Assembly (NCBI RefSeq): GCF_001693735.1
Contig: NZ_LWDV01000009.1
Location: forward strand, 493,753-557,752
DNA from: Orenia metallireducens
GTDB taxonomy: Bacteria; Bacillota; Halanaerobiia; Halobacteroidales; Halobacteroidaceae
Direction of reading: 5' to 3'
DNA length: 64,000 nucleotides
Shown here piece by piece: positions 1 to 64,000 of this stretch. The number at the start of each line of letters is the position of its first letter. The first letter of the stretch is position 1. The notes beneath the pieces are model-generated. The model ran no database searches. It was not told where the DNA came from and was given only the letters and a program-made list of their open reading frames with translations. The position numbers were made by a program, and so were the translations under genes.

Positions 1-1
1 T

Positions 2-937
2 TTGCAACAAAACTTAAAATATAAACAAGCTGTTAAGAGTTTTATCAAATATTTGATAGCTGAACGTGGTTATTCAGAATTAACCATCAAAGAATATCAA
101 TCAGACTTAAATCTATTTGCTAGATACCTTAAAAATGAATTCGATTACAATATTGATAAATTAACTATAGATGAAATCAACCAATTCCAATTAGCGGAAT
201 TTTTAAGTGATATTATCTTAATCAACGACAATTCAGCTGCTACTCGTAATCGAAAATTATATAGTTTACGCTCCTTCTTTAATTTTCTGGTTAAAAGAAA
301 TCTATTAACCTACAATCCCAGCCTATCAATAGATGCTACTAAAGTAAATTTGAAATCTGAACCAGTTTATTTAAAAGGAACTGATATTCAAGATTATCTA
401 AAAGCCATAGAAAATTATAAATCTAAAGCCCAAAGTCGTGATTTAGCCATTAATAAGATGTTTCTATACTGTGGATTACGTATCTCTGAATTGGTAAACT
501 TAAACCTTGATGACATCAACTATGAAGATAAATCTATTAAGTTTTATGGTAAAGGTAATAAAGAGCGTTATGTTCCGTTGCACCAAGAAGTTATCTCAGC
601 TATAAAAAATTACTTGCCAGATAGAGCTCAAATCGAAACCAATAATCAAGATGCCATACAAGCCTTATTCTTATCTAACCGTGGGAATAGAATCAATGTA
701 CGGACAGTTCAGATGATGGTTAAGAAATATGCTAAACTTGCTGGAGTTAAAAACGCCGATGATGTAACTCCTCATAAGCTGCGTCATACTTTCGCTTCTA
801 TGCTCTATAAACAGACAAAAGATTTGAGGATTTTACAAGAATTATTGGGTCATAGCAGTATCTCTACAACCCAAATCTATACCCATACCGATAAAGAAGA
901 ACGTAAACGTGCTGTTGAACAACTACCAGAGCTATAA
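2..937 (+). CDS. Tyrosine recombinase, XerC/XerD type
   Basis: Site-specific recombinase of the phage integrase family; XerC/XerD members resolve chromosome dimers, others act on mobile elements. The N-terminal SAM-like core-binding domain (about residues 8-100) is followed by the catalytic domain with the R-H-R-H-Y set visible: R160 in CGLRISEL, H258 and R261 in HKLRH, H284 in LGHSS, Y293 in IYTH, plus a lysine near 183 in GKGNKERY. About 311 residues is the usual Xer length. The reading frame opens with TTG at base 2, so the ribosome binding site and possibly the true start lie outside the window. Its stop lies one base from the stop of the convergent next gene, with no terminator between. 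Specific Xer identity cannot be settled here. Confidence 0.9.
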   Translation: MQQNLKYKQAVKSFIKYLIAERGYSELTIKEYQSDLNLFARYLKNEFDYNIDKLTIDEINQFQLAEFLSDIILINDNSAATRNRKLYSLRSFFNFLVKRNLLTYNPSLSIDATKVNLKSEPVYLKGTDIQDYLKAIENYKSKAQSRDLAINKMFLYCGLRISELVNLNLDDINYEDKSIKFYGKGNKERYVPLHQEVISAIKNYLPDRAQIETNNQDAIQALFLSNRGNRINVRTVQMMVKKYAKLAGVKNADDVTPHKLRHTFASMLYKQTKDLRILQELLGHSSISTTQIYTHTDKEERKRAVEQLPEL

Positions 938-938
938 A

Positions 939-1391
939 TCACATCTTATGAAAAGCATCCTTTAGAGTATTTTCATAATCTCGAAGATTATAAGTTGCTA
1001 TCATTACTATAGTTTCCATTGTATCTACTAAGAAGTCTTCATCAACATCGTTATAATTTTCACTAACTGTCATGATATCTTCTAAAATAATCTCTAGATT
1101 CTTAATCTCTTCCTCTATCTTATAGATAGGATTTAATTGATAGTTCTGATACTGCTCTATAATAAACTTAACCTCTTCCTCATCTGGAAAGTTATTGATT
1201 AATTCGATATTTAGTTTATTAACCTCTATCATCTTATTTAATAGTTTACTCCCTGTCTGTAACAGTTGTAAATCTTGATATTCTTGATAAATTACGTAGT
1301 CAGATAGGTTTATCATATCTTGTAATAAATTAAATTGTTGATCCATTAATTTTTCATAATCATCTATAATGTTTTCAAAGTCTGTGTCCAT
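939..1391 (-). CDS. Small acidic helical protein, unknown
   Basis: A 150-residue protein rich in Glu, Asp, Asn and Leu, with no signal peptide or membrane segment, predicted from composition to be mainly helical and possibly coiled-coil. I recognise no family. It ends one base from the recombinase stop codon, and a purine-rich ribosome binding site (GAGGTGATAG) precedes the ATG. It is convergent to the recombinase and divergent from the DUF1540 gene, so it is probably monocistronic. Confidence 0.6.
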   Translation of the reverse strand: MDTDFENIIDDYEKLMDQQFNLLQDMINLSDYVIYQEYQDLQLLQTGSKLLNKMIEVNKLNIELINNFPDEEEVKFIIEQYQNYQLNPIYKIEEEIKNLEIILEDIMTVSENYNDVDEDFLVDTMETIVMIATYNLRDYENTLKDAFHKM

Positions 1392-1516
1392 ACTATCACC
1401 TCTATTGTATTTTATTACTACTACTCTTATTTTAGATTACCCTTTATCTTAAGAGCAAATACATTTCCAGTATAAAAAGCTAGTAATTGAACATCATAAT
1501 ATTAGGAGGTGATTTT

Positions 1517-1735
1517 ATGGCAACTATGAAATGTATCGAAGTAGCTTGTAATGTAAGTAATTGCCATTATTACGGAGAGGGAGATATCTGTACAGCAGAC
1601 AGAATTCAAGTAAGTAATACTGAATTTGGAACTAAAATGGAAGATATGGAGGCTGGTAGACTTGATAAGCCTGCTCCATCCTCTAATTCCCACTCTACTC
1701 AATGTGTAACTTTTAAACCTAAACAAAAAAAATAA
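1517..1735 (+). CDS. DUF1540 cysteine-rich protein
   Basis: Seventy-two residues starting at the ATG at 1517, chosen because AGGAGGTGAT lies directly upstream (1504-1513). An upstream in-frame ATG at 1487 would place that ribosome site inside the gene. The protein shows the DUF1540 pattern of spaced cysteines: C-x5-C-x4-C near the N-terminus, then C in GDICTADRI and a last C near the end in QCVTF, probably binding a metal. DUF1540 proteins are common in spore-forming clostridia; their function is unknown. A second member lies at 57228-57503. A hairpin terminator follows at 1748-1780. Confidence 0.8.
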   Translation: MATMKCIEVACNVSNCHYYGEGDICTADRIQVSNTEFGTKMEDMEAGRLDKPAPSSNSHSTQCVTFKPKQKK

Positions 1736-1747
1736 TTTATCATTAAA

Positions 1748-1780
1748 AGAGACGGAGTTATTCAACTCTGTCTCTCTCTT
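1748..1780 (+). terminator. Terminator after DUF1540 gene
   Basis: Twelve-base arms AGAGACGGAGTT and AACTCTGTCTCT (one G-T pair) around a 4-base loop, followed by a pyrimidine-rich CTCTTTATCTTT run. It overlaps the 3' end of the small gene on the opposite strand. Confidence 0.7.
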
Positions 1781-1913
1781 TATCTTTAACTATTAATAAT
1801 TTATATATCTCTTTGAGTTCAGCTTCTTCAAAAGCTGTTATTTGATTCTTATCCCGTTTAGCCTTTAAATTTTTAGCAACTCTAATTATATGTTCTATTT
1901 CGCTTTCTTTCAT
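1758..1913 (-). CDS. Small charged protein of 51 residues
   Basis: Starts MKESEIEHIIRVAKNL and ends KDKERDRVE. The ATG at 1913 is preceded by GGGGGAGGAGGT, a strong ribosome binding site, which is the main reason to call it. The protein is strongly charged and helical, with no cysteine and no membrane segment. The size and charge resemble small sporulation-type regulators, but I see no Spo0E signature (SxxLD). Function unknown. It ends inside the terminator hairpin of the DUF1540 gene. Confidence 0.5.
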   Translation of the reverse strand: MKESEIEHIIRVAKNLKAKRDKNQITAFEEAELKEIYKLLIVKDKERDRVE

Positions 1914-2000
1914 ACCTCCTCCCCCTTAATAAATACTACTTAATCCAATATATTTGAGAGAAAGTAATTTCGTTACTATTATCAACTGTTAATAATGGCT

Positions 2001-2030
2001 AAAAAGGTAACCTATATAGGCTACCTTTTT
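2001..2030 (-). terminator. Terminator of the DUF5667 gene
   Basis: AAAAAGGTA and TACCTTTTT arms with extra CC/GG pairing around a TATATA loop, 35 bases beyond the stop of the minus-strand gene at 2065. Confidence 0.7.
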
Positions 2031-2064
2031 ACAGTTAATTATTAGAATTTAGTTTAATGTTTAC

Positions 2065-2517
2065 TCAATTAAAGAAGTTATTAACCTTCTCTTTTAAGCC
2101 TTCAACCGATAAATTCTGTTCAGCTATTAAGTTAGTTATCTCTTTTATTGTATTGTTTATTTCTACTTTAATCTTCTTAAATTCCTCGCTATTAACCACA
2201 TGTTCTTTAGATAATTTAAGACCTTCTGAAAAATCCTGTAAGGCTTCTTTGAATAATTCTTCAGCCTTGTCATTCTTATCCTTTTTAAACATATCCTTTG
2301 CCTCTAACAACCTCTCATAAGAGTTTCTAAACTTTAATTTAACCTTACTCTCCTTAGAAGCAAATAGGTAAGCTATACTCTCTCCTGTCTTATCTAAAAA
2401 ATAAAAAGGAGAATCAGGACTAAGCCCCTTTTTGGGTAAAGGTTCTTCTTCTTTAGCTAGGACAGGAATAGTAATTAAGATAAATATTAATGTGATTATG
2501 ATTGTTCTCTTAAGCAA
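2065..2517 (-). CDS. Secreted DUF5667-type protein
   Basis: An exported protein of about 150 residues. I place the start at TTG 2517 (MLKRTIIIT...), six bases after GGGAGGTG; a longer frame from GTG 2547 would put the ribosome site inside the gene. The N-terminus is a signal peptide: KR, a hydrophobic stretch and cleavage after PVLA. The mature part has the DUF5667 pattern: LSPDSPFYFLDK, then a run of charged helices with YERLLEAKDM. This family is found as exported helical proteins in Firmicutes and is of unknown function. The gene is divergent from the flippase gene at 2672. Confidence 0.65.
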   Translation of the reverse strand: MLKRTIIITLIFILITIPVLAKEEEPLPKKGLSPDSPFYFLDKTGESIAYLFASKESKVKLKFRNSYERLLEAKDMFKKDKNDKAEELFKEALQDFSEGLKLSKEHVVNSEEFKKIKVEINNTIKEITNLIAEQNLSVEGLKEKVNNFFN

Positions 2518-2680
2518 CCTCCTCACCTCCCTTATAAGGTATTCCACAGAGATTTGCTTAATCCTCTTAAATTATTTATAATTATTCTTAATCACCTCCG
2601 ATATTTCTTAATAGAAAAAGTAATAATTATAATCACTATCTTAATAAACTATATTATATCTTAATAAAGGAGTGATTATA

Positions 2681-4225
2681 ATAAAGCAACATTCATTAAT
2701 TAAAGGTGCTTTTATCCTAATGATAGCAGGTCTTTTGAATAGAGTTTTAGGATTTATCCTAAGAATCATATTAGTTAGGATAATTGGTGATGAAGGATTA
2801 GGACTATTTCAGATGGTCTTTCCTATCTTTGTAACCTGTTCTATAATTACCACTCTAGGCTTGCCTGTGGCAATCTCTAAATTCGTGTCTGAGGAGGTTG
2901 CTCAAAATAGATATCGGAATGCCTTGAAGATGTTTAAGATTTCATTAATAATCGTAATAGGTAGTAGTGTATTATTAGTATCTTTATTTGTTAAAAATAC
3001 AGATTTTATTGCAAATAATTTATTAAATGATAATAGAACAAATCATATCCTTTTAGCAATTACACCTGCCCTATTTTTTGTTAGTATCTCATCAATCTTA
3101 AGAGGTTTCTTTCAAGGTTTAAGAGTTATGACACCAACAGCCATTTCACAAATTATCGAACAGATAGCTAGAATGACTATCACTTTATTACTATTATTAA
3201 AGTTAATGGATAACTCTTTAAAATCTAAAACTCTAGCACCAGCAATTGGAACATCAGCAGGAGAATTTGTAGGGCTATTAACTCTAGCAGTTATCTTTAT
3301 ATATTACTTACCTCAGCTACGTAAATATAGAGATAACAGAAAAGCTGAATCTACAATGACTATTCTTAAAAACTTGATGAAATTCGGTATACCTATTACT
3401 ATTGGTAAGATAGTAGCTTCATTAATGTATACTATAGAGGCAATGACAATTCCAGGGAAATTACAACAGATTGGTTATAGTGTCTCTGAAGCTACATCTT
3501 TATATGGGCAATTGTCAGGGATGGTCTTGCAACTTGTCTATTTACCTACTATTATTACTATATCCTTAAGCTCTAATCTCGTTCCAGCAATCTCTGAATC
3601 TTTAGCCCAAAATAATAAACATGCTATTAGAAAGAGAGCTCAAGAAGCTATTAGACTGACCTTCTATTTTGGACTACTGGCTGTCAGTATTCTCTTTATA
3701 GTTCCTAATGAAATCTGTGATCTCTTCTTTAATCATCCTCAGAGTGGAGATGTTTTAAGAATAATAGCAATTCCAGCTATCTTCTTATACTTATCACAAA
3801 TTTCTGGAGGGATATTACAAGGTTTAGGTGAACCAAATCTAGTGGTAAAGAACTCTGTTATTGGATTGCTAGCAGAGTTGGGGCTGATTTATTCTATTGT
3901 TTATTTCCCCTCTACCCTTGCCTTTCAGATAATTACTCTAGCAATTGGTATTAGATATTTAATCATTGCTTTTCTGAATTTCAAATCAATCTCTAAATTT
4001 GTAAAATTAAAGCTTCCTATTAATCATCTGTTTATTAAACCAATATTGGCAAATACTATAGTCTTCTTAACACTAAGACAAATTTATCAGATCGTTAATT
4101 ATATCTCTTCTAATCCTATCTTAAGTTTAGGTACTTCCATTCTAATGAGTAGCCTCTTTTATTTTTCCTTCTTGGTCTGGACAAATGGAATCAGTATCGA
4201 GGATTTTAAAAAAATAACTAAATAA
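2681..4225 (+). CDS. spoVB: SpoVB/MurJ-like lipid flippase
   Basis: Polytopic membrane protein of the MOP superfamily, polysaccharide biosynthesis/SpoVB branch, which flips lipid-linked cell-wall precursors; SpoVB serves spore cortex synthesis. About 515 residues with roughly 14 hydrophobic segments. The N-terminus KQHSLIKGAFILMIAGLLNR matches the family pattern KGA-LxxAGLxxRxLGF. Start choice is odd: the frame opens at GTG 2672, but AAAGGAG (2666-2672) overlaps that codon, so initiation is more likely at ATA 2678 or 2681, or ATT 2675. No ATG or TTG start is well placed. Which member of the SpoVB/YtgP/MurJ group this is remains open. A bidirectional terminator follows at 4281. Confidence 0.8.
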   Translation: MKQHSLIKGAFILMIAGLLNRVLGFILRIILVRIIGDEGLGLFQMVFPIFVTCSIITTLGLPVAISKFVSEEVAQNRYRNALKMFKISLIIVIGSSVLLVSLFVKNTDFIANNLLNDNRTNHILLAITPALFFVSISSILRGFFQGLRVMTPTAISQIIEQIARMTITLLLLLKLMDNSLKSKTLAPAIGTSAGEFVGLLTLAVIFIYYLPQLRKYRDNRKAESTMTILKNLMKFGIPITIGKIVASLMYTIEAMTIPGKLQQIGYSVSEATSLYGQLSGMVLQLVYLPTIITISLSSNLVPAISESLAQNNKHAIRKRAQEAIRLTFYFGLLAVSILFIVPNEICDLFFNHPQSGDVLRIIAIPAIFLYLSQISGGILQGLGEPNLVVKNSVIGLLAELGLIYSIVYFPSTLAFQIITLAIGIRYLIIAFLNFKSISKFVKLKLPINHLFIKPILANTIVFLTLRQIYQIVNYISSNPILSLGTSILMSSLFYFSFLVWTNGISIEDFKKITK

Positions 4226-4280
4226 GTTTAAGACTAAGCTTAAGTAAAAATAATTTCGCTAAAATTTAGCCTTAAATAAC

Positions 4281-4306
4281 AAAAGAGCAGGTAACCTGCT
4301 CTTTTT
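4281..4306. terminator. Bidirectional terminator
   Basis: Perfect palindrome AAAAGAGCAGG-TA-CCTGCTCTTTT with a T run on the plus side and an A run on the other. It lies between the convergent flippase and NhaC genes and can serve both. Confidence 0.85.
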
Positions 4307-4313
4307 AAAATTA

Positions 4314-5687
4314 CTACTTATTTACTTTTTCCATAGTAAAGCCAGTATAAGCATAAATAATAGAGATGATTGGTGTAATTAGACATAAGAATGAATAAGG
4401 TAGATATTCTAATACAGTTACATTTAAGGTATTAGCTATAAAAGCTCCACTCAATCCCCAGGGTACTATAGCATTAAATAATGTCCCTGAATCCTCTAAT
4501 ACTCTAGAGAGATTCTTAGGATGTAAGTTCAATTTTTTATAAGCATTAGCATACATCTTCCCTGGTAAGATAATGGATAGATATTGGTCTGCTAACAGAA
4601 CATTTACCCCTAAACAGGTTAATACAGTAACTAGGACAAGGTTTCCTTGGCTCTTTACCATAGTGGATATCTTCTTTAAAATCACCTTTAGTACCTTAGT
4701 CTTATCAAGTACCCCTCCAAAGGAAAGAGAGATTAAGATCAAAGAGACCGACCAGAGCATATTATGTAATCCACCTCTAGTTAAGAGCTTATCAATAAAC
4801 TCTACCCCACTTTGACTCTGATAGCCATAGTGCATAACATTAATCACTTCTGTTAGACTAGCTCCTTGGAATACCATTCCAAATATTCCACCTAATAATG
4901 TAGCTAAAAGCAAAGTAGGTAAAGCAGGGCATTTCTGTATAGCTAAAAAGACTACTAAGATTGGTGGAATCAATAAGACTGGGCTAATATAAAAAGATTT
5001 ATCTAGATTATTTAAAATGAGATTAATCTTATTGGCATCGATTATTCCTGTTGTATACTTAGCACCTATCACCCAATACAAAATTAAAGATATAATTAGA
5101 CTAGGAGTTACAGTATAAAACATATGTTTAATATGTTCAAATAAAGTACTCTCGGCTACAGCTGGAGCCAAATTGGTAGTATCAGATAATGGAGACATCT
5201 TATCTCCAAAAAAAGCACCAGAGACGATTGCCCCTGTAGTTATAGATAATGGGATATCCAAACTTTGAGCAATACCAATCAAAGCAACACCTACAGTTCC
5301 AACAGTTGTCCAAGAGCTACCTGTAGCTAAAGATACAATCCCGCAGATTAATACTGTAGCTACTAAGAATATCTTTGGCGATAATAGATTCAAGCCATAA
5401 TAAATCATAGTCTGTACTGTCCCACTTAAAATCCAGGTTCCAATCACAGTTCCAACGACCATTAAAATCAAGATAGAAGGCAAGCCGATATTGATTCCTT
5501 TGATGATACTATCCTGTATCTCCTTCCATGAATAACCTAGATATAATGCAACTAAAGCAACTATAGCTGTAGAGAATAATAATGGAATCTGGGGTGCTAC
5601 TTTCAACCCTAAAATCCCTACACTTAAGATTAAAACACTTACTGCAATTACAGTTAAAGCTAAGAGTAGATTTGGTTCCTTGTTCAT
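4314..5687 (-). CDS. nhaC: NhaC-type Na+/H+ antiporter
   Basis: Polytopic carrier of 457 residues with about 11-12 hydrophobic segments, family NhaC (ion transporter superfamily). Diagnostic stretches are ATGSSWTTVGTVGVAL and GDKMSPLSDTTNLAPA, the repeated Ser/Thr and acidic motifs of the two halves. It probably exchanges sodium for protons at the cytoplasmic membrane, though NhaC relatives also carry amino or organic acids. A purine-rich ribosome site (GGGAGATGAAAG) precedes ATG 5687. It appears monocistronic, with a terminator at 4281-4306. Compare the second NhaC-like gene at 44459, which is under a lysine riboswitch; no riboswitch is seen here. Confidence 0.85.
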   Translation of the reverse strand: MNKEPNLLLALTVIAVSVLILSVGILGLKVAPQIPLLFSTAIVALVALYLGYSWKEIQDSIIKGINIGLPSILILMVVGTVIGTWILSGTVQTMIYYGLNLLSPKIFLVATVLICGIVSLATGSSWTTVGTVGVALIGIAQSLDIPLSITTGAIVSGAFFGDKMSPLSDTTNLAPAVAESTLFEHIKHMFYTVTPSLIISLILYWVIGAKYTTGIIDANKINLILNNLDKSFYISPVLLIPPILVVFLAIQKCPALPTLLLATLLGGIFGMVFQGASLTEVINVMHYGYQSQSGVEFIDKLLTRGGLHNMLWSVSLILISLSFGGVLDKTKVLKVILKKISTMVKSQGNLVLVTVLTCLGVNVLLADQYLSIILPGKMYANAYKKLNLHPKNLSRVLEDSGTLFNAIVPWGLSGAFIANTLNVTVLEYLPYSFLCLITPIISIIYAYTGFTMEKVNK

Positions 5688-5726
5688 CTGCTTTCATCTC
5701 CCTTAAAATTAATTTGACATAGAAAA

Positions 5727-5750
5727 GACCTCCTTTATCAGGAGGCCTTT
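5727..5750 (-). terminator. Terminator of rpsN
   Basis: Arms GACCTCC and GGAGGCC (one G-T pair) around a 7-base loop, flanked by an A run that becomes a U run in the minus-strand transcript. It lies 8 bases past the S14 stop. Confidence 0.8.
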
Positions 5751-5757
5751 CATAGAT

Positions 5758-5943
5758 TTACCAACTAGCTTTCTTAACTCCTGGTAATTTACCTTCATGA
5801 GCTAGTTCTCTAAAACAAAGTCTACATAATTCAAATTTACGGATAACACCATGAGGTCGTCCACACTTACGACATCTGTGTTCTTGTCTTGTAGAAAATT
5901 TAGGCTTTCTATTTGCCTTATTTACTTTTGCTTTACGAGCCAC
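5758..5943 (-). CDS. rpsN: Ribosomal protein S14, zinc-binding type
   Basis: A 61-residue type Z S14 of the small ribosomal subunit, ending in the conserved GVKKASW. Four zinc-ligand cysteines are visible: C24, C27, C40 and C43 (CRKC and CRLC). The start is GTG 5943 after GAAGGAGGAAAATT. In Firmicutes this gene normally sits between rplE and rpsH in the spc operon. Here it is alone, with its own terminator and no ribosomal neighbours, so it is either a moved sole copy or a second paralogue. Confidence 0.95.
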
Positions 5944-6113
5944 AATTTTCCTCCTTCCTCTTCAAGAAATTATTCTATACTTATCTTGATTAAATTATCA
6001 ACTAGAAAATATCAACTTATTATAACATATATCGTTTTATAATACAAATTTGATTAATATTTAGTCTAAAATTTCTACAATTATCACAAATTAATCAAAT
6101 TATAACCAGTTAA

Positions 6114-6440
6114 TTAAATTAGGGTAATTAAAATACTCACTATTACTATTGGCAATCCGATAATAATTAACTCTAATCCGCTATTTAAACTTCTTCTCTT
6201 ATCTTCCTCTTTCTTAACTTCTTTTTTCCTATTTTCTTTAATTTTAAATAAAAGCTCATCTCTAATAATTAAAAAGGATGCTAAAGCAATCAAAATTAAA
6301 AACTCACTAAATAATGTATCACTTAGCTTTATTAATGTAATAGGTATTTTTCTGATTATAGAAATTAGAAGTAACCCTCCTATAGTAACTCCTGTAAAGA
6401 TAAACCCTGTTATTAATAACTTCTTTATTCTTACCTTCAT
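6114..6440 (-). CDS. Small membrane protein, unknown
   Basis: A 108-residue protein with three hydrophobic segments (about residues 8-28, 40-60 and 88-107) and a highly basic cytoplasmic loop between the second and third (KIKENRKKEVKKEEDKRR). GGAGG precedes the ATG. No family recognised; the small three-helix layout is loosely like DUF3899-type proteins, but I cannot support that. Confidence 0.6.
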   Translation of the reverse strand: MKVRIKKLLITGFIFTGVTIGGLLLISIIRKIPITLIKLSDTLFSEFLILIALASFLIIRDELLFKIKENRKKEVKKEEDKRRSLNSGLELIIIGLPIVIVSILITLI

Positions 6441-6836
6441 TTTAACCTCCTTTAAAGTTTATTATCTATTAATTTAGATTATATATTTTAAATACCTCTT
6501 AATCAAACCTTACTTAGTTAAACAAAGTATATAAATGGCGAAGTAATATATTTTTTGTTAATCACTCACACCTATTTATCTAATACATATTATGTGAATG
6601 GAGTGGGTAAAGAAAAGTAATCCTCTTATTTATTAACATAAATAGAATTATATTCTTCACAGATTTAAAGTCAAGTTCATACTATAATAACAAATAATCG
6701 CAAAAAATCAATGATTAATCACTGCTAATCTAAATTAACAACATTTAATGTTAAAATAGCTATATTTTAGATGTACCACTTGGGTAGTTCTCTGAATATT
6801 ATAAGCTATCAACTTTAATATGAAAGGGGATTATCT
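6441..6836. other. Intergenic leader region of the surface-protein locus
   Basis: About 400 AT-rich bases without a convincing gene. It holds the candidate sigma-K promoter at 6659-6686 and about 140 bases of untranslated leader before the gene at 6837. A short ATG frame near 6598 lacks a ribosome binding site. Confidence 0.5.
6659..6686 (+). promoter_or_regulatory. Sigma-K-like promoter
   Basis: AC at 6659-6660, 17 bases, then CATACTATA at 6678-6686. This matches the Bacillus sigma-K consensus AC-N16/17-CATANNNTA exactly. Sigma-K directs late mother-cell transcription of spore coat and outer-layer genes. It lies about 150 bases upstream of the cysteine-rich protein gene at 6837. The motif is short and A/T-heavy, so a chance match is possible. 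Confidence 0.45.
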
Positions 6837-7904
6837 ATGGATTTTACTACCTTGGTTGATGTGACTATTGAGTTATTTAATATGGACAATAGGCAATTAG
6901 GAGAGCTACAAGATTTTTTACATAATTTAATAGGAAATAAATTAAGAAAGGAGGTAAAATTTCTAATGGATGAAAAGTTAGTTAAGAATAAGAAAGTTGA
7001 ATTAGATTTATCAGATCAAGAAACAGATATTGTTGATTTAACAGAAGATAATTACATTGCAAATCTAACTAAAGTAGATAATTTAACTGAACAGGTTAGG
7101 CAGATACTTGAAGATAATGAAATTATGAATAAGATAGATATTGAAAATATCATTGAGGAAAAACTAAATAACCCTGCAATAACAGATGAATTAAAAGAAT
7201 TAAAGATAGAAGTTAAGGCACTAAAAGAAGAACTACTAAACCAACAAGAATCTATTATTGAAATTGCCCTTAAGAAAATACAAAAAGAGAATCCTTTGAA
7301 AGGAGGTGAAGAAAATATGGCTGATGAGAAAGTAATACTTCAACAAATTGATTGTGAATGTCCTGGCTGTCCAGAAGGATGCCCTGACGAAATTGGTGAT
7401 TTAGAGTTGTGTCAAGAACTTGAAACTATAGAATTCTGTTGCACTTTAGTAATTCCAGATGGTTTCTCAGCTCCAGTAGAACCTTTAACTGTAGCGAATG
7501 TAGCAGAGTATATTGAAGAGAACTTTGACTTGGCTGCTTACTTTGATGAAGACTGTTTTGAATGTACTCCTTTAGAATGTAGGATTAACACTACTTTTGG
7601 AGATATAGCTGTAACTGAAATCTTGATTAAAGGTTGTATTAAGTTTATAGGTGGTATTTGTGTAGCTAGTGATTCGGCACCTGAGACTGGTTCTCAAGCT
7701 CCTGTATGTTGTGAAGGTACTATTTGTGTCCCTGAGCCTACTGCTGTATGCTTTGGAGGCGTTGATGCTAGTTGTGAAAACCTTAGAGTAGTTGATGTTG
7801 ATAATGTAGAAGCAACTAGAGTAGGACTTAGCTGTGGAGATGCTGTTTGGAATGTAACTGGTGAACTTGTATTTGCTTGCGGCCCTTGTGTAGCAAATTC
7901 TTAA
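6837..7904 (+). CDS. Cysteine-rich surface-type protein with nested starts
   Basis: One open frame of 355 codons with three ATG starts, each behind a strong ribosome site. ATG 6837 follows GAAAGGGGA; ATG 6966 (residue 44) follows AAAGGAGGT at 6947-6955; ATG 7317 (residue 161) follows AAAGGAGGTG at 7299-7308. Residues 1-160 are acidic and helical, coiled-coil-like near 120-155. Residues 161-355 form a cysteine-rich domain with about 20 cysteines beginning CECPGCPEGCPDEIGD. That domain is nearly identical to the N-terminal part of the next gene, whose start matches residue 161 here. There is no signal peptide or membrane segment, as in spore coat and exosporium proteins built in the mother cell. 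No known family is recognised. Products of 355, 312 and 195 residues are all plausible. Confidence 0.75.
   Translation: MDFTTLVDVTIELFNMDNRQLGELQDFLHNLIGNKLRKEVKFLMDEKLVKNKKVELDLSDQETDIVDLTEDNYIANLTKVDNLTEQVRQILEDNEIMNKIDIENIIEEKLNNPAITDELKELKIEVKALKEELLNQQESIIEIALKKIQKENPLKGGEENMADEKVILQQIDCECPGCPEGCPDEIGDLELCQELETIEFCCTLVIPDGFSAPVEPLTVANVAEYIEENFDLAAYFDEDCFECTPLECRINTTFGDIAVTEILIKGCIKFIGGICVASDSAPETGSQAPVCCEGTICVPEPTAVCFGGVDASCENLRVVDVDNVEATRVGLSCGDAVWNVTGELVFACGPCVANS
7317..7904 (+). CDS. Internal-start product: cysteine-rich domain alone
   Basis: An alternative 195-residue product starting at the in-frame ATG 7317. The ribosome site AAAGGAGGTG at ideal spacing, and alignment of MADEKVILQQ with the start MTEDRLIIQQ of the paralogue at 7972, support it as a real and perhaps the main start. 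It contains the cysteine-rich domain only. Listed separately because a single-gene annotation would hide it. Confidence 0.6.
   Translation: MADEKVILQQIDCECPGCPEGCPDEIGDLELCQELETIEFCCTLVIPDGFSAPVEPLTVANVAEYIEENFDLAAYFDEDCFECTPLECRINTTFGDIAVTEILIKGCIKFIGGICVASDSAPETGSQAPVCCEGTICVPEPTAVCFGGVDASCENLRVVDVDNVEATRVGLSCGDAVWNVTGELVFACGPCVANS
7353..7881 (+). repeat. Direct repeat, copy 1
   Basis: About 529 bases nearly identical to 8005-8530, including many synonymous positions. The main differences lie near 7555-7610 and one codon near 7760. This indicates recent duplication or gene conversion of the cysteine-rich domain. Confidence 0.9.
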
Positions 7905-7911
7905 TAATTTT

Positions 7912-7940
7912 AAAAGTGTGGGGAATTTCCCACACTTTTA
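7912..7940 (+). terminator. Terminator between the duplicated genes
   Basis: AAAAGTGTGGG and CCCACACTTTT arms around a 6-base loop, followed by ATTTTA. It lies between the two cysteine-rich genes. No convincing promoter is seen in the 30 bases that follow, so the second gene may depend on read-through. Confidence 0.8.
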
Positions 7941-7971
7941 TTTTAAAAATATAATAAGGAGGTAAGATGAA

Positions 7972-9171
7972 ATGACAGAGGATAGATTAATAATTCAACA
8001 AGAATGTGAATGTCCTGGCTGTCCAGAAGGATGCCCTGACGAAATTGGTGATTTAGAGTTGTGTCAAGAACTTGAAACTATAGAATTCTGTTGTACTTTA
8101 GTAATTCCAGATGGTTTCTCAGCTCCAGTAGAACCTTTAACTGTAGCGAATGTAGCAGAGTATATTGAAGAAAACTTTGACTTGGCTGCTTATTTTGATG
8201 AAGATTGCATTGAATGTACTGAACAGATATGTAGAATTGATACAGGTTTTGGAGATATAGCTATAACTGAAATCTTGATTGAAGGTTGTATTAAATTTAT
8301 AGGTGGTATTTGTGTAGCTAGTGATTCGGCACCTGAGACTGGTTCTCAAGCTCCTGTATGCTGTGAAGGTACTATCTGTATCCCTGAGCCTACTGCTGTA
8401 TGCTTTGGGCTAAATGCTAGTTGTGAAAACCTTAGAGTAGTTGATGTTGATAATGTAGAAGCAACTAGAGTAGGACTTAGCTGTGGAGATGCTGTTTGGA
8501 ATGTAACTGGTGAACTTGTATTTGCTTGCGCTCCATGTCCAGTTACTACAACAACTACAACGTCTACTACTACTTCTACAACAACTACTAGTACAACATC
8601 TACTACAACTACTACAACTACTACAACTACTACAACTACTACAACTACTACAACTACTACTTCTACAACTAGTACTACTTCAACTACTACTGCAGCCCCT
8701 GATAGAGTATGTTTCTGTCAAGTAACTACGGCTCCTGGAGCAACAATTGATGAATGTGATGTTATTATTGGAGATGGTTGCCCATGTGATTGTAGTTTGC
8801 AAGTAGAGGTCTGTACAGGTTGTATGGTTAATGGTAGTCAAATCGAATATGAAGAAGGAGACAATTCTCTTATATATCAACAAGTAGGAGGTAGTCCTTT
8901 TAATGTAGGAGAGTTATGTTCAGTAACCTGTCCAACTGATGATACAGCAGAGATTAGAGGATTAGGAGAGTGGAATGGTGAGTTATGTAACTTCCTTATA
9001 ACTTTAACTGAAGTTCCTGAGGAAGATGATGAAGGGACTATAACAATCTACTGTCCTGGAGAATCTTGTCCTGGTAACTTTGATGAAGAAGATATAGTTT
9101 ATCAAGCAGAATTTGAATTCGCAGGAAATTCAGTAAATATTAATCCCCAGCCTTGTGGAGCTCAAGGATAA
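7972..9171 (+). CDS. Cysteine-rich protein with Thr/Ser tract
   Basis: A 399-residue protein in three parts. Residues 1-190 are a cysteine-rich domain almost identical to residues 161-355 of the previous gene. Residues 192-240 are a pure Thr/Ser tract, mucin-like and a likely target for O-glycosylation. Residues 241-399 are a second cysteine-rich, acidic domain (CFCQVTTAPG, GCPCDCSLQVEVCTGC, ending NPQPCGAQG). The start ATG 7972 follows AAGGAGGTAAGATGAA. There is no signal peptide or membrane segment. Three glycosyltransferase-like genes follow directly. By analogy with exosporium glycoproteins such as BclA (same principle, no sequence relation seen), I infer a disulfide-linked spore-surface glycoprotein. 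No known family recognised. Confidence 0.75.
   Translation: MTEDRLIIQQECECPGCPEGCPDEIGDLELCQELETIEFCCTLVIPDGFSAPVEPLTVANVAEYIEENFDLAAYFDEDCIECTEQICRIDTGFGDIAITEILIEGCIKFIGGICVASDSAPETGSQAPVCCEGTICIPEPTAVCFGLNASCENLRVVDVDNVEATRVGLSCGDAVWNVTGELVFACAPCPVTTTTTTSTTTSTTTTSTTSTTTTTTTTTTTTTTTTTTTTSTTSTTSTTTAAPDRVCFCQVTTAPGATIDECDVIIGDGCPCDCSLQVEVCTGCMVNGSQIEYEEGDNSLIYQQVGGSPFNVGELCSVTCPTDDTAEIRGLGEWNGELCNFLITLTEVPEEDDEGTITIYCPGESCPGNFDEEDIVYQAEFEFAGNSVNINPQPCGAQG
8005..8530 (+). repeat. Direct repeat, copy 2
   Basis: Second copy of the cysteine-rich domain DNA at 7353-7881, one codon shorter. Confidence 0.9.
8601..8660 (+). repeat. 9-base tandem repeat encoding Thr
   Basis: About 6.7 copies of ACTACAACT, uninterrupted, inside the Thr/Ser tract. 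The unit is a multiple of three, so copy-number change would alter tract length but keep the frame. Confidence 0.85.
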
Positions 9172-9190
9172 TGATCATTAATTTTATAAA

Positions 9191-9225
9191 TATAAGGGTA
9201 TGTTTATAAACATGCCCTTATATTT
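9191..9225 (+). terminator. Terminator after the Thr-rich gene
   Basis: ATAAGGGTATGTTTA and TAAACATGCCCTTAT arms (one G-T pair), followed by ATTTTA. Confidence 0.75.
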
Positions 9226-9262
9226 TACTAATTTAGATATATTGGCTTATTGTTGAAATATA

Positions 9263-9271
9263 CATATTATA
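9263..9271 (+). promoter_or_regulatory. Possible sigma-K -10 element
   Basis: CATATTATA matches CATANNNTA, 31 bases upstream of the glycosyltransferase ATG. No AC lies at the expected -35 spacing, so this is weak. Confidence 0.2.
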
Positions 9272-9301
9272 TAAGTAAAAATTAAAAAGGGGGAGTTATC
9301 T

Positions 9302-10585
9302 ATGAAAGTAGCTATTTTGACAATGTTTAATGGACTTGACCGAACCTATTCTCTAGTTAATATAGTAGCAGAACAATTAAAGATGTTACTTAATAACAAC
9401 ATTGATACTAAAGTACTTGTTAGTGAACATTGTCCTGATAACAGTCGCCATGGTATTTTTGCTGATGAGAAGATTGAATGGATTAAAATAACAAATACCT
9501 ATAATGGTGAACAAATTCATTGGTATGATTATTCTCAAGCTAAAGGAGAGGTACATAATACCTTTTTTGATGAAGCGGAAGTAATTGCCAAAGATTTAGT
9601 AAATAAATTAGCAGATGTAGATGTTTGTATCATGCATGATATTCATTATCAAGGTTGGCATCTTATTCATAATGTTGCAGTTAGAAAAGCACAAAAAGAA
9701 TTACCTAATCTAAAATTTATTGCTTTTACCCATTCCTTTCCTGTTAATCGACCACCGAACATACAAAAACCTTTTTCAGCTCGTTATACTCCAATGCCTA
9801 ATACTATCTATATATATCCCACTTATTCTGGTATCCCTGCCCTTGCTCAACAATATAACCTACCTGAAGGAAAGTGTCGAGTCGTCAATAATAGTTTGAA
9901 TCTACTTGAAGATATGAGTGAAGAAACCAAGCTTATTGCTGAAAAGACTAATCTCTTTTCACCTGATATTCTAATGATATATCCTGGTAGATTAACAACA
10001 GGTAAGAGATTTGAAAAGGTTGCTGCCTTTGCAGGCGCAATGAAAACTCAAACTGAAAAAAGTGTTAAAATAATCTTTTGTGATTTTAAATCTGCTGATA
10101 TTGAACCTAAAGCATATAAAGTAATTATCAAAAAAACGGGGATTAAATTTGGTCTTAAAGAAGATGATATCTTCTTTACCTCTGATATTGGTTATCCCCA
10201 TGGTATACCCCGAAAAACCGTTTTAGAGCTCTTTACGTTATCTAATTTATTTGTCTGTCCTTCCTATTCTGAATCCTTCGGTTTAACAGTTTTAGAAGCA
10301 GCAAGTAGAGGTAACTTTTTAGTTCTAAATGAAGGTGTTCCAGCATTAGAGGAGTTAGGCAAAAAATTAAACGCTTACTTTATGAGATGGGATGCTCGTA
10401 ATTTTGGTTTTGATACAAAAGAGAATTATAAGCCTTCAGAAGTAGCCTATTATCAAGAACATTCAGAGATTATAGTAAATCTAATGAGACAAAATCAGCT
10501 TATCCACTCTAAAACTATGGTTAGACAACGCTATAGTCCACAATGGATTTGGAAGAATCAATTAGAACCTTTATTAGAAGAATAA
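9302..10585 (+). CDS. Glycosyltransferase, GT-B fold (GT4-like)
   Basis: A cytoplasmic 427-residue protein with a GT-B layout. The N-terminal half starts MKVAILTMFNGLDRTYSLVN, the linker holds PGRLTTGKRFEK, and the C-terminal half carries the GT4 E-x7-E motif SESFGLTVLEAASRG near residues 325-340. GT4 enzymes move a sugar from a nucleotide-sugar to a protein, lipid or glycan acceptor. GGGGGAG lies upstream. It is followed after 14 bases by the GT2 gene, so the two form an operon. Placed after the Thr-rich protein it is a candidate for decorating that tract. Donor and acceptor are unknown. Confidence 0.8.
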   Translation: MKVAILTMFNGLDRTYSLVNIVAEQLKMLLNNNIDTKVLVSEHCPDNSRHGIFADEKIEWIKITNTYNGEQIHWYDYSQAKGEVHNTFFDEAEVIAKDLVNKLADVDVCIMHDIHYQGWHLIHNVAVRKAQKELPNLKFIAFTHSFPVNRPPNIQKPFSARYTPMPNTIYIYPTYSGIPALAQQYNLPEGKCRVVNNSLNLLEDMSEETKLIAEKTNLFSPDILMIYPGRLTTGKRFEKVAAFAGAMKTQTEKSVKIIFCDFKSADIEPKAYKVIIKKTGIKFGLKEDDIFFTSDIGYPHGIPRKTVLELFTLSNLFVCPSYSESFGLTVLEAASRGNFLVLNEGVPALEELGKKLNAYFMRWDARNFGFDTKENYKPSEVAYYQEHSEIIVNLMRQNQLIHSKTMVRQRYSPQWIWKNQLEPLLEE

Positions 10586-10599
10586 AAGGAGGTAAGAAG

Positions 10600-11823
10600 G
10601 TGCCTTATTATAGTTTCGTCATCTTATGTTATAATAACTGGGAAATGTCTAAACAGGCTATTGATACTTTAATAAACTCCATAAATAACAAATATAAAGC
10701 TAAAGGTATTGAATTGATCATTGTTAATAATGGATCAACTGATAATACAAGTGATGGTATTAAAAAGTTACAAAGAGACTATACAAATTACTCTATTGAA
10801 ATCATTTCCCTTAATTTAGAAGAGAATATGGGGTATCCAGTAGGAATTAATCTAGGATTGGCTAAGTGTAGAGGTAAAATGGTAACTATCTTAAATAATG
10901 ATCTAATCTTCCCAGCAGATTGGTTTGATGGCTTAGTCGATATATTGGAAAAGAAGGAGGATATCGGAGTAGCAGCACCCTACTTATCTTATGCTTGTAG
11001 CTCTCAAAATGTAGGTGTTAAACTTAATTCTCAAGAAGAGATAAGTGATTTTGCTAAAGAATTTATGAAAAATAATAAACAAAAGATAAGCTATCCCTTA
11101 AGAGTAATAGGAGCTTGCCTTGTCTTTAAACGAGAGGTTATTGATAAGATTGGAGGCAATGATTTCTGGTTTGGTATAGGACTCTGTGATGATGATGATC
11201 TATCCCTTAGAACAGTAATTGCAGGGTATAAGATAGCTATAACAGGTAGCTCCTTTGTCTACCATCTAGGAACGGTAACCTTTAATCAGCAAGTCCATGA
11301 GCTTAATTGTGCTTTGAGTTCAAATCATCCAAAATTATCAATGAAATGGAACTTACAACCCCATGGAGAATACCAATCTAGAGAAGATATAATAGATAAT
11401 ATTAATTATAGTAAAGATGAACATTACTTCCCTACAAAGATAAGAGAATTTAATGGAATAGAGCCCCCTATAATAGATAAAAATCAAGAAGAGAGATTAC
11501 TTTTAGTCGCTGACTGGAATAATCATAAATCCAAATGGAAAGAGAAGTTAATTTCAATTTTGGATAATATCGATCAAGAAGAACTTTATATCTGGATACC
11601 TAAGGGATACTTTTTAACAGATCAAATATCTGCTGAAGTTAAGGAGATTCTAGATTCAAAAATCGTTGAAACTACAAAAATTAAATTCTATTACCAGAAT
11701 ATTGCTCCAATTAACTTACTAAAGTTTTTAAATTCCTTTGATACTATTTTTACAGTTGATAATGATTTTGTTAATAGATATATAGTCTATTTAGCAGAAG
11801 AAATTTCAATACCTACTAAATAA
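10600..11823 (+). CDS. Glycosyltransferase family 2 protein
   Basis: GT-A enzyme of 407 residues. I start it at GTG 10600, directly after AAAGGAGGTAAGAAG (10585-10599), rather than at ATG 10543 inside the preceding gene. The GT2 domain spans about residues 2-260: YSFVILCYNNWEMS, IIVNNGSTDNT, the metal-site equivalent LNNDLIFPADW, then IGACLVFKREV and a DDDDLSLR segment near the catalytic-base position. The pattern resembles rhamnosyltransferase-type GT2 proteins. Residues 260-407 are an extra domain I cannot assign. It is probably cotranscribed with the GT4 gene and ends at a bidirectional terminator. Confidence 0.8.
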   Translation: MPYYSFVILCYNNWEMSKQAIDTLINSINNKYKAKGIELIIVNNGSTDNTSDGIKKLQRDYTNYSIEIISLNLEENMGYPVGINLGLAKCRGKMVTILNNDLIFPADWFDGLVDILEKKEDIGVAAPYLSYACSSQNVGVKLNSQEEISDFAKEFMKNNKQKISYPLRVIGACLVFKREVIDKIGGNDFWFGIGLCDDDDLSLRTVIAGYKIAITGSSFVYHLGTVTFNQQVHELNCALSSNHPKLSMKWNLQPHGEYQSREDIIDNINYSKDEHYFPTKIREFNGIEPPIIDKNQEERLLLVADWNNHKSKWKEKLISILDNIDQEELYIWIPKGYFLTDQISAEVKEILDSKIVETTKIKFYYQNIAPINLLKFLNSFDTIFTVDNDFVNRYIVYLAEEISIPTK

Positions 11824-11856
11824 GTAAAAGCCACAGGTTTAACCTGTGGCTTTTAC
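11824..11856. terminator. Bidirectional terminator
   Basis: GTAAAAGCCACAGGTT and AACCTGTGGCTTTTAC are perfect inverted arms. It lies between the convergent GT2 gene and the gene on the opposite strand, overlapping the latter's stop. Confidence 0.85.
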
Positions 11857-12692
11857 TTATTTTCTTGTGATTTAAGTGCCATATATAAACAATAATTATG
11901 AACCTTATCAATATCAAGATTTTCAGTAGATAAATGATCATAGTTACCTGCTTCGAATTGAAATTTAGAGAACATACTATCAGTATGCCAGCAATGGATA
12001 TGGGGATGGGTAGCAATTGAATCAGTTGCAGCACTACCATAGTCGAGCTTTGTTCCATCAACTATAAATTTTTCTACAAGGTGATTGACTGCAATTTCAC
12101 AACTATACATAGTTGTTACCCCACTATACCATCCAGGCCATGCACCTTCAGTATCTTTAAATTCAGTTGCCAATAAATACTCTGATATTGATAAAGCCAA
12201 TTTAGAAACCTCTCTTACTAATCTGGCATTTCCATAATGGGTTGAGCCTAGGTTATGAATCCCTTGGTGCCTAAGCTCAAAATAGTCAGCTACTCTTTTA
12301 ATGTTCTCTCTAACTTCATCATTATTGGCATATCCCCCTTGCCCAACTGTATATAAATCAGGGTAAAAAGAATCCCAAGCAGGAGTCAAAAAAGTATCAG
12401 CATCTGTTCTCAAAATCAAGTCATATTTATCTAAAAAATCAGCTTGGCTACCAACTAAACAACTAATTGAATTGATAAAGCGATAATTCAAAAATACATC
12501 AGGTTCACTTAAAATATTATACTCTACTTTAATACAATCATCTGGCACCCATTCTAGAGCCTCCTTCGTCCCAAATACAACTAAATCTGTATCTTTAGAG
12601 CTTATATACTTATATGAGGTATATAGACCTTGGAGTTGTAACTTAAGTGGTCTTTTATCTTCAACAAACACAACTATAGCTCTTTTCAACAA
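11853..12692 (-). CDS. Glycosyltransferase-like protein (DUF7164-like)
   Basis: A soluble 279-residue protein. The central stretch YDLILRTDADTFLTPAW has a D-x-D placed as in GT-A enzymes. Late motifs include GWYSGVTTMYSCEIA and HIHCWHTDSMFSKF. The pattern recalls the DUF7164 glycosyltransferase-like family, but that is memory, not a search. It begins at TTG 12692 (TTG 12689 also possible) after AAAGGAGGGAAT. It is convergent with the GT2 gene and shares its terminator. In context it is a third candidate sugar transferase of the surface-protein locus. Confidence 0.6.
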   Translation of the reverse strand: MLKRAIVVFVEDKRPLKLQLQGLYTSYKYISSKDTDLVVFGTKEALEWVPDDCIKVEYNILSEPDVFLNYRFINSISCLVGSQADFLDKYDLILRTDADTFLTPAWDSFYPDLYTVGQGGYANNDEVRENIKRVADYFELRHQGIHNLGSTHYGNARLVREVSKLALSISEYLLATEFKDTEGAWPGWYSGVTTMYSCEIAVNHLVEKFIVDGTKLDYGSAATDSIATHPHIHCWHTDSMFSKFQFEAGNYDHLSTENLDIDKVHNYCLYMALKSQENK

Positions 12693-12848
12693 GATTCCCT
12701 CCTTTCTTATAATAAATATTCATTACTCTTTTAAATTATTTTTTATAAACAGATTTAATAAGCCTATTTAGATATTTTCGCTCACTATATTAAGTTAAAA
12801 GTAATATTATATAGTATTAGTTGTAAAAAAATAATAGGGAGGTGTTAT

Positions 12849-13544
12849 ATGGATATTAAAAAGATAAAAAATTATGACATTGATTTAAATCCAGTTGGAA
12901 AAGGAAATTATTCAGAGGTTTTCTTGGCTAAAGATCTCAATCAACAAAGCACAGTTGCCATCAAAGTTTCATCTTGTATTGATATGTCTAAATATGAAGC
13001 TACTGTGATGAAAAACTATGGTTCCCATCCTCTTTTTCCCAAATTCTATGATTTTTTTATAATAGAAGATAAAGCTTATATTGTAATGGAATACTTTCCT
13101 GGAAAAGGGATTGGACATTGGAATTATCATTCCACCATAGATATAGGGAGGAAGAATGAACAAGAAGCGATTTCAATTACTTTAAAAGTATTACAAGGAT
13201 TAGAACACCTTCATCAGATAGGTTTTGCTCATCATGATCTATTGCCAAAAAATATATTATTTAGGGATGAAATCCCTGCCAAAATAAAAATAATTGATTT
13301 TGGTTTAGCAAAAGAATTAAATTATGAAAAGAATCATAAGTATAAAGTTGGTGATATATCTGCAGCAGCAACGCTGTGTATTTATTTAATTAATGGAGTT
13401 GTTTCTAAAATACCACTTGATGATTTAAAAACAATATCTAGTGATTTAAGAGAAGTGTTATCTAAAGCCTTTGAACCTAATTTAGGAAAACGATATCAAT
13501 CTGCAACAGAATTTATTAAAGTTATACAACCTTTAGTCCACTAA
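12849..13544 (+). CDS. Hanks-type Ser/Thr protein kinase
   Basis: A compact kinase of 231 residues, shorter than the usual 260-residue domain and without membrane or sensor domain. Catalytic parts are all present: glycine loop GKGNYSEV (17-24), ATP lysine K39 in VAIK, helix-C glutamate near E50, HHD (128-130, in place of HRD) with N135, and DFG (150-152). The activation segment is short and has no clear APE. A strong ribosome site (GGGAGGTG) precedes ATG 12849. A decayed copy follows 23 bases later. Next to the Thr-rich protein and glycosyltransferases, it may phosphorylate a surface or coat component; this is inference. Confidence 0.8.
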   Translation: MDIKKIKNYDIDLNPVGKGNYSEVFLAKDLNQQSTVAIKVSSCIDMSKYEATVMKNYGSHPLFPKFYDFFIIEDKAYIVMEYFPGKGIGHWNYHSTIDIGRKNEQEAISITLKVLQGLEHLHQIGFAHHDLLPKNILFRDEIPAKIKIIDFGLAKELNYEKNHKYKVGDISAAATLCIYLINGVVSKIPLDDLKTISSDLREVLSKAFEPNLGKRYQSATEFIKVIQPLVH

Positions 13545-13567
13545 AACCTTGATTAAGGAGGTGTTTT

Positions 13568-14258
13568 ATGGAAACAAAACGGTTAAAAAATTATGAAATT
13601 AAGACAAAACCTATTGGTAGAGGACAGTTTGCTTATGTCTGTTGGGGTAGAGATCTTAATCAGCAACGTGAAGTGGCTATTAAATCATCATCTCATTTTA
13701 ATACCTCTAAAAAAGAAGCAACTGTAATGGAAAGTTACGGAAGTCATCCTTTCTTACCTGAATTTTATGATTTTTTATAATAGAAGATAGAGCTTATATT
13801 GTAATGGAATATTTTCCTGGTGAAACTCTTGGTCCTTCTAATCATAATAAAGCTGGGAAAAAGAGAAGTGAAGAAGAAGCAATTTTGATTACTTTTAATT
13901 TATTACAAGGATTACAACGTATTCATCAAATAGGATTTGCTCATAATGATATTTTGCCAAAAATATATTAATTATGGATGATAACCCCAATAAAATAAAA
14001 CTGATTGATTTTGGATTAGCAAGACCCCTAGATTCTAAAAGATATGAAAAATATAGATACAAAGATTTATATTTGATAGCGTTAACTTGCCTTTACCTTA
14101 TTAAAGGTCCTCTATCAGAGAGACCAATAAATGATTTGGATATTGTAAAAAATAATAACCTAAAAGATATCTTATATAAAGGTATTCACCCTAATTTGGA
14201 AAAGAGATATCATTCTGTAGATGAATTTATTGAGGATTTAAAACCTTTAGTTAAATAA
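13568..14258 (+). pseudogene. Second Ser/Thr kinase, two frameshifts
   Basis: Tandem paralogue of the kinase at 12849, with its own ribosome site (AAGGAGGTG). The frame breaks at T6 (13771-13776), where the intact copy has T7, giving a stop at 13778. It breaks again at A5 (13959-13963), where the intact copy has A6, giving a stop at 13968. With both bases restored the protein would be about 230 residues with glycine loop GRGQFAYV, VAIK, HND (for HRD) and DFG all present. Each break is a one-base loss in a homopolymer, so it may be a young pseudogene, a sequencing error or slippage-controlled expression. Residual frames are 13568-13780, about 13781-13963, and up to 14258. Confidence 0.75.
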
Positions 14259-14273
14259 TTAAAAATACTAATT

Positions 14274-14304
14274 AAAAAACAGAGGGAATTCCCTCTGTTT
14301 TTTT
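14274..14304. terminator. Bidirectional terminator
   Basis: AAAAAACAGAGGGAA and TTCCCTCTGTTTTTT perfect arms between the convergent kinase copy and metY. Confidence 0.85.
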
Positions 14305-14308
14305 ACCT

Positions 14309-15508
14309 TTATTTATTCACTTTCTTAAAAGATTGCTCTAAATCTCCAATAATATCCTCTACTCTTTCAATTCCTACAGATACTCTAATTAAATTAGCTG
14401 TAATACCTGCTGCTTTTTGCTCTTCTGCTGATAATTGCTCATGAGTAGTAGATGCTGGATGGATAATTAGTGTTCTAGAGTCTCCAACATTAGCTAATAA
14501 TGAACATAATTCAACATTATTGATTAAAGCTTTCCCTGCTTTAACTCCACCTTTGATTCCAAAACATAACATTCCACCAAAGGCTTTCTGTTGTTTCTTA
14601 GCAAGTTCATGCTGTGGATGGCTCTCTAACCCAGGATATCTAACCCACTCTACCTGTGGATGAGCTTCTAACCATTGAGCTACCTTTAGAGCATTTTCGG
14701 AATGCCTCTCCATCCTAAGTGCTAAAGTCTCTAAGCCTTGAATGAATAGCCAAGTATTGAAAGGGCTTGCTGCTGGTCCAATATCACGATAACCCTCTAC
14801 TCTTGCCTTTAATAGAAAATCTGCAGGACCTACAATAATTCCACCAATTGAGCTACCATGACCACCGATATATTTAGTAGCTGAATGGACTACAATATCA
14901 GCACCAAATTCAATTGGACGAGACAAGTATGGTGTACAGAAAGTATTATCTACTACCAATTTTAAATCGTGCTTATGGGCAATCTCAGCCACCTTCTCGA
15001 TATCAACTATATCTAAAGTAGGATTTCCTGGACTCTCTAAATATAAGAACTTAGTATTCTCATTAATAGCTTCTTCCCAAGCATTAAAATCATGGGGGTC
15101 AACAAAGTTAGTATCAATTCCATACTTAGGTAAGGTCGTAGAAAAAAGATTATAAGTACCTCCATATAAATACTTAGAAGCTACTATCTCTCCTCCACCT
15201 TCAGCCAAAGTAATAGCTGTTAAGTGGATAGCAGACATACCTGAAGAGGTAACCAAGCCTGCCTCTGCACCCTCTAATTCTGCTAATCTCTTCTCAAATA
15301 CATCATGGGTAGGATTCATAATTCTTGAATAGATATTACCAGCTTCCTCTAAAGCAAATAATCTAGCTGCATGGTCAGCATCATCGAAAATATAAGAAGT
15401 CGTCTGATAAATAGGTACTGCCCTTGAATTTTGACTATCCTGTTTTGGATTATACCCTCCATGTAAAGCAACTGTTTCAAATCCATATTTTCCTTCTCTA
15501 CTACTCAT
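14309..15508 (-). CDS. metY: O-acetylhomoserine sulfhydrylase family
   Basis: PLP enzyme of the Cys/Met metabolism family, 399 residues. It probably makes homocysteine from O-acetylhomoserine and sulfide in methionine synthesis. Visible are the N-terminal AVPIYQTTSYIF, the substrate loop IYSRIMNPT, SSGMSAIH, and the PLP lysine in HSATKYIGGHGSSIGG, whose context fits MetY better than methionine gamma-lyase (usually SATKY-SGHGD). It is slightly shorter than the usual 425 residues. AAGGAGGAATTAAT precedes ATG 15508. No terminator separates it from the small ORF and SAM riboswitch upstream, so methionine starvation should raise its transcription. Confidence 0.85.
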   Translation of the reverse strand: MSSREGKYGFETVALHGGYNPKQDSQNSRAVPIYQTTSYIFDDADHAARLFALEEAGNIYSRIMNPTHDVFEKRLAELEGAEAGLVTSSGMSAIHLTAITLAEGGGEIVASKYLYGGTYNLFSTTLPKYGIDTNFVDPHDFNAWEEAINENTKFLYLESPGNPTLDIVDIEKVAEIAHKHDLKLVVDNTFCTPYLSRPIEFGADIVVHSATKYIGGHGSSIGGIIVGPADFLLKARVEGYRDIGPAASPFNTWLFIQGLETLALRMERHSENALKVAQWLEAHPQVEWVRYPGLESHPQHELAKKQQKAFGGMLCFGIKGGVKAGKALINNVELCSLLANVGDSRTLIIHPASTTHEQLSAEEQKAAGITANLIRVSVGIERVEDIIGDLEQSFKKVNK

Positions 15509-15593
15509 TTTATTAATTCCTCCTTAAGTTATAATTACTTATTTGCTAAATAAAATTTAGCGAAATCTTCTAACTTATATCCCTCAAGCTCAC

Positions 15594-15756
15594 TTAGGTC
15601 TTCAAAAACCAATCTAAAAAAGCAAGCGGAATCTTATTAGCTTTGAGATTCTTTTTTATACAAGGATCACAACCTCCAGAATGATTCATAGGATGATATT
15701 TACAATCTAAATCCCTACAATTACAAAAATATTTATTATTCCAGCTTATTCCTCCT
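15594..15756 (-). CDS. SAM-riboswitch-linked small cysteine-rich ORF
   Basis: About 50 codons encoding a Cys-rich mini-protein: FCNCRDLDCKYHP, then GGCDPCIKKNLKA and a hydrophobic end PLAFLDWFLKT. The C-x-C-x4-C and C-x2-C layout suggests a zinc or iron-sulfur site, loosely like DUF6485 proteins. The start is unresolved. AGGAGG (15751-15756) is present, but no ATG, GTG or TTG follows in frame at normal spacing; the first in-frame codons are ATA AGC TGG AAT. The open frame extends up to 15806 but would run through the riboswitch terminator. It sits between that terminator and metY. The given start marks the ribosome site, not a codon. Confidence 0.4.
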
Positions 15757-15759
15757 AAA

Positions 15760-15795
15760 TAAAAAACCTCTTCAATAAGAAGAGGTTTTTTATTT
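15760..15795 (-). terminator. SAM riboswitch terminator
   Basis: AAAAACCTCTTC and GAAGAGGTTTTT arms around TTATT, read on the minus strand and followed by a U run. The left arm plus loop (CTTCTTAT) can instead pair with the 3' P1 strand (ATAAGAAG) of the aptamer: a classic terminator/antiterminator switch. Confidence 0.85.
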
Positions 15796-15805
15796 CTAGA
15801 GACCA

Positions 15806-15916
15806 CTTCTTATCTTTCAATACCTTAGGCATTGCTGGAATTAGCACCGCCATAGTAAGCACTTACTACCGGTTGCCGGGCTTCATTGGGCCAGTCCCTC
15901 CACCACTCTTGATAAG
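15806..15916 (-). promoter_or_regulatory. SAM-I riboswitch (S-box)
   Basis: Read on the minus strand, the conserved S-box core is present: CTTATCAAGAGTGGTGGAGG, then GACTGGCCCAATGAAGCCC, GGCAACC, GGTGCTAATTCC and a closing GAAAGATAAG. P1 pairs CTTATC (15916-15911) with GATAAG (15814-15809). SAM binding keeps P1 closed and lets the terminator at 15760-15795 form, switching off the downstream cysteine-rich ORF and metY. Confidence 0.95.
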
Positions 15917-15982
15917 ATTTAATAAAATTTTCTATTTTTTATAATGATAACATAAGCTAGTAAAGCTGTCAAGCATCAAATC

Positions 15983-17383
15983 TTAATTTTCCTCAACCTT
16001 TTTTGTTTTATCTCTATTCAAATACTTTATACTTTCATCGATAATATCATCAACTACTCTATCTACACTTAAAGTTTTAAGCCAAAACTCCTGATAATGC
16101 TTATCGATTATCTGCCTTAACTTACTTTCTAGGCTGTACTTAGATGTTATTCTTCTATAGTTTCCCCTATTAATATAACTTATAATCTCTTCTTTCAAGT
16201 TGGTACTTAAACTTACTTTTTCTTGCCAAATATCTTGTAAGGGTATATACGCAGGCATAACCTTCAACCTTTGAGCTAGATATAAACTCTTCTCTTGATT
16301 GATGAATTTAGCAAACTGATAAACTGCTTTACTATGATCATCACCTTGATACTCTTCTTGTCTAAAGAGAAGTAAAGAAATAACTTTTATCGGTACTTTA
16401 TGCTCCTTTGAATTACTTGGAATAGGTAATAGAGTTAGATCAATATACCTTTCCTTTAAATTTCGCTTCAGTAAGTTATTTAATAAAAAGATATTGACTG
16501 GTGCTATCATGCCAGCTTCCCCTTCCCAAAAGCCTGCTACTAATCTTTTATTCATTTTATTTATCTTTCTTGGGAATACTTTCTCTTTACGTAACTTATC
16601 TAAAAAGGTAAAGATAGTAACTAAAACTTCTCTATTCAAAGAACTATCCTCAACAGATAATAAATTATTATTATCCATAGTATCTAATAACTGATAGAAT
16701 ATTTCTGAATTATAAGGATTAAAGACAATATAAGAATCATCTTGTAGACCTTTAATCTTAATAGCACTCTGGCAAAACTCATCCCAACTCCATCCTTGAG
16801 CTTTAATCTTAGCTAAATTGATCTTACTTACATCTAACATCCTTTGATTACCTACCCAGATTTGAGGAAGCAACCAGTTAGGCAGACCCCATATCTTATT
16901 ATCATAGGTTAGAGCTGATATTCCTAGTTGATTATAACTACCTTGATCACCTTCTCTAAATAGTAGATTAACAGGAATCTGTAATTCTTCACTAATCAAC
17001 CTTCTAGAGAAGATATCATGATAGATATCTGGGGGATTCCCCAATTCTAATGCTTCCCTTAGTTTTTGCTCTCCTGTAGAGAAAGGTAATAGCTTATAAG
17101 TAACCTTAATATTAGGGTATTTAGTATTGAACTCCTCAATGACCTCCTTGATGAATTGATTATAATCTTCATCCTGACCTATCAAAAGATTATAATCCCA
17201 ATAGCTGATATGATATCCTTTATTAGGATCTATAGTTATTTCAGGGTCAATAGTAAAAGGCCTAGTTTCAGTTATTTTTTGATATTTAATATAGAAGGTA
17301 ATCCCACCACTGATTATAAAAACAAGCAAGATTATGATTATGAGTAACTTCCAATTTAAACCTTGTTTTTGATTTTTACTCAA
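15983..17383 (-). CDS. ABC solute-binding protein, family 1
   Basis: Extracellular substrate-binding protein of the sugar-type (family 1) group, 466 residues. A basic N-terminus and hydrophobic segment (about 13-36) act as an uncleaved anchor or signal; no lipobox cysteine is seen. The fold region includes NTKYPNIKVTYKLLPF (the usual FEK-x-P-x-I-x-V site), GNPPDIYHD, GWSWDEFCQ and a late AVYQFAKFINQ segment. No permease or ATPase genes are adjacent, so its partners are elsewhere. The L,D-transpeptidase gene ends 21 bases upstream on the same strand, so the two may be cotranscribed. Confidence 0.8.
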   Translation of the reverse strand: MSKNQKQGLNWKLLIIIILLVFIISGGITFYIKYQKITETRPFTIDPEITIDPNKGYHISYWDYNLLIGQDEDYNQFIKEVIEEFNTKYPNIKVTYKLLPFSTGEQKLREALELGNPPDIYHDIFSRRLISEELQIPVNLLFREGDQGSYNQLGISALTYDNKIWGLPNWLLPQIWVGNQRMLDVSKINLAKIKAQGWSWDEFCQSAIKIKGLQDDSYIVFNPYNSEIFYQLLDTMDNNNLLSVEDSSLNREVLVTIFTFLDKLRKEKVFPRKINKMNKRLVAGFWEGEAGMIAPVNIFLLNNLLKRNLKERYIDLTLLPIPSNSKEHKVPIKVISLLLFRQEEYQGDDHSKAVYQFAKFINQEKSLYLAQRLKVMPAYIPLQDIWQEKVSLSTNLKEEIISYINRGNYRRITSKYSLESKLRQIIDKHYQEFWLKTLSVDRVVDDIIDESIKYLNRDKTKKVEEN

Positions 17384-17404
17384 TATCTTCTTTCCTCCTC
17401 TCTT

Positions 17405-18340
17405 TTATTTGATATTTAGAATATAGAAAACATTCTTATCAGCAACTAAGTCATCTGTTAAACCATAAAGATATTTAAGCTCCTCCATTGCCTGCTTACT
17501 GTCTTTTCCAAATCTACCATCGGTATAACCTGGATTAAAACCATGCTTTCTTAACTCTTCTTGTAATATTAAAACATCTTCACCTACTCTGCCAGGTCTA
17601 ATATCATACTTCATCTCTACTTTATCCCTTGGACCGATAATCTTAACTCTAGTACCTATCTTAACCCATTCAAAAAGTACTTTAACATCACGATTGAACA
17701 TTCTAATACAGCCATGGCTGGCAGCTCTTCCAATAGAGCCAGGTTTATTTGTACCATGTATCCCATAGATCCCCCAAGGAACATTCAACCTCATCCACCT
17801 TACTCCAAAACCACCACCCCAATCCTTATCTTTGGCAATTACTGCCCATTCACCTACAGGAGATTTGGTGGAAGGTTTTCCTACTGCTACTGGAAAGGTA
17901 TGAAAGGGTTCACCATCAGAATAGACTATCATCTGCCGTTTATAACCATTTACTAAAATAGAAACTTCTCCTTTAGGTAAAGCTAATTTGTTATTACTAG
18001 TTTCTATTGGTAACCTTTTATTCAATTCATCAGCCAAGTCCAACCAAGTCTGCTCAGTAACTACACCTGTTTCCTCTAAACCTTTACTATATTGGAAATT
18101 TCTAAAAGCAAGATAGGTGTTCCAATCATAAGTTGAATTCAAAGCACCTTTATAAAAACCTAACTCCTTTAATTGATACTGTAGTTCCCAAATATCATCT
18201 CCTTTCATCGCTGGCTGCTGTAGAGAAATTTGACGTAAATCCTGACAGTCACAATTCTCTTTAACCTCTACTGCTAGGCTATTAGACAGAGAGAAAGTAA
18301 GGATTAATATACAAAGAGTAAATATTCTTATCAGATTCAA
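17405..18340 (-). CDS. L,D-transpeptidase with two PG-binding domains
   Basis: Exported cell-wall cross-linking enzyme, 311 residues. A signal peptide (about 1-24, ending SLAVE) is followed by a peptidoglycan-binding domain at about 38-95 (MKGDDIWELQYQLKELGF), and a YkuD catalytic domain at about 120-235. A second peptidoglycan-binding repeat lies at about 250-305 (LILQEELRKHGFNPGYTDGRFG). The catalytic signature is IHGTNKPGSIGR followed by SHGCIRM, with the nucleophile cysteine in SHGC. YkuD enzymes make 3-3 cross-links and act in vegetative wall or spore cortex. The flanking PG-binding domains suggest wall anchoring. Confidence 0.9.
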   Translation of the reverse strand: MNLIRIFTLCILILTFSLSNSLAVEVKENCDCQDLRQISLQQPAMKGDDIWELQYQLKELGFYKGALNSTYDWNTYLAFRNFQYSKGLEETGVVTEQTWLDLADELNKRLPIETSNNKLALPKGEVSILVNGYKRQMIVYSDGEPFHTFPVAVGKPSTKSPVGEWAVIAKDKDWGGGFGVRWMRLNVPWGIYGIHGTNKPGSIGRAASHGCIRMFNRDVKVLFEWVKIGTRVKIIGPRDKVEMKYDIRPGRVGEDVLILQEELRKHGFNPGYTDGRFGKDSKQAMEELKYLYGLTDDLVADKNVFYILNIK

Positions 18341-18475
18341 CCTTATTACCTCTTTTCATTTGTTTTCATATCAATAATTATGTGAAAAATGGTTAGAATA
18401 TACAAGATAACTTTTTTATTTAAAATTTTATACTTTTTAAATAGAGGTAATAGTACCTTTGAAATCATAAAAGCA

Positions 18476-18511
18476 ATAAAAAACCCTCAGTCTAGTTGTA
18501 GACTAAGGGTT
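18476..18511 (-). terminator. Terminator of the nifS-thiI operon
   Basis: AACCCTTAGTCTA and TAGACTGAGGGTT arms (one wobble) around CAAC, then a T run on the minus strand, 29 bases past the thiI stop. Confidence 0.8.
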
Positions 18512-18539
18512 AAATAAATTTTTTAACTCGTTATTATAA

Positions 18540-19733
18540 TTATTTATATGGATTTATAGTAATAACCTCTACCTCATCAATAGCCTTCTCAATCAAATCA
18601 TCTATATGTAAATCCTTCTCTCCTTCTTCCACATCCTCTGGAGTAGCTTTAGTAGCTGGCTTCTCTGGAACAAAGACTGTACAGCAATCCTCATAAGGTT
18701 GAATTGAAGTTTCATAAGTACCAATTCTTTTGGCAATTTCAATAATTTCAACCTTATCTAAGCCAATCAATGGTCTGAAGACAGGCATCTCTGGGACCAT
18801 ATTAGTAACATACATCGATTCCATAGTCTGACTTGCAACCTGACCCATACTTTCACCTGTCAATAAAGACTTTCCTCCATTATTTAAGGTGATTTGCTCA
18901 GCAATTCTCATCATAATCCTTCTCATAATAATCGTAGTCAATTCAGCTGGACATTTGTCATTCATCTCTGTCTGAATATCGGTAAAGTGAACAACATGTA
19001 ATTTGGTCTCCCCTTGGTAAGTAGCCAAAGTCTCAGCTAAATCAATAACCTTCTCTTTAGCCCTATCACTGGTAAAGGGAAAACTATGAAAATAAATCGG
19101 TACTATTTTAACTCCACGCTTCATCAGCATCCAACCAGCTACAGGACTATCGATTCCCCCTGACAATAATAAACCTGCTGTTCCTGTTACTCCAACAGGC
19201 AATCCACCACTACCAGGGATATCCTGAGTATAGATATAGACTGCTTTCTTTCTAACCTCTACATTAACCATCAATTCAGGATTATGGACATCTACCTCTA
19301 ATCGCCCATCTTCAGTGTTGATTAGGATATGGGCACCCAACTCTCGATTTAATTCCATACTATTTAATGGGAAAGACTTATTATTACGGCGAGCATTGAC
19401 TTTAAAGGTAGTTACTCCTGATTTAGGTAAAGCCTCTTGTACCATCTCTAAGGAAGCATTCTTAACCTGATCTACATCCAGTTCCACTTCACATGCAGGA
19501 GCTATACCAACAATTCCAAAGACCTTCTGCAATTTACTGATAACCTTATCTCTGGCAAGATCAGTCTCTACATAAATCCGACCATAAGTCTTATAAACAT
19601 CTAATTCATCAGATTCCTTCTTTAAAGTCTTGATTATATTAGAGATTAACTTATCCTCAAACATAAATCTATTCTTACCTTTCAAACCAATCTCACCATA
19701 ACGAATCAAATATAACCTCTTCACTCTCATCAC
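18540..19733 (-). CDS. thiI: tRNA 4-thiouridine synthase ThiI
   Basis: Enzyme of 397 residues that adenylates and sulfurates tRNA uridine 8, and in some bacteria supplies sulfur for thiamine thiazole. It has a ferredoxin-like N-terminus, a THUMP domain (about 60-165) and a PP-loop ATPase starting LLSGGIDSPVAGWMLMKRG. It lacks the C-terminal rhodanese domain of E. coli ThiI, like the Bacillus protein, which takes sulfur from a dedicated cysteine desulfurase. That partner lies directly upstream and overlaps by 4 bases (ATGA type). Confidence 0.95.
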   Translation of the reverse strand: MMRVKRLYLIRYGEIGLKGKNRFMFEDKLISNIIKTLKKESDELDVYKTYGRIYVETDLARDKVISKLQKVFGIVGIAPACEVELDVDQVKNASLEMVQEALPKSGVTTFKVNARRNNKSFPLNSMELNRELGAHILINTEDGRLEVDVHNPELMVNVEVRKKAVYIYTQDIPGSGGLPVGVTGTAGLLLSGGIDSPVAGWMLMKRGVKIVPIYFHSFPFTSDRAKEKVIDLAETLATYQGETKLHVVHFTDIQTEMNDKCPAELTTIIMRRIMMRIAEQITLNNGGKSLLTGESMGQVASQTMESMYVTNMVPEMPVFRPLIGLDKVEIIEIAKRIGTYETSIQPYEDCCTVFVPEKPATKATPEDVEEGEKDLHIDDLIEKAIDEVEVITINPYK

Positions 19734-20881
19734 CTCTGCATTATTTTTCTCAACATCTTAATTGCATCTTTTAGCTTATCTACTGTATAATTTATCTCTT
19801 CTTCAGTTGTTGTTGTAGAAAGACTGAATCTAATTGCTCCTTCAATCATCTCTGGATTAACCTTCATAGCTTCTAATACATAACTTGGTGTATCCTGTCT
19901 TGAAGAACAAGCTGCACCTGTCGATAGATAAATATTGTCCCTCTCTAGGGTATGGATTAAGACCTCACCTTTAACTCCAGCAAAGGAGATATTAGCAATA
20001 TGTACTGCCCCAGAATGGATACTAGGACCATTAAGTAAAGTATCATCAATCTCATCCAAGATTCTAGTAACCAATAACTTTTTTAGTTGATAGATCCTCT
20101 TCTTATCCTCTTTGCTTGGAAGTAGCTCCACTGCCTGACCAAAACCAGCAATCCCAGGAACATTCTCAGTTCCAGGTCTAATTCCAGACTCTTGTTTACT
20201 CCCTGAGATTAGGTTATCTATTCTAGTGCCTTTCTTTATGTATAATGCACCTGTCCCCTTAGGACCATTTATCTTATGGGCACTGATAGAGTACAAATCA
20301 ATACCTATTTTAGATAATGAGATATCCACCTTACCAAAAGTCTGCACCCCATCTACATGGAAATAAAGATTATCATATTGGGATACTAATTCACCAATTT
20401 CAGCTAAGGGTTGAATAGACCCAGTTTCATTATTAACTCCCATAATACTAACCAAAATTGTTTCATCATTTAAGTATTTTTTTAATTCTTCTAAATCAAC
20501 AATCCCCTCATCATTAACCTGTAGATATTTAACATCATATCCTTCACTTTCAAGTTTCTTAAATACATTTAAGACCGATGGATGCTCTATAGAGCTGGTA
20601 ATCAAGCGCTTACCATAACGTTTTAATGACTTAACAGCCCCTTTGATAGCCAAATTATTAGACTCTGTACCACCAGAAGTAAAGTATATCTCTTTATCAC
20701 TAACATCTAACTTAGATGCAATATTCTTTCTAGCTTCTTTAATTATCTTTTCTGCTTCTATACCCATTCTATGTAAAGAAGAAGGATTACCATAGGCTGT
20801 AGTCAAAGCTATTTTCATCTTCTCTACAACCTCTGGATAGGGTTTAGTCGTTGCTGCATTGTCTAAATAAATCTCTTCCAT
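19730..20881 (-). CDS. Cysteine desulfurase (NifS/NifZ type)
   Basis: PLP-dependent desulfurase of 383 residues, giving alanine and enzyme persulfide from cysteine. It starts IYLDNAATTKPYPEV. The PLP lysine is in SAHKINGPKGTG and the active cysteine in STGAACSSRQDTPS, a loop of the class I (IscS/NifS) kind. Overlap with thiI marks it as the ThiI sulfur donor, equivalent to Bacillus NifZ; no iron-sulfur scaffold gene is near. GGAGG precedes ATG 20881. The thiamine-binding protein gene ends 29 bases upstream on the same strand. Confidence 0.92.
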   Translation of the reverse strand: MEEIYLDNAATTKPYPEVVEKMKIALTTAYGNPSSLHRMGIEAEKIIKEARKNIASKLDVSDKEIYFTSGGTESNNLAIKGAVKSLKRYGKRLITSSIEHPSVLNVFKKLESEGYDVKYLQVNDEGIVDLEELKKYLNDETILVSIMGVNNETGSIQPLAEIGELVSQYDNLYFHVDGVQTFGKVDISLSKIGIDLYSISAHKINGPKGTGALYIKKGTRIDNLISGSKQESGIRPGTENVPGIAGFGQAVELLPSKEDKKRIYQLKKLLVTRILDEIDDTLLNGPSIHSGAVHIANISFAGVKGEVLIHTLERDNIYLSTGAACSSRQDTPSYVLEAMKVNPEMIEGAIRFSLSTTTTEEEINYTVDKLKDAIKMLRKIMQR

Positions 20882-20910
20882 ATAAAAATTCCTCCATATT
20901 TAATTACTGT

Positions 20911-21210
20911 CTATAATTTACTTGCTACCGACTCTAGTTTTTGATACATAGTAGCTTCTTTATCACGACGGTCATCGATTTTAATATTAGTATATACTCG
21001 TTGGGCTTCATTATTAAAAGGAAGTTCATGCAATTTCTTAATGATATCAAAAAGAACATCCAACTCTCCCTCTATAATACTCCCCATTGGTGTTAGCTGA
21101 TAATGGATATTTTCTTCTTCAGCTAAAATTTTCTGACAACCAGCCACATATTCACTCAAGCTAGTATCACCAGTTCCTAAAGGTACTACACTCACTTCTA
21201 CAATAGCCAT
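20911..21210 (-). CDS. MTH1187/YqgV thiamine-binding protein
   Basis: A 99-residue protein of the thiamine-binding (formerly DUF77) family, a small ferredoxin-like fold. It begins MAIVEVSVVPLGTGDTSLSE, with HYQLTPMGSIIEG in the middle and RVYTNIKIDDRRDK near the end. Members bind thiamine. Placement 29 bases upstream of the desulfurase-thiI pair links it to sulfur and thiazole metabolism. No TPP riboswitch is seen upstream. Confidence 0.88.
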   Translation of the reverse strand: MAIVEVSVVPLGTGDTSLSEYVAGCQKILAEEENIHYQLTPMGSIIEGELDVLFDIIKKLHELPFNNEAQRVYTNIKIDDRRDKEATMYQKLESVASKL

Positions 21211-21503
21211 CTTGTTTAATCACCCCGAAATTTAATTTATAATTATAATTTAAGAATTAAAAGTTAATAATTATTTTATCGTAATTCTAACTTTTAACTA
21301 ATTACTCCCCTCATGCCGCCTTATTATTATATCAATTTAACAATAAAATTAAAAGTATCCAACAGATTTTATATCATTATATCCCGATAACAGAGATTGA
21401 AAATTGACATCTAAGATTAAAAAGAATAAACTATAAGGTAATAAAGCGTTTCTTCATTACCTTAATTGACAGTGTAAATTGTATTATATGGGAGGTGTAA
21501 TTA
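21211..21503. other. Divergent intergenic region
   Basis: About 290 AT-rich bases between the divergent thiamine-binding and DUF1385 genes. I see no gene, riboswitch or terminator in it. Confidence 0.4.
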
Positions 21504-22280
21504 ATGAAAATTGGTGGTAGAGCCTATAAGAACGGTGTTAGACTAGTAGGACCAAATTACTCTGTTAAAGCCTATTATCAGGATGGAGAATTAAAGTATA
21601 GTATAGGTAAGAAAGTAGTTAAAAACAACAAGTTTCTATCTCTAGCTAAAAAAACACCAATAATTAGAGGTGTTTTCAGTCTATTTACAGCTTTAATCTC
21701 TTTCTTTAAAGAGGCTACAGGGAATCCTAGGAGATATTGGCTTATATTATTACTCTTGGTCATAGATATTATCATAGAGGGTTATCTAATCTTGATGCCT
21801 GAAAGTAGTAATGCCTTATTAAAGTCTATTCCAGATTTTAATATATACTTTGATATATTGATTTTGGGGGCTATCGCCTTTTTATTAAGAGGGACACTCT
21901 TAAAGGAAACCTTTAAATTCCACGGTGCTGAGCATAAAGCAGTTAATTATTATGAGGATAACTTTGCAAAGCCCTTAATGGTACAATCAAGACTAGCCAA
22001 CCGTTGTGGAACAAACTTGGTAGTATTCTACATGATACTTCTTAATATTTTTATCTTTACTGGAATTAATATCAATGAATTTTTAGCAAATCTGTTAGCT
22101 ATAGGTATCGCTTATGAAGTTATCTCTTATGCTCCAGATAGTATCTTATCAGTAGCTTATTTGGTCCAGTGCTTTACTACAATAGAGCCTGATGAGAAGC
22201 ATCTTAAAGCATCTGCAACAGCATTGAGGGTCTTAATTGCAAAGGAAACAGGAGAATCCCCTCCTTCTATTATAGTTTAA
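21504..22280 (+). CDS. DUF1385 (YqhQ-type) membrane protein
   Basis: A 258-residue protein with the DUF1385 pattern: GGRAYKNGVRLVGPNYSVK at the start, a PIIRGVFSL segment, several membrane helices (about 75-95, 110-130, 170-215) and the conserved FHGAEHKAVNYYE followed by RCGTNLV. The His/Glu cluster suggests metal binding. The family, which includes Bacillus YqhQ, has no established function. It starts at ATG 21504 after GGGAGGTG. Confidence 0.85.
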   Translation: MKIGGRAYKNGVRLVGPNYSVKAYYQDGELKYSIGKKVVKNNKFLSLAKKTPIIRGVFSLFTALISFFKEATGNPRRYWLILLLLVIDIIIEGYLILMPESSNALLKSIPDFNIYFDILILGAIAFLLRGTLLKETFKFHGAEHKAVNYYEDNFAKPLMVQSRLANRCGTNLVVFYMILLNIFIFTGININEFLANLLAIGIAYEVISYAPDSILSVAYLVQCFTTIEPDEKHLKASATALRVLIAKETGESPPSIIV

Positions 22281-22445
22281 GGAAGGATTAAATAGATTTA
22301 TGAAGAAATTAATAATGGTAGATTATTATTGTTATTTGAGTTTAAGGTTAAATTTGAGCTTAAACAATTTATAAAAACTTTATAATAAAGTTCAATTTAA
22401 CTTAGATTAGATATTAAGATAAATTGAATTTGTTGGGGTGATAGG

Positions 22446-23012
22446 ATGAAAAGAATAATTGGCGTAGATATCGATGCAGTATTGACTGATGAAGGGCGTG
22501 GCAGAGAGAATATCTGGTATAAAAACCTTTGTGCTTACTTCAATTTAGACGGTAGAATCACTAATGCGTATGATTTTAGGGATGCTTACGGCTTGACTAC
22601 TGAAGAGGTAGAAACTTTTATAGGTGAGAGGGGATTAGAAATATTTAAAACTGTACCTCCTCGCCCTAAATGTAAAGAGGTATTAACTAGATTAAAGTCC
22701 AAAGGATATCAGATTATCTTGGTAACAGCTAGACCTGAGGAGAATAATCAGGTCACTTTAGAATGGTTAAATAAACATCAAATTCCTTTTGATAAGCTTT
22801 ATCATAGTGATGAAAAAATAACTATCTGTAAAGCAGAAGGGATAGAGTTATTTATCGATGATAACCCAGAACATTTAATTCCGATGATGGAAGTTTTAAA
22901 TATTCCTGTCTTTTTGATGAATATGGATCACAACCAAGACCATAAATTAACCTTTAATCGAGTAAATAACTGGACTGATATTGAAGCAGAAATTTTAAAA
23001 TACTTTGAATAG
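22446..23012 (+). CDS. HAD hydrolase, 5'-nucleotidase-like
   Basis: A soluble HAD-superfamily phosphatase of 188 residues resembling the NT5C/YqfW 5'(3')-deoxyribonucleotidase group. Motif I is GVDIDAVLTDEG with the two aspartates, motif II the threonine of LVTARPEEN, and motif IV IDDNPEH. The substrate is uncertain; nucleoside monophosphates are the best guess from the family. It starts at ATG 22446 and ends at a bidirectional terminator. Confidence 0.75.
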   Translation: MKRIIGVDIDAVLTDEGRGRENIWYKNLCAYFNLDGRITNAYDFRDAYGLTTEEVETFIGERGLEIFKTVPPRPKCKEVLTRLKSKGYQIILVTARPEENNQVTLEWLNKHQIPFDKLYHSDEKITICKAEGIELFIDDNPEHLIPMMEVLNIPVFLMNMDHNQDHKLTFNRVNNWTDIEAEILKYFE

Positions 23013-23043
23013 AAATAGAAGTGGCAAATGCCACTTCTATTTC
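23012..23043. terminator. Bidirectional terminator
   Basis: GAAATAGAAGTGGC and GCCACTTCTATTTC perfect arms around AAAT, between the convergent HAD and symporter genes. Confidence 0.85.
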
Positions 23044-23051
23044 TTTATTCT

Positions 23052-24527
23052 TTAATTATCTTCTCTTTTCCACTTAATAGAGCTTAAAATTATAGCTAAA
23101 ATCAAAGCAGAAATTGCTACCATCCAACCAATTCTCAGACCTGCAATCGAATATTCTCCATAACCATCTTTAATCTCACCAATAAAACTTAGAACTAACA
23201 TAATAGCTAAAACTGCTGGAGTGAGATACTTGATTGTAAAGTCCCACCAACTACCAACTTGGAAGTTGGAGACAGGATTAAAGAACTTTCGTAATTTACT
23301 GGCTTTATAGATCCATCCTATAGCAATACATTGTAAGATTCCAATTGTTACTATCCCAAACTGCATATTAAAGTAATCGATTATATCTAAGAAATAAAGC
23401 CCTGCACCTGTAGTGAAGATTAGACTTCCTAAAAATCCTAATACAGCTACCACAGTAGATGCTTTCTTTCTACTCCAGCAAAACTTATCATTAAGAGGTT
23501 TTACCACTGCTTCTACCATAGATATACTTGAAGATATTCCAGCAATCACTAAGGCTAAGAAGAATAATATTCCAAATAAGGTATTAAAAGCAGGTAACAT
23601 ATTGATAGCTTTAGGAAAAGCAATAAAGGCTAGCCCTATACTTTGGGTTACTACCTCTTCTAAAGGAACTCCACTATGAGTAGCCATATATCCTAAGATA
23701 CCAAATACTCCTATTCCTACAATAAAACTGAAAGCACAGTTGGCAAGAGCTGTAATGAATGAATTATTAACTACATCTGAATCCTTGGGAAGATAACTAG
23801 CATAGGTTATCATTACTCCAAAACAGACACTTAAGGTAAAGAATATCTGCCCATAAGCTGCTAACCATACCTTAGAATTTAATAATTGTGAAAAGTCTGG
23901 ATTTAAGAACTTATTGATTCCAGTAACTGCACCAGGTAGGGTGATTCCTCTAACTGTAATGATTAACATTAAAAATGCCAATAATGGCATAAATACTTTA
24001 GATGCCTTTTCAATTCCCTTTTCTATACCATTATAGACAATGAAATAGTTAATTGCCCATAAAGCGATTACACTGATTAAAACTGTAATATTGATTCCAC
24101 CTAAAGTCTCTACCCCTGAAGTTAACTTTAAATTTGTTCCATAAAAGAATGATTCTGGATTAGTACCCCAAGCTTGACTAAAAGCATAAAAGATATACTT
24201 AAGGCTCCAACTTACAATAACTATATAATAAGTAAGTAAGATAAATACACTGATAACAGGCCACCAACCAATCCATTCCCATTTACTAGATAGTTTCTTA
24301 TAAGCCAATACCGTTGAGCCTCTCATCTTGGTTCCGAAGCCAAATTCTAAAATCAATAATGGAATCCCTGTTGTTAATAATGCTACTAAATATGGGATTA
24401 GAAATGCTCCTCCTCCATTTTCATAGGCAACATAACTAAAACGCCAGATGTTACCTAATCCTACTGCTGAACCAACAGTAGCTAAGATAAACCCTAATCT
24501 GCTCCCCCATTGATTATTATCTGACAT
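23052..24527 (-). CDS. SNF-family Na+-dependent symporter
   Basis: Sodium:neurotransmitter symporter family (LeuT/MhsT type), 491 residues with about 12 membrane segments. The signature first helix is ATVGSAVGLGNIWRFSYVA, which forms the sodium and substrate sites. Bacterial members import hydrophobic or other amino acids with sodium. GAGGAATT precedes ATG 24527. A possible attenuator hairpin lies in the leader at 24571-24613. The substrate cannot be read from the sequence. Confidence 0.9.
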   Translation of the reverse strand: MSDNNQWGSRLGFILATVGSAVGLGNIWRFSYVAYENGGGAFLIPYLVALLTTGIPLLILEFGFGTKMRGSTVLAYKKLSSKWEWIGWWPVISVFILLTYYIVIVSWSLKYIFYAFSQAWGTNPESFFYGTNLKLTSGVETLGGINITVLISVIALWAINYFIVYNGIEKGIEKASKVFMPLLAFLMLIITVRGITLPGAVTGINKFLNPDFSQLLNSKVWLAAYGQIFFTLSVCFGVMITYASYLPKDSDVVNNSFITALANCAFSFIVGIGVFGILGYMATHSGVPLEEVVTQSIGLAFIAFPKAINMLPAFNTLFGILFFLALVIAGISSSISMVEAVVKPLNDKFCWSRKKASTVVAVLGFLGSLIFTTGAGLYFLDIIDYFNMQFGIVTIGILQCIAIGWIYKASKLRKFFNPVSNFQVGSWWDFTIKYLTPAVLAIMLVLSFIGEIKDGYGEYSIAGLRIGWMVAISALILAIILSSIKWKREDN

Positions 24528-24570
24528 ATAAATTCCTCCTCTGCTACTAATAATTATTAAATATTAAATC

Positions 24571-24613
24571 AAAAGACCTTTACACCCCTTAATGTCAGGA
24601 ATGGAAAGGTCTT
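24571..24613 (-). terminator. Hairpin: terminator or leader attenuator
   Basis: AAGACCTTT and AAAGGTCTT arms with a long 20-base loop, followed on the minus strand by TTGATTT. It lies downstream of the gene at 24777 and within the leader of the symporter, so it may end the first or attenuate the second. Confidence 0.5.
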
Positions 24614-24776
24614 AATTAATCAAAAATTCAGAGACCAATCTTTATTTTATCTAAACTATATTGTATATTATGTAAATCAATATATCATCTCTTTGGAGCA
24701 ATGTCAAGATTTTAAAATAAATTATAAGCTTATATGATTAAAGTTATAATTATTAATTTATTTTGATTTAACTGAA

Positions 24777-25061
24777 TTATTGATTAATCTTTCTATTAAT
24801 TTTACTTAAATCTACTTTAATATCGATAAATACCAATAGCAACTCCCCTAAACCATATAAGATTACAGTCTGCAAAATACCAAAGTATACAGGAAAGAGG
24901 TTATTAAATAATATTATAATTCGATTTTGATCCATTACCGGTGGCATCCCCCCAGTAAAGATACTACCAATAGTTGTTACAAAACTGCCTATAAAACCAA
25001 TTACAGCAAGGACCTTTAATAAGAGAGCAATTGTTCTTAATATATTATAATCTTTTTCCAT
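24777..25061 (-). CDS. Small two-helix membrane protein
   Basis: A 94-residue protein with hydrophobic segments at about 10-30 and 52-76, a short charged N-terminus (MEKDYNIL) and a basic C-terminus (DIKVDLSKINRKINQ). AAGGAGGT precedes ATG 25061. No family recognised. It lies downstream of the spore photoproduct lyase gene on the same strand and could share its transcript. Confidence 0.55.
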   Translation of the reverse strand: MEKDYNILRTIALLLKVLAVIGFIGSFVTTIGSIFTGGMPPVMDQNRIIILFNNLFPVYFGILQTVILYGLGELLLVFIDIKVDLSKINRKINQ

Positions 25062-25113
25062 AATACCTCCTTTCTGAAACTTGTAAGTTACTAAGAATTT
25101 AGTTTCCCTTATT

Positions 25114-26127
25114 TTAAGTAAAATATTCTATCTTAGCTTGAGGAAATAACTCTTTTATATTATCTTCCATAAAGATCTTCATCTCTTCAGCTTCATCAGG
25201 TGGATATACATATTTCCCAAAACCCTTGTGATGGTATTGCTCTTTATCCAAAGTTAATTTAGTATTAGGAAATCTAGACTCTATTAACTTCTTAGACTTA
25301 GTGGTAAAACGATGCATAATTAATTCAAAACTTAAATTTTTATCCTTAGGCGATTTTAATGTTTTGCTAAGGTTAAACAACATTTTTTTATAATCATCTT
25401 TCCAGCCCTCATAAATCATTAGAGGAGCGATAATAAACCCTAAAGGATATCCTGCTTGCTGTATTTTATTAGCGGCTGTTATTCTCTCTTTTAAGTTAGC
25501 AGTTAAATGTTCAAAACTATCAATAACATAATTAGAATTAATACTGAAGCGAAATTTAGTATGATTGTTATGGTCTAAATCCAATAATTTATCGACAAAA
25601 GCAAATTTAGTCACTACTCTCAGTCGCCCCTTCTCCTCTTTAGAGAAAAATTCAATCATTTTTTGTAAATTACCTGTCAAATGTTCAACTGCCAAAGGAT
25701 CAGAGGAACTACTAGCTTCAAAAGTAACCAACTTTCCTTCACCTTTGTCAATATGTTTTTTAACAGCTTCTAAGATCTCATCAATATTTACATAAATTCT
25801 AAGATAAGAAGCTGATCCTAAGTTTTTAGCTAAATAACAATACTCACATTTAGCAGGACAACTTGTATTTGTAACTACTCGATAATCCGCAGAAGGATGG
25901 CATGATTGAAACTTTAATGTCTTTTTAACACCGACTACCAAGGTCTCTTTTGTCCAGTTAAATAAAGCAGTAGGACTCATCTCTTCTTTAGGGTTAAGAC
26001 GATTGTGAGATTCTATATACTCTACTGGTATTCCTTGATTCTTGAATTTATTATCTAATTCTTTGGCTAATGTATATTGTAATGCTCCCTCTTCAATAAA
26101 GACACGCTTAGGGACAAACTCTTTCAT
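25114..26127 (-). CDS. splB: Spore photoproduct lyase
   Basis: Radical-SAM DNA repair enzyme of 337 residues that reverses the thymine spore photoproduct at germination. I start it at ATG 26127 (MKEFVPKRVF) behind GGAGG; an upstream ATG at 26166 has no ribosome site. The iron-sulfur cysteines are C90, C94 and C97 (SCPAKCEYC), at the same numbers as in Bacillus SplB. The C-terminus has the family segment LIMHRFTTKSK and FGKYVYP. Where Bacillus has the hydrogen-donor cysteine (EAACTSD) this protein reads EASSSSD; a cysteine at 76 may substitute. A weak sigma-G-like -10 (CATTATA, minus strand, 26174-26168) lies upstream. This gene strongly implies an endospore former. Confidence 0.92.
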   Translation of the reverse strand: MKEFVPKRVFIEEGALQYTLAKELDNKFKNQGIPVEYIESHNRLNPKEEMSPTALFNWTKETLVVGVKKTLKFQSCHPSADYRVVTNTSCPAKCEYCYLAKNLGSASYLRIYVNIDEILEAVKKHIDKGEGKLVTFEASSSSDPLAVEHLTGNLQKMIEFFSKEEKGRLRVVTKFAFVDKLLDLDHNNHTKFRFSINSNYVIDSFEHLTANLKERITAANKIQQAGYPLGFIIAPLMIYEGWKDDYKKMLFNLSKTLKSPKDKNLSFELIMHRFTTKSKKLIESRFPNTKLTLDKEQYHHKGFGKYVYPPDEAEEMKIFMEDNIKELFPQAKIEYFT

Positions 26128-26210
26128 TATTATTCCTCCATTTATTTTAACTATATTTTCTATCAATTATAATGTTAATATCATCACTCTTTTTAAGGCT
26201 TAAAATAAGT

Positions 26211-27197
26211 TTACATCTTCAATTTAAAGCCAAAATATCTTCTGATTTCATTTTTAGAAAGTCCTTCACCCAATAATAACATCAAAGCTAGTCTTGCCTT
26301 AGTACTATTAAGGTTTCCACCAAAAATTATATCCATATCAGCAATATTGGCTCCACCTGCTGAAGCACCATATAGGTTATAAACCCGTCCTTCTAAACAA
26401 CGCGAGGTTACTACTACAGGTATCCCCTCTTCTTTTGCCATTATCAATCCTGCAGTTATATTCTTAGGCAGTGTTCCTAAACCAAATCCTTCTAAGATTA
26501 ATCCCTTATATCCATAATCTAAGGCTGCCTGGATCAACTTATCGCTACTACCAATAGATAATTTGATAATCTCTACACGTTCCTCCAACTCTTTAGGTCT
26601 AATAGTAATCTGTTTAACCAAATCATAAAAATAATGGACACCACAATGGTCAATATGACCTATTGGACCGGCATTAATAGATGAAAAAGCTGTTAATTTA
26701 TTGGTATGAACCTTAGCTACAAACCTAGCTGCATGAATCTGATTGTTTAGTACTACCAACACCCCTTTGTTCTTACTGCGAGGCTCGATAATAGTTTGTA
26801 GAGACTGTACTAGATTTGCTTCTCCATCAGAGCTTAGCTGATTAAAACTTCTTAATGCACCTGTAATCACAACGGGTTTAGTTGTATCTAAAAGTAAGTC
26901 TAATAGATATGCTGTCTCTTCTAAAGTATCAGTACCATGGGTGATTAATACCCCACTAATCTCTTCTTCTGCCAAAGACTCTTCTACTAACTGAGCCAAA
27001 TCCCAAATCATCTTAGGTGTTAGTTGTGAACTATCTAAATTGGTATATTGGATTAGATCTAACTTGGCCATATTATTCAACTGTGGAACATGACTTAAAA
27101 GTTCTTCACCAGATAACTTAGGGACTATCTGATGAGTAGACTTATCCTCTCCCATAGCAATAGTACCACCAGTGGTAATGACCTTAATCTTCTTCAC
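26211..27197 (-). CDS. ansA: L-asparaginase, type I
   Basis: Cytoplasmic asparaginase of 328 residues. I start it at GTG 27197 (MKKIKVITTGG) after AAAGGGGGTAACC; the longer frame from ATG 27224 would contain that site. Both threonine active-site motifs are present: TTGGTIAMGED and VLITHGTDTLEETAYLL. No signal peptide, consistent with the cytoplasmic type I enzyme. It appears monocistronic; no terminator hairpin is obvious after it. Confidence 0.9.
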   Translation of the reverse strand: MKKIKVITTGGTIAMGEDKSTHQIVPKLSGEELLSHVPQLNNMAKLDLIQYTNLDSSQLTPKMIWDLAQLVEESLAEEEISGVLITHGTDTLEETAYLLDLLLDTTKPVVITGALRSFNQLSSDGEANLVQSLQTIIEPRSKNKGVLVVLNNQIHAARFVAKVHTNKLTAFSSINAGPIGHIDHCGVHYFYDLVKQITIRPKELEERVEIIKLSIGSSDKLIQAALDYGYKGLILEGFGLGTLPKNITAGLIMAKEEGIPVVVTSRCLEGRVYNLYGASAGGANIADMDIIFGGNLNSTKARLALMLLLGEGLSKNEIRRYFGFKLKM

Positions 27198-27497
27198 GGT
27201 TACCCCCTTTTTATTAGTGACCAATAATTAGTACCTTACTGTCTAATAGTCACTAGTTAGCAACTCTATTCTTAGAACTCTATCCTTAGTATTAGATTAT
27301 GTATTTTAATATTTCAAAATACATTCTTTATCCCTTTTATTTTAATTTCTAAAATTAACAGTATGATATTTAGATTATATCCAAAATTAGTAATATTTAA
27401 GTCACAGATTAATTAATAATTATTATAATAAAGAATTAAATTAAGCAGTTAATAGTTAGTTAATCAAAAAATGCAAGAGAGGGCATTTTGCCCTCTC

Positions 27498-27528
27498 AGG
27501 CTGTTGACAAAGTTATTGTCAACAGCCT
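27498..27528 (+). other. Hairpin upstream of the transposase
   Basis: AGGCTGTTGACAA and TTGTCAACAGCCT are perfect arms around AGTTA, with TTTT after. Such hairpins at IS ends can stop outside transcription from entering the transposase gene. Confidence 0.7.
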
Positions 27529-27537
27529 TTTCTATTT

Positions 27538-27547
27538 ATGGTATAAT
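27538..27547 (+). promoter_or_regulatory. Transposase promoter, extended -10
   Basis: TGGTATAAT (27539-27547) is an extended -10 (TGnTATAAT), 37 bases before the transposase ATG. A TTGTCA at 27516 is 20 bases upstream, too far for an ideal -35. Confidence 0.5.
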
Positions 27548-27583
27548 ATAATTGACAATATATCTAAAAGGAGAAATAGAATT

Positions 27584-29095
27584 ATGTTTGTATCTCAAGA
27601 GAAAAAACAACAACAATATGAATTTGTAACAATAGAACAGCTAGTTCCAGAAGATCATCTTCTAAGACAAATAGATAGATATATAGATTTTACTTTTATT
27701 ACTGATATAACTAAAGACCTATACTGTCATGATAATGGAAGACCATGTATTGACCCTATTATTTTATTTAAAATGCTTTTTATAGGTTATTTATATGGGA
27801 TTCGTTCTGAAAGACAACTAGTAAAAGATATAAAAGTAAATATGGCTTATCGCTGGTTTTTAGGATATTCATTAACAGATGAAATACCACATCATTCTAC
27901 TATAAGCCAAAATCGTATAAGAAAATATAGGGAAGCTAATATAGCAGAACAGATTTTTGATGAAATTGTTAGACAAGCTATATCCTATGGATTAGTTAGT
28001 GGAAAAGTGCTATATACAGATTCAACTCACATAAAAGCAAATGCTAATAAACAAAAATTAGAAGTACAAACATATTTAAAAGAACCTAAAGCTTATCTTG
28101 AAGAATTAGACGAAGCAGTTACTATAGAAAGAGAGAAACACAATAAGAAACCTTTAAAAAAAAAGAAGCATAAAGCTGAACTTAAAGAAAGAAAAGTTAG
28201 TACAACTGATCCTGATAGTGGATACATGTTTCGAGATAGAAAACCCAAAGGTTTTTTCTATCTCGACCATAGGACTGTAGACATAAAATATAATATTATA
28301 ACAGATGTAACTGTAACTGCTGGCAATGTAAATGACGTTGACCCTTACTTAGATATATTAGATAAACAGATAGAAAAATTCAATTTTGATACTAAATATG
28401 TAGGGTTAGATGCTGGTTATTATACAAATTATATATGTAAAGAATTAGATGAAAGAAATATTCAGGGAGCAATCGCTTATAGACTAGGTCCACATGTAAA
28501 ATATAAATATACTAAAAATAAATTTAATTATATTGCTGAAAAAGATATTTATACATGTCCCGCAGGACATGATTTAAACTATAGAACTACAACTAGAGAT
28601 GGCTATAATGAATATGTATGCTCTAAAGAAATCTGCCAAAATTGTTCTCATAAAGATAAGTGTTTATCAGAAAAAGTTACTTTCCGTACTATAAGGAGGC
28701 ATGTTTGGGAACATTATAAAGAAGATGTTAAAGAATTCATGAGAACAGATAAAGGAAAAAGTATCTATAAAAAAAGAAAAGAAACTGTTGAGCGAAGTTT
28801 TGCAGATGGAAAAAATCTGCATGGACTTCGCTATTGTCGTATGCGTGGAAAGAAAAATGTTGAAGAACAATGTTTGTTAACAGCATCAGTTCAAAACATG
28901 AAAAAGATCGCAAGCGTTCTTAAGCATAGAGAAAAGAACTCTATTCTTCTAAAATCAGATAATAATATTAAATTTTTATTACTTTCTAAATCAATTTTAA
29001 CTAAATTCAGCTATAGAAAAACCCTCACTAAAAAATTAGTGGGGGTTTTTCATCAATCTCAGAGGGCATTTTGCCCTCTCTTGCATTTGATATAA
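27584..29095 (+). CDS. IS1182-family transposase
   Basis: DDE transposase of about 503 residues starting at ATG 27584 (MFVSQEKKQQQYEF) after AAAGGAGAAATAG. The N-terminal DUF772 domain includes DPIILFKMLFIGYLYGIRSE. The DDE catalytic core shows D in YTDSTHIKANANK, D in GLDAGYYTN and E in VERSFADGKNLHGLRYCR. A zinc-like four-cysteine insert (CSKEICQNCSHKDKC) precedes the last acidic residue, as is usual for IS1182. The frame is intact, so the element may be active. Its 3' end reads through the terminator hairpin at 29020 and the right inverted end. Confidence 0.9.
   Translation: MFVSQEKKQQQYEFVTIEQLVPEDHLLRQIDRYIDFTFITDITKDLYCHDNGRPCIDPIILFKMLFIGYLYGIRSERQLVKDIKVNMAYRWFLGYSLTDEIPHHSTISQNRIRKYREANIAEQIFDEIVRQAISYGLVSGKVLYTDSTHIKANANKQKLEVQTYLKEPKAYLEELDEAVTIEREKHNKKPLKKKKHKAELKERKVSTTDPDSGYMFRDRKPKGFFYLDHRTVDIKYNIITDVTVTAGNVNDVDPYLDILDKQIEKFNFDTKYVGLDAGYYTNYICKELDERNIQGAIAYRLGPHVKYKYTKNKFNYIAEKDIYTCPAGHDLNYRTTTRDGYNEYVCSKEICQNCSHKDKCLSEKVTFRTIRRHVWEHYKEDVKEFMRTDKGKSIYKKRKETVERSFADGKNLHGLRYCRMRGKKNVEEQCLLTASVQNMKKIASVLKHREKNSILLKSDNNIKFLLLSKSILTKFSYRKTLTKKLVGVFHQSQRAFCPLLHLI
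29020..29050 (+). terminator. Hairpin at the end of the transposase gene
   Basis: AAACCCTCACTA and TAGTGGGGGTTTTT arms (one wobble) around AAAAAAT, with a T run. It lies inside the last codons of the open frame. Confidence 0.6.
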
Positions 29096-29174
29096 ATTTG
29101 ACTTGATATAAACTTAGAGTAAAACTTAATTCCTTCTAATTGAAAATGATTTTCGATATCGTTATTATATATTA

Positions 29175-29210
29175 AAAAAATACTCTTGTCAACTATTTAA
29201 GAGTATTTTT
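29175..29210 (-). terminator. Terminator of the RelA/SpoT-domain gene
   Basis: AAAAATACTCTT and AAGAGTATTTTT arms, 26 bases past the stop at 29236, with U runs on either strand. Confidence 0.7.
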
Positions 29211-29235
29211 GTTAAAATTTAAAGATTGACATCAG

Positions 29236-30288
29236 TTATTTAATCTGCTGCTTAACCTGTGTGACAAAGTCATATCTTGGACCTATATTAAGACCTTCAA
29301 AGACCTCCCAAGCCTTCTCTTTAGAATATTTACTTGCAATAACTAACAATAGAAGAGCAAATAAGATCATACTCGGTGTCCAATGAGGTTCTTCCCTTGT
29401 ATATATTAAGTCAATACTTTTCTTAATTAATTCTGAATACTCTTTAAGCAAATCCCCAAGTTCTTTGATATTATTTATCCCTATATAATGAAATTCCCTT
29501 GGTAAGCTTTTTAGCCAATAACTATCTTTATCAGCCTTTAATTCTTTCCCAAACCAATCTGCAAAAAACTCTTTTAAATCTTGCATAACTTCATTTGAAT
29601 TAATAAACTTTTGTAGGGATACTTTATTTATACTGGTGGATTCAGGTGTATATTTAATCTCTTTTTCAACCTTGTTACCATATCGATCTAGATCATCCCT
29701 TAAGCGCACAAATTCATCATCGCCCAATTCAAGAAGGGCCGCTAGCTTTGCAAATCTCCTTTTGATAGCATCAGGTATACCTTCCTCACTCTTATAGCCT
29801 AAATCATGCTCAATTTCAGCCCAAGCATGCTGTAGAATAGAACTAATCTGTATTTCAAAACAGAGTCCCTTATATTTTGTATAATCATCTATAATAGCTG
29901 ATGGGCATAGTTTTCCCACTTTATGCAAGGAACTGTAACCAAATTCTGCATAATCCCATTCCTTTCTCTTATCTATAGAATTTTCTTGGTCAATTTCGAA
30001 TTCATTTTCAATAATTTCTGCTACTTTATCTACATCATCTTCAAAATATGTAATGATCCGCACTCCAGATAGGTCTTTAATATCTTCTAACTTTTGATAA
30101 GTTTTATTAGGCCTGCTAATCTTTTCAGCCAGACTATCTATCTCTTTAGTCCGCGAAGTAACAGAATGAATACAGACTTCATCCGTGGTTAATATCTCCT
30201 TAATTAAATTCTCTAATTTTTTAGTAAACCCCTTATATAACTCTTGTTTTCTTCTAAATTGATTTAAAATTAACTCTTTATTAGACAT
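29236..30288 (-). CDS. Stand-alone RelA/SpoT-domain protein
   Basis: A soluble 350-residue protein. Residues about 40-170 form a RelA/SpoT nucleotidyltransferase domain: LEDIKDLSGVRIITYF, GYSSLHKVGKL, then FEIQISSILQHAWAEIEHDLGYK. There is no HD hydrolase domain before it and no TGS or ACT domain after it. Residues 215-350 are an extra helical domain I cannot assign (SMILFALLLLVIASKYSKEK). Such lone synthetases either make (p)ppGpp or related nucleotides, or act as toxins of the toxSAS kind; which applies is unknown. No antitoxin-like partner gene is adjacent. It lies about 150 bases from the IS element. Confidence 0.75.
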   Translation of the reverse strand: MSNKELILNQFRRKQELYKGFTKKLENLIKEILTTDEVCIHSVTSRTKEIDSLAEKISRPNKTYQKLEDIKDLSGVRIITYFEDDVDKVAEIIENEFEIDQENSIDKRKEWDYAEFGYSSLHKVGKLCPSAIIDDYTKYKGLCFEIQISSILQHAWAEIEHDLGYKSEEGIPDAIKRRFAKLAALLELGDDEFVRLRDDLDRYGNKVEKEIKYTPESTSINKVSLQKFINSNEVMQDLKEFFADWFGKELKADKDSYWLKSLPREFHYIGINNIKELGDLLKEYSELIKKSIDLIYTREEPHWTPSMILFALLLLVIASKYSKEKAWEVFEGLNIGPRYDFVTQVKQQIK

Positions 30289-30313
30289 AAAAATAACCCC
30301 TTTAATTGATTAA

Positions 30314-30340
30314 AGGAGTTATGAAAATCCCATAACTCCT
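30314..30340 (-). terminator. Terminator of the M42 operon
   Basis: AGGAGTTATG and CATAACTCCT perfect arms with a 7-base loop, 16 bases past the last stop. The U run is weak (TTTAAT). Confidence 0.6.
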
Positions 30341-30355
30341 AATTATCTTATCTCT

Positions 30356-31366
30356 TTATTCAAATAATCCTGTATAATTGCTCTCTAGAAGGTTAGTCAA
30401 TAACTCAATACCATTATCTATATCATTAATATCAACCATCTCAGATGGAGAATGGACATAGCGGCAAGGGATAGATAAAGCCCCAGAACGGATACCTTCC
30501 CTTGTTAGATGGATTGCTCCTGCATCGGTTCCCCCGGCTACTAAAACCTCTAATTGATAAGGGATATTATTCTCTTCAGCTATATCGATCATCAAATTCT
30601 TAACCTGTGGATGAACCAATACTGAGTTGTCCTTGATTTTAATAGCAGGTCCTTTCCCTAGACCAACCTCCATTCTTTGTGCTTCTGGCATATCACCTGT
30701 TAAGGTAACATCTACAGCAATTCCCAAATCAGGGTTAACCCCAAAGGATGAAGTCTGAGCTCCCCTTAGTCCTACCTCCTCTTGTACAGTAAAGACAAAA
30801 TAAGTATCATAGGTAGGTTTATTCTTTAAACGATTAAGAGTCTCAAGTAATACTACACACCCAATTCTATCATCTATTGCCTTTGAGACTATTCTATCAC
30901 CTAAATCATCCATCTGACGATAATAACTCGCTGTATCACCAACCTTAACCTTCGCTTCTGCCTCCTCTTTACTAGTAGCGCCAATATCAGCATAAAGCTT
31001 CTCATGCTTTAACTTGCTAATATCATCTAACTTCCCTTCCTTATCGATAACCCCAACAGTCTCACCATTGAATAAGACTCTGGTTCCTAATAACATATGT
31101 GGAGAGATTCCACCTACATTAGAAAAACGGACAAACCCATTATCATCAATATGGGTAGCAATTAAGCCAATCTCATCCATATGGGCTGCTAGCATTACCT
31201 TCTTACTAGAATCTTTACCTTTCTTTAATGCAATTAAGTTCCCTAAACTATCAGTTCTTATTTTATCAACCTTATCCTCAATTTTACCTTTAATAACCTC
31301 TCTAACTATATCTTCATGCCCCGATGGGCCATAAGTTTCTACTAACTCTCTAATCAACTCTTTCAT
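30356..31366 (-). CDS. M42 family metallo-aminopeptidase (third of three)
   Basis: Cytoplasmic di-zinc aminopeptidase of the M42 (TET/YsdC/FrvX) family, 336 residues. I start it at ATG 31366 (MKELIRELV), behind AAAGGGGG, overlapping the preceding gene by 17 bases. Metal and catalytic motifs are AAHMDEIGL, DDRIGCV, QEEVGLRGA, VDVTLTGD and HSPSEM. M42 enzymes assemble into dodecameric tetrahedral particles that trim peptides. It is the last gene of a three-paralogue operon. Confidence 0.9.
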   Translation of the reverse strand: MKELIRELVETYGPSGHEDIVREVIKGKIEDKVDKIRTDSLGNLIALKKGKDSSKKVMLAAHMDEIGLIATHIDDNGFVRFSNVGGISPHMLLGTRVLFNGETVGVIDKEGKLDDISKLKHEKLYADIGATSKEEAEAKVKVGDTASYYRQMDDLGDRIVSKAIDDRIGCVVLLETLNRLKNKPTYDTYFVFTVQEEVGLRGAQTSSFGVNPDLGIAVDVTLTGDMPEAQRMEVGLGKGPAIKIKDNSVLVHPQVKNLMIDIAEENNIPYQLEVLVAGGTDAGAIHLTREGIRSGALSIPCRYVHSPSEMVDINDIDNGIELLTNLLESNYTGLFE

Positions 31367-32387
31367 TAGAAAAACCCCCTTTTTCAATATCTTGGCAGAA
31401 TTTATCTGCTAAATCTACCATAGCTTGATAATCCTTTAAATTTATAATAGCTGCTGGTGAATGGATATAACGGCATGGTACAGAGATAACTGCTGTTGGA
31501 ATCCCTTCTTGAGTCAAATGAATCTTTCCACCATCAGTTCCTGCTTTGGTAAATTTTCTAAGCTGATACTTAATCTGATTATCTTCTGCCACCTTAATTA
31601 ATCTATTCAACAAAGGTTTATAGGTAATCATAGCACCATCTCTAAAGGTCAGTGCAGGTCCATCTCCTAATTTAGTCACATAACCTGCCTCTTTGATATC
31701 TGGGATATCGGCTGCTGTAGTACCTTCAAGAACCAAGGCTAAATCTGGCTCTATATCATAGGCTGCAACAGTAGCACCTCGTGCACCAACCTCCTCTTGT
31801 ACAGTAAAGACACCATAGATTGGGAATTCGTAGTCTTTCTTCATCAACTCTACTAAAGCTGCACAACCTACTCTATCATCAAAGGCCTTACCCTTAACAG
31901 TATCTTTACCTAACTGTTCATATTTACTATCAAAGCTTGCCATAGTCCCCAATTCTACTAAATTCTCACTTTCTTTCTTATCTTTAGTACCTATATCTAT
32001 ATATAATTGCTTATAATCTAAAGGTTTCTTCCTCTCATCAGGCTTCTGTAGATGAATTGCTTTGGCACCGATTACTCCAGGAATCTTATCCTCTCCTACC
32101 AATACTCGTTTCGATACCAAGATCCTCTTATCTATACCACCAACAGGTTTAAAGCTCAACAGTCCATCCTCGGTAACATCAGTAATCATCAGTCCAATCT
32201 CATCCATATGGGCTGCAATCATCAATCTAGGGCTTAATTTCTTCCCTTTTTTATAAGCAATTAAATTACCTAAAGCATCTGTTCTTAATTCATCAACATA
32301 GTTTACTAACTCTTCTTTAATTATATTTCTGACTTCATCCTCTTTACTTGAGACACCTATCGCTTCACTTAATCTCTTTAAAAGCAT
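31350..32387 (-). CDS. M42 family metallo-aminopeptidase (second of three)
   Basis: A 345-residue paralogue of its neighbours. Motifs: AAHMDEIGL, DDRVGCA, QEEVGARGA, VLEGTTAAD (Glu in place of the Asp of the other two at the metal-ligand position) and HSPAAI. The Glu/Asp change at this position is known to go with different specificities within M42. It overlaps both neighbours, by 10 and 17 bases, so the three are translationally coupled. Confidence 0.9.
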   Translation of the reverse strand: MLLKRLSEAIGVSSKEDEVRNIIKEELVNYVDELRTDALGNLIAYKKGKKLSPRLMIAAHMDEIGLMITDVTEDGLLSFKPVGGIDKRILVSKRVLVGEDKIPGVIGAKAIHLQKPDERKKPLDYKQLYIDIGTKDKKESENLVELGTMASFDSKYEQLGKDTVKGKAFDDRVGCAALVELMKKDYEFPIYGVFTVQEEVGARGATVAAYDIEPDLALVLEGTTAADIPDIKEAGYVTKLGDGPALTFRDGAMITYKPLLNRLIKVAEDNQIKYQLRKFTKAGTDGGKIHLTQEGIPTAVISVPCRYIHSPAAIINLKDYQAMVDLADKFCQDIEKGGFSNERVD

Positions 32388-33433
32388 CTTAACCCCTCCA
32401 CAAACTCAGCATTTATTTCTACAATAAAATGGGCTAATAGTCTAGCTCCCCGCTTAATATCATCTAAACTAGCAGTCTCTACAGAAGTATGCATATATCT
32501 TAAGGGAATAGAGAGTAATGCTGTTGGGATTCCGGCACGAGTAACTTGGATAGCATAAGCATCAGTTCCCCTTGGGCGATTTGATGGTTCTACTTGATAA
32601 GGTATATCCAGTTCTTTAGCTATTTCTGTTAGCTTTTTAAATATCTTAGGATGGACATGGGGACCAAATCCAATAGCAGGACCTTTACCCAACTCAGCAG
32701 CATCCTCTTTACTCACACCAGGCATAGTAGCATGGCAAACATCTATAGCTATCCCTATATCAGGAACAATACCATAAGTACTAGTAATAGCTCCTCTAAC
32801 CCCAACCTCTTCTTGAACAGTAGCTACTCCATAAACATCTATCTGATGCTTTAGCTTGCTTAGATTCTTTAATGTCTCTAATATCATCAATACTCCTGCT
32901 CTATCATCAAGGGCCTTACCTGTTATTCGATCATTCTTTAATTGACAAAAATCTCTCTTAATAGAGATAACATCACCTACTCTAACTTGACATTTTACTT
33001 CTGCTTCACTCAAACCTAAATCTATGTACATATCCTCCATCTTATAGGCTTTTGTGACCTCTTCAGTACTTTGAATATGAGGTGGTTTAGCTCCAATAAC
33101 TCCTTGTAAACTCTCTTTACCATGAACCATTACCTCTTGCCCCACTAAGGTTCTTTGATCAACACCACCTACAGGGGTAAAACGTAAGAAGCCACTCTCT
33201 TCTATCTTAGTCACCATCAACCCAATCTCATCCATATGAGCTGCCAGCATGATCTTCAATTGAGAAAAGTTACCCTTACCTTTCTTACAAGAGATTAGAT
33301 TACCCAAGGCATCATATTCAATCTCATCAGTATATTTCTCAAATTCTTGGGCTACCTGTTTGGATATTTTCTTCTCATACCCAGATACACCCACTGAATT
33401 AGATAACTCTTCTATAAACCTCTTTCCTTCCAT
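32378..33433 (-). CDS. M42 family metallo-aminopeptidase (first of three)
   Basis: A 351-residue M42 enzyme opening the operon, starting at ATG 33433 after GAGGGAAGC. Motifs: AAHMDEIGL, DDRAGVL, QEEVGVRGA, AIDVCHATMP and YMHTSVE. The last motif, with HTSVE instead of HSPxE, separates it from the other two. Three different M42 proteins made together could form mixed or separate TET particles with complementary specificities, as reported for archaeal TET1-3. Confidence 0.9.
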   Translation of the reverse strand: MEGKRFIEELSNSVGVSGYEKKISKQVAQEFEKYTDEIEYDALGNLISCKKGKGNFSQLKIMLAAHMDEIGLMVTKIEESGFLRFTPVGGVDQRTLVGQEVMVHGKESLQGVIGAKPPHIQSTEEVTKAYKMEDMYIDLGLSEAEVKCQVRVGDVISIKRDFCQLKNDRITGKALDDRAGVLMILETLKNLSKLKHQIDVYGVATVQEEVGVRGAITSTYGIVPDIGIAIDVCHATMPGVSKEDAAELGKGPAIGFGPHVHPKIFKKLTEIAKELDIPYQVEPSNRPRGTDAYAIQVTRAGIPTALLSIPLRYMHTSVETASLDDIKRGARLLAHFIVEINAEFVEGLRCF

Positions 33434-33784
33434 ATTGCTTCCCTCCTCTAAAATTAACTTTTAAATAACCTCTATTAGATTAAGTTAAATTTAATTATAT
33501 AGTTAAAATTATCCTTAATTATTATTTCGTAAAGAAAGCCAAATGTCAATAACATGGCTGAATTTTATTCGATAATTCCTTATTATTTTATCAATCTTAT
33601 ATCTTTTTTATTTATGGTGAACTAAAATATTACCCTTAATTTGATTTTATCTTTACTTATCACTAGCTACGCATTATATTCACCAAATAAAATTGCTAAC
33701 TGCTTGTCTAAATTATATTATAAATCATAAGTGTTAGTATGGTAAAACCTTAAAACAAAAATCCACACTAACACCCGTTACAGA
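33434..33784. other. Intergenic region with an imperfect hairpin
   Basis: About 350 AT-rich bases. Near the left end of the Mur-ligase gene lies GTGTTAGTATGG ... CCACACTAACAC (33730-33774), long-looped, without a good U run, possibly its terminator. Otherwise nothing is seen. Confidence 0.4.
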
Positions 33785-35299
33785 TTAAAGGTACTCCTTA
33801 ATTACCTCTGCTGCTCTATCTAAACCTGGACCTCCAACTATTAATAAAAGGTCATTTTTCTTAATTTCAGATAAAGCCAATTCAATAGCTTCTCTTAAAC
33901 GAGCAGTATTTTCAATATCGATACCATTAGCTTTAATAATCTCAGTAAAAGCTTCCTCTTCCTCTAATAATACCTTATTCTTAGAGATAACCTCTTCTTC
34001 TGCTCTAGTAGTAATGATCTTTGCTAACTTCAATTCTTTAGCCCAATTACTCATAAGTTGAGCATTTAAGCGATTGGCTGGAATACCTCTTTTTCCTTTT
34101 AAAAAGTGAACCATAATTACCTTATTATATTTAAAGCTTTTAAGTGTTTGAAAATTAGCTGTTAGACTTGCTGGATTGTGAGCGAAATCATCGATAATAG
34201 TAAACTCTTGGTTATAAATTACTTCCATCCTTCTTTTAATTCCTCTAAAGGACTCTATAGCAGTTTTAATTTTAAATAAAGGAAAACCTAAGATTAATGC
34301 TGTAGTAAAAGCAGCCAAGGTATTATATATGTTATGATAACCCAATAATGGTATCTTTAATCTTGCAGTAATAGGATGGACTATCTTTCCAAGATTACTA
34401 ATGATGTCATGATTAATACTAACTGTAAATTCTAGACCTTCTTTACCCAACTTAATATCTTTAGCTGTAATATCTGCATTTTTATTGTATATGCCATAGG
34501 TATATACATTTGCTTTTGTAATCTCTATCAGCTTATTAGCATATTTATCATCTAGATTGAAAACAGCAGCTTTATCTTCTTCTAAATATTTAAATAGCCT
34601 CTCTTTACTTCGATAATAGTCCTCTAAAGTCTTATGAAATTCCATATGATCATAAGATAAATTAGTAAAGATACCTACATCATAATCCAAACCCCAAACC
34701 CTATCCAATTTTAGACCATGTGAAGATACCTCCATAGTTAAATAATCAACCTTAGATTCTATCATCTTAGCAAAAAATTTATTTAAGGTTATAATATCTG
34801 GTGTAGTAAATTTATTAGGATCTTGAAAGTACTCTGTTCCAATCTTATTATATAGTGTCCCAATCAATCCACTTTTACCGACTATCTTAGTTATAATATG
34901 GTCTATCATAGAGCTTGTGGTCGTCTTTCCAGCTGTACCAGTAACCCCGATTAACCTTATCTTTTCACTAAGATTGTTATATATTTTATTGACAAGTTCT
35001 GCTAAAGCCTTACGACTATTCTTAACTCTAATATAGGTAAAATCTTGATCTGCTTCAATCTTATTTTCACCAATAATTGTAACCGCCCCTCGACTTATAG
35101 CTTCACTAATATACTGATGTCCATCTACATTAAATCCTTTAATAGCTATAAATAAAGAGTTTCTTTTGATATTTTTGGAATTATCTGTAACATGATCAAT
35201 CTCCCAATTTTTAAAATTACTAATTCCTATTATAGCCAAGTCTTTAATCAATTCATCTAATAAAAATCCATTTAAATCTACCAAGGGATTTGAGAACAC
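33785..35299 (-). CDS. MurE-like Mur ligase, divergent
   Basis: ATP-dependent Mur ligase of 504 residues with the MurE domain order: N-terminal UDP-binding domain (KRNSLFIAIKGFNVDGH), central ATPase (P-loop GVTGTAGKTTTSSM) and C-terminal domain. MurE adds residue 3 to UDP-MurNAc-dipeptide. The DNPR-type motif typical of diaminopimelate-adding MurE is not seen; the corresponding area reads ITTRAEEEVI. The usual GDRDxGKR is replaced by LKGKRGIPANR. It is not in a dcw cluster. It may be a second ligase for another amino acid or another acceptor. It appears monocistronic. Confidence 0.75.
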   Translation of the reverse strand: MFSNPLVDLNGFLLDELIKDLAIIGISNFKNWEIDHVTDNSKNIKRNSLFIAIKGFNVDGHQYISEAISRGAVTIIGENKIEADQDFTYIRVKNSRKALAELVNKIYNNLSEKIRLIGVTGTAGKTTTSSMIDHIITKIVGKSGLIGTLYNKIGTEYFQDPNKFTTPDIITLNKFFAKMIESKVDYLTMEVSSHGLKLDRVWGLDYDVGIFTNLSYDHMEFHKTLEDYYRSKERLFKYLEEDKAAVFNLDDKYANKLIEITKANVYTYGIYNKNADITAKDIKLGKEGLEFTVSINHDIISNLGKIVHPITARLKIPLLGYHNIYNTLAAFTTALILGFPLFKIKTAIESFRGIKRRMEVIYNQEFTIIDDFAHNPASLTANFQTLKSFKYNKVIMVHFLKGKRGIPANRLNAQLMSNWAKELKLAKIITTRAEEEVISKNKVLLEEEEAFTEIIKANGIDIENTARLREAIELALSEIKKNDLLLIVGGPGLDRAAEVIKEYL

Positions 35300-35571
35300 T
35301 TTATCCCCCCTTTTTATAAACTTTTAAACTGCTCTATGATTTAAAATCTTTTGAAGCTACTATAACTATATGTAGTAATGAGGGTGATTATTAAGATATT
35401 GACTATATAAAGATTGATAAGATTAATTATATCTCATTATGTATTATAATTTCACCAACTTTTATTTTTTTTAAATCATAGAATCATCTGCTAATTGTGG
35501 AATTAAATCAAATACATATTTATAATAGTTTTATCAAATTATAAAAATATATCAAAGGATAGGGGATAAAA

Positions 35572-36510
35572 ATGAATCATAACAAAAAACCAGATTCAAT
35601 TGTAATAGTGATAGTACTAACTACTTTGATTCTTAGCTTTATCATCTCAAAGCCAGATAAAGACAATTTCTCTAAACCTAAAGAAAAGATTAGAAAAGAG
35701 ATAGATAGACATTCAGATAATTCATCCTTTATCAAGATGGTAAGACCTAGAGTATTATTGGAAGGATTAAGCGTAGGGGGACTAAATGTTATGCAGATTA
35801 ATCATCTTTTACACAAGTGGTCTAGAGAGAAAAGAATCGAACCTCAAAATGCTTTTATCTTTGAAAATGAAATATTTAATAGCAAAGTAGGTAGATCAAT
35901 CGATATTAAGAAAACCCTTCAAGATGTCCTATCTGCTAAAGCCGAAGATAATATAAGCTGTTCTTATACTACTATAGCTCCTACTATTAATAAAGAGGTA
36001 CTTGATAATAGGAGTATCTTCTATTTAAAAACTAGAAATAAGTCAAATATCAAAGGTAGAATATTAGGTCATTATACCACTTACCTTGTAAATAATGCAC
36101 CAAATCGCAGGAACAATATAAAAATAGCCCTCGAAGGTGTGAATTATTACCAGCTTAAAAGAGGAGAAGAGTTCTCCTTTAATAAGGTTATTGGTTTACC
36201 CACTAAAGAAAAAGGTTATAAAGCAGCACCTATTATCGATTCTGGTAAATTCATCCCTAAGATTGGTGGAGGTATTTGTCAAGTTTCTACGACCCTTTAT
36301 AATGCTATTTTAGAAGCAAATCTTAAGATTACAGAAAGGCATCGCCACAGTAAAGATCTCTCTTATGTAAAGGAAGGTAGAGATGCCACTGTAGTTCCAA
36401 AAGAAAAAGACTTTAAATTTGTTAATGATACAGATAATTCCATTATTATCTTAACTGATATTATAGATAGATATGTGGCTGTTTATATCATAGAAGAGAT
36501 TAGGAATTAA
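35572..36510 (+). CDS. VanW-family protein
   Basis: A 312-residue protein with an N-terminal membrane anchor (about 10-25), a linker, and a C-terminal VanW domain: YTTYLVNNAPNRRNNI, LKRGEEFSFNKVIG, KIGGGICQVSTTLYNA and RHRHSKDLSYV. The GGGxCQVSTTLYNA stretch is diagnostic. VanW proteins occur in some vancomycin-resistance clusters and widely in spore formers; their role, probably in the cell envelope, is unknown. AAGGATAGGGG precedes ATG 35572. It is convergent with the gene at 36507, overlapping by 4 bases. Confidence 0.88.
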   Translation: MNHNKKPDSIVIVIVLTTLILSFIISKPDKDNFSKPKEKIRKEIDRHSDNSSFIKMVRPRVLLEGLSVGGLNVMQINHLLHKWSREKRIEPQNAFIFENEIFNSKVGRSIDIKKTLQDVLSAKAEDNISCSYTTIAPTINKEVLDNRSIFYLKTRNKSNIKGRILGHYTTYLVNNAPNRRNNIKIALEGVNYYQLKRGEEFSFNKVIGLPTKEKGYKAAPIIDSGKFIPKIGGGICQVSTTLYNAILEANLKITERHRHSKDLSYVKEGRDATVVPKEKDFKFVNDTDNSIIILTDIIDRYVAVYIIEEIRN

Positions 36511-37532
36511 AAGATTATTAAAATAAAGATAATTATGATTATAAATAATCCTATAAAAAAGAAGAGCATAAAGGTTCCTTGATCTATAAGTGTTCCTTCT
36601 TTATTCTCCATACTCTTCTCTTCTTTTTTTGGAATTGATATCTTAATTTGAGGACTGACCGATAAATTCCCATAGATATTGGGACCAAATTTGATCAGAA
36701 CCCAGTATCTTTCTGTGCCTTGATTAAATTCTCTATCTTCAATTGTCCCTTTAATCATCCCTGTTGAATCCTTTAATAAACTGGCTAAATATCTGCCCAT
36801 CTCGCTACTATCACTAATTTTAACTAAAATCTCATCACCATCAAGTAACTCTTCAATTCTCCTTCCACTACTAGGAGAGATTACAGGCTGACAAGTCAAA
36901 TTAATATCTAAACCTAAGTCTTTCTGTTCTGCGTTTTGCTTAATAGAATTATTATTCTGAATATTACTCTCTTCAGAAAAGAGCTGAGGATAATAAGTTC
37001 TTAACTTAACCTTAGTTAGAGTTTTAGCAAATATTTCTAGATTTAGCTCTTCTTTAAGAAAATTCTCCAACTTCTCTTTAAAGATTGTTTTAAACTTAGA
37101 AAGATCATCAGCTTTTAGTAGAGTAAATAATTCAAATATATCAGCAGCTGTAAATAACCTCTCAAACTTTAATTGAGATTCTTTAGAATTAATACTCTTT
37201 TTACTTTTAATACCAATATCATTTAAAGTTTTAATAAAGACCTTATGATCTATATCAACATTGATATTCTCTAAATCATCTTCAGAGGTTGTTACTAAAT
37301 CAGATTTTAATATCTCTCCATCCTTCCCATTAGTTACAATACTGAATAAGAGATAGGTCTTATTATAAGAACCATAGCTAGCTCTACCATGAATAATCAT
37401 ATAGCTTTGGCTAACATAATCAACCATCTGTAATGCCTTATCTAAATCGCCTTCAGCTAACTTTAGAGCCTGCTTAGCCTCATCCTGATTTATTTCTGCA
37501 GTCTGTTGTATTATTCCAATTTTTTGATCCAT
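36507..37532 (-). CDS. Tail-anchored protein with UBA-like N-terminus
   Basis: A 341-residue protein from ATG 37532 (MDQKIGIIQQTAEI), behind GGGTGGAGG. Residues 8-40 (NQDEAKQALKLAEGDLDKALQMVDYV) have the helix pattern of UBA/TS-N domains, as in EF-Ts and NAC. A central alpha/beta region ends with ISPSSGRRIEELLDGDEI and FGPNIYGNLSVSPQIKI. One hydrophobic helix closes the protein (about 318-341), with no N-terminal signal, so it is tail-anchored with its bulk in the cytoplasm. Paralogue of 37698-38735. No family recognised. Confidence 0.65.
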   Translation of the reverse strand: MDQKIGIIQQTAEINQDEAKQALKLAEGDLDKALQMVDYVSQSYMIIHGRASYGSYNKTYLLFSIVTNGKDGEILKSDLVTTSEDDLENINVDIDHKVFIKTLNDIGIKSKKSINSKESQLKFERLFTAADIFELFTLLKADDLSKFKTIFKEKLENFLKEELNLEIFAKTLTKVKLRTYYPQLFSEESNIQNNNSIKQNAEQKDLGLDINLTCQPVISPSSGRRIEELLDGDEILVKISDSSEMGRYLASLLKDSTGMIKGTIEDREFNQGTERYWVLIKFGPNIYGNLSVSPQIKISIPKKEEKSMENKEGTLIDQGTFMLFFFIGLFIIIIIFILIIF

Positions 37533-37697
37533 GGCCTCCACCCTTTTACTAGATAAGCTTATTTAGAATAGTTAGAATTCTATATTTTCTTATACTAGGT
37601 TGTTCAATAATTAGTTTAATATCCAGTGATAATAATATAGAATTTTTAAAATTCATCTTTTGAAATAAATTGTTCTTCTGAAAATATTATATCCTAA

Positions 37698-38735
37698 TTA
37701 AAGATAATATATATTGTAGAGAATAACTGCTAGAATAATTATAATGATTATTATTGAAGAGATAATCATATTGTTTTTATTAATCTTCATTCTATCATTC
37801 TCTTTTATGCTGGTAGTTTTGTAGTCTGTAGTGGCTATCTTTACTTCAGGCTCTACAATTAAATTACCATAGATATTAGGACCAAATTGTACCACAACAG
37901 AATAACGCTTTAGCTTCTCATTGAAGGCCATTTTGGTTATAACCCCTATAGCTGTACCTGATGAATTTTTGAGTAATTTATTCAGATATTGACCAATCTC
38001 TTTTTGATCAGTGATCTTAACTTTAAGTTTATCACCAATATTTAGCTCACTTATTTTCCTACCTTTAGTAGCTGAGATAATTGGTACACAACTTAAATTA
38101 ATATTAAGGTCACCTTTTGTTAATTTTTCTTCTTTCTTAGAGTTGTCCTCTTCCACTTCCTCTAAGGTCACCTCTTGAAAAAACTCAGGAAAGAGACTTC
38201 TTAATTTTGCTTTTGTCATCAATTCAATATGTAACTCCAAATCTATAGTCCCTTCAAGGATATTCATCAACTTTTCTTTAATAAAAATATTTAGCTCTTC
38301 TATATTATCTTCTTTAGTTAGTTTGAATATCTTAAAGATAACTGTTGGATTAAATATCTCTTCTAAACCCTTCTTAATTTGGTACTCCAAACTAAAATTC
38401 TCTTGATCCTTTATCTTTTGTAAGGCTTTAATAAAGACCTGGGGATCTACCTTTAATTCTATATTAGAAATTAAATCTTTATCATTAAGAGCCACATCAT
38501 TATTGATAAACTCCCCTTCTTTGCCATTCCAAACAACTCCGATTAAGCCATAATTCTTATTATGGCTACTAGCCCCTGAGCTGAATTTAATTTGAAGTAA
38601 AATATAATCCCTAGCTACATAATCCCCCATATATAATGCTCTTTCTAAATCATTTTCAGCTAACTTTAGAGCTGTTTCCGCCTCTTCTTGATTAACTTCT
38701 AAGGTCTGCTGTATAATCTTAATCTTCTCGTTCAT
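37698..38735 (-). CDS. Tail-anchored UBA-like paralogue
   Basis: A 345-residue paralogue of the gene at 36507, started at ATG 38735 (MNEKIKIIQQTLEV) behind AAGGAGG. It shares the UBA-like start (NQEEAETALKLAENDLERAL), the ISATKGRKISELNIGDKLKV segment, QFGPNIYGNLIVEPEVKI and a single C-terminal membrane helix. The region between the genes (37533-37697) holds no obvious terminator, so both may be on one transcript. Function unknown. Confidence 0.65.
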   Translation of the reverse strand: MNEKIKIIQQTLEVNQEEAETALKLAENDLERALYMGDYVARDYILLQIKFSSGASSHNKNYGLIGVVWNGKEGEFINNDVALNDKDLISNIELKVDPQVFIKALQKIKDQENFSLEYQIKKGLEEIFNPTVIFKIFKLTKEDNIEELNIFIKEKLMNILEGTIDLELHIELMTKAKLRSLFPEFFQEVTLEEVEEDNSKKEEKLTKGDLNINLSCVPIISATKGRKISELNIGDKLKVKITDQKEIGQYLNKLLKNSSGTAIGVITKMAFNEKLKRYSVVVQFGPNIYGNLIVEPEVKIATTDYKTTSIKENDRMKINKNNMIISSIIIIIIILAVILYNIYYL

Positions 38736-38992
38736 AAATTCCTCCTTACAACTTATTGAATTAATCTCTATCATAATAATTATTTATGATAGGTTTTACT
38801 TCTTAAGTATCTTTATGAAAAATATATTCTAAATTTAATTTATATAGTTTGAACTTAAACCTAGTTTTTGTCTTATATCTCAAAATCTAACCTTAATATA
38901 AGAAATTAATTAATTTCTTATAAAATAATTCTATGAATTTCACTTTAATCCCTTTATTTAATTTTGATTTTACTTAAATCTAACAGTAGTTT

Positions 38993-39038
38993 AGAAAAAT
39001 AATTAAAGGGGCATTAATGCCCCTTTAATTATTTTTCT
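38993..39038 (-). terminator. 46-base perfect palindromic terminator
   Basis: AGAAAAATAATTAAAGGGGCAT and its exact complement. It overlaps the stop region of the UPF0182 gene and has A/U runs on both sides. Confidence 0.85.
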
Positions 39039-41782
39039 GTTTTATCTTGTAAAAGGTTTAATTTATCCTCTAATTCTTCAATTAATTTTCCATACTCTGT
39101 CCAATTACCTGCTTTTAATGCTTCCTTAGAGCTATTATATAACTCAGATATCTCATTGACCAATCCTTTAACACTAAGATTTTCATCATCAACTATTGGT
39201 GTAGCCTCTTCTTTTTTATCCTCTACTCTGTTTTCTTCATTAACTCTAAATAACCTCTGTAAGGCTAACTTTAGATTATCCTCCATAATTACATTTTCAC
39301 CATAAGATACAATTACCTTCTTTAGTTCTGGTAATTGGCTCTGTTCTGCCTGCAAGTAAATTGGCTCTACATAAAGAATAGAGTTCTTAATAGGAATAGT
39401 TAATAAATTACCTCTAATTACTCTAGATCCTCTTTGATTCCAAAGACTCAATTGTTTAGATATCTCTGAGTTTTGATCTATTCTTGCTTCAATCTGCATT
39501 GGACCATAAACCAACTCTCTTTTAGGGAATTTATAAAGAACTAGCTTACCATAATCATCATGATCAGACTTAGCTGCTAACCAAGAAATCATATTATTCT
39601 TCTTTATAGGAGTAAAAGGTAACATCAATAAGAAGCTTTCTTCTTCTTCATCAGGAAGCTTTATCAATGTATAATAAGGCTCCATCTCAATAGCAGTTCC
39701 CGCATAATTTTCTTGGGATGTATTCCACAAATCCTCTTTATTATAAAAAACTGTCGGATCTTCCATATGATAAATACTATATAGATCAGCTTGAATCTTG
39801 AACAAGTCTTCAGGATAACGGATATGGGCTTTAAGATCTGCTGGCATCTCCTCAAATTTACTGAATAATTTAGGGAATATCTTTTGATAGGTCCTAATAA
39901 TAGGATCACTATTATCTACTACATAAAATTTAACCTTTCCTGTGTAAGCATTGGTTATTACCTTAACAGAATTACGGATATAATTTCCCCAGTTCTGTGG
40001 TTCTGAATATGGATATCTATTACTTGTAGTATAAGCATCATGGATCCAGTATAATTCTCCAGAATTATTTATTACTAAGTATGGATCATTATCATACTTT
40101 AAAAAAGGTGCAATCTTAGCTACTCTAGTTTTGATATTACGATTAAACATCAATCTACTTTCTGAGCTAATATTATCATTTAATAATAGCTTTAAGGTAG
40201 CATATTTAGCGGCAAAGGCTAACCGTCTAATTGGTGAACTTAACTTAACTCCTCCATCGCCATTATACCTAATATAATTATTTTTATCTCCTTCTGGGTA
40301 ATCAAACTCTTTAGCACTAGTATTAACGATTACATATTCATCAGTTAGTTCCCCATAATAGATTCTTGGTTGTTTTATTTCAAACTCTTTACTTTCAGGT
40401 GGAATATCCTTAATCAGAAATTCTGGCAATCCACCAGGACTTACCCTATTTACTGGACTCATTGCTAGACCAAAGCCATGGGTATAATTTAATCGTTTAT
40501 TTACCCAAGTTTTAGCTCTATTAGATAATAATTTTTGATTAAGCTCTCTAGCCCCTAACATTACCTGTTGGGTCTTATCATTGATTTGATATCTATCTAT
40601 ATCGATATCATTAAAAGAGTAATAAGATCTAATTCCTTGAATTTGACCATAGGTAGTCTTTAATGGGCGGTTATCCCATAATCTAATGTTACTTATAGTA
40701 ACCTCATTATCGATAATATCGTCATAAGTTAAGTCATCTTTAATATCAAAATCCCTCTTCTCAATTTCATCAAGGTTATAAGCCTCTCGAGTGAATTTGA
40801 TATTATGTTCAATATAAGGTGCTTCCTTAGCAATCTCATTTGGCTCAACTTGATACTGTTGCACAATACCAGGATAGATAGTATTCAATAATAAGGAGGC
40901 TATAAATAAGGTAACAATCCCTCCGATTATTAACTTGGTCTTTTTAATGAAGATATTTATAAAGATAAAGATAGCCAATACTATTGTGATTAAAGATAAT
41001 GCTTTTAAACCAAATAATTGAGCATGAATATCAGTATAACTAGCTCCAAAAGCAACCCCTCTACTAGAGTAAAGTAGTTGGAACATATCTAAGCGATAAC
41101 CCCATGCTTTTAAAAGGAAGAATAGACTGATTAAAATTGATAAATGATATTTTCCTTGATTATTAATTCGATTAAAAAATCCACTATTACGATTATTTAG
41201 TAAATAAAAACTTCCTACTATTAGTCCTGTAATAATTACTAAGGTAGATAACAGCTGGTAAATAAATTGATAGAAAGGAAATTTAAAGATATAAAAGGAT
41301 ATATCTTTATTGAATATAGGATCTGTACTACCGAAACTACTAGCATTTAAAAATTCCAGTACCATCTTCCAACTATTAGCACCAATACTACTAAAGAAGA
41401 ATCCTACTACAATGCTGATTAATAAATAGATTAAATTTATCCTCTTTGAGCTAAGAAATCCTAAGAACTTTATTTCCTTTTTAGGATTTAGCTCTATTAC
41501 ATGGTCATCAGGTTTATCACTTCTCTTTAAATTCTCAATTAACTTTATTAATAATTTTTTAGTAAATAATAAATTGAAATAAATAAATAAGGAGAATAAA
41601 AGCCAAACTCCTAATCTAACAACAACCTTTGCTTGAAAGATAGTCCAAAAACTATCTATAAAGTTCAAATTTTTAAACCAGAGTACATCAGTATAAAAAT
41701 TTACTCCTACACCTAAGAAATTGATTCCCAAAATTATTAAAAATAACAGGGAAATAATTAAACTTCTAGAAAATAATTTCAT
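39029..41782 (-). CDS. UPF0182 (COG1615) large membrane protein
   Basis: A 917-residue protein. Residues 1-300 hold seven hydrophobic segments, with FYTDVLWFKNL after the first, the family hallmark. The remaining 600 residues are a large extracytoplasmic domain (RLNYTHGFGLAMSPVNRV, YYGELTDEYVIVNT, LTIPIKNSILYVEPIYLQA), ending in an acidic helical tail. The family is widespread in actinobacteria, cyanobacteria and clostridia, and has no established function. It appears monocistronic. Confidence 0.9.
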   Translation of the reverse strand: MKLFSRSLIISLLFLIILGINFLGVGVNFYTDVLWFKNLNFIDSFWTIFQAKVVVRLGVWLLFSLFIYFNLLFTKKLLIKLIENLKRSDKPDDHVIELNPKKEIKFLGFLSSKRINLIYLLISIVVGFFFSSIGANSWKMVLEFLNASSFGSTDPIFNKDISFYIFKFPFYQFIYQLLSTLVIITGLIVGSFYLLNNRNSGFFNRINNQGKYHLSILISLFFLLKAWGYRLDMFQLLYSSRGVAFGASYTDIHAQLFGLKALSLITIVLAIFIFINIFIKKTKLIIGGIVTLFIASLLLNTIYPGIVQQYQVEPNEIAKEAPYIEHNIKFTREAYNLDEIEKRDFDIKDDLTYDDIIDNEVTISNIRLWDNRPLKTTYGQIQGIRSYYSFNDIDIDRYQINDKTQQVMLGARELNQKLLSNRAKTWVNKRLNYTHGFGLAMSPVNRVSPGGLPEFLIKDIPPESKEFEIKQPRIYYGELTDEYVIVNTSAKEFDYPEGDKNNYIRYNGDGGVKLSSPIRRLAFAAKYATLKLLLNDNISSESRLMFNRNIKTRVAKIAPFLKYDNDPYLVINNSGELYWIHDAYTTSNRYPYSEPQNWGNYIRNSVKVITNAYTGKVKFYVVDNSDPIIRTYQKIFPKLFSKFEEMPADLKAHIRYPEDLFKIQADLYSIYHMEDPTVFYNKEDLWNTSQENYAGTAIEMEPYYTLIKLPDEEEESFLLMLPFTPIKKNNMISWLAAKSDHDDYGKLVLYKFPKRELVYGPMQIEARIDQNSEISKQLSLWNQRGSRVIRGNLLTIPIKNSILYVEPIYLQAEQSQLPELKKVIVSYGENVIMEDNLKLALQRLFRVNEENRVEDKKEEATPIVDDENLSVKGLVNEISELYNSSKEALKAGNWTEYGKLIEELEDKLNLLQDKTEK

Positions 41783-41934
41783 ACATCACAACCCCTTATT
41801 ATCTATTTTATAATTTAAGTTTATAAGTATTATTAATTTACAACTCTAATTTTAGTTTATGATATACTAGTATATCATAATATCTACTTTAATTATGATT
41901 TTAGAATAAATATTTACATTAACTAAGTATTAAT

Positions 41935-41992
41935 AAAAAAGTGTAAGTGTGAGCAATAATTATATAACTCACTCTCACACTTGACTTTTTAA
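41935..41992 (-). terminator. Terminator of the HEAT-repeat gene
   Basis: AAAAAGTGTAAGTGTGAG pairs imperfectly with CTCTCACACTTGACTTTTT across a loop of about 20 bases, directly after the stop at 41997. Confidence 0.6.
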
Positions 41993-41996
41993 TGAT

Positions 41997-43178
41997 TTAT
42001 CCTATTATTTGGAATCTTCTTTGTTCTTCTTTATCTTCTTCAAGATAACTACTTAACTCTAACTCCTCTGTTAATTCATCGTCTATATCCTTGTCCAGCT
42101 CATAAATCCTATTGATATTATCTATTACTTTCTCCATATCTAATTCTTTTAATACCTGCAATGCTTCTTCTTTAGTCTCTTTTATCCTAGTAGCTTTGAG
42201 AAGGTATTTAAAGCCTTTATCTCCTAATTTAATTAAAGAATGATACGCATTAATCCTTGCCATTCCACTACTATCTGTAATTAGACTAAATAGATAAGGA
42301 ACGGCATCTTCCATGCCATATTCACCAAGACTCTTAGCAGCTTGGCTTCTTACTTCACAGTTATTATCCTCTAATTTCTCAATTAAGTTCTCAAAGACCT
42401 CTTGATTATCTCTAAATCTAGATATTGCTTTAATAGATTGAACTTTAATCATATCTGATTTATCTTTTAATAAATTTATAAAGATATTGATTACTTCCTT
42501 ATCTTCTCTGTCCCCATAATCCATATTACTTAATAACTTAATTGCCCAAGATCTATATACTTCCTTCTTGGTAAAAGCAACATTAACTAGTTGTTCAAAT
42601 GCTAAATTTCCAATCTTTTCAAAGGCCTTAGTCAACATAGATAGAGATAACTCATTATTACAGTATGACAGATAATTTATAAAGGTTTCAATGATTTTAG
42701 GATTTACATGTTCTGTTAAAGTTTCTATAGCCGTTTGCTTAACTTTATTACTCTCATCATACAAAGCTGTTATAGCATAGTCGATAGCTTGTGGAGTATT
42801 AAGCTGGATTAAAATTTTACAGGCTTCACTTCTATTATCTTCTTCTCCAATAACCAATTGATTAAAGAGTTCAGTTGTTATTCCGTTATTGATAAGCTCT
42901 GCTTTTACTTCCTCATATAGGCTCTTTCCTAAAGACAACTCTCCTTCTAATAAGAGTCTCTTCTTAATTTCTATATCTTCTAGCTGATTTAACCTCTCTA
43001 ACCCCTTAAGTATATCTTCTTTAAGTAATTTTTCGATATAACTGTAGCTTTTTTTATAATTAATAGTCTTTATTATTATTTTTATTACAAATAAACTAAC
43101 AATTATTATTCCCCCAGTTATTATCTTGTTTTCTAATAAAAGAGATATAGTATTCTGTATAAAGATTGGTATCCGCAT
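41997..43178 (-). CDS. HEAT-repeat membrane-anchored protein
   Basis: A 393-residue protein with an N-terminal membrane helix (about 17-35) followed by a series of HEAT/armadillo-like helical repeats from about residue 115 to 345. Recurring patterns are DESNKVKQTAIETL, DKSDMIKVQSIKAIS, DNNCEVRSQAAKSLGEYG and DSSGMARINAYHSLIKLG. Such scaffolds bind proteins; no enzyme motif is visible. The acidic C-terminus is disordered. It starts at ATG 43178 behind AAAGGAGAGAAG. Confidence 0.7.
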   Translation of the reverse strand: MRIPIFIQNTISLLLENKIITGGIIIVSLFVIKIIIKTINYKKSYSYIEKLLKEDILKGLERLNQLEDIEIKKRLLLEGELSLGKSLYEEVKAELINNGITTELFNQLVIGEEDNRSEACKILIQLNTPQAIDYAITALYDESNKVKQTAIETLTEHVNPKIIETFINYLSYCNNELSLSMLTKAFEKIGNLAFEQLVNVAFTKKEVYRSWAIKLLSNMDYGDREDKEVINIFINLLKDKSDMIKVQSIKAISRFRDNQEVFENLIEKLEDNNCEVRSQAAKSLGEYGMEDAVPYLFSLITDSSGMARINAYHSLIKLGDKGFKYLLKATRIKETKEEALQVLKELDMEKVIDNINRIYELDKDIDDELTEELELSSYLEEDKEEQRRFQIIG

Positions 43179-43514
43179 TTTCTTCTCTCCTTTTTAAATT
43201 ATCTTTATTTCTTTTATTCTATAACTAATTGTTTTTTCCTTCATAAAGATTTAGTTTGTATATTATTACTAGTAACTTATTTTTATTTCACAAAACAATC
43301 CCCCTTCTAGTTTAACTAGAAGGGGGATTGGGGAAGAAACAAACATGAATATAAATATAACTTAACTTTATTTATATCAACCACATTATATGATTCTTTC
43401 ATTATTTTGTCAAGAAAATAATTACTTTTTATAAATATTATTGTAAATAAACTGATTTTAAGAATATAAATTTAATATTAATAAAGTGTGAATTTAACCT
43501 AAATTTTAATAGCT
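43179..43514. other. Intergenic region with a perfect palindrome
   Basis: About 335 bases without a gene. AATCCCCCTTCTAGTT and AACTAGAAGGGGGATT (43297-43329) form a strong hairpin with weak U runs. It lies 190 bases after the VWA gene and is its likely terminator. Confidence 0.5.
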
Positions 43515-44225
43515 TTAGTATTGAAGGTTCATAGTTGGTATTACCTCTTCTTCTTCAAAATAAGTAAAGTATTTACCACCACCTAGACGAGAAAGCTCCT
43601 TTAATTGCAATTGGCTAACCTTAGTAATTTCACCTACTTGTACGATATGAGTCTTAATTCCTTTCTCTCTCAATTCACTTACTATTTTATTAGGCATAAT
43701 GTTACCAGTATCTCTGCCATCAGTTACTAATAATATATGTTTTTCTCCTGGAAGGTTAACTAAATCCTTACCTGCTAATGAGATGTTGATTCCAATTGGA
43801 GATTTTCCTGAGGGTTTAATCTGATTGATTGCTTTTAGGGTATTCTCTTTATTGTCCTGTGATAAAGGAACTATTAACAAACTCTCTTCATCACTAGAAC
43901 CTTCATTACCAAATACCCTTAATCCTAAATTTATGTTCTTTGGGATATCTTTAATTATTCTTCTGATAATCTTTTTAGAATGGTTTATCTTATTAACTTC
44001 TTCTATATCTCCCCACATACTATCTGAAGCATCCCAAACAATCTCTATATTTATTATATTATCATTCTGTTGATTTTGGCTGCTGCTTACCTTTATCTCC
44101 CTCCCAATTGATTCACCTTCTTGGCTTGTTGGGATTGATATAATATTTAAAGTATTGATACCAAAGATAGCTGATAATAAAATTAATATTAGGGCAACTA
44201 AGGTTAAATTCTGCTTTACTCTCAT
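43515..44225 (-). CDS. Von Willebrand factor A domain protein
   Basis: A 236-residue exported protein. The N-terminal hydrophobic segment (8-28) is a signal or anchor. A VWA domain spans about 58-225: metal-site motif VWDASDSM (DxSxS), a threonine/serine loop in SGKSPIG, and VTDGRDTGN as the last metal-site aspartate. VWA domains bind protein ligands through a metal ion. The partner is unknown; no MoxR ATPase or secretion genes are adjacent. Confidence 0.8.
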   Translation of the reverse strand: MRVKQNLTLVALILILLSAIFGINTLNIISIPTSQEGESIGREIKVSSSQNQQNDNIINIEIVWDASDSMWGDIEEVNKINHSKKIIRRIIKDIPKNINLGLRVFGNEGSSDEESLLIVPLSQDNKENTLKAINQIKPSGKSPIGINISLAGKDLVNLPGEKHILLVTDGRDTGNIMPNKIVSELREKGIKTHIVQVGEITKVSQLQLKELSRLGGGKYFTYFEEEEVIPTMNLQY

Positions 44226-44402
44226 GATATTCTCCTTTCTCTTTATATTACTTACTTCTTTTTATAATATTATGTTTCTTTATTTTAGATATTCTCTTTT
44301 GCTCTTTCCATTTTTAATTAAAGAATTTAATCAATAATAATAGTTAGTATTCTGATTGCTAAATGAGTAGGCTTTAATCCGAAGAGTTTGCCCTTGCGCA
44401 AG

Positions 44403-44452
44403 ACAATATAAGAAGAGAGGTGTCTAATTAGACACCTCTCTTCTTATATTGT
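44403..44452 (-). terminator. 50-base perfect palindromic terminator
   Basis: ACAATATAAGAAGAGAGGTG continues to a TAATTA loop and its exact complement, with 22-base arms. It lies directly after the stop of the riboswitch-controlled carrier. Confidence 0.85.
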
Positions 44453-44458
44453 AATTAT

Positions 44459-46009
44459 TTAATTTTCTTCTACTGATTTACCATAGTAATTTACAATTAG
44501 ATATAATGCTAACATACCTAGCAATAATAATGGGAATACAGTCCAACTAGGTATATTAAATCCTGCTGGTAAGAATCCAAATATAATAGCTACTAAACCA
44601 ACTACAATAGCATATGGTAATTGAGTTTTAACATGATCTATATGATCTGCTGCTGAAGCTGTTGAAGACATAATAGTAGTATCAGAGATCGGACTACAAT
44701 GATCCCCTAATACTGCACCTGTCAATACTGCACCAATTGTTGCCATCATAGGAGATCCCAGTTGATATGCCATTGCTACAGCTAAAGGCATGATAATTGA
44801 ACTTGTTCCCCATGATGTACCAGTTGCAAAAGCAATAATTCCTGAAATAACAAATATCATTGTAGGCACCATAAAGGCAGGGATAGTACCTTTACTGATA
44901 TTAACTAAGAAATTAGCCGTACCTAATTCTTTTGTAACTAGACCTAAAGCCCAAGCTAAGATTAAGATTCCACAAGCCCCTGCTAGAGCTTTGGCCCCAT
45001 TAAGCCATCCTTCCATACTTTCTTCCAAAGAAAGTCCACCTTTGAATAATGCCAATAAAATAGCTACTAATGTTCCAGCAAATGATGACCATAATAACAC
45101 TACACTGGCATCAGCATTACCAAAAGCTTCATGTAATAGCATTGTTTTTGTCCAACCACTAGTACCATTATACCATAGACCTATTACAGTAACTACTACT
45201 ACAGCTATCATTGGTATAAAAGCATCATACCATTTCATTTTACTCTTTGGATTGACTTCCATATTGGTCAATTCATCAGAGGCTAATGGAGTAGCTCCAT
45301 CTGCTAATACCTTCCCTTCCTTTCTTGCTCTTCTTTCAGCATCATACATAGGACCAAAGTCCTTACCTGTTAAGGCGATAAATAAGACCATCGCTAAAGC
45401 TAAGATACTATAAAAACGATAAGGAATAGTCTGCATAAATGTAGAGTATGCATTTGCTTCTATTCCTAGACTATCAAAGGCTGCTCTAATCAAACCTAAT
45501 TCATGACCTACCCAGGTTGAAATGATAGCCATACTAGTTACTGGAGCTGCAGTACAATCAACTATATAGGCTAACTTCTCTCTAGATATCTTCATCTTAT
45601 CAGTAATTGATCTCATAGTTGTTCCTACAATCAAAGAGTTGGCATAATCATCAAAAAAGATTAAAATCCCCATCAACCAGGTTGCCAGCTGTGCTCTACG
45701 TGTAGTCTTAGCCTTCTTAGCAACAAATTCAGCAACTGCATTAGTAGCACCTGATCTTGTAATAATTCCAACCATCCCTGACAATATTATTAAGAACAAT
45801 AAGATTGATATATACCATGAATCTGTTAAATTCTCAATCATATACTTGTCAAGGGTTCTCATAAATCCTACTAGAGGATTGAAATCAGCTATAATAGTTG
45901 CTCCAACAAAGGTTCCTATAAATAATGATACTAAAACCTCTCTACTCCACCAAGCTAAGATAATAGCTAAAGCTGGTGGTATTAATGATAACCATCCATA
46001 TGTTTCCAT
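44459..46009 (-). CDS. NhaC-type carrier, probable lysine transporter
   Basis: A 516-residue polytopic membrane protein of the NhaC/ion-transporter superfamily with about 12 segments. Motifs: FDDYANSLIVGTTMRS, FATGTSWGTSSIIMPLA and GDHCSPISDTTIMSS. The gene is preceded by a lysine riboswitch, so its product is expected to serve lysine uptake rather than, or as well as, sodium/proton exchange. Lysine-riboswitch-linked NhaC carriers have been predicted before and named LysW. GAGGAATT precedes ATG 46009. Transcription ends at the palindrome 44403-44452. Confidence 0.85.
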   Translation of the reverse strand: METYGWLSLIPPALAIILAWWSREVLVSLFIGTFVGATIIADFNPLVGFMRTLDKYMIENLTDSWYISILLFLIILSGMVGIITRSGATNAVAEFVAKKAKTTRRAQLATWLMGILIFFDDYANSLIVGTTMRSITDKMKISREKLAYIVDCTAAPVTSMAIISTWVGHELGLIRAAFDSLGIEANAYSTFMQTIPYRFYSILALAMVLFIALTGKDFGPMYDAERRARKEGKVLADGATPLASDELTNMEVNPKSKMKWYDAFIPMIAVVVVTVIGLWYNGTSGWTKTMLLHEAFGNADASVVLLWSSFAGTLVAILLALFKGGLSLEESMEGWLNGAKALAGACGILILAWALGLVTKELGTANFLVNISKGTIPAFMVPTMIFVISGIIAFATGTSWGTSSIIMPLAVAMAYQLGSPMMATIGAVLTGAVLGDHCSPISDTTIMSSTASAADHIDHVKTQLPYAIVVGLVAIIFGFLPAGFNIPSWTVFPLLLLGMLALYLIVNYYGKSVEEN

Positions 46010-46068
46010 TAAAATTCCTCCTTAAATATTTTCTTGCTTATTCTCTTTAATCATTTAGCAATTAAAAA

Positions 46069-46096
46069 ATCCTAGATGCCTTACTCATCTAGGATT
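46069..46096 (-). terminator. Lysine riboswitch terminator
   Basis: AATCCTAGATG and CATCTAGGATT perfect arms with a 6-base loop, followed on the minus strand by TTTTTT. It is the expression platform between the aptamer and the carrier gene. Confidence 0.9.
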
Positions 46097-46313
46097 ACAA
46101 ACGTAAGTAATCATTTCTAGTAAAATGAGTGAGATAGCGCTCCACTGATAGTGGCAGTTCTGTACCTATTCAATACAGACCCAGCAGTAAGTTTGGAATA
46201 GACTTACCACTTCGGCAATTGCCCCTTTCCTTTTAATTCTTCAAGTTTTCCTACTCTCCTTAAAAGTACTCTTGACTTTTGCACCTCTACCCCATTCCAA
46301 TTGTCAGAAATGA
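46097..46313 (-). promoter_or_regulatory. Lysine riboswitch (L-box)
   Basis: On the minus strand the aptamer core reads GGGTAGAGGTGC, then GAGTA, AAGGAAAGGGGCAATTGCCG, GCTGGGTCTGT, ACTGCCACT and GTGGAGCGCTATCT, the conserved lysine-aptamer blocks in order. P1 pairs TCATTTCT (46313-46306) with AGAAATGA (46118-46111). Lysine binding is expected to favour the terminator at 46069-46096 and turn off the carrier gene. Confidence 0.93.
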
Positions 46314-46431
46314 GGTCTTTTTATTCTTTTATATTCGTTGAGAATTATAACATAAATTTAATTGAGATTCAAGATCAATTTAGATAATTTATTCTATCTG
46401 GTGATAGTAATCAGAGTATAATGTTGCAGTA

Positions 46432-46455
46432 TATAAGGGGATAAATCCCCTTATA
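46432..46455 (-). terminator. Terminator of the 81-residue protein gene
   Basis: TATAAGGGGATA-AATCCCCTTATA arms, overlapping the stop codon at 46451. U run weak. Confidence 0.55.
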
Positions 46456-46696
46456 ATTCATTAAATTCATCTTTAAACTCATCTGATTCGGTTAAATATA
46501 CATCATCAGCTAATAATTGAAAAGAATCAGGAGCTTTATTTAAATTTACATCTAGAGCCATTAATTCAGTCTTCTCATTTATCATCTCTGAGATAAGATC
46601 ACCTATCTCCATATTATTCTCATAAGCCATTGATTCCAATAGATTATAATCTCTATTAGATAATTCTATAGTATATTCTGGACTCGTTGTTATCAC
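46451..46696 (-). CDS. Small acidic protein, unknown
   Basis: An 81-residue acidic protein starting at GTG 46696 behind AAAGGGA. Helical region NRDYNLLESMAYENN, then DLISEMINEKTELM and an acidic tail. The first half is faintly ribbon-helix-helix-like, but not enough to claim it. No family recognised. Confidence 0.5.
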   Translation of the reverse strand: MITTSPEYTIELSNRDYNLLESMAYENNMEIGDLISEMINEKTELMALDVNLNKAPDSFQLLADDVYLTESDEFKDEFNEL

Positions 46697-46924
46697 TCCC
46701 TTTTATTCTTATTATCTCTGCTCTTAATTGATTTAATACTTAATTTTATTATAAAAGATATTGAAAATACCTCTGTAAAAATCAATTTTTCTACAATTTT
46801 TAATATAAGTTAAATAATTATAATGTTGTATTTTTTAATAATTATTATTTTCTGTTCTAAAAGTAATTAGTAACTAATAAACATATAAACATAATATTAA
46901 ATTTGATTAAAGGAGGATTTTTAA

Positions 46925-47191
46925 ATGAATAGTTTTACTTCAACATTTTCATCTATTAATGAATCAAAGATTCTAAAGTGCCTTTATTTCTCTTATCAAC
47001 CAAACTATATATATAGGATGAAAGAAAAAGGTTTTAATAAAATTGATCTTCTTCGGACTCTGGAAAAAGCTTTAGAGCATGGTTTGGTTCAAATTGATCT
47101 TCATGAATATAATAGCGATAAAAATATTGTCTGTTTAACCAGTAAAGGTAAACGTTATGTAGAATCTATGCTTAAAGACAATGTAGTATAA
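46925..47191 (+). CDS. Small winged-helix-like protein
   Basis: An 88-residue protein from ATG 46925 behind AAAGGAGG. The pattern, a helix pair with LLRTLEKALEHGLVQIDL followed by a beta-wing and NIVCLTSKGKRYVESML, is typical of winged-helix DNA-binding proteins (MarR/PadR-like halves). The target is unknown. A long terminator hairpin follows. Confidence 0.5.
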   Translation: MNSFTSTFSSINESKILKCLYFSYQPNYIYRMKEKGFNKIDLLRTLEKALEHGLVQIDLHEYNSDKNIVCLTSKGKRYVESMLKDNVV

Positions 47192-47211
47192 TTAGAGATA
47201 TTTTTTTGATA

Positions 47212-47258
47212 AAAACAAGAGATATAATAAGTGATTTCCTTATTATATCTCTTGTTTT
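47212..47258. terminator. Long terminator hairpin
   Basis: AAAACAAGAGATATAATAAG and CTTATTATATCTCTTGTTTT are perfect 20-base arms around a 7-base loop, after the winged-helix gene and before the convergent 58-residue gene. Confidence 0.85.
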
Positions 47259-47310
47259 GTTATTATTAAGAATAACCTTTATTTTATATTTTAAAAAATT
47301 AATTGATTAC

Positions 47311-47487
47311 TTAATAATCTCTAGAATTAACCCATAATATTGGATATATAAACCAGCTAAAGAGTATAAATAATATTGAACCTCTAACATTAACATCTAT
47401 ACTATTGCGATGCTTTAAAAAATATAGTATAAAAAATATTAGGTTGAAGATAATTCCTATGGAGTATATAATTATAAACTTATTCAA
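47311..47487 (-). CDS. 58-residue two-helix membrane protein
   Basis: A small ORF starting at TTG 47487 (MNKFIIIYSIGIIF), with GGGAGAGG six bases upstream, ending ILWVNSRDY at a TAA at 47311. Two hydrophobic segments (about 3-24 and 36-53) are joined by a charged loop (KHRNSIDVNVRG). The ribosome site, hydrophobic pattern and neighbouring terminators support it. No family recognised. Confidence 0.45.
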   Translation of the reverse strand: MNKFIIIYSIGIIFNLIFFILYFLKHRNSIDVNVRGSILFILFSWFIYPILWVNSRDY

Positions 47488-47691
47488 TTCAATCCTCTCC
47501 CTTTACTTATCTAATAAAATAAATGTAGTTAAATCTATTGGATGATTTACTATTAAATTTTTATTATAATGGATTTATTATTAATAGTATTAGATATAGG
47601 ATTGTTAAATCCTGCGAGATATTTTTTAAATTTTATATATTCATAAGTGACTAAGTAATTTATAATTATATCTTTTATTAATTATTTCACT

Positions 47692-47735
47692 AAAAAGTAA
47701 AGCTATAATCTGGTCAGATTATAGCTTTACTTTTT
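47692..47735 (-). terminator. Terminator of the 67-residue protein gene
   Basis: AAAAAGTAAAGCTATAATCTG and CAGATTATAGCTTTACTTTTT perfect 21-base arms. It overlaps the stop at 47727. Confidence 0.85.
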
Positions 47736-47930
47736 ATCATATTGATTAACTAGATTCTCTGCTTGACTTCTTTGATAATTAATTTCTGTATTATCTAACT
47801 CTAACTTTGCAATCTTTACAGCTTCAAATTTATCTATTCTTTCTGTACTATCAGCAAATACCGAAATAGAAATCACAAAAACCATTATTAACAAAAGTAT
47901 TAATCCCTTAATCTGTTTGGATAACTTCAA
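47727..47930 (-). CDS. Small exported protein, unknown
   Basis: A 67-residue protein with a clear signal peptide (MKLSKQIKGLILLLIMVF..., cleavage after SVFA near 26). The mature part is short, charged and helical. GAGGAG precedes the ATG, upstream of a clean intergenic region. No family recognised. Confidence 0.55.
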   Translation of the reverse strand: MKLSKQIKGLILLLIMVFVISISVFADSTERIDKFEAVKIAKLELDNTEINYQRSQAENLVNQYDKK

Positions 47931-48053
47931 CTTTAAGTACTCCTCTAACTTATATTATAATTATATTTTAAATAATGAAGATTAGACTCCTCTTAAAATA
48001 AGGTTAGAATTCAATTAAAAAGCTTATTTACTCTTATACATTTAGCAAATTAT

Positions 48054-48091
48054 AAAAAACTTCTAGGATAGATCTATCCTAGAAGTTTTTT
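48054..48091 (-). terminator. Terminator of the DUF2721 pair
   Basis: AAAAAACTTCTAGGATAGA and TCTATCCTAGAAGTTTTTT perfect 19-base arms, four bases from the stop at 48095. Confidence 0.85.
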
Positions 48092-48094
48092 ATA

Positions 48095-48532
48095 CTAATT
48101 ATTTAATTTTATCTGCTCTTTATCCATTAAGGCTTCATTTTTGACACTCTCACTTAATTGAATATTTAAAGCATGGACAGATATATTGATTTCAATAGCA
48201 GAAAGGATTAAAGAGAACATAAGTAATCCAAGTCCTATTGCAAAAACAACTTCTCCAGCTAAATTCTGATTAAGAAATAATAAGAACATAGAGAATACAC
48301 AGAAAAACAGAGATAAGATAGCTAGAAATTGCATATTTCTAATAAGTCTAACCCTCTTTTTTAACGATGAAAGCTGGGACTTAATAATATAGTCCTTCTC
48401 TCCCTTTTCTTTTGCTTTATCATGGAGGTCTCTGATTAAACTAGCTAATATTGAAAATCTATTTGTATATGCCAAAAGTAAGAGTGAGATAGTAGAAAAG
48501 ATAAGAGCAGGTGTTGTCAAAGTAAATTTCAT
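48095..48532 (-). CDS. DUF2721 membrane protein
   Basis: About 145 residues starting at ATG 48532 (MKFTLTTPALIF) or ATG 48541 (MIYMKFTL). It carries the DUF2721 signature TPALIFSTISLLLLAYTNRF, with three hydrophobic segments (about 8-25, 70-90, 95-120). Function unknown. It follows its paralogue by one base if ATG 48541 is used, so the two form a coupled pair, probably a hetero-oligomer. Confidence 0.8.
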   Translation of the reverse strand: MKFTLTTPALIFSTISLLLLAYTNRFSILASLIRDLHDKAKEKGEKDYIIKSQLSSLKKRVRLIRNMQFLAILSLFFCVFSMFLLFLNQNLAGEVVFAIGLGLLMFSLILSAIEINISVHALNIQLSESVKNEALMDKEQIKLNN

Positions 48533-48542
48533 ATATATCACC

Positions 48543-48941
48543 TCATAATTCTAAATTTAACTCCAAAGCTCTGATTGAATAATAGATTTCAATCAAGCAG
48601 ATTAACAAGCATAGCAGAAAAAATATTATAGCAAGTACAAAGAATATATTTGCAAAGTTAATCCTTTCAAACAATAAGAAGAACATAGATAATGACGAAC
48701 AGAATAAAGAAGAGATTCCCGAAAGCTGTAAACGTCTGATATATATAATCCTCTTAGAGAAAAGTGAAATCTGTTCTTTTAAATAGTGCCTCTCTACCAA
48801 ATTACTATTATGTATATCTACAGATAGCTTTCTTATTATTTTAGAAATTTTAGAAAATCTTCCAGCATAAGCAGACATTAATAATGAAATAGTAGAAAAT
48901 AAAAAAGCAGGAGTATTTACTTCTAAAATCACATTGACCAC
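48543..48941 (-). CDS. DUF2721 membrane protein, paralogue
   Basis: A 132-residue protein with signature TPAFLFSTISLLMSAYAGRF and three hydrophobic segments. It is the first gene of the DUF2721 pair, with start behind GGGAGGTGG. The two share topology but only moderate identity, so the duplication is old. Confidence 0.8.
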   Translation of the reverse strand: MVNVILEVNTPAFLFSTISLLMSAYAGRFSKISKIIRKLSVDIHNSNLVERHYLKEQISLFSKRIIYIRRLQLSGISSLFCSSLSMFFLLFERINFANIFFVLAIIFFLLCLLICLIEIYYSIRALELNLEL

Positions 48942-49425
48942 CTCCCTAAGCCTCTAAAATTAATTGTAAATTGACCATATTAAGTAAAAGAACCTCTATT
49001 TCTATAATATGAATTTTATTATATCATAGATTTAAAGCTGATATCAAAAGAAACTTTCATCTGTCCTCTTTCAATATAGATTATCCAATTCTAAAACAAA
49101 TTTATAATTTTAAATTTACTTATTATTAATTACTTTGTTACTGTCATCCAATTTCAGATTTTATCTTGCGATAAACATCCTAGTACCATTAATTTGACAT
49201 ACATATATAATCATAGATAAGATTTTAGCTTACTATCTCTATAATTTATGAGGCACACCAAATAAAAGGATCTGAAGTGAAAACTTCCGATCCTTTTATG
49301 AACTATTAATCATTTATGGTATTTTTATTTAATCACAAAGTTCGTTGTTGAACCATTTTTATTATATTATTCTTCAATTATATTATAATTACTTTTTTAT
49401 ATGGTCATAAATGACTAAGTAATAA
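48942..49425. other. Gene-free region with one hairpin
   Basis: About 480 AT-rich bases. One hairpin, AAAAGGATCTGAAGT and ACTTCCGATCCTTTT (49264-49298), lies about 130 bases past the cation-transporter stop and could be its terminator. No gene or RNA recognised. Confidence 0.4.
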
Positions 49426-50334
49426 CTAAACATCTTGATTGTCTTTCTTCTTTAACTCTTCATGGACAGTGATTGGATCAATATGAATTAAAATCTCTTG
49501 TATATTCTTTATCTCATCTTTTACTCTCTTTTCTGCTCTTCTAGAAATTTTATGCCCTTCTACAACAGTCAAATCATCTTCTACAACAATTCTTAGATCT
49601 ATAAAGATATCTGGACCATGGTTTCTTACTTTTAAGTCTCTAATATCAATTATTTCCTCACTAGTACAGACCAGCTCACTAATCTGCTGATGAAGCTTAT
49701 GGTCTACCTTATCCATCAAATCATTAACAGCCTCCATAAATATTTCATATCCCATATGGAGAATAAATAAAGCAACTACTAAACCTGCTATTGGATCAGC
49801 CATTAAATAACCAACTTTAGCTCCTATTACTCCGATTAAAGCAGCTATTGACGATAAGGCATCAGATCGATGGTGATGAGCATCTGCCATTAAAGCCTTA
49901 TTATTTATCCTTTCCCCCTCTCGATAAGTATATCTATACATCCACTCCTTAGCGATAATTGATATTAAAGCTATCCAAAGGTTTAATATTCCTGGCTCCT
50001 TTAGATCATTTCTGATAATAGTCATTAAGCTATCTTTAATAATAATTAAACCTGTTAAAAATAATAAGATACCTATGAATTTAGCTGCAATTGTTTCAAT
50101 CTTTCCATGCCCATAAGGATGCTCTTCATCAGCAGGTTCACGAGAAATCCTAATTGCTATCCAGACTGCTAGAGTTGAGATTACATCAGAGATGGAATGG
50201 ATACCATCAGCTACAATCCCTTGACTAAAGAAGATAAATCCTATCAGCACCTTAGCGATCGATAATAAAAAATTAACTAACAAAGTTACTAATGTTATCT
50301 TTTTACTACTTTGATATCGCTCTTCTGGATTCAT
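49426..50334 (-). CDS. Cation diffusion facilitator family transporter
   Basis: A CDF protein of 302 residues, exporting divalent metals (zinc, iron, manganese or other) in exchange for protons. Six membrane helices (about 12-205) carry GIHSISDV in helix 2 and ADAHHHRSDALSS in helix 5, the transport-site regions. The cytoplasmic C-terminal domain includes IRDLKVRNHGPDIFIDLRIVV and an HIDP segment. The HxxxD helix pattern suits a FieF/MntE-type protein, but the metal cannot be fixed. It starts at ATG 50334 and appears monocistronic. Confidence 0.9.
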   Translation of the reverse strand: MNPEERYQSSKKITLVTLLVNFLLSIAKVLIGFIFFSQGIVADGIHSISDVISTLAVWIAIRISREPADEEHPYGHGKIETIAAKFIGILLFLTGLIIIKDSLMTIIRNDLKEPGILNLWIALISIIAKEWMYRYTYREGERINNKALMADAHHHRSDALSSIAALIGVIGAKVGYLMADPIAGLVVALFILHMGYEIFMEAVNDLMDKVDHKLHQQISELVCTSEEIIDIRDLKVRNHGPDIFIDLRIVVEDDLTVVEGHKISRRAEKRVKDEIKNIQEILIHIDPITVHEELKKKDNQDV

Positions 50335-50557
50335 GATACTCCTCCCCTTAAGATTAATAAAACCAATATATCTAAATTAAAAACAAAACTCAACTATTAT
50401 TACTAAGTATTTTTATTTTATATCAGTAATTTATGTATATGTACCATACTTAAAATTTGTTAAATCAATTTTAAATTAATACAAATAATTATAATTTTAA
50501 TAATCATTTTCAAATAATATTGATTTTAAACTGCATCATCTTTTTTTAAAGCAAGAA

Positions 50558-50581
50558 AACCAGAGGGATATTCCTCTGGTT
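50558..50581 (-). terminator. Terminator of cdd
   Basis: AACCAGAGGGATA and TTCCTCTGGTT arms with a tight loop, 31 bases past the cytidine deaminase stop. Confidence 0.7.
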
Positions 50582-50611
50582 ATAATAAATTCCATATTCT
50601 TACAATGAATT

Positions 50612-51013
50612 TTAACTTAAATCCTGATTAGAGAAAGAACCCCATAATAAATTATCAGCCTTCTTAATGATTATATCTTCATTTAAGTTACTCATAATTA
50701 CATCAATATTCTTTCCAAATTCTACAATTACCTGGCGACAGGCTCCACAAGGAGGACAAGGTCTTTTGGTATCAGCAACAATAGCAATAGCTTCAAATTC
50801 CATCTTACCTTCAGATATAGCTTTAAAGATTGCTGTTCTTTCAGCACAGTTACTCAAGCCATAAGAAGAATTCTCTACATTACACCCAGTATAGATTTCG
50901 CCATCTTTAGTCAATAAAGCTGCTCCTACTTTGAAGTTAGAATAGGGAACATAAGCTTTCTCCCTTGCCTCAGTGGCTTTCTTTACTAGTTCTTTAATCT
51001 TCTTTTCAATCAT
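50612..51013 (-). CDS. cdd: Cytidine deaminase
   Basis: A tetrameric-type cytidine deaminase of 133 residues, started at ATG 51013 (MIEKKIKELV) rather than ATG 51037. The zinc site is complete: GCNVENSSYGLSNCAERTA (Cys and catalytic Glu) and PCPPCGACRQVIVEF (two Cys). It converts cytidine and deoxycytidine to uridine forms for pyrimidine salvage. Confidence 0.93.
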   Translation of the reverse strand: MIEKKIKELVKKATEAREKAYVPYSNFKVGAALLTKDGEIYTGCNVENSSYGLSNCAERTAIFKAISEGKMEFEAIAIVADTKRPCPPCGACRQVIVEFGKNIDVIMSNLNEDIIIKKADNLLWGSFSNQDLS

Positions 51014-51180
51014 TAATAACTTCCCCCTCATCATCAAGTTAGACGTCTAACGAATTTTCTGAAAAAATTATAATTAGTATATTTTTATTATATCAAAGTA
51101 AACCTTCTTCTAAAAGGGTATTTATACAAAATTACTAATATTTCTTGAGATAATCAATAAATTTTACTAACCAGCAAAGA

Positions 51181-51218
51181 AAAAAGAGCTAATAACAGCT
51201 TTGTTCTTAGCTCTTTTT
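51181..51218 (-). terminator. Terminator of the PrcB-like gene
   Basis: AAAAAGAGCTAA and TTAGCTCTTTTT arms around a 14-base loop, 15 bases past the stop. Confidence 0.8.
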
Positions 51219-51232
51219 AATCTCCTCAAAAT

Positions 51233-51715
51233 TTATAATCTTTTCTTTATCAACTTCTTCCCTTCTACTGAGACAAAGATAACCTCTTTAATATCTTTAA
51301 CTTCTGGCCAAGGTACCTTAACAATATCATAAGGGTGAGTTATAACCTGTGTAACTATATCTGTAGCAGCTGGACCTACAGCTTTTACTACAATAACTAA
51401 TTTATCATCCTGTTTTCTAACCTGTTTAATCTTTATTCCATAACCACCAGTTGCTTGCTCACCTAAACTAACATATATCCCTAGTTGATCTTTGAAACTT
51501 AAACCGTTAATCCCTCTCAATTCTTCTTGTAAGCTAAGCAGATTATCTTCTGTAATTAGAATAAATTTAGCGTCTTCTGGATAGTCACCCTGTTGCCATC
51601 TTCCTTCCAACTTTTCTGGGTTCTTATAAAGCAGTTCTCCACTTTGCAACATATTTTGATTACAACCAGTGATTAATAATATTGTTAATAATAGTAAAAC
51701 AAAGTTTACTTTCAT
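51233..51715 (-). CDS. Lipoprotein with PrcB-like domain
   Basis: A 160-residue lipoprotein: hydrophobic N-terminus and lipobox LLITGC with the modified cysteine near residue 18. The C-terminal part resembles the PrcB_C domain: SLGEQATGGYGIKIKQV and TQVITHPYDIVKVPW. That domain was named after a protease-complex subunit; its role here is unknown. AAGGAGTATTAAT precedes the ATG. Confidence 0.75.
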   Translation of the reverse strand: MKVNFVLLLLTILLITGCNQNMLQSGELLYKNPEKLEGRWQQGDYPEDAKFILITEDNLLSLQEELRGINGLSFKDQLGIYVSLGEQATGGYGIKIKQVRKQDDKLVIVVKAVGPAATDIVTQVITHPYDIVKVPWPEVKDIKEVIFVSVEGKKLIKKRL

Positions 51716-51842
51716 ATTAATACTCCTTCTATCTCTAATTTGGAAAGTTAATTTATAAATTAATCAACAAAAACACCTTAATTTTATCATATCAGATAAA
51801 TTTGATGAAATTGTGACATTGTTTAATAAATTTAAATAATTA

Positions 51843-52367
51843 TTAAAATAAGGCAAAGATAATTCCCAGTATACCTGAAGTCACAATCACCCCAATAGGA
51901 TGTAATCTTACCTTAGCTAATAAAAAGAATGCTATTATTCCAATAATAATACCATTAATTCCTGTAATAACCTCTTTACCTATAGAGATAACTGCTACTA
52001 TAATCAGTCCCACTACTGCAGGTCTTATCCCTTGCCAAGCCCCTTCTACTAGAGGATGATCACTGAACTTATCTAATAACTTAGCTACAATAGTGATAAT
52101 TATCAAAGAAGGGGAAATCAAACCAAAGGTACTCATAGCTGTACCCCCAATTCCAGCCACCTTATAACCAACAAAGGTAGCATTGTTGATAGCAATAGCT
52201 CCAGGAGTCATCTGAGAGACAGCTAAAATATCGACAAATTGATCTATAGTCAACCACCCATGAGTAACCATTTCCTGCTGAATTAGAGGTATCATCGCAT
52301 ATCCTCCACCAAAGGTAAATAATCCTATCTTAAAAAATGTTAAAAATAGCTCAATCAATATCATCAT
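51843..52367 (-). CDS. Chromate transporter, second half
   Basis: A 174-residue CHR-family half protein with about five membrane segments. Signature FKIGLFTFGGGYAMIPLIQQE and a VSQMTPGAIAINNATFVGYK segment. Members of this family expel chromate or, in short paired form, act together as antiparallel halves. It overlaps the upstream half by 17 bases. No chromate-responsive regulator is adjacent. Confidence 0.88.
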   Translation of the reverse strand: MMILIELFLTFFKIGLFTFGGGYAMIPLIQQEMVTHGWLTIDQFVDILAVSQMTPGAIAINNATFVGYKVAGIGGTAMSTFGLISPSLIIITIVAKLLDKFSDHPLVEGAWQGIRPAVVGLIIVAVISIGKEVITGINGIIIGIIAFFLLAKVRLHPIGVIVTSGILGIIFALF

Positions 52368-52914
52368 TATACTCCTTAGTCTTATAGATTGAGGTAATCA
52401 TTCCAATTATTCCAGCTAATCCAATCAATAATATTGGATGTAATTTAAAGAATAAAATCCCTAATATCATCCCTAGTGTATAAAGAAAACTACTATAATT
52501 AATAATAGCCTTCTTACTCATCTTATAACCTGCCCAAAAAATCAAGACTACAACAGCAGACCTGACCCCCTTAAACAAGGCCTCTACCCATTGATTTCCT
52601 TGTAAATTAAGCAAAAGTTGGGCAATTGATAATATAATTAGTATCGAGGGTAAGCTAATTGCTAAAGCAGAGGTCAATGCGCCTAATACTCCTCTTAACT
52701 TATAGCCGATAAACAAGGAAGAATTAACCGCTATTACTCCTGGTATCCCTTGAACTACTGCAATAATATCGATAAATTCTTCCTCTGTTAACAATCCTTT
52801 CTGCTCCACCAGCTCTTTCTCAATAAGTGGTATCATTGCATATCCTCCACCAAAGGTAAATCCACCAATTCTCATAAAGGTACTAAATAGTTTAATCAGT
52901 TTTATTTTCTCCAT
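52351..52914 (-). CDS. Chromate transporter, first half
   Basis: A 187-residue CHR-family half protein. Signature FMRIGGFTFGGGYAMIPLIEKE and VQGIPGVIAVNSSLFIGYK. It is paired with the overlapping gene at 51843; two-gene CHR pairs are common in Firmicutes and both halves are needed. It starts at ATG 52914. Confidence 0.88.
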   Translation of the reverse strand: MEKIKLIKLFSTFMRIGGFTFGGGYAMIPLIEKELVEQKGLLTEEEFIDIIAVVQGIPGVIAVNSSLFIGYKLRGVLGALTSALAISLPSILIILSIAQLLLNLQGNQWVEALFKGVRSAVVVLIFWAGYKMSKKAIINYSSFLYTLGMILGILFFKLHPILLIGLAGIIGMITSIYKTKEYNDDID

Positions 52915-53107
52915 ATAATCCCCCTCAAAACTAATTAATATGATACTAATATTACATTGATTGACTGATTCTAGCTATACCTTTTATCTTTATAAATAAA
53001 CACAGATTAGAATGGTTATTAAGAGTTATTTTTCACTTTTTATAATATCTCTATTAACTATATACAAGATAATTGTTAAATTACTAGAATTAATTATACC
53101 TCTATAT

Positions 53108-53137
53108 AAAAAAGCAGACTTGCAAGTCTGCTTTTTT
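53108..53137 (-). terminator. Terminator of the sigma-factor gene
   Basis: AAAAAAGCAGACTTG and CAAGTCTGCTTTTTT perfect arms, about 135 bases past the sigma-factor stop. Confidence 0.8.
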
Positions 53138-53271
53138 ATATTCCTAACTAATCCATATTTAATTATATTATAATTATCTATTCCTTTCAATATAATCATT
53201 CAAGATTTCTAAATAAATAAGACATTATCTCTAATAAAATTTAAAATCTTGACCACTAATCAACTAAATAA

Positions 53272-54102
53272 TCAGTTAACCATCACTAAATAATTATCTA
53301 CACCTCTATTATAATTTAAAGATTTTAATTTCTCTAAGGCTTGATTGAGCAACTGCCTAATCCTTTCTCTAGAGAGATTCAATTTTCTTGCTATCTCTTG
53401 AAAAGTTCTCTCTCTACCATCCTCTAAACCAAATCTTAACTTAACGATTAACTCTTCACGCTTGCTTAAGTATTTCAATAAATTCTTAATAACTTCTTTT
53501 AAATCTTCTTTTAACACTTTATCTACTAAATCAAATTCACTAGGAATTAAATTAAAGAAATCATCCTCCTGCTCTTTACCTATCTTATTATCTAAGGAAG
53601 AGATATCTTGCTTCAACTCTATTAGGTCATAGACCTTCTCTATTGGTAAGTCTAACTCTTCAGATAATTCCTCTGGAGTAGCCTCCCGTTGTAAGATAGT
53701 TCGCATATAATCTTGAGCCCTCTTTAATTTATTAATATCATTTTGAATCTGAAAGGAGAGTCTAATAGTTCTTCCATGGCGTTTGATAGCACGTCTTACC
53801 TTCTGCTCTATCCACCAGGTAGCATAAGTACTGAACCTATAGCCTTTACTATAATCAAACTTCTCTACTGCTTTAATCAGCCCAATATTTCCTTCCTGAA
53901 TCAAATCCAATAAATCTAAGCCTTGACCTGTATATCTTTTAGCAATACTTATTACTAATCTGAGATTATAACTAATTAATTTCTCTTTAGCCTCTTTATC
54001 ACCTTGAGAGATTAACAGCCCTAATTTCTGCTCATCCTCCCAGTTCAATAACTTATGTTCACTCTCTTGAAAATATATATTGGTTAAATTCATTATCATC
54101 AA
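53272..54102 (-). CDS. Group-2 sigma-70 factor
   Basis: A 276-residue sigma factor related to the housekeeping SigA but lacking region 1.1. Region 1.2 and 2: [37 protein letters not shown] and [19 protein letters not shown], the last typical of a SigA/RpoS-like 2.4. Region 3 covers about 140-180. Region 4: [19 protein letters not shown], then [16 protein letters not shown]. It has the primary-sigma-like -10 recognition helix, so it should read promoters close to SigA. No anti-sigma gene is adjacent. It starts at the ATG cluster near 54102. Confidence 0.9.
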
Positions 54103-54720
54103 CTCCCTTATTAAAATCGATTATTATCTATTATAGACAAATCAATAGGCTAAAATAATAACTTTTGAAAGATAGTCTCTTTATCTTACATTTTATATTA
54201 TAGGTAATAATCTTGACGAAAGTATGACAATAATAAACTTTCTTATAAAAAAACTATATCTTAAAGAGCTAATAGTCTTAAGATACAGCTTCTTTTAGAT
54301 AAATATAATAGATCATAATAGCTATGCTAACTAAAATTTCATATATATTCTACCATTTAATGGGTATAAAGCGACACTTTTCACTTTTTAAAAAACAAGC
54401 AAAAGGTCTAGAAGAAAATATACCTACGACTCTACAGAACAAGACTCTCCGTGGCTCTCTAGGGAATATAGAACAATTCCCTTTCGCACAAAACCAACCC
54501 ACTCACTCAGCAATCAAAGTAATGAATACTACTATTATCTAAACTTCTTAATTAAAATTTAATTAATCTCTAAATCTTTGTTCAATTTTTGCTTCGTTCA
54601 AATAGGAATTTTTTCGGCTTAAAAACCTTTAAATTCTTTTAATTATATATTGTCAATTGTAAATTCAGAAAATGTCGCAATATCTCTATATAATACCAGT
54701 ATCTCTACTAGCTCATAAGA
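54103..54720. other. Intergenic region with an unexplained block
   Basis: About 620 bases. From roughly 54390 to 54520 the base composition is visibly less AT-rich than the flanks. A 72-codon frame opens at 54324 (54324-54542), containing TTLQNKTLRGSLGNIEQF, but there is no ribosome site in front of ATG 54324 or 54360. It may be a remnant of a gene or a non-coding element. A weak hairpin (TATCTTAA ... TTAAGATA) lies near 54257-54285. Confidence 0.35.
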
Positions 54721-55395
54721 CTAAATAGTTTCCTTCAACCCAGCCAAATCTCTAATAATTATTTTCTGCCTAGAGACTGAGACAAGACCATCATCTTTAA
54801 ATCTATTTAAGGTTCGAGATACTGTCTCTCTTGAAGTTCCAATTAAGCTAGCCAGCTCTTGTTGGGTCAAAGATAGGTTTATCTCCACTTTAGTCTCATC
54901 ACCGATACCATGCTCTTGAGCTAGATAGACCAAAGCACTTGCTGTACGGCTAGTAGTATCCTTTAGCCCTAAGTTTCTTATCCGTTGCTGTGCTCTTCTT
55001 AATCTTTTACTCATAACTTTTAATATCTTTAGAGCAATCTCGGGAATCCTATACATCAACTTTTCGATATCCTTACCATTAATTATCCCTACCTCTGTAG
55101 CCTCCATAGTTATTGCAGTAGCAGGATAATTTCCATCATCAAATAATACTACTTCAGCAAAGATATCCCCAGCCTTTACTATATTGATAATCTGCTCTTC
55201 ACCACTTTCAACCATCTTGATCAGTTTCACTTTTCCAGATTTAACTAAATATAATGACTCTCCTAAATCGCCTTCAAAGAAGATGATTTCACCCTTCTTA
55301 TAGCTTTTAGTAATGATTAACTTACTTATTTCAACTAACTTATCAGTGTCCAATTCAGAAAAATAAGGATGTTCCTTTAAAATATCCTCTTCCAT
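54721..55395 (-). CDS. Crp/Fnr family transcription regulator
   Basis: A 224-residue regulator: cyclic-nucleotide-binding-like beta barrel (about 10-125, with FFEGDLGESLYLVKSGKV), a dimer helix, and a C-terminal HTH_CRP winged helix (SLTQQELASLIGTSRETVSR). The N-terminal cysteines of an iron-sulfur Fnr sensor are absent, so the ligand is not oxygen via a 4Fe-4S cluster; haem, a nucleotide or a redox signal are possible. It precedes the DUF1858 gene on the same strand, which suggests a redox or nitrosative-stress role. GGAGGGG precedes ATG 55395. Confidence 0.85.
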   Translation of the reverse strand: MEEDILKEHPYFSELDTDKLVEISKLIITKSYKKGEIIFFEGDLGESLYLVKSGKVKLIKMVESGEEQIINIVKAGDIFAEVVLFDDGNYPATAITMEATEVGIINGKDIEKLMYRIPEIALKILKVMSKRLRRAQQRIRNLGLKDTTSRTASALVYLAQEHGIGDETKVEINLSLTQQELASLIGTSRETVSRTLNRFKDDGLVSVSRQKIIIRDLAGLKETI

Positions 55396-55446
55396 TTAAT
55401 CCCCTCCTTACTAATCTATTATAAGATATATTTCTTTAATTGCAAG

Positions 55447-55474
55447 AAAAAAGCCCCGTTAACGGGGCTTTTTT
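55447..55474 (-). terminator. Terminator of the DUF1858 gene
   Basis: AAAAAAGCCCCGTT and AACGGGGCTTTTTT perfect arms, 12 bases past the stop. It separates this gene from the downstream Crp/Fnr gene. Confidence 0.9.
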
Positions 55475-55486
55475 AATCATCAATAT

Positions 55487-55684
55487 TTAGTTATTAATCT
55501 TTTCATTTAAAGCTTTCATTATCTCTTCAAGATCAATCCCATGTACCATTACAGCTTGCTCAATTGCTTCTCCAGTAGCTGTTGGACACCCTAAACAATG
55601 CATCCCAAAACTCATAAATACCTCAGCAGTCTCTGGGTGTTTTCTTAATACATCTGAAATAATATCTGTTTTTTTAATCTCCAT
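55487..55684 (-). CDS. DUF1858 redox-disulfide protein
   Basis: A 65-residue protein of the hybrid-cluster-protein-associated redox-disulfide family (DUF1858/TIGR03980). Signature: RKHPETAEVFMSFGMHCLGCP with the C-x2-C pair. The family is linked to hybrid cluster protein, which handles nitric oxide or hydroxylamine. No hcp gene is in the window. It starts at ATG 55684 behind AGGAGG. The Crp/Fnr gene next door is a natural candidate regulator. Confidence 0.88.
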   Translation of the reverse strand: MEIKKTDIISDVLRKHPETAEVFMSFGMHCLGCPTATGEAIEQAVMVHGIDLEEIMKALNEKINN

Positions 55685-55986
55685 AATTAAAACCTCCTAG
55701 TTTATCTTTAAAGTTATTTTAGTTTCTGTAAAGATTATATTGATATTATAGTATTTCTTATTTAAAGATTATATGATATAACTCACACAAATTGAAATTA
55801 TTAATCTTGTATCAATAATTAATCTCAGTTAATAAAATATAGTAAAGTGGTAAGAGTCAATTGTATAAAAAAGGAATTTCCATAATAAAGTACATACTTT
55901 TACAATAATCAAGGATTGCATTTACTACTAACAATTAATACAATGATTCTTGCTTCCGTTAATATTGCTAGAAGGAGGGACTTTTT
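55685..55986. other. Divergent intergenic region
   Basis: About 300 AT-rich bases between the divergent DUF1858 and VanY genes. I find no gene, riboswitch or hairpin of note. Confidence 0.4.
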
Positions 55987-56769
55987 ATGAAAAAGAAATT
56001 ATTCTTTATAATATTATTGTTTCTGTTAGTCAATACTTCTTCACCTACTTTTAGTATTACCTTTACCTCAATAGATAATTTATCTAAAGAGAAGAATAAT
56101 AAAACAATTGATGATAATATTCAACAAAAGAAGAAAGAAAATCCTTCAAATCAGATTATTGAGGAGATTAATACAGTCGCTAAAGAGAAAGAGTCGGTAA
56201 ACAATCCTTTAAACAAATTAGTCTTAGTAAATAAAGAGCAAGGGCTCCCTTCTGAATTCATTCCAGAGGATTTAGTAGTTCCAAATATTCCCTTTGCTTT
56301 TGCAGGAGATCATCCCAAAAAAAAGATAAGAATAGTAGCTGCTAAAGCTCTAGAGAAGCTATTTGCTAAAGCTAAGGAGGATAATATTGAACTTGTTGGT
56401 GTATCAGGATATCGTTCTTTTAACCGACAGAAGGAAATATTTGACTACAATGCTCGTCTAAAAGGGGTAGAAGCTGCAAATCAATATAGTGCTAAACCTG
56501 GGCATAGTGAACATCAAACAGGTTTAGCTATGGATGTTTCCAGCTCAGCTGTTAACTATGATTTAGTAGAAGAGTTTGGAGAGACAGAAGAAGGGAGATG
56601 GCTGTCTAAAATGGCCCCTGAATATGGTTTTATTATTAGATATCCAAAAGGAAAGGAGAATATTACTGGATATCAATATGAGCCTTGGCATCTGCGCTAT
56701 GTTGGGGTTGAACATGCTAAAAAAATTGCTTATAATGACTCTACTTTAGAAGATTATCTATATAGTTAG
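55987..56769 (+). CDS. D-alanyl-D-alanine carboxypeptidase, VanY type
   Basis: A 260-residue exported zinc peptidase that removes the last D-Ala from peptidoglycan stem peptides. Signal peptide at about 1-24. The linker up to about 90 is charged and probably disordered. The catalytic domain (about 130-255) has GVSGYRSFNRQKEIF, the zinc motif HSEHQTGLAMD (SxHxxGxAxD) and EPWHLRYVG. AAGGAGGGAC precedes ATG 55987. It ends inside a long shared palindrome with the convergent next gene. Confidence 0.9.
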   Translation: MKKKLFFIILLFLLVNTSSPTFSITFTSIDNLSKEKNNKTIDDNIQQKKKENPSNQIIEEINTVAKEKESVNNPLNKLVLVNKEQGLPSEFIPEDLVVPNIPFAFAGDHPKKKIRIVAAKALEKLFAKAKEDNIELVGVSGYRSFNRQKEIFDYNARLKGVEAANQYSAKPGHSEHQTGLAMDVSSSAVNYDLVEEFGETEEGRWLSKMAPEYGFIIRYPKGKENITGYQYEPWHLRYVGVEHAKKIAYNDSTLEDYLYS

Positions 56770-56805
56770 AAAAGAGACCACGGTGGTCTCTTTTCTAACT
56801 ATATA
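56759..56805. terminator. 47-base palindrome shared by convergent genes
   Basis: TATATAGTTAGAAAAGAGAC plus CAC, one central base, then the exact complement: 23-base arms. It contains the stop codons of both the VanY gene and the convergent gene at 56799. Confidence 0.85.
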
Positions 56806-57092
56806 TCTAAATCAATATCTTGATTATTGAGTAACTCCTGTAAGTTTCTCTTAATATCTGATAGATTATCTTTATTAATGTCATTATCTTGACTTATATT
56901 ATTTAAGATATCACCAATTCCACTGTCATTCAAGAAATTAGAGAACTCTTCTTGATTATTCCTGTACATATCAGAAATATTTTTTACTAATTCCATGTTA
57001 TCCTCACTTAGGTTATCTGCTCCTAGCTCCTTAATTACTTCAGGGTCAAGACCAGTAAGCTCTGATAACCTTTTTAACTTTTCATCACTCAT
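56799..57092 (-). CDS. Small acidic helical protein, unknown
   Basis: A 97-residue acidic, Asn/Asp-rich protein, starting MSDEKLKRLSELTGLDPEVI and ending NNQDIDLDI. Entirely helical by pattern, no cysteine and no membrane segment. AAAGGAGGG precedes ATG 57092. No family recognised. Confidence 0.55.
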   Translation of the reverse strand: MSDEKLKRLSELTGLDPEVIKELGADNLSEDNMELVKNISDMYRNNQEEFSNFLNDSGIGDILNNISQDNDINKDNLSDIKRNLQELLNNQDIDLDI

Positions 57093-57205
57093 TGTAACCC
57101 TCCTTTAACTATTATTTTCTCACTTTATTATATGTATGTTTAATTTTAGTATTTCTTGCATATACCCATGATATTTTTTGATAAAAACTCTTTCTTTAAA
57201 AGAAA

Positions 57206-57229
57206 AAACTGACAATTAATTGTCAGTTT
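57206..57229 (-). terminator. Terminator of the second DUF1540 gene
   Basis: AAACTGACAATT and AATTGTCAGTTT perfect arms, ending at the stop at 57228. Confidence 0.75.
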
Positions 57230-57503
57230 AAACTTCAACATTATTATATTCACTTCCACCCATCCCTGATAAATACTTATCACGAGGAACAAAAGTCTTA
57301 CAACAACTTTGATAACATTCATCCACTGGTGATGACCCTAAATCATTAACAATTTGATTGGTCTCTTCCACATCAACCTCATTTGGAAGCTTTTTGGCAA
57401 ATTCATCACTAACTACTAATATCTTCTCGGCTATACACAGATTTGGACCTTCCCACCATTGACAATTATTGACTGTACAATGTACATGAGATTTGTGTGA
57501 CAT
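57228..57503 (-). CDS. DUF1540 protein
   Basis: A 91-residue protein with the DUF1540 pattern: HVHCTVNNCQWWEGPNLC and IAEKILVVSDEF, then DECYQSCCKTFVPR near the end. Cys positions match the first DUF1540 gene at 1517, with a second cysteine pair added. The family is common in spore-forming clostridia; role unknown. AAGGAGTTGATTTA precedes ATG 57503. Confidence 0.85.
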   Translation of the reverse strand: MSHKSHVHCTVNNCQWWEGPNLCIAEKILVVSDEFAKKLPNEVDVEETNQIVNDLGSSPVDECYQSCCKTFVPRDKYLSGMGGSEYNNVEV

Positions 57504-57687
57504 TAAATCAACTCCTTTTTACTCTTAGTATTAAAAAAAAGAGGATTTAATATTCCTTTTAAAAAAAGTTATTTTTGGTAATTTAAATTAATTCAACCTA
57601 TATTTCTTAATAAAATTAAGATATATAGAAAGAAATCTATTTGTTTATAATTATTGTATAAACTCTATTTACTATAGAATCATACTA

Positions 57688-57864
57688 TTAAGAATAAAAG
57701 TATAGCCCTGTATCATGGAATTTGGTATATATATTGATCAAGGTATCAAGCTCTAAACTCAATTGTACTATTTTAGGATGATAACTATCATATTCTAACC
57801 TACTTATTATAAGTTCTTCTCTTAATTTCTCAATCTTATCTTTAATTATTTCAGTAATGTCCAT
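57688..57864 (-). CDS. Spo0E-like aspartyl-phosphate phosphatase
   Basis: A 58-residue helical hairpin protein starting at ATG 57864 (MDITEIIKDKI), which is well spaced behind GAGGTGAGGAGG. The Spo0E signature QLSLELDTLINIY is clear. Members dephosphorylate the phosphorylated sporulation regulator Spo0A and hold back sporulation. Short size and isolated position are normal. A longer frame from 57882 starts inside the ribosome site. Confidence 0.78.
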   Translation of the reverse strand: MDITEIIKDKIEKLREELIISRLEYDSYHPKIVQLSLELDTLINIYTKFHDTGLYFYS

Positions 57865-58028
57865 TTTAATCATCCTCCTCACCTCTTATATAATTATATC
57901 TTAGATATTACTAAATTAAAATATCTTATCAAAAAATAATAAAATAATGAGTAATTAAAACAAAATCTTAATATAAAAGATAGATTTATCAATAGTTAAG
58001 GTAATTCATATGTATTATTAAATAATTT

Positions 58029-58403
58029 TCAATTCTTATATAACTGCACTAAATCAGAAATTTCTTCCTCATTTAATTCCATTAGCATATTAACGATACT
58101 GCTTTTGTCATAAATTTCAAAATCGAAAGTTCTTTCAACCATTCTGTCCGTGAAGATTCCCCACTTATATAGTATTCTTCTTCCCCAGTTGATTAGATTG
58201 TTCTCTGCCTGTAGTACTCTACTTTCTACTTGCCAATAATCTAATTCATCTATTAAATCAAGCTCTTGCTCTAACATCTCTTCTTCTCCACATTCTTCTC
58301 TTAGCTCATTTATATATTGATGATATATATCATCAATTACCTTCTTATATCCTACAGCCAACATATACTCCTGTTGCTCCTTTGAATATTGATTAAATTG
58401 CAT
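58029..58403 (-). CDS. Small acidic protein, unknown
   Basis: A 124-residue soluble, Glu-rich helical protein starting MQFNQYSKEQQEYMLAVGY, with a central NNLINWGRRILYKWGIF motif and an acidic end. GAGGAGG precedes ATG 58403. No family recognised. Confidence 0.55.
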   Translation of the reverse strand: MQFNQYSKEQQEYMLAVGYKKVIDDIYHQYINELREECGEEEMLEQELDLIDELDYWQVESRVLQAENNLINWGRRILYKWGIFTDRMVERTFDFEIYDKSSIVNMLMELNEEEISDLVQLYKN

Positions 58404-58705
58404 CTATATACCTCCTCGTATAATATATTTAAATCATTTATTTTGAAAATTTGAAATAGTCATTGATTTTTAAAATAATTCTTCCTAAGCTTATTATATA
58501 AGTTGGGCAAATAACTATTTCTCCGTGCAGCTTAACTGCTTTATTATAAGTTTACCTATTTTAAATTAAAATATGTAAACCAACAATAATATATAACATA
58601 TTAATTTTATGGAAATTAAATAAAAATAAAACTATAATGTTTATTATTAACAAACAACAGTAAATCTACATATAATGTATAAATTATAATGAAAGGAGGA
58701 TAAAG
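58404..58705. other. Divergent intergenic region
   Basis: About 300 AT-rich bases. A TATAAT at 58671-58676 could be the -10 of the gene at 58706. Nothing else is seen. Confidence 0.35.
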
Positions 58706-58984
58706 ATGAGTAACAACAAGCCACAAAAATCCCATGATGACTATTATCCACCAAGAAGATCAGACCGAGGAGTAGCTCCTTATGATATTGTTCGAGATTT
58801 AAACCCTTTAGTTGATTATGCGATAGAGGAAGGTAGAACTGTAGGTCTAAGGCATGCCATTATGGAAGTAATGTTAATCTCATATCTAATGGGAATGGGC
58901 TTTGATTATAATACCGCTTATATGACTGTTGAATCTTGGGAAGTAAATGAGAGATTCCCAGGAGAATATGATTATCGCTATTAA
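58706..58984 (+). CDS. Small Tyr-rich protein, unknown
   Basis: A 92-residue soluble protein, ATG 58706 behind AAAGGAGG. It begins MSNNKPQKSHDDYYPPRRSD, has a central helical region (IMEVMLISYLMGMGFDYNTA) and ends FPGEYDYRY. The small, Tyr-rich, signal-less layout recalls spore or coat-associated proteins, but I see no known family. Confidence 0.6.
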   Translation: MSNNKPQKSHDDYYPPRRSDRGVAPYDIVRDLNPLVDYAIEEGRTVGLRHAIMEVMLISYLMGMGFDYNTAYMTVESWEVNERFPGEYDYRY

Positions 58985-59054
58985 TAATAACTAACCAGTA
59001 TTAGTAAAAGATAGCTTCTTCATAATTGTACTATAAGCCCTCTTCTCCTTATAT

Positions 59055-59093
59055 GAAAAAGCAGTATGGCTGAATCAGCTATACTGCTTTTTC
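59055..59093. terminator. Bidirectional terminator
   Basis: GAAAAAGCAGTAT and ATACTGCTTTTTC arms with an internal GGCTGA/TCAGCT pairing, between the convergent genes at 58706 and 59102. Confidence 0.85.
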
Positions 59094-59101
59094 TATTTTA
59101 A

Positions 59102-60070
59102 CTATTTAACAATAATTTGAGAAGCTATTCTATTATCATAGGTCTTTAAGAAGACTCTATTTCTAGAATATTTTAGAGATAAATCTAAGTCTAAAGATAA
59201 AGTTCCTTCTTCTAGCTCAACCTTTCTCCAACCATAACCAGAGATATATAGTTGAGCCTTTTCTATATCTGGACTAGTTCTAACTTCCACTTTGAGCAAT
59301 CTATCATCCTCCACTGCTTCTGCCTGGTCTAACCATTTGACCTTTAAATATTTATAGGATAAATTCAATTTCAAATTTGAATCTTCTCCAATTGCAATCC
59401 TATCTAAATCAAATAGATCACTCTGCTCTGAAACAGCACCTAGATTCTGATTAAATATAGCTTTAAAACCAAAACTCTTAACCACTTCTTTAACTCTATT
59501 ATCATACTCTCCATAAGGATATGAGAAGAACTTAACCTTAATCCCTAGATTATTATAAATATCATCTATACTCCTTTGTACTTCACTTTTCAATTCTTCT
59601 AAAGGTAATTTCGTTAAATGCTTATGTCCATAACTATGGCTGCCAATACTCCCATATCTACTTATCTCTTTTAACTGCTCCCAAGTTAAGAAATCTCCAT
59701 ACTTATAATTAATTGCCTTACTATTAATAAAGATAGTAAAAGGATAATTATACTCTTTAAATATCTCTAATCCATTTTCATAAAAACTCTTATAGCCATC
59801 ATCTATAGTAAAAGCTACAGTCCTATCATCAATAGGGGTTCCCTCTTCAACCTGATTGACCAACTCTTCTAAGCTTAAGACTTGATAACCATTATCTTTA
59901 AGATACTCAAATACCTCTCTCAACCTTTGATTACTGATATTTGTTGAAGGGTATCTATGGTCATCAAAGCGGTGAAATACCAAAATCTTTGCATCACCGT
60001 AAACTCTGTGGCTTAGTAAAAGTAATATAAAGATAACTATAAATAAAGTAACCTTAATATATTTCTTCAT
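59102..60070 (-). CDS. Polysaccharide deacetylase
   Basis: A 322-residue exported NodB-family deacetylase, started at ATG 60070 (MKKYIKVTLFIV) behind AAGGAGGAAG; an upstream ATG at 60121 lacks a site. Signal peptide at about 1-25. Catalytic motifs: AFTIDDGYKSF (catalytic Asp and metal Asp) and GSHSYGHKHL (metal His pair). The domain deacetylates chitooligosaccharide, peptidoglycan or biofilm sugars; the C-terminal beta-rich region of about 80 residues is probably a carbohydrate-binding or accessory part. Confidence 0.88.
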   Translation of the reverse strand: MKKYIKVTLFIVIFILLLLSHRVYGDAKILVFHRFDDHRYPSTNISNQRLREVFEYLKDNGYQVLSLEELVNQVEEGTPIDDRTVAFTIDDGYKSFYENGLEIFKEYNYPFTIFINSKAINYKYGDFLTWEQLKEISRYGSIGSHSYGHKHLTKLPLEELKSEVQRSIDDIYNNLGIKVKFFSYPYGEYDNRVKEVVKSFGFKAIFNQNLGAVSEQSDLFDLDRIAIGEDSNLKLNLSYKYLKVKWLDQAEAVEDDRLLKVEVRTSPDIEKAQLYISGYGWRKVELEEGTLSLDLDLSLKYSRNRVFLKTYDNRIASQIIVK

Positions 60071-60404
60071 ATTCTCTTCCTCCTTATTTTTAAAAGTTTC
60101 CAATTCATATCTCTTAATCAAGCAAATTAAGTAATAAAATTTTCAAAAAAGAATACTCTAATGAAAATTTCTATACCTTTTTATTAAATCCTGCTAAATT
60201 AGAAAATTTAACATAAGAATACTTAAATTCAACAGTAAATTTCTATTAAAGTCCTTCTTGAAATTTTAGGTTAAAAACAGAAAATCGCCTTTACTGATAC
60301 CAAGGTTTAAATTGATATCAACAAAGACGACACTTTAGTAAAATATAATGGCTAAAGAGTAAAACTTTTTTATTCCCTTGTTACTGTTCATTCAGTTATA
60401 TAAT

Positions 60405-61175
60405 CTATCCCCATACTTCCTCTAAAGTAGCTCTAAACAACTGATTTAATTTATCATAATCTATAGAATCTATATCTTTGATCCCCTTTACATACTCCTG
60501 ATAATAGTGGAGTTTATCTTCAATAAAGTTATTAATAATGTCTATTCTATCCTCTATAACTAACTTCTCTCCAGATATCTTTCTAGCTAATAGTTTCTGA
60601 ATCTCATTATATAAACTCTGATTAGAGTGCTGTAAATCTAATAACTTATCAAATTCCATAGGTGGAATACTCTGCTTCTTCTCTATCCACTGGCAGGCTA
60701 AAATTGGTCTTAAGACATAAAAATACTTTTTAATACTTACTTCCTCACCCTGCAAATACTTTTTATAATTACCTCTGGCCATATGTAGATAATGATACAT
60801 AATAGCCTTAGATGAAAATTTTTCTCTACTTAATTCTCTCAGTTCTTCTATAATAGAATCATTCTCTAAATAAATTATCGGTGAAGATAACCATTCTAAA
60901 AATGATGGGTTTGACTTTCTAAATAACTGTAAAGCTTTTTTAAGATCCCAACCACTTATATCAAGATCCTGATTGATTGGATATTCTAAAACATCAAGTT
61001 TTTTATCAACTGATAGATACCATTGATAGGGACGAAGGTAGATAAAACGGACATCATAGTCACTATCCTCTGATGAAAGCCCCCATGCTCTACTCCCAAA
61101 CTCAACAGCATATAAAATCTTAACTTGCTCTTTTTCTTCTATCTCATCTAACCTTTCTAATATATCTTCTCTCAT
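60405..61175 (-). CDS. RlaP/YcgL-type nucleotidyltransferase
   Basis: A 256-residue member of the polymerase-beta superfamily resembling RlaP (PF10127) and Bacillus YcgL. The nucleotidyltransferase signature is VEFGSRAWGLSSEDSDYDVR, with the paired aspartates. RFIYLRPYQWYLSV and LEWLSSPIIYL follow as family features. RlaP proteins are linked to RNA repair with Rnl ligases in some genomes; no ligase gene is adjacent, so its role here is open. It starts at ATG 61175. Confidence 0.75.
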   Translation of the reverse strand: MREDILERLDEIEEKEQVKILYAVEFGSRAWGLSSEDSDYDVRFIYLRPYQWYLSVDKKLDVLEYPINQDLDISGWDLKKALQLFRKSNPSFLEWLSSPIIYLENDSIIEELRELSREKFSSKAIMYHYLHMARGNYKKYLQGEEVSIKKYFYVLRPILACQWIEKKQSIPPMEFDKLLDLQHSNQSLYNEIQKLLARKISGEKLVIEDRIDIINNFIEDKLHYYQEYVKGIKDIDSIDYDKLNQLFRATLEEVWG

Positions 61176-61275
61176 TTAAATCAGTCCTTATTTTTTATAA
61201 TTATTTAAGTTGAACTAATTTTTTAATAGATTACTGAACACCTCTCAATATCTATCTTAGTTCTAGGCTAATACA

Positions 61276-61986
61276 TTAAATTAACTTAGCTTCAAATTTC
61301 TTTAATAAAACAAATAAAAGTAATAAATGAATCAATAAACCTATTAAAATGTTAAAATAAAATCCTTTCTCTCCAATAACTAAAAAACTCTCTACTGCCC
61401 AATAAAATGGTATTAGCCTAGCTAAAACAGTCCACCTTGATTCAATAAGCCTAGCCAAAGGAGCCATCATAAATAGCCCTAGACCTTTAGAAAAAGCAAG
61501 ACCCTCTACCTTATTTCCAGCAAAGACTGTTAAAAATAATGCCGTAATTGGAGATTCGAACATACTCAACAAAGCCACTACTATTAGATTTAATACTGGA
61601 ACTTCAACTAATCCTAAAAATGGAGTAAGAATCAAGATATAGATTAAACTAATCAGCATCGGCATAAAAATCCTATAGATAATATAACCCCTTTTTGATA
61701 GAGGAGTTAAAACTAATGCTTGTACTACACCTTCATCACGTTCATCTAATAATAAGAAACCTGATACCATCCCTATTAAGATAGGGACAAACAAGATAAA
61801 ATAACCAGTAATCAGAGGGTAATAATTTACTAAATCAACCTTTTCAATAAATCTTTCTCGTAAAATAGGAACCCCATAACGAATTAATGTAGCAAGAATT
61901 ATAGGTCCTGACATAATATAAATTAACATTATCTCACGAATAATATTCTTTAAATCATTTTTGAATAGAGTTAATATCCTCTTCAC
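61276..61986 (-). CDS. ABC-2 type permease, second subunit
   Basis: A 236-residue permease with about six membrane segments and the ABC-2 pattern LLDERDEGVVQALVLTPLSKR in the cytoplasmic loop. It is the last gene of the ABC exporter operon, one base from the preceding permease. Confidence 0.85.
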   Translation of the reverse strand: MKRILTLFKNDLKNIIREIMLIYIMSGPIILATLIRYGVPILRERFIEKVDLVNYYPLITGYFILFVPILIGMVSGFLLLDERDEGVVQALVLTPLSKRGYIIYRIFMPMLISLIYILILTPFLGLVEVPVLNLIVVALLSMFESPITALFLTVFAGNKVEGLAFSKGLGLFMMAPLARLIESRWTVLARLIPFYWAVESFLVIGEKGFYFNILIGLLIHLLLLFVLLKKFEAKLI

Positions 61987-61987
61987 C

Positions 61988-62692
61988 TTATCTCTTCCCT
62001 CCTTTTAAGATAATAAATTTATAAAAAGATTTATATGCAAAGTGATAGACTATTATAATAGCTATTATCAAATAAGCTATCCCATAAATAGTTTGCCAGA
62101 ACTCTATTCCAGAGAAAGCACCACTAATTAATAATAATGAGGCTTGAGTTGGCGAAAAATAAGAAAGAAAACTCTGGTATAACCCAAAATACTCAAAAAG
62201 AGGATAATTTAAGATCATCATATATATTATCGAACTAAATATATAATCATTTATAGTATTGAATCTAGCTACAGCAACAAATCCGATTAAGACAAAAAAG
62301 CAAGAGGTTAAGACTATACCACTAATCAATAATAAGTAATTAAACTCAGTACCATAACTGAATAGAACAATAATCATACTAGCTAATAAACCTAAGATAG
62401 TTAAAGAGACCATTTTGGAAATAAGATACTCTCTAATTCTTAAAGGTGTTGCAACTAGACAATCTAGAGTATTTTCATCCTTCTCTAATAAAATTAATCC
62501 TCCAATAAAATAAAAACCTAATAATGATGGGTCAGAGAAGATAATTATCGGTAGTAAGAAGGCTGATATCTTAACTGCTAAGAACCTTAAAGTAAGTATA
62601 TAAAAGAGAACAAGTATTGCATAGACCCCATAGAACCCATATTTAAACTGTAAGAAGATATCTCCCTTGATATTGGCTAATAGTCTTCTCAT
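61988..62692 (-). CDS. ABC-2 type permease, first subunit
   Basis: A 234-residue permease with about six membrane segments and LLEKDENTLDCLVATPLRIREY in the cytoplasmic loop. It overlaps the ATPase gene by 4 bases. Two permeases with one ATPase and a TetR regulator is the layout of multidrug exporters (including the Rv2686c-2688c fluoroquinolone exporter). Confidence 0.85.
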   Translation of the reverse strand: MRRLLANIKGDIFLQFKYGFYGVYAILVLFYILTLRFLAVKISAFLLPIIIFSDPSLLGFYFIGGLILLEKDENTLDCLVATPLRIREYLISKMVSLTILGLLASMIIVLFSYGTEFNYLLLISGIVLTSCFFVLIGFVAVARFNTINDYIFSSIIYMMILNYPLFEYFGLYQSFLSYFSPTQASLLLISGAFSGIEFWQTIYGIAYLIIAIIIVYHFAYKSFYKFIILKGGKR

Positions 62693-63543
62693 AATAAATT
62701 CCTCCCAGTAGCTTCAATAAAGATATCTTCTAATGTAGCTTCTTGGGTATGGATAGTTTTAATCTCCTTAGAGTTCAATAATTTATTGAACTCTTCATTC
62801 TGACCAATCTTTTCCAACGGAAACTCTTTGCTAAGAGTCTCTCTTCCTTGGTAATACTCTACCCTTACTATCCTCTTTCCTCTCTTTACTTTCAATTCCT
62901 TAGGAGAATCAATCAATTTAATCTCTCCATCAACAATAAATGCAACCCTATCACACAACTTATCGGCTACAGTCATATTATGGGTAGTTAAAAAGATGGT
63001 CTTTCCTTCTTTCTTCTTCTCCAATATAATCTCTTTTATTTTCTTAGCATTCACAGGGTCCAATCCTGAAGTAGGTTCATCTAAGAAGATAAGCTCTGGT
63101 TGATGAATAAAGGCTCTAGCAAAATTAAGTCTCATCTTCATCCCTTTAGAAAAATCTGCTACCTTAATATCAGCCTTATCACCTAATCCAACCATCTCCA
63201 ATAATTCCATTAAGTCTGCTTTCTTACCAGTATATAATGAACTAATAAACTTTAAGTTTTCTTTAGCAGTCAACTTATTATATAAATTAGGTAATTCAAA
63301 GGAGATACCTATCTGCTCATAATAATCTTTTCCCCAATCTCTTATCTCCTGATTCATCACCTTAACTTTACCTTGGTAATCCTTCAATAAGCCGATAATA
63401 ATCTTCTGCGTTGTACTCTTCCCAGCCCCACTTGGTCCTAAGAAACCAAATATCTCCCCTTTACCTACATTAAAATCAATACCTTTAATCGTCTCTTCAG
63501 AGTTATTTGAATAAGTGAAATGCAAATTTTTAACCTCTATCAT
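62689..63543 (-). CDS. ABC exporter ATPase
   Basis: A 284-residue ABC ATPase: Walker A GPSGAGKST, signature FSKGMKMRLNFARAF, Walker B LIFLDEPTSGLDP and switch His in TTHNMT. It is of the ABC-2 exporter class (COG1131). The signature FSKGMK is the form usual in this class. It heads the operon with the two permeases, starting at ATG 63543. Confidence 0.93.
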   Translation of the reverse strand: MIEVKNLHFTYSNNSEETIKGIDFNVGKGEIFGFLGPSGAGKSTTQKIIIGLLKDYQGKVKVMNQEIRDWGKDYYEQIGISFELPNLYNKLTAKENLKFISSLYTGKKADLMELLEMVGLGDKADIKVADFSKGMKMRLNFARAFIHQPELIFLDEPTSGLDPVNAKKIKEIILEKKKEGKTIFLTTHNMTVADKLCDRVAFIVDGEIKLIDSPKELKVKRGKRIVRVEYYQGRETLSKEFPLEKIGQNEEFNKLLNSKEIKTIHTQEATLEDIFIEATGRNLL

Positions 63544-63608
63544 TTTTCTACCTCCTTATATTTAAAATCAATTAACATAATATTTATTTGATCATTTAAT
63601 GATAAAGA

Positions 63609-64000
63609 CTAGTTCCTCTTCACAGTTAATCCTTCAGTCACAAGGTCAATCAATAAATCCATAGTTTCAGGATAGATCTCTTCACCTATCTCTTTTTTAT
63701 GCAAACTAATAGAGATAACTGCTCTGATTACATTAATTATAATCTCCGGATCTTCTTCTATTAATCCTCCTTGTTCTTGCCACATCTCTATTACTGGAAT
63801 AAGTGCCTTAACTGATAAACTTCTATGCTCATCCCACTGCTCTTTACTTAATTTTTGATAGGCATAATCTAAATCATCAGAGTTATAGATTTTACTGATA
63901 ATAGGGTTTTCTTCCATTTCCCGTAAGATAACTTTTATCAAGCCTTTTAATCCTCGAGCTGCATTTTTAGAATTATTCAAAATCTGTTGGCTAATTTCAC
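63609..64000 (-). CDS. TetR family regulator, C-terminal part
   Basis: The frame runs off the window's right edge: upstream codons EISQQI continue in frame from base 63998, so the apparent TTG start at 63980 is internal. The visible 130 residues are the helical ligand-binding domain of a TetR-type regulator (VILREMEENPIISKIY, VITLAVI-like helices, LIDLVTEGL). The DNA-binding helix-turn-helix lies outside the window. It directly precedes the exporter genes and is likely their repressor. Confidence 0.8.
   Translation of the reverse strand, partial: EISQQILNNSKNAARGLKGLIKVILREMEENPIISKIYNSDDLDYAYQKLSKEQWDEHRSLSVKALIPVIEMWQEQGGLIEEDPEIIINVIRAVISISLHKKEIGEEIYPETMDLLIDLVTEGLTVKRN

Follow-up and report, generated by a model that had tools for sequence, protein, structure and literature searches.

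Known spore-surface proteins and appendages

What is known of spore-surface glycoproteins comes chiefly from Bacillus and Clostridioides, in which a collagen forms the rod. To our knowledge, the outer spore layers of the deep-branching class to which Orenia belongs have hardly been studied. Spores of Orenia sivashensis are reported to possess an exosporium, under which gas vesicles are held (PMC4187190). In C. difficile the glycosyltransferase SgtA puts GlcNAc on Thr (PMC7157674), while F-ENA and F-Anchor represent endospore appendages (PMC11952670). Finally, B. subtilis SafA/C30 comprises a long and a short form, which are made from one mRNA by means of an internal in-frame start (PMC6490927).

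Here we compare these systems with a locus of Orenia metallireducens, a salt-loving spore former, located in a stretch of 64,000 nucleotides that was analysed as a whole (the window). The locus probably encodes a modular endospore-surface glycoprotein along with the enzymes that decorate it, such that an O-glycosylated polythreonine rod replaces collagen.

Anatomy of the locus

The site that heads the locus (Table 1) fits the B. subtilis sigma-K consensus mACm-N16/17-gCATAnnnTA exactly except for the lower-case g, which here is a T, and by its likeness to this consensus, which is that of B. subtilis, it is a candidate (sigma-K-like) promoter. A site of this kind lies upstream of the lead structural (Cys-rich) gene in four genomes, compared to a background of 7/215 upstream regions.

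Table 1. Features of the O. metallireducens locus, in window coordinates
Feature	Position	Strand	Remarks
Sigma-K-like promoter, CACA-N16-CATACTATA	6658-6686	+	-35 and -10 elements kept in O. metallireducens MSL40, spacer diverged
Gene 1, N-terminal extension (helical/coiled-coil-like), sharing the frame of the Cys-rich domain	6837-7316	+	SD/ATG also at 6966
Gene 1, Cys-rich beta domain (short form, 195 aa)	7317-7904	+	SD AAAGGAGGTGA and ATG at 7317
Hairpin between genes 1 and 2, possible attenuator	7911-7940	+	MSL40: hairpin of different sequence at the same place
Gene 2, N-terminal Cys-rich anchor domain	7972-8544	+	89% identity to gene 1
Gene 2, Thr/Ser tract, 49 residues	8545-8691	+	42 Thr and 7 Ser
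Gene 2, C-terminal beta domain containing Cys, stop codon included	8692-9171	+	Homologues in G008, G001, G004 and G005
Strong hairpin/terminator 3' of gene 2	9188-9225	+	Unrelated hairpin instead in MSL40
GT4-type glycosyltransferase	9302-10585	+	PF00534, 1.9e-9; the only enzyme seen throughout the six genomes with a tract
GT2-type glycosyltransferase	10600-11823	+	PF00535, 5e-22; copy in G011 66% identical
Bidirectional terminator-like hairpin	11818-11862
DUF7164 protein, GT-A-like by DxD-type motif (DAD)	11853-12692	-	PF23741, 7e-56
Hanks-type protein kinase (kinase 1)	12849-13544	+	VAIK, HxD and DFG intact; no membrane segment
Second Hanks kinase (kinase 2), disrupted	13568-14258	+	Two one-base frameshifts
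Bidirectional terminator-like hairpin	14274-14303

The Cys-rich gene 1 forms the 3' part of a frame of 355 codons (6837-7904), which holds two in-frame starts preceded by Shine-Dalgarno (SD) sequences, at 6966 and 7317. Compared to MSL40, the N-terminal extension shows a dN/dS of approximately 0.21, and a related sequence is found in Halobacteroides (pairwise E 3e-5); judged from sequence comparison, purifying selection acts on the long frame. Gene 1 also carries a conserved internal start with its own ribosome-binding site, an in-frame SD-ATG that is found in five genes of four genomes, including MSL40 (one gene), Halobacteroides (two) and Acetohalobium (one), and two translated forms are predicted.

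Gene 2 (7972-9171) combines three modules: a Cys-rich beta domain, followed by the Thr/Ser tract and then another domain containing Cys. The anchor domains of genes 1 and 2 evolve in concert, as they are 89-94% identical within one genome, compared to 61-67% between genomes. The homology of the C-terminal domain is based on a genome search and direct pairwise comparison; a profile-profile match of C-terminal domains was set aside, since one sequence was common to both alignments, which are thus not independent.

Among the enzymes, DUF7164 is encoded in five of the six tract-bearing genomes and in 2/398 genomes of the phylum; we found no paper on this family. Kinase 2 is spread over three frames, separated by two one-base shifts that both fall in homopolymers, and hence is either a pseudogene or affected by sequencing error.

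The first-pass annotation of this DNA had described a sigma-K-like promoter, two Cys-rich proteins without signal peptides, a 49-residue Thr/Ser tract and GT4-like, GT2 and GT-A-like genes. All of these are present, with no hydrophobic N-terminus in either Cys-rich protein, yet the first Cys-rich protein turned out to be part of the longer frame, and the GT-A-like gene codes for the DUF7164 protein on the minus strand. Terminators had been proposed to enclose the set; the two bidirectional hairpins bear this out, and the hairpins 3' of genes 1 and 2 are to be added. The alleged tandem kinase pair holds for kinase 1 with its intact motifs, but not for the broken kinase 2.

Comparison with known spore systems

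The gene 2 protein resembles BclA/BclA3 by its anchor domain, its long Thr-containing rod, its C-terminal domain and an adjoining dedicated glycosyltransferase (SgtA in C. difficile), and the rhamnose genes in the G011 locus extend this likeness. In contrast to the collagen-like Gly-X-Y rod, however, the rod here consists of polythreonine or TTTS, and that of gene 2 is devoid of Gly. Moreover, neither the exosporium leader TIGR03720 nor the BclA C-terminal domain PF18573 is matched (Pfam and NCBIfam, E up to 1), and the enzymes are of the GT4/GT2/DUF7164 type with additional kinases. As in F-ENA and F-Anchor, one and the same domain would constitute the bulk subunit and also be part of the rod fusion that displays it; yet here the rod carries the shared domain at its N-terminus, there is no collagen stalk, and the structural proteins and their separate domains do not match DUF4183 in Pfam at E up to 1. 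The stalk protein is best read as working like BclA or F-Anchor, while by sequence it is not a member of either family.

Gene 1 is reminiscent of SafA/C30, inasmuch as its predicted long form features an N-terminal region missing from the predicted short form, but the internal start is equipped with a conserved strong SD, and no sequence match to the SafA domains in Pfam or NCBIfam was found. With the S-type ENA (DUF3992, disulfide-linked pili) the protein may share a flexible N-terminus rich in Cys that precedes a beta domain, as far as a low-confidence model can suggest. DUF3992 is unmatched in Pfam, and with respect to the Ena jelly-roll fold with its Cys-bearing N-terminal connector, the model is all-beta and retrieved no PDB match above noise.

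AlphaFold2 predicts an all-beta Cys-rich domain with a disordered, Cys-rich N-terminus (pLDDT 73), and the model of the whole gene 2 protein reaches a pLDDT of 67 and a pTM of 0.43. Comparison of both models with the PDB yielded no match above noise, and against known spore proteins neither the Cys-rich nor the C-terminal domain gave a family or fold match. A likeness of the C-terminal domain to an odorant-binding protein (best VIA Z 5.5, rmsd 3.8 over 104 residues) lies in the unspecific range and was dismissed. A phage or plasmid origin was likewise rejected, given that the Cys-rich domain and DUF7164 are unmatched in phage records, GT4 in plasmids, and the Cys-rich domain, the CC domain and GT4 in viral contigs; a PHROGs search retrieved generic glycosyltransferases only.

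Distribution and modular exchange

Relatives in the class follow the same plan with parts swapped. The anchor is either the Cys-rich or a small CC...IDCICAI domain, the linker is either a Thr tract or Gly/Asn, and two anchors and two linkers carry the same C-terminal domain. The assumption that both anchors form a single family was not supported by profile comparison.

In a presence/absence survey of 59 genomes of the class, close relatives of GT4 (75-81% identity) occur in six, and these are precisely the genomes that encode Thr/Ser tracts. The chance of this match is 1 in C(59,6) = 2e-8 if the genomes are independent, but three of the six share one genus and thus are partly related. The pairing of tract and GT4 looks real. 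Homologues with Gly/Asn or short linkers that lack a Thr tract (G001, G004, G005) are not accompanied by GT4.

GT4 identity is about equal within and between families, and therefore GT4 appears to move; in MSL40 it is located away from the tract gene. Accordingly, a spore structural pair might by chance have come to lie next to an unrelated, horizontally moving glycosyltransferase/kinase cassette. The transferases indeed lie beyond a terminator-like hairpin, and no sigma-K-like site was found upstream of either the transferases or the kinases encoded in the window, so that co-expression rests on gene neighbourhood. Yet an exact match to the tract in 59 genomes is unexpected for a moving cassette, which moreover adjoins tract proteins bearing three different anchors, and we consider a chance neighbourhood very unlikely.

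A different question is which enzymes act on the tract. If the kinases were the main modifiers, the tract would form a poly-phosphothreonine rod and the transferases would make an unrelated polysaccharide. Kinase 1 has complete catalytic motifs, and in four of the six loci (G000, G008, G349, G007) the tract protein has kinases next to it. However, GT4 tracks the tract in 6/6 genomes, whereas in MSL40 and G011 the surroundings of tract and GT4 revealed no kinase, and one of the two kinases in the window is broken, which renders this scenario improbable. The G011 locus has a sulfotransferase along with dTDP-rhamnose genes between GT4/GT2/DUF7164 and a TTTS tract of 424 residues. MSL40 harbours a gene with a similar motif (L012:11972-12580), which was not retained as a sulfotransferase, as it shows a motif resemblance but no family match.

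Probable association with sporulation

Thr-rich, mucin-like tracts are common among exported proteins, and the sole Pfam match of the tract is a weak one to Mucin. The protein might thus be a mucin-like or S-layer-like component of the growing cell surface, unrelated to spores. This is an unlikely explanation: no signal peptide or membrane segment is present in the tract proteins, related ones included, or in the enzymes, and the set is restricted to genomes encoding SpoIVA (all six tract/GT4 genomes), with 0/32 SpoIVA-negative genomes among the 59 of the class containing tract or GT4. Furthermore, two related loci, L062 and L063, have SPOCS (PF12673) spore-morphogenesis genes at their flanks, while PF12673, the family of SipL and other SPOCS proteins, is absent from the window proteins, and the sigma-K-like promoter also speaks against a role in growing cells. 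The first-pass annotation had named occurrence of the domain in many non-sporulating species, or in proteins with signal peptides, as arguments against its spore reading; neither was encountered in these surveys. Its proposal of a glycosylated, possibly phosphorylated spore outer layer therefore stands in part: the core idea of a spore outer-layer protein with a glycosylated Thr tract is well supported on comparative grounds, by the GT4/tract match, SpoIVA, SPOCS and the sigma-K-like site, whereas phosphorylation is weakly supported, with kinases at 4/6 loci and kinase 2 broken.

A model for assembly and decoration

Based on the reading as a spore-surface glycoprotein, we propose that a mother-cell sigma-K-type promoter would drive the Cys-rich gene, and translation would begin at either of two in-frame starts. 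The short product of 195 aa would serve as bulk subunit in a layer cross-linked by disulfides, and the N-terminal helical region of the long form might tether or seed this layer, as full-length SafA does for C30. At the hairpin after gene 1, part of the transcription would read on into gene 2. The N-terminal domain of the gene 2 protein differs little from the bulk subunit, so that the protein would fit into the same lattice and display the Thr/Ser rod with the second Cys-containing domain as a cap. Soluble glycosyltransferases may act on the rod in the cytosol of the mother cell, either ahead of assembly or as it proceeds, with GT4 probably being the initiating or core enzyme, and GT2 and DUF7164 extending the glycan. 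The kinase might add charge to the protein or the glycan, and relatives may use sulfate instead.

More tentatively, these loci could represent an undescribed class of spore surface in halophilic anaerobes, in which a disulfide lattice of long and short products accommodates interchangeable anchors that plug in polythreonine rods, a horizontally spreading cassette accounts for cytosolic glycosylation, and kinases or a sulfotransferase confer negative charge.

Implications

An unrelated, almost pure Thr/Ser rod with its own enzymes seems to fill the role of the collagen rod in this class. The presence/absence match points to a small, defined set of enzymes, which are candidates to attach sugars to polythreonine and to extend them. 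Finally, if the internal start of gene 1 works as predicted, the locus would provide a second, unrelated instance of the long-form/short-form design known from SafA/C30.

Anatomy of the locus

The locus lies in a 3.47-Mb genome of the same genus as our comparison genome, Orenia metallireducens MSL40. The first-pass annotation, which described a promoter-led set of Cys-rich proteins, glycosyltransferases and kinases, was confirmed with exact coordinates and Thr/Ser tract length, except that one member of its tandem kinase pair is broken. This second kinase is spread over three frames, both shifts fall in homopolymer runs, and the gene represents either a pseudogene or a sequencing error. The matching cassettes of two further genomes of the class, G008 and G349, each contain two intact kinases.

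Features of the locus in window positions, from left to right
Feature	Position	Description
Sigma-K-like promoter	6658-6686	Leftmost element
355-codon frame (gene 1)	6837-7904	Cys-rich domain in its 3' part
Hairpin		Between genes 1 and 2
Stalk-protein gene (gene 2)	7972-9171	399 residues; Cys-rich domain (89% identical to that of gene 1), 49-residue Thr/Ser tract, second Cys-containing domain
Hairpin		3' of gene 2, before GT4
GT4, then GT2 gene		After second hairpin; glycosyltransferases
Bidirectional terminator		Between GT2 and DUF7164 genes
DUF7164 gene	11853-12692	Opposite strand; GT-A-like
Hanks kinase 1		After DUF7164 gene; intact
Hanks kinase 2	13568-14258	Two one-base shifts
Terminator		Right end, past kinase 2

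Co-occurrence of the Thr tract and GT4

Close, full-length relatives of GT4 (75-81% identity) occur in exactly six of 59 class genomes, and long Thr/Ser coding tracts, sought with one pattern that differently built tracts would escape, occur in the identical six (the window genome, MSL40, G007, G008, G011 and G349). Judged from these 59 genomes, the Thr tract and GT4 travel together, and an unusually clean natural experiment stands behind the locus. The chance of so exact a match is 2e-8 under independence of genomes, a bound on surprise and not a P-value, since the genomes are not independent and three belong to one genus. No close GT4 relative was found in the genomes whose stalk-protein homologues are Thr-free (G001, G004, G005). 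The window GT4 is 76% identical to that of its congener MSL40 and 75% to that of G349, from another family, unlike the neighbouring genes, most of which are 76-96% identical in MSL40, and unlike the genes shared with G007, at 43-82%; this near-equal identity within the genus and across families suggests that GT4 spread horizontally.

The accompanying enzymes vary. DUF7164 is present in five of the six tract-bearing genomes. Outside them it is scarce: a sample of 398 genomes from across the phylum had it in 2, and 14 control genomes lacked it. Kinases accompany four tract loci (window, G007, G008, G349), and none lies nearby in MSL40 or G011. The latter, a third Orenia, encodes a true sulfotransferase (PF13469, 8e-20) and, between transferases and tract genes, a complete dTDP-rhamnose set; MSL40 carries a gene whose P-loop motif is similar but which matches no family. 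A second Thr-tract gene of G011 (locus L065:983-1886) shifts frame within the tract, separating anchor from C-terminal domain, which could reflect slippage, phase variation or assembly error.

In G007, a single Cys-rich gene without Thr tract (L013:10575-11276) is enclosed by the same flanking genes as the Orenia locus, namely homologues of window 14309-15508 and 18540-19733, which suggests that the transferase/kinase cassette was added later. Counterparts of window 49426-61175 flank both the relocated GT4 of MSL40 (L059) and the Thr-tract/rhamnose locus of G011 (L065), hinting at a recurrent insertion region.

A modular family of stalk proteins

Neither the Cys-rich nor the C-terminal domain belongs to a known family, as judged from searches of Pfam and NCBIfam (no match at E up to 1), PHROGs (no match) and the PDB (nothing credible by sequence); structural models of moderate to low confidence gave no fold assignment, and kinship with ENA-type folds is a possibility. 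By sequence search, the window type of Cys-rich domain was found only in Orenia and G007 (presumably Halobacteroides halobius), and a more distant version is found in G007 and G001, which we take to be Acetohalobium arabaticum (profile-profile E 3e-6).

On sequence grounds, the stalk proteins form a modular family, in which one C-terminal domain follows varied anchors and linkers. The Cys-rich anchor precedes a Thr tract in Orenia and a Gly/Asn linker in G001. A small CC...IRLDCICAI domain precedes 101 consecutive Thr in G008, 48 Thr/Ser in G349 (another family; C-terminal part only weakly similar in pairwise comparison), a Gly/Asn linker in G005 and almost no linker in G004. The same small domain leads into a 424-residue TTTS tract in G011, and a helical anchor into 94 residues of TTSS in G007. 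The small-domain and Cys-rich profiles do not match each other, and therefore we treat them as distinct anchors. Several stand-alone CC...IDCICAI proteins and camelysin-like proteins (weak PF12389) are encoded near the G008 stalk locus (L047:13522-16010).

The two Cys-rich domains are 89.5% identical within the window genome and 93.8% within MSL40; between these genomes identity is 61-67%, a pattern of concerted evolution. Repeated homogenisation would be expected if both domains fit the same lattice, and gene conversion alone could also explain it. Both Orenia species place a hairpin of different sequence between genes 1 and 2, which may lower stalk protein relative to bulk subunit.

Two predicted forms of gene 1

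Within gene 1, a strong Shine-Dalgarno sequence (AAAGGAGGTGA) precedes an in-frame ATG at 7317. This arrangement recurs in MSL40, two Halobacteroides genes and one Acetohalobium gene, and most long frames bear a KGG(D/E)..M signature there. The N-terminal extension is coding by its substitution pattern (dN/dS 0.21, third positions most variable), and the Orenia and Halobacteroides versions can be recognised as relatives (E 3e-5). A third in-frame ATG at 6966, also present in MSL40, follows another strong Shine-Dalgarno sequence (AAAGGAGGT). SafA of B. subtilis likewise has an internal start, which yields the short form C30 lacking the localisation signal of the long form (PMC6490927). Given the conserved start and this precedent, two forms are predicted: the long would serve as tether, the short as bulk subunit.

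Probable connection to sporulation

SpoIVA is encoded by all six tract-bearing genomes and by 27 of 59 class genomes overall. In one family of 14 genomes (genus g13 and relatives) only one has SpoIVA, and none has tract or GT4. Genes with the spore-morphogenesis domain SPOCS (PF12673) adjoin related loci in G001 and G005. In each of four genomes (window, MSL40, G007 and G001), the Cys-rich gene that comes first is preceded by a sigma-K-like site, matched to the B. subtilis consensus (background, 7 of 215 upstream regions); no such site was found before the window transferase or kinase genes. Between window and MSL40 both promoter boxes are kept and the spacer has diverged. Further upstream, a block at 6560-6625 (AATCACTCACACCTATTTATC ... 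GGGTAAAGAAAAG) is strongly conserved between Orenia species and may bind a sporulation regulator.

Nothing resembling a signal peptide or a membrane segment was found in the tract proteins or enzymes; a control membrane protein gave a clear score. Cytosolic glycosylation of a never-exported protein is consistent with assembly within the mother cell. A GvpL/GvpF gas-vesicle gene lies near the G001 stalk homologue and SPOCS genes (L062:15553-16350), which is notable in view of the gas vesicles borne by spores of some Orenia and Sporohalobacter. Orenia sivashensis spores reportedly possess an exosporium with gas vesicles below it (PMC4187190).

Proposed working of the system

The proposal of a glycosylated and possibly phosphorylated spore outer layer is largely upheld on independent comparative grounds, which do not extend to phosphorylation. 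The proposed working resembles that of BclA with SgtA (PMC7157674) and of F-Anchor (PMC11952670); by sequence, the stalk system belongs to neither family, having no leader peptide, no collagen and neither a DUF4183 nor a BclA-C domain. Phosphorylation of protein or glycan may be the part played by the kinase, and is the least certain step. GT4, alone universal, is for this reason the likeliest initiating or core enzyme. In the most likely reading, polythreonine rods would project from a disulfide-linked outer spore layer and be O-glycosylated by soluble enzymes.

Follow-up and report, generated by a model that had tools for sequence, protein, structure and literature searches.

Internal in-frame translation starts in bacteria usually come to light by ribosome profiling, and their conservation and function are often doubtful. 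The inner spore coat of Bacillus subtilis provides the closest described arrangement: the safA mRNA directs synthesis of full-length SafA and, by internal initiation at Met161/164, of C30 (PMC6490927, PMC6282716). C30 itself has no localisation signals, and it is full-length SafA that recruits it (PMC6490927, PMC6282716). Bacterial N-terminal proteoform pairs arise likewise from alternative in-frame starts, the alternative site often having the stronger ribosome site (SD) (PMC11005335). Proteins of the CryBP1 family (PF07029) have been described as short stand-alone polypeptides, like the 19.6 kDa product of ORF1 in the cry18Aa operon (PMC5371835) and a protein of 176 aa from Lysinibacillus sphaericus (PMC5467902). 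In Paenibacillus popilliae the cry18Aa operon is transcribed by SigE/SigK, according to Zhang et al. 1998 as cited in PMC5371835. The gene presented below, as judged from its sequence and that of its relatives, very probably yields its protein in a long, a middle and a short version, all from a single message.

Layout of the gene and strength of its ribosome sites

The gene lies in the window, the whole stretch of 64,000 nucleotides that was analysed, from Orenia metallireducens, a salt-loving spore-former. The open reading frame at 6837-7904 (+) is 355 codons long, and three ATGs share its frame, at codons 1, 44 and 161 (6837, 6966 and 7317). As the first-pass annotation had noted, no stop lies between them, and the frame stays open to 7904. 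Its parts and immediate surroundings are the following.

6567..6593, +, possible second promoter of the SigK-like type, CACACC...CATATTAT, weaker, on the left border of the upstream stretch that is conserved in the sister species G001
6658..6686, +, SigK-like promoter CACA-N16-CATACTATA, conserved in G001
6822..6830, +, SD1 GAAAGGGGA, of ordinary strength (duplex energy, dG -11.8)
6837..7904, +, nested gene, predicted long isoform L of 355 aa (ORF reading, alignment to relatives)
6837..6965, +, N-terminal helical module of 43 aa, in the long isoform only (alignment A7, dN/dS, AF2 with low pLDDT)
6945..6955, +, SD2 AGAAAGGAGGT, 10 nt before ATG 6966 (anti-SD match; duplex energy, dG -17.0)
6966..7904, +, predicted middle isoform M of 312 aa, from start 2 at codon 44 (conserved start and SD)
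6966..7316, +, acidic helical linker, fast evolving (dN/dS 0.275; AF2 helix 117-151, low pLDDT)
7298..7309, +, SD3 GAAAGGAGGTGA (anti-SD match; duplex energy, dG -21.5)
7317..7904, +, predicted short isoform S of 195 aa, CryBP1-like Cys-rich beta domain (PF07029 profile homology; AF2)
7911..7940, +, terminator- or attenuator-like hairpin between the nested gene and the paralogue, -18.0 kcal/mol (folding)
7972..9171, +, stand-alone paralogue with the Cys-rich domain from start 3, a Thr-rich linker and a second Cys-rich domain (ORF reading, alignment)

The 3' end of the 16S rRNA located in the same genome reads GGATCACCTCCTTTCTAAGG, so the anti-SD is the usual one. The background for comparison comprised 1243 internal in-frame ATGs in 321 ORFs of at least 150 aa, from 464 kb, made up of the window and a further 400 kb of its contig. 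The SD matches at 6966 and 7317, 11 and 12 nt long, are the longest of this set, the next best having 9 nt, which bears out the first-pass view of strong internal sites. ORF 6837-7904 is alone among the 321 in carrying two independent internal SDs of at least 8 nt. Predicted duplex energies are -11.8, -17.0 and -21.5 kcal/mol at 6837, 6966 and 7317, respectively; for comparison, internal ATGs have their 5th percentile at -8.8 and the best gene starts a median of -11.5. The SD energy of start 3 is the strongest among all internal ATGs and is reached by 0.3% of the best gene starts. Its GGAGGT is separated from ATG 7317 by 9 nt and the site, when translated in the gene's own frame, encodes K-G-G-E. 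RNA folding around the SDs gave no structure above that of shuffles and hence no sign of an mRNA switch. Annotation pipelines will settle on a single start in such a gene and miss what is probably its main product, the short form.

Relatives and the origin of the nesting

Ten nested loci related by descent, from the same family or order, were compared: the window, G001, G003, three copies in G005 (L040, L023 and L004), G006, G007, G009 and G011. The full-length search gave, besides G001, a single further homologue, the L004 copy. A profile of the N-terminus alone gave weak matches (E 0.07-0.2) in G003 and G005 which proved to be true relatives, and a four-sequence profile gave clear members in G005, G006, G007, G009 and G011. 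Other weak matches of the N-terminal profile (L013-L022, L024-L026 and L028-L030) are, as far as inspected, unrelated coiled-coil or chance matches. The contig scan with the window's own Cys-rich domain gave no match, and profile A8 later picked up Natroniella; the plasmid search gave 0 matches.

In G001 the whole gene is 71% identical and keeps all three starts with their SDs. Starts are found at codons 1, 44 and 137 in G003 (another genus, about 29% identity) and at codons 1, 45 and 144 in G005 L040 (a third genus), each preceded by an SD, and at codons 1, 77 and 109 in Natroniella sulfidigena (G006). Among the other copies of G005, L023 has starts at codons 1 and 74 and a weak TTG as a degenerate start 2, while L004 has a different 33-codon leader followed in frame by start 3. 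Natroniella acetigena (G007), G009 and G011 have two starts each, without start 2; in N. acetigena the letters of the middle SD are still present and the ATG is gone. Start 2 and its SD thus stand at codon 44, 44, 44 and 45 in the window, G001, G003 and L040, and a first start and start 3 are present in all remaining nested loci, down to ~20% protein identity. Start 2 appears less important than start 3, because it is missing or degenerate in several relatives. The last start is in frame in 10 of 10 loci, with no stop ahead of it and a linker that varies in length and sequence, and the energy order SD1<SD2<SD3 holds in all five loci that have three ATG starts. The first-pass annotation had asked whether orthologues would lack the internal sites; they retain them, which speaks for its isoform reading.

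The extensions of G009 L037 and G011 L058, from a neighbouring family, open with a different module, M(T)xDNVxxYFxAExDSE, similar between the two, and a strong internal SD is present there as well. This module is either very diverged or independently acquired. The CryBP1 pair is absent from the syntenic site of two genomes from Orenia's own family, one of which also belongs to its genus (G002, L085; G004, L088), where a methionine-gamma-lyase-like gene directly adjoins a small membrane-protein gene; the nested gene is thus dispensable.

Start 3 aligns with the start of the adjacent paralogue at 7972, which is 88% identical, a coincidence already seen in the first-pass annotation. The paralogues at 7972, L003:2656, L041:1516 and L036:1444 begin exactly at start 3, and this is the sole start of the stand-alone copies in the window (7972), in its G001 counterpart and in members from G007 and G011. 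The sequence 5' of the G007 copy (L041), GAAAAGAGTAGGTTGACC, is a decayed form of its neighbour's start-1 site, GAAAGGAGTAGGTTGATG, from which it follows that this copy lost start 1 and kept start 3. In G046 and G436, more distant genomes with the full-length gene, the copies are unnested. As CryBP1 proteins outside the order are reported to be stand-alone and those of G046 and G436 are unnested, start 3 is probably the ancestral one, and the extension a later addition upstream of it.

The second Cys-rich domain (C-x-C-Q-V-T...CTGC...) occurs in the window (7972-9171), L003:2656-3861, L036, L034 and L064:6441-7097. In several paralogues it follows a linker that is Thr-rich, Gly/Asn-rich or short, and in Natroniella it is found separately from CryBP1; it matched no Pfam family. 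A two-codon mini-ORF, ATG AAA TGA (7967-7975), forms an ATGA overlap with the paralogue start at ATG 7972.

Selection on the extension and on the ribosome sites

Comparison of the window with G001 gave dN/dS values of 0.07 in codons 1-43, 0.275 in codons 44-160 and 0.31 in codons 161-355, codons 1-43 being the most strongly protein-constrained segment of the gene. The values of the module and the linker indicate that the extension is real protein. The module is homologous in seven loci (alignment A7), AF2 places helices in it and in the linker at low pLDDT, and no known targeting domain matched it in Pfam and NCBIfam scans. The internal starts could conceivably adjust expression level only, by re-initiation or ribosome loading, with isoforms that have no separate roles. 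The short form is indeed predicted to dominate from SD strength and the N-terminus has no known function, but the strong constraint on its 43 residues and their recurrence in seven loci point to a job for the extended form, and this explanation appears unlikely.

SD3 reads GGAGGTGA in 10 of 10 nested genes and encodes in frame K-G-G-E/D, or T-G-G-D in L004. The conserved K-G-G-E/D peptide is thus what the ribosome site spells when it is translated. The opposite reading is that only the full-length protein is made and that KGG(E/D) is a double-glycine-type cleavage or linker motif with the SD letters as a by-product, and KGG(E/D) is the sole conserved peptide within the linker region of the nested genes. 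However, the Gly-Gly pair is written GGA GGT in 10 of 10 cases, where codon usage predicts 15% per pair. Synonymous recoding of the linker end reached this SD strength in 0.2-8% of the trials at each locus, with a combined Fisher P of about 1e-7 over 9 loci, an optimistic value that treats related loci as independent; for SD2 and SD3 jointly P was 0.000-0.008 in four loci. SD2 lies in another reading frame than SD3 and keeps AGGAGG (GGGAGG in G001), while the residues that it encodes differ (KEV in the window, REV in G001, EEV in G003 and KEE in G005 L040). Every KGG site is followed by an ATG at SD spacing, and in the stand-alone paralogues this sequence serves as the sole SD, with the KGG peptide untranslated. 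Codon choice favours the SD beyond the protein's requirement, and the processing motif is a highly improbable explanation.

A fusion of three cistrons by stop loss, with the internal sites as fossils and the fusion as the only product, is most improbable: the coincidence of start 3 with the start of the stand-alone paralogue does indicate a separate ancestor of the C-terminal part, but fossil SDs would decay, whereas these are kept across genera at about 20-30% protein identity, the internal SDs are stronger than that of start 1, and in none of the relatives found are the modules encoded by separate cistrons.

Nested translation is thus the reading that the comparative evidence strongly supports. 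The first-pass annotation had combined two proposals, and their fates differ. Isoforms with and without a helical extension are best supported by the sequence comparisons, while the operon of three genes with missing stops, along with its fossil sites, is rejected because the extension is under protein selection (dN/dS 0.07 in codons 1-43) and the linker is open in all ten loci.

Expression, protein family and comparison with known systems

A SigK-like motif, CAC(A)-N-CATA(C/T/G)TAT, is found 70-226 nt 5' of start 1 in 8 of the 10 nested genes, where 0.002 are expected per 400 nt, and is absent upstream in the other two. Its tight form (CACA-N16-CATACTATA) occurs twice in 464 kb, both strands counted. 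Late mother-cell expression is likely from this conserved promoter motif, which agrees with the sporulation setting proposed in the first-pass annotation. No copy of the motif turned up in the interval from start 1 to the last start of the nested loci, which gives no reason to assume a second transcript from within the gene; the short forms should therefore arise by translation. The ~270 nt 5' of start 1 (6562-6836) are well conserved in G001, which exceeds what a promoter alone needs.

Hairpins like that at 7911-7940 are found in G001, also between the two genes, and in G005 L004. The one in the window stands only about 30 nt from the next start. It may act as an attenuator between subunits needed in unequal amounts. 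Pfam scans of five nearby ORFs downstream of the pair, to 13.5 kb, identified glycosyltransferases, DUF7164 and a kinase, and no crystal-toxin gene was seen among them. The G046 homologue is near a Coat F protein gene. The paralogue at 7972-9171 has a long Thr-rich linker, and such linkers are common in glycosylated spore-surface proteins. A second Ser/Thr kinase gene (13568-14258), split into three ORFs, adjoins the intact one (12849-13544) and has the appearance of a duplicate in decay.

The nested protein itself gave no PF07029 match in Pfam at E<=1, and the Orenia metallireducens genome gave none at E<=0.01. With profile A5, PF07029 members are reached at significant E-values, and they in turn match the Pfam model at 1e-11 to 1e-84; comparison of profiles A3 and A8 gave E 8e-8 and a probability of 94%. 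Through these profile steps the Cys-rich domain is assigned to the CryBP1 (PF07029) superfamily. Its AF2 model has an all-beta core (pLDDT 75, pTM 0.63) without a credible match in the PDB (Foldseek best E 0.07, TM<0.25; VIA best Z 3.1), and the fold search fared no better with the full-length model (pLDDT 61). A relationship to Ena / DUF3992 endospore appendage subunits may exist but found no support: Pfam scans gave no DUF3992 match, and Foldseek and VIA found no good match to anything for the pLDDT-75 model.

Taken together, it is probable that a single SigK-type mRNA with three graded in-frame starts gives isoforms of a CryBP1-superfamily spore-surface protein. The use of the starts and the isoform ratio are inferred from the sites. 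One late mother-cell message would be translated with SD strength rising from start to start, yielding a scarce 355-aa form, a middle 312-aa form and an abundant 195-aa form, the last being only the Cys-rich and probably disulfide-linked building block. The extension would have grown upstream with the original start kept inside the gene. By analogy, the products may be located at the spore, where the N-terminal helical module and the acidic linker would most likely tether the short form or nucleate its assembly, in a ratio set by the fixed start strengths. A stoichiometry ladder, in which rising SDs determine how much of the anchor, spacer-bearing and bulk subunits is made relative to one another and the layout is selected order-wide while the protein diverges to ~20% identity, is put forward tentatively, as a possibility somewhat short of even. 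If it is true, the ratio of subunits in a self-assembling spore-surface layer is set by three starts in one frame.

By its sequence the gene fits the class of internal starts, with in-frame ATGs and SDs, no stop between them and sites conserved beyond protein constraint. Like N-terminal proteoform pairs, it is one gene with alternative in-frame starts; unlike them, it has three graded starts in an order of strength conserved over several genera. The nested sites outlast the protein sequence, so that evolutionary evidence here precedes evidence of expression, and the gene offers a clean and testable example of a defined N-terminal isoform set for structural assembly. With CryBP1/ORF1 (PF07029) it shares a homologous Cys-rich beta domain, recognized in relatives (E down to 1e-84), and a sporulation context, but the known members are short and stand-alone, some beside crystal-protein genes, while the nested gene has an extension and nested starts. 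The locus thereby gives this poorly understood family a context in spore assembly.

SafA/C30 is paralleled here in an unrelated coat protein: like safA, the nested gene would be a mother-cell spore-coat gene in which an in-frame internal start gives a C-terminal short form behind an extension of ~160 residues. The SafA extension carries localisation signals. Pfam and NCBIfam scans found neither LysM nor the SafA family in the nested gene. SafA has two starts, while the nested gene has three, with strong SDs conserved across genera and a Cys-rich CryBP1-like domain. The nested gene resembles SafA in arrangement, not in sequence.
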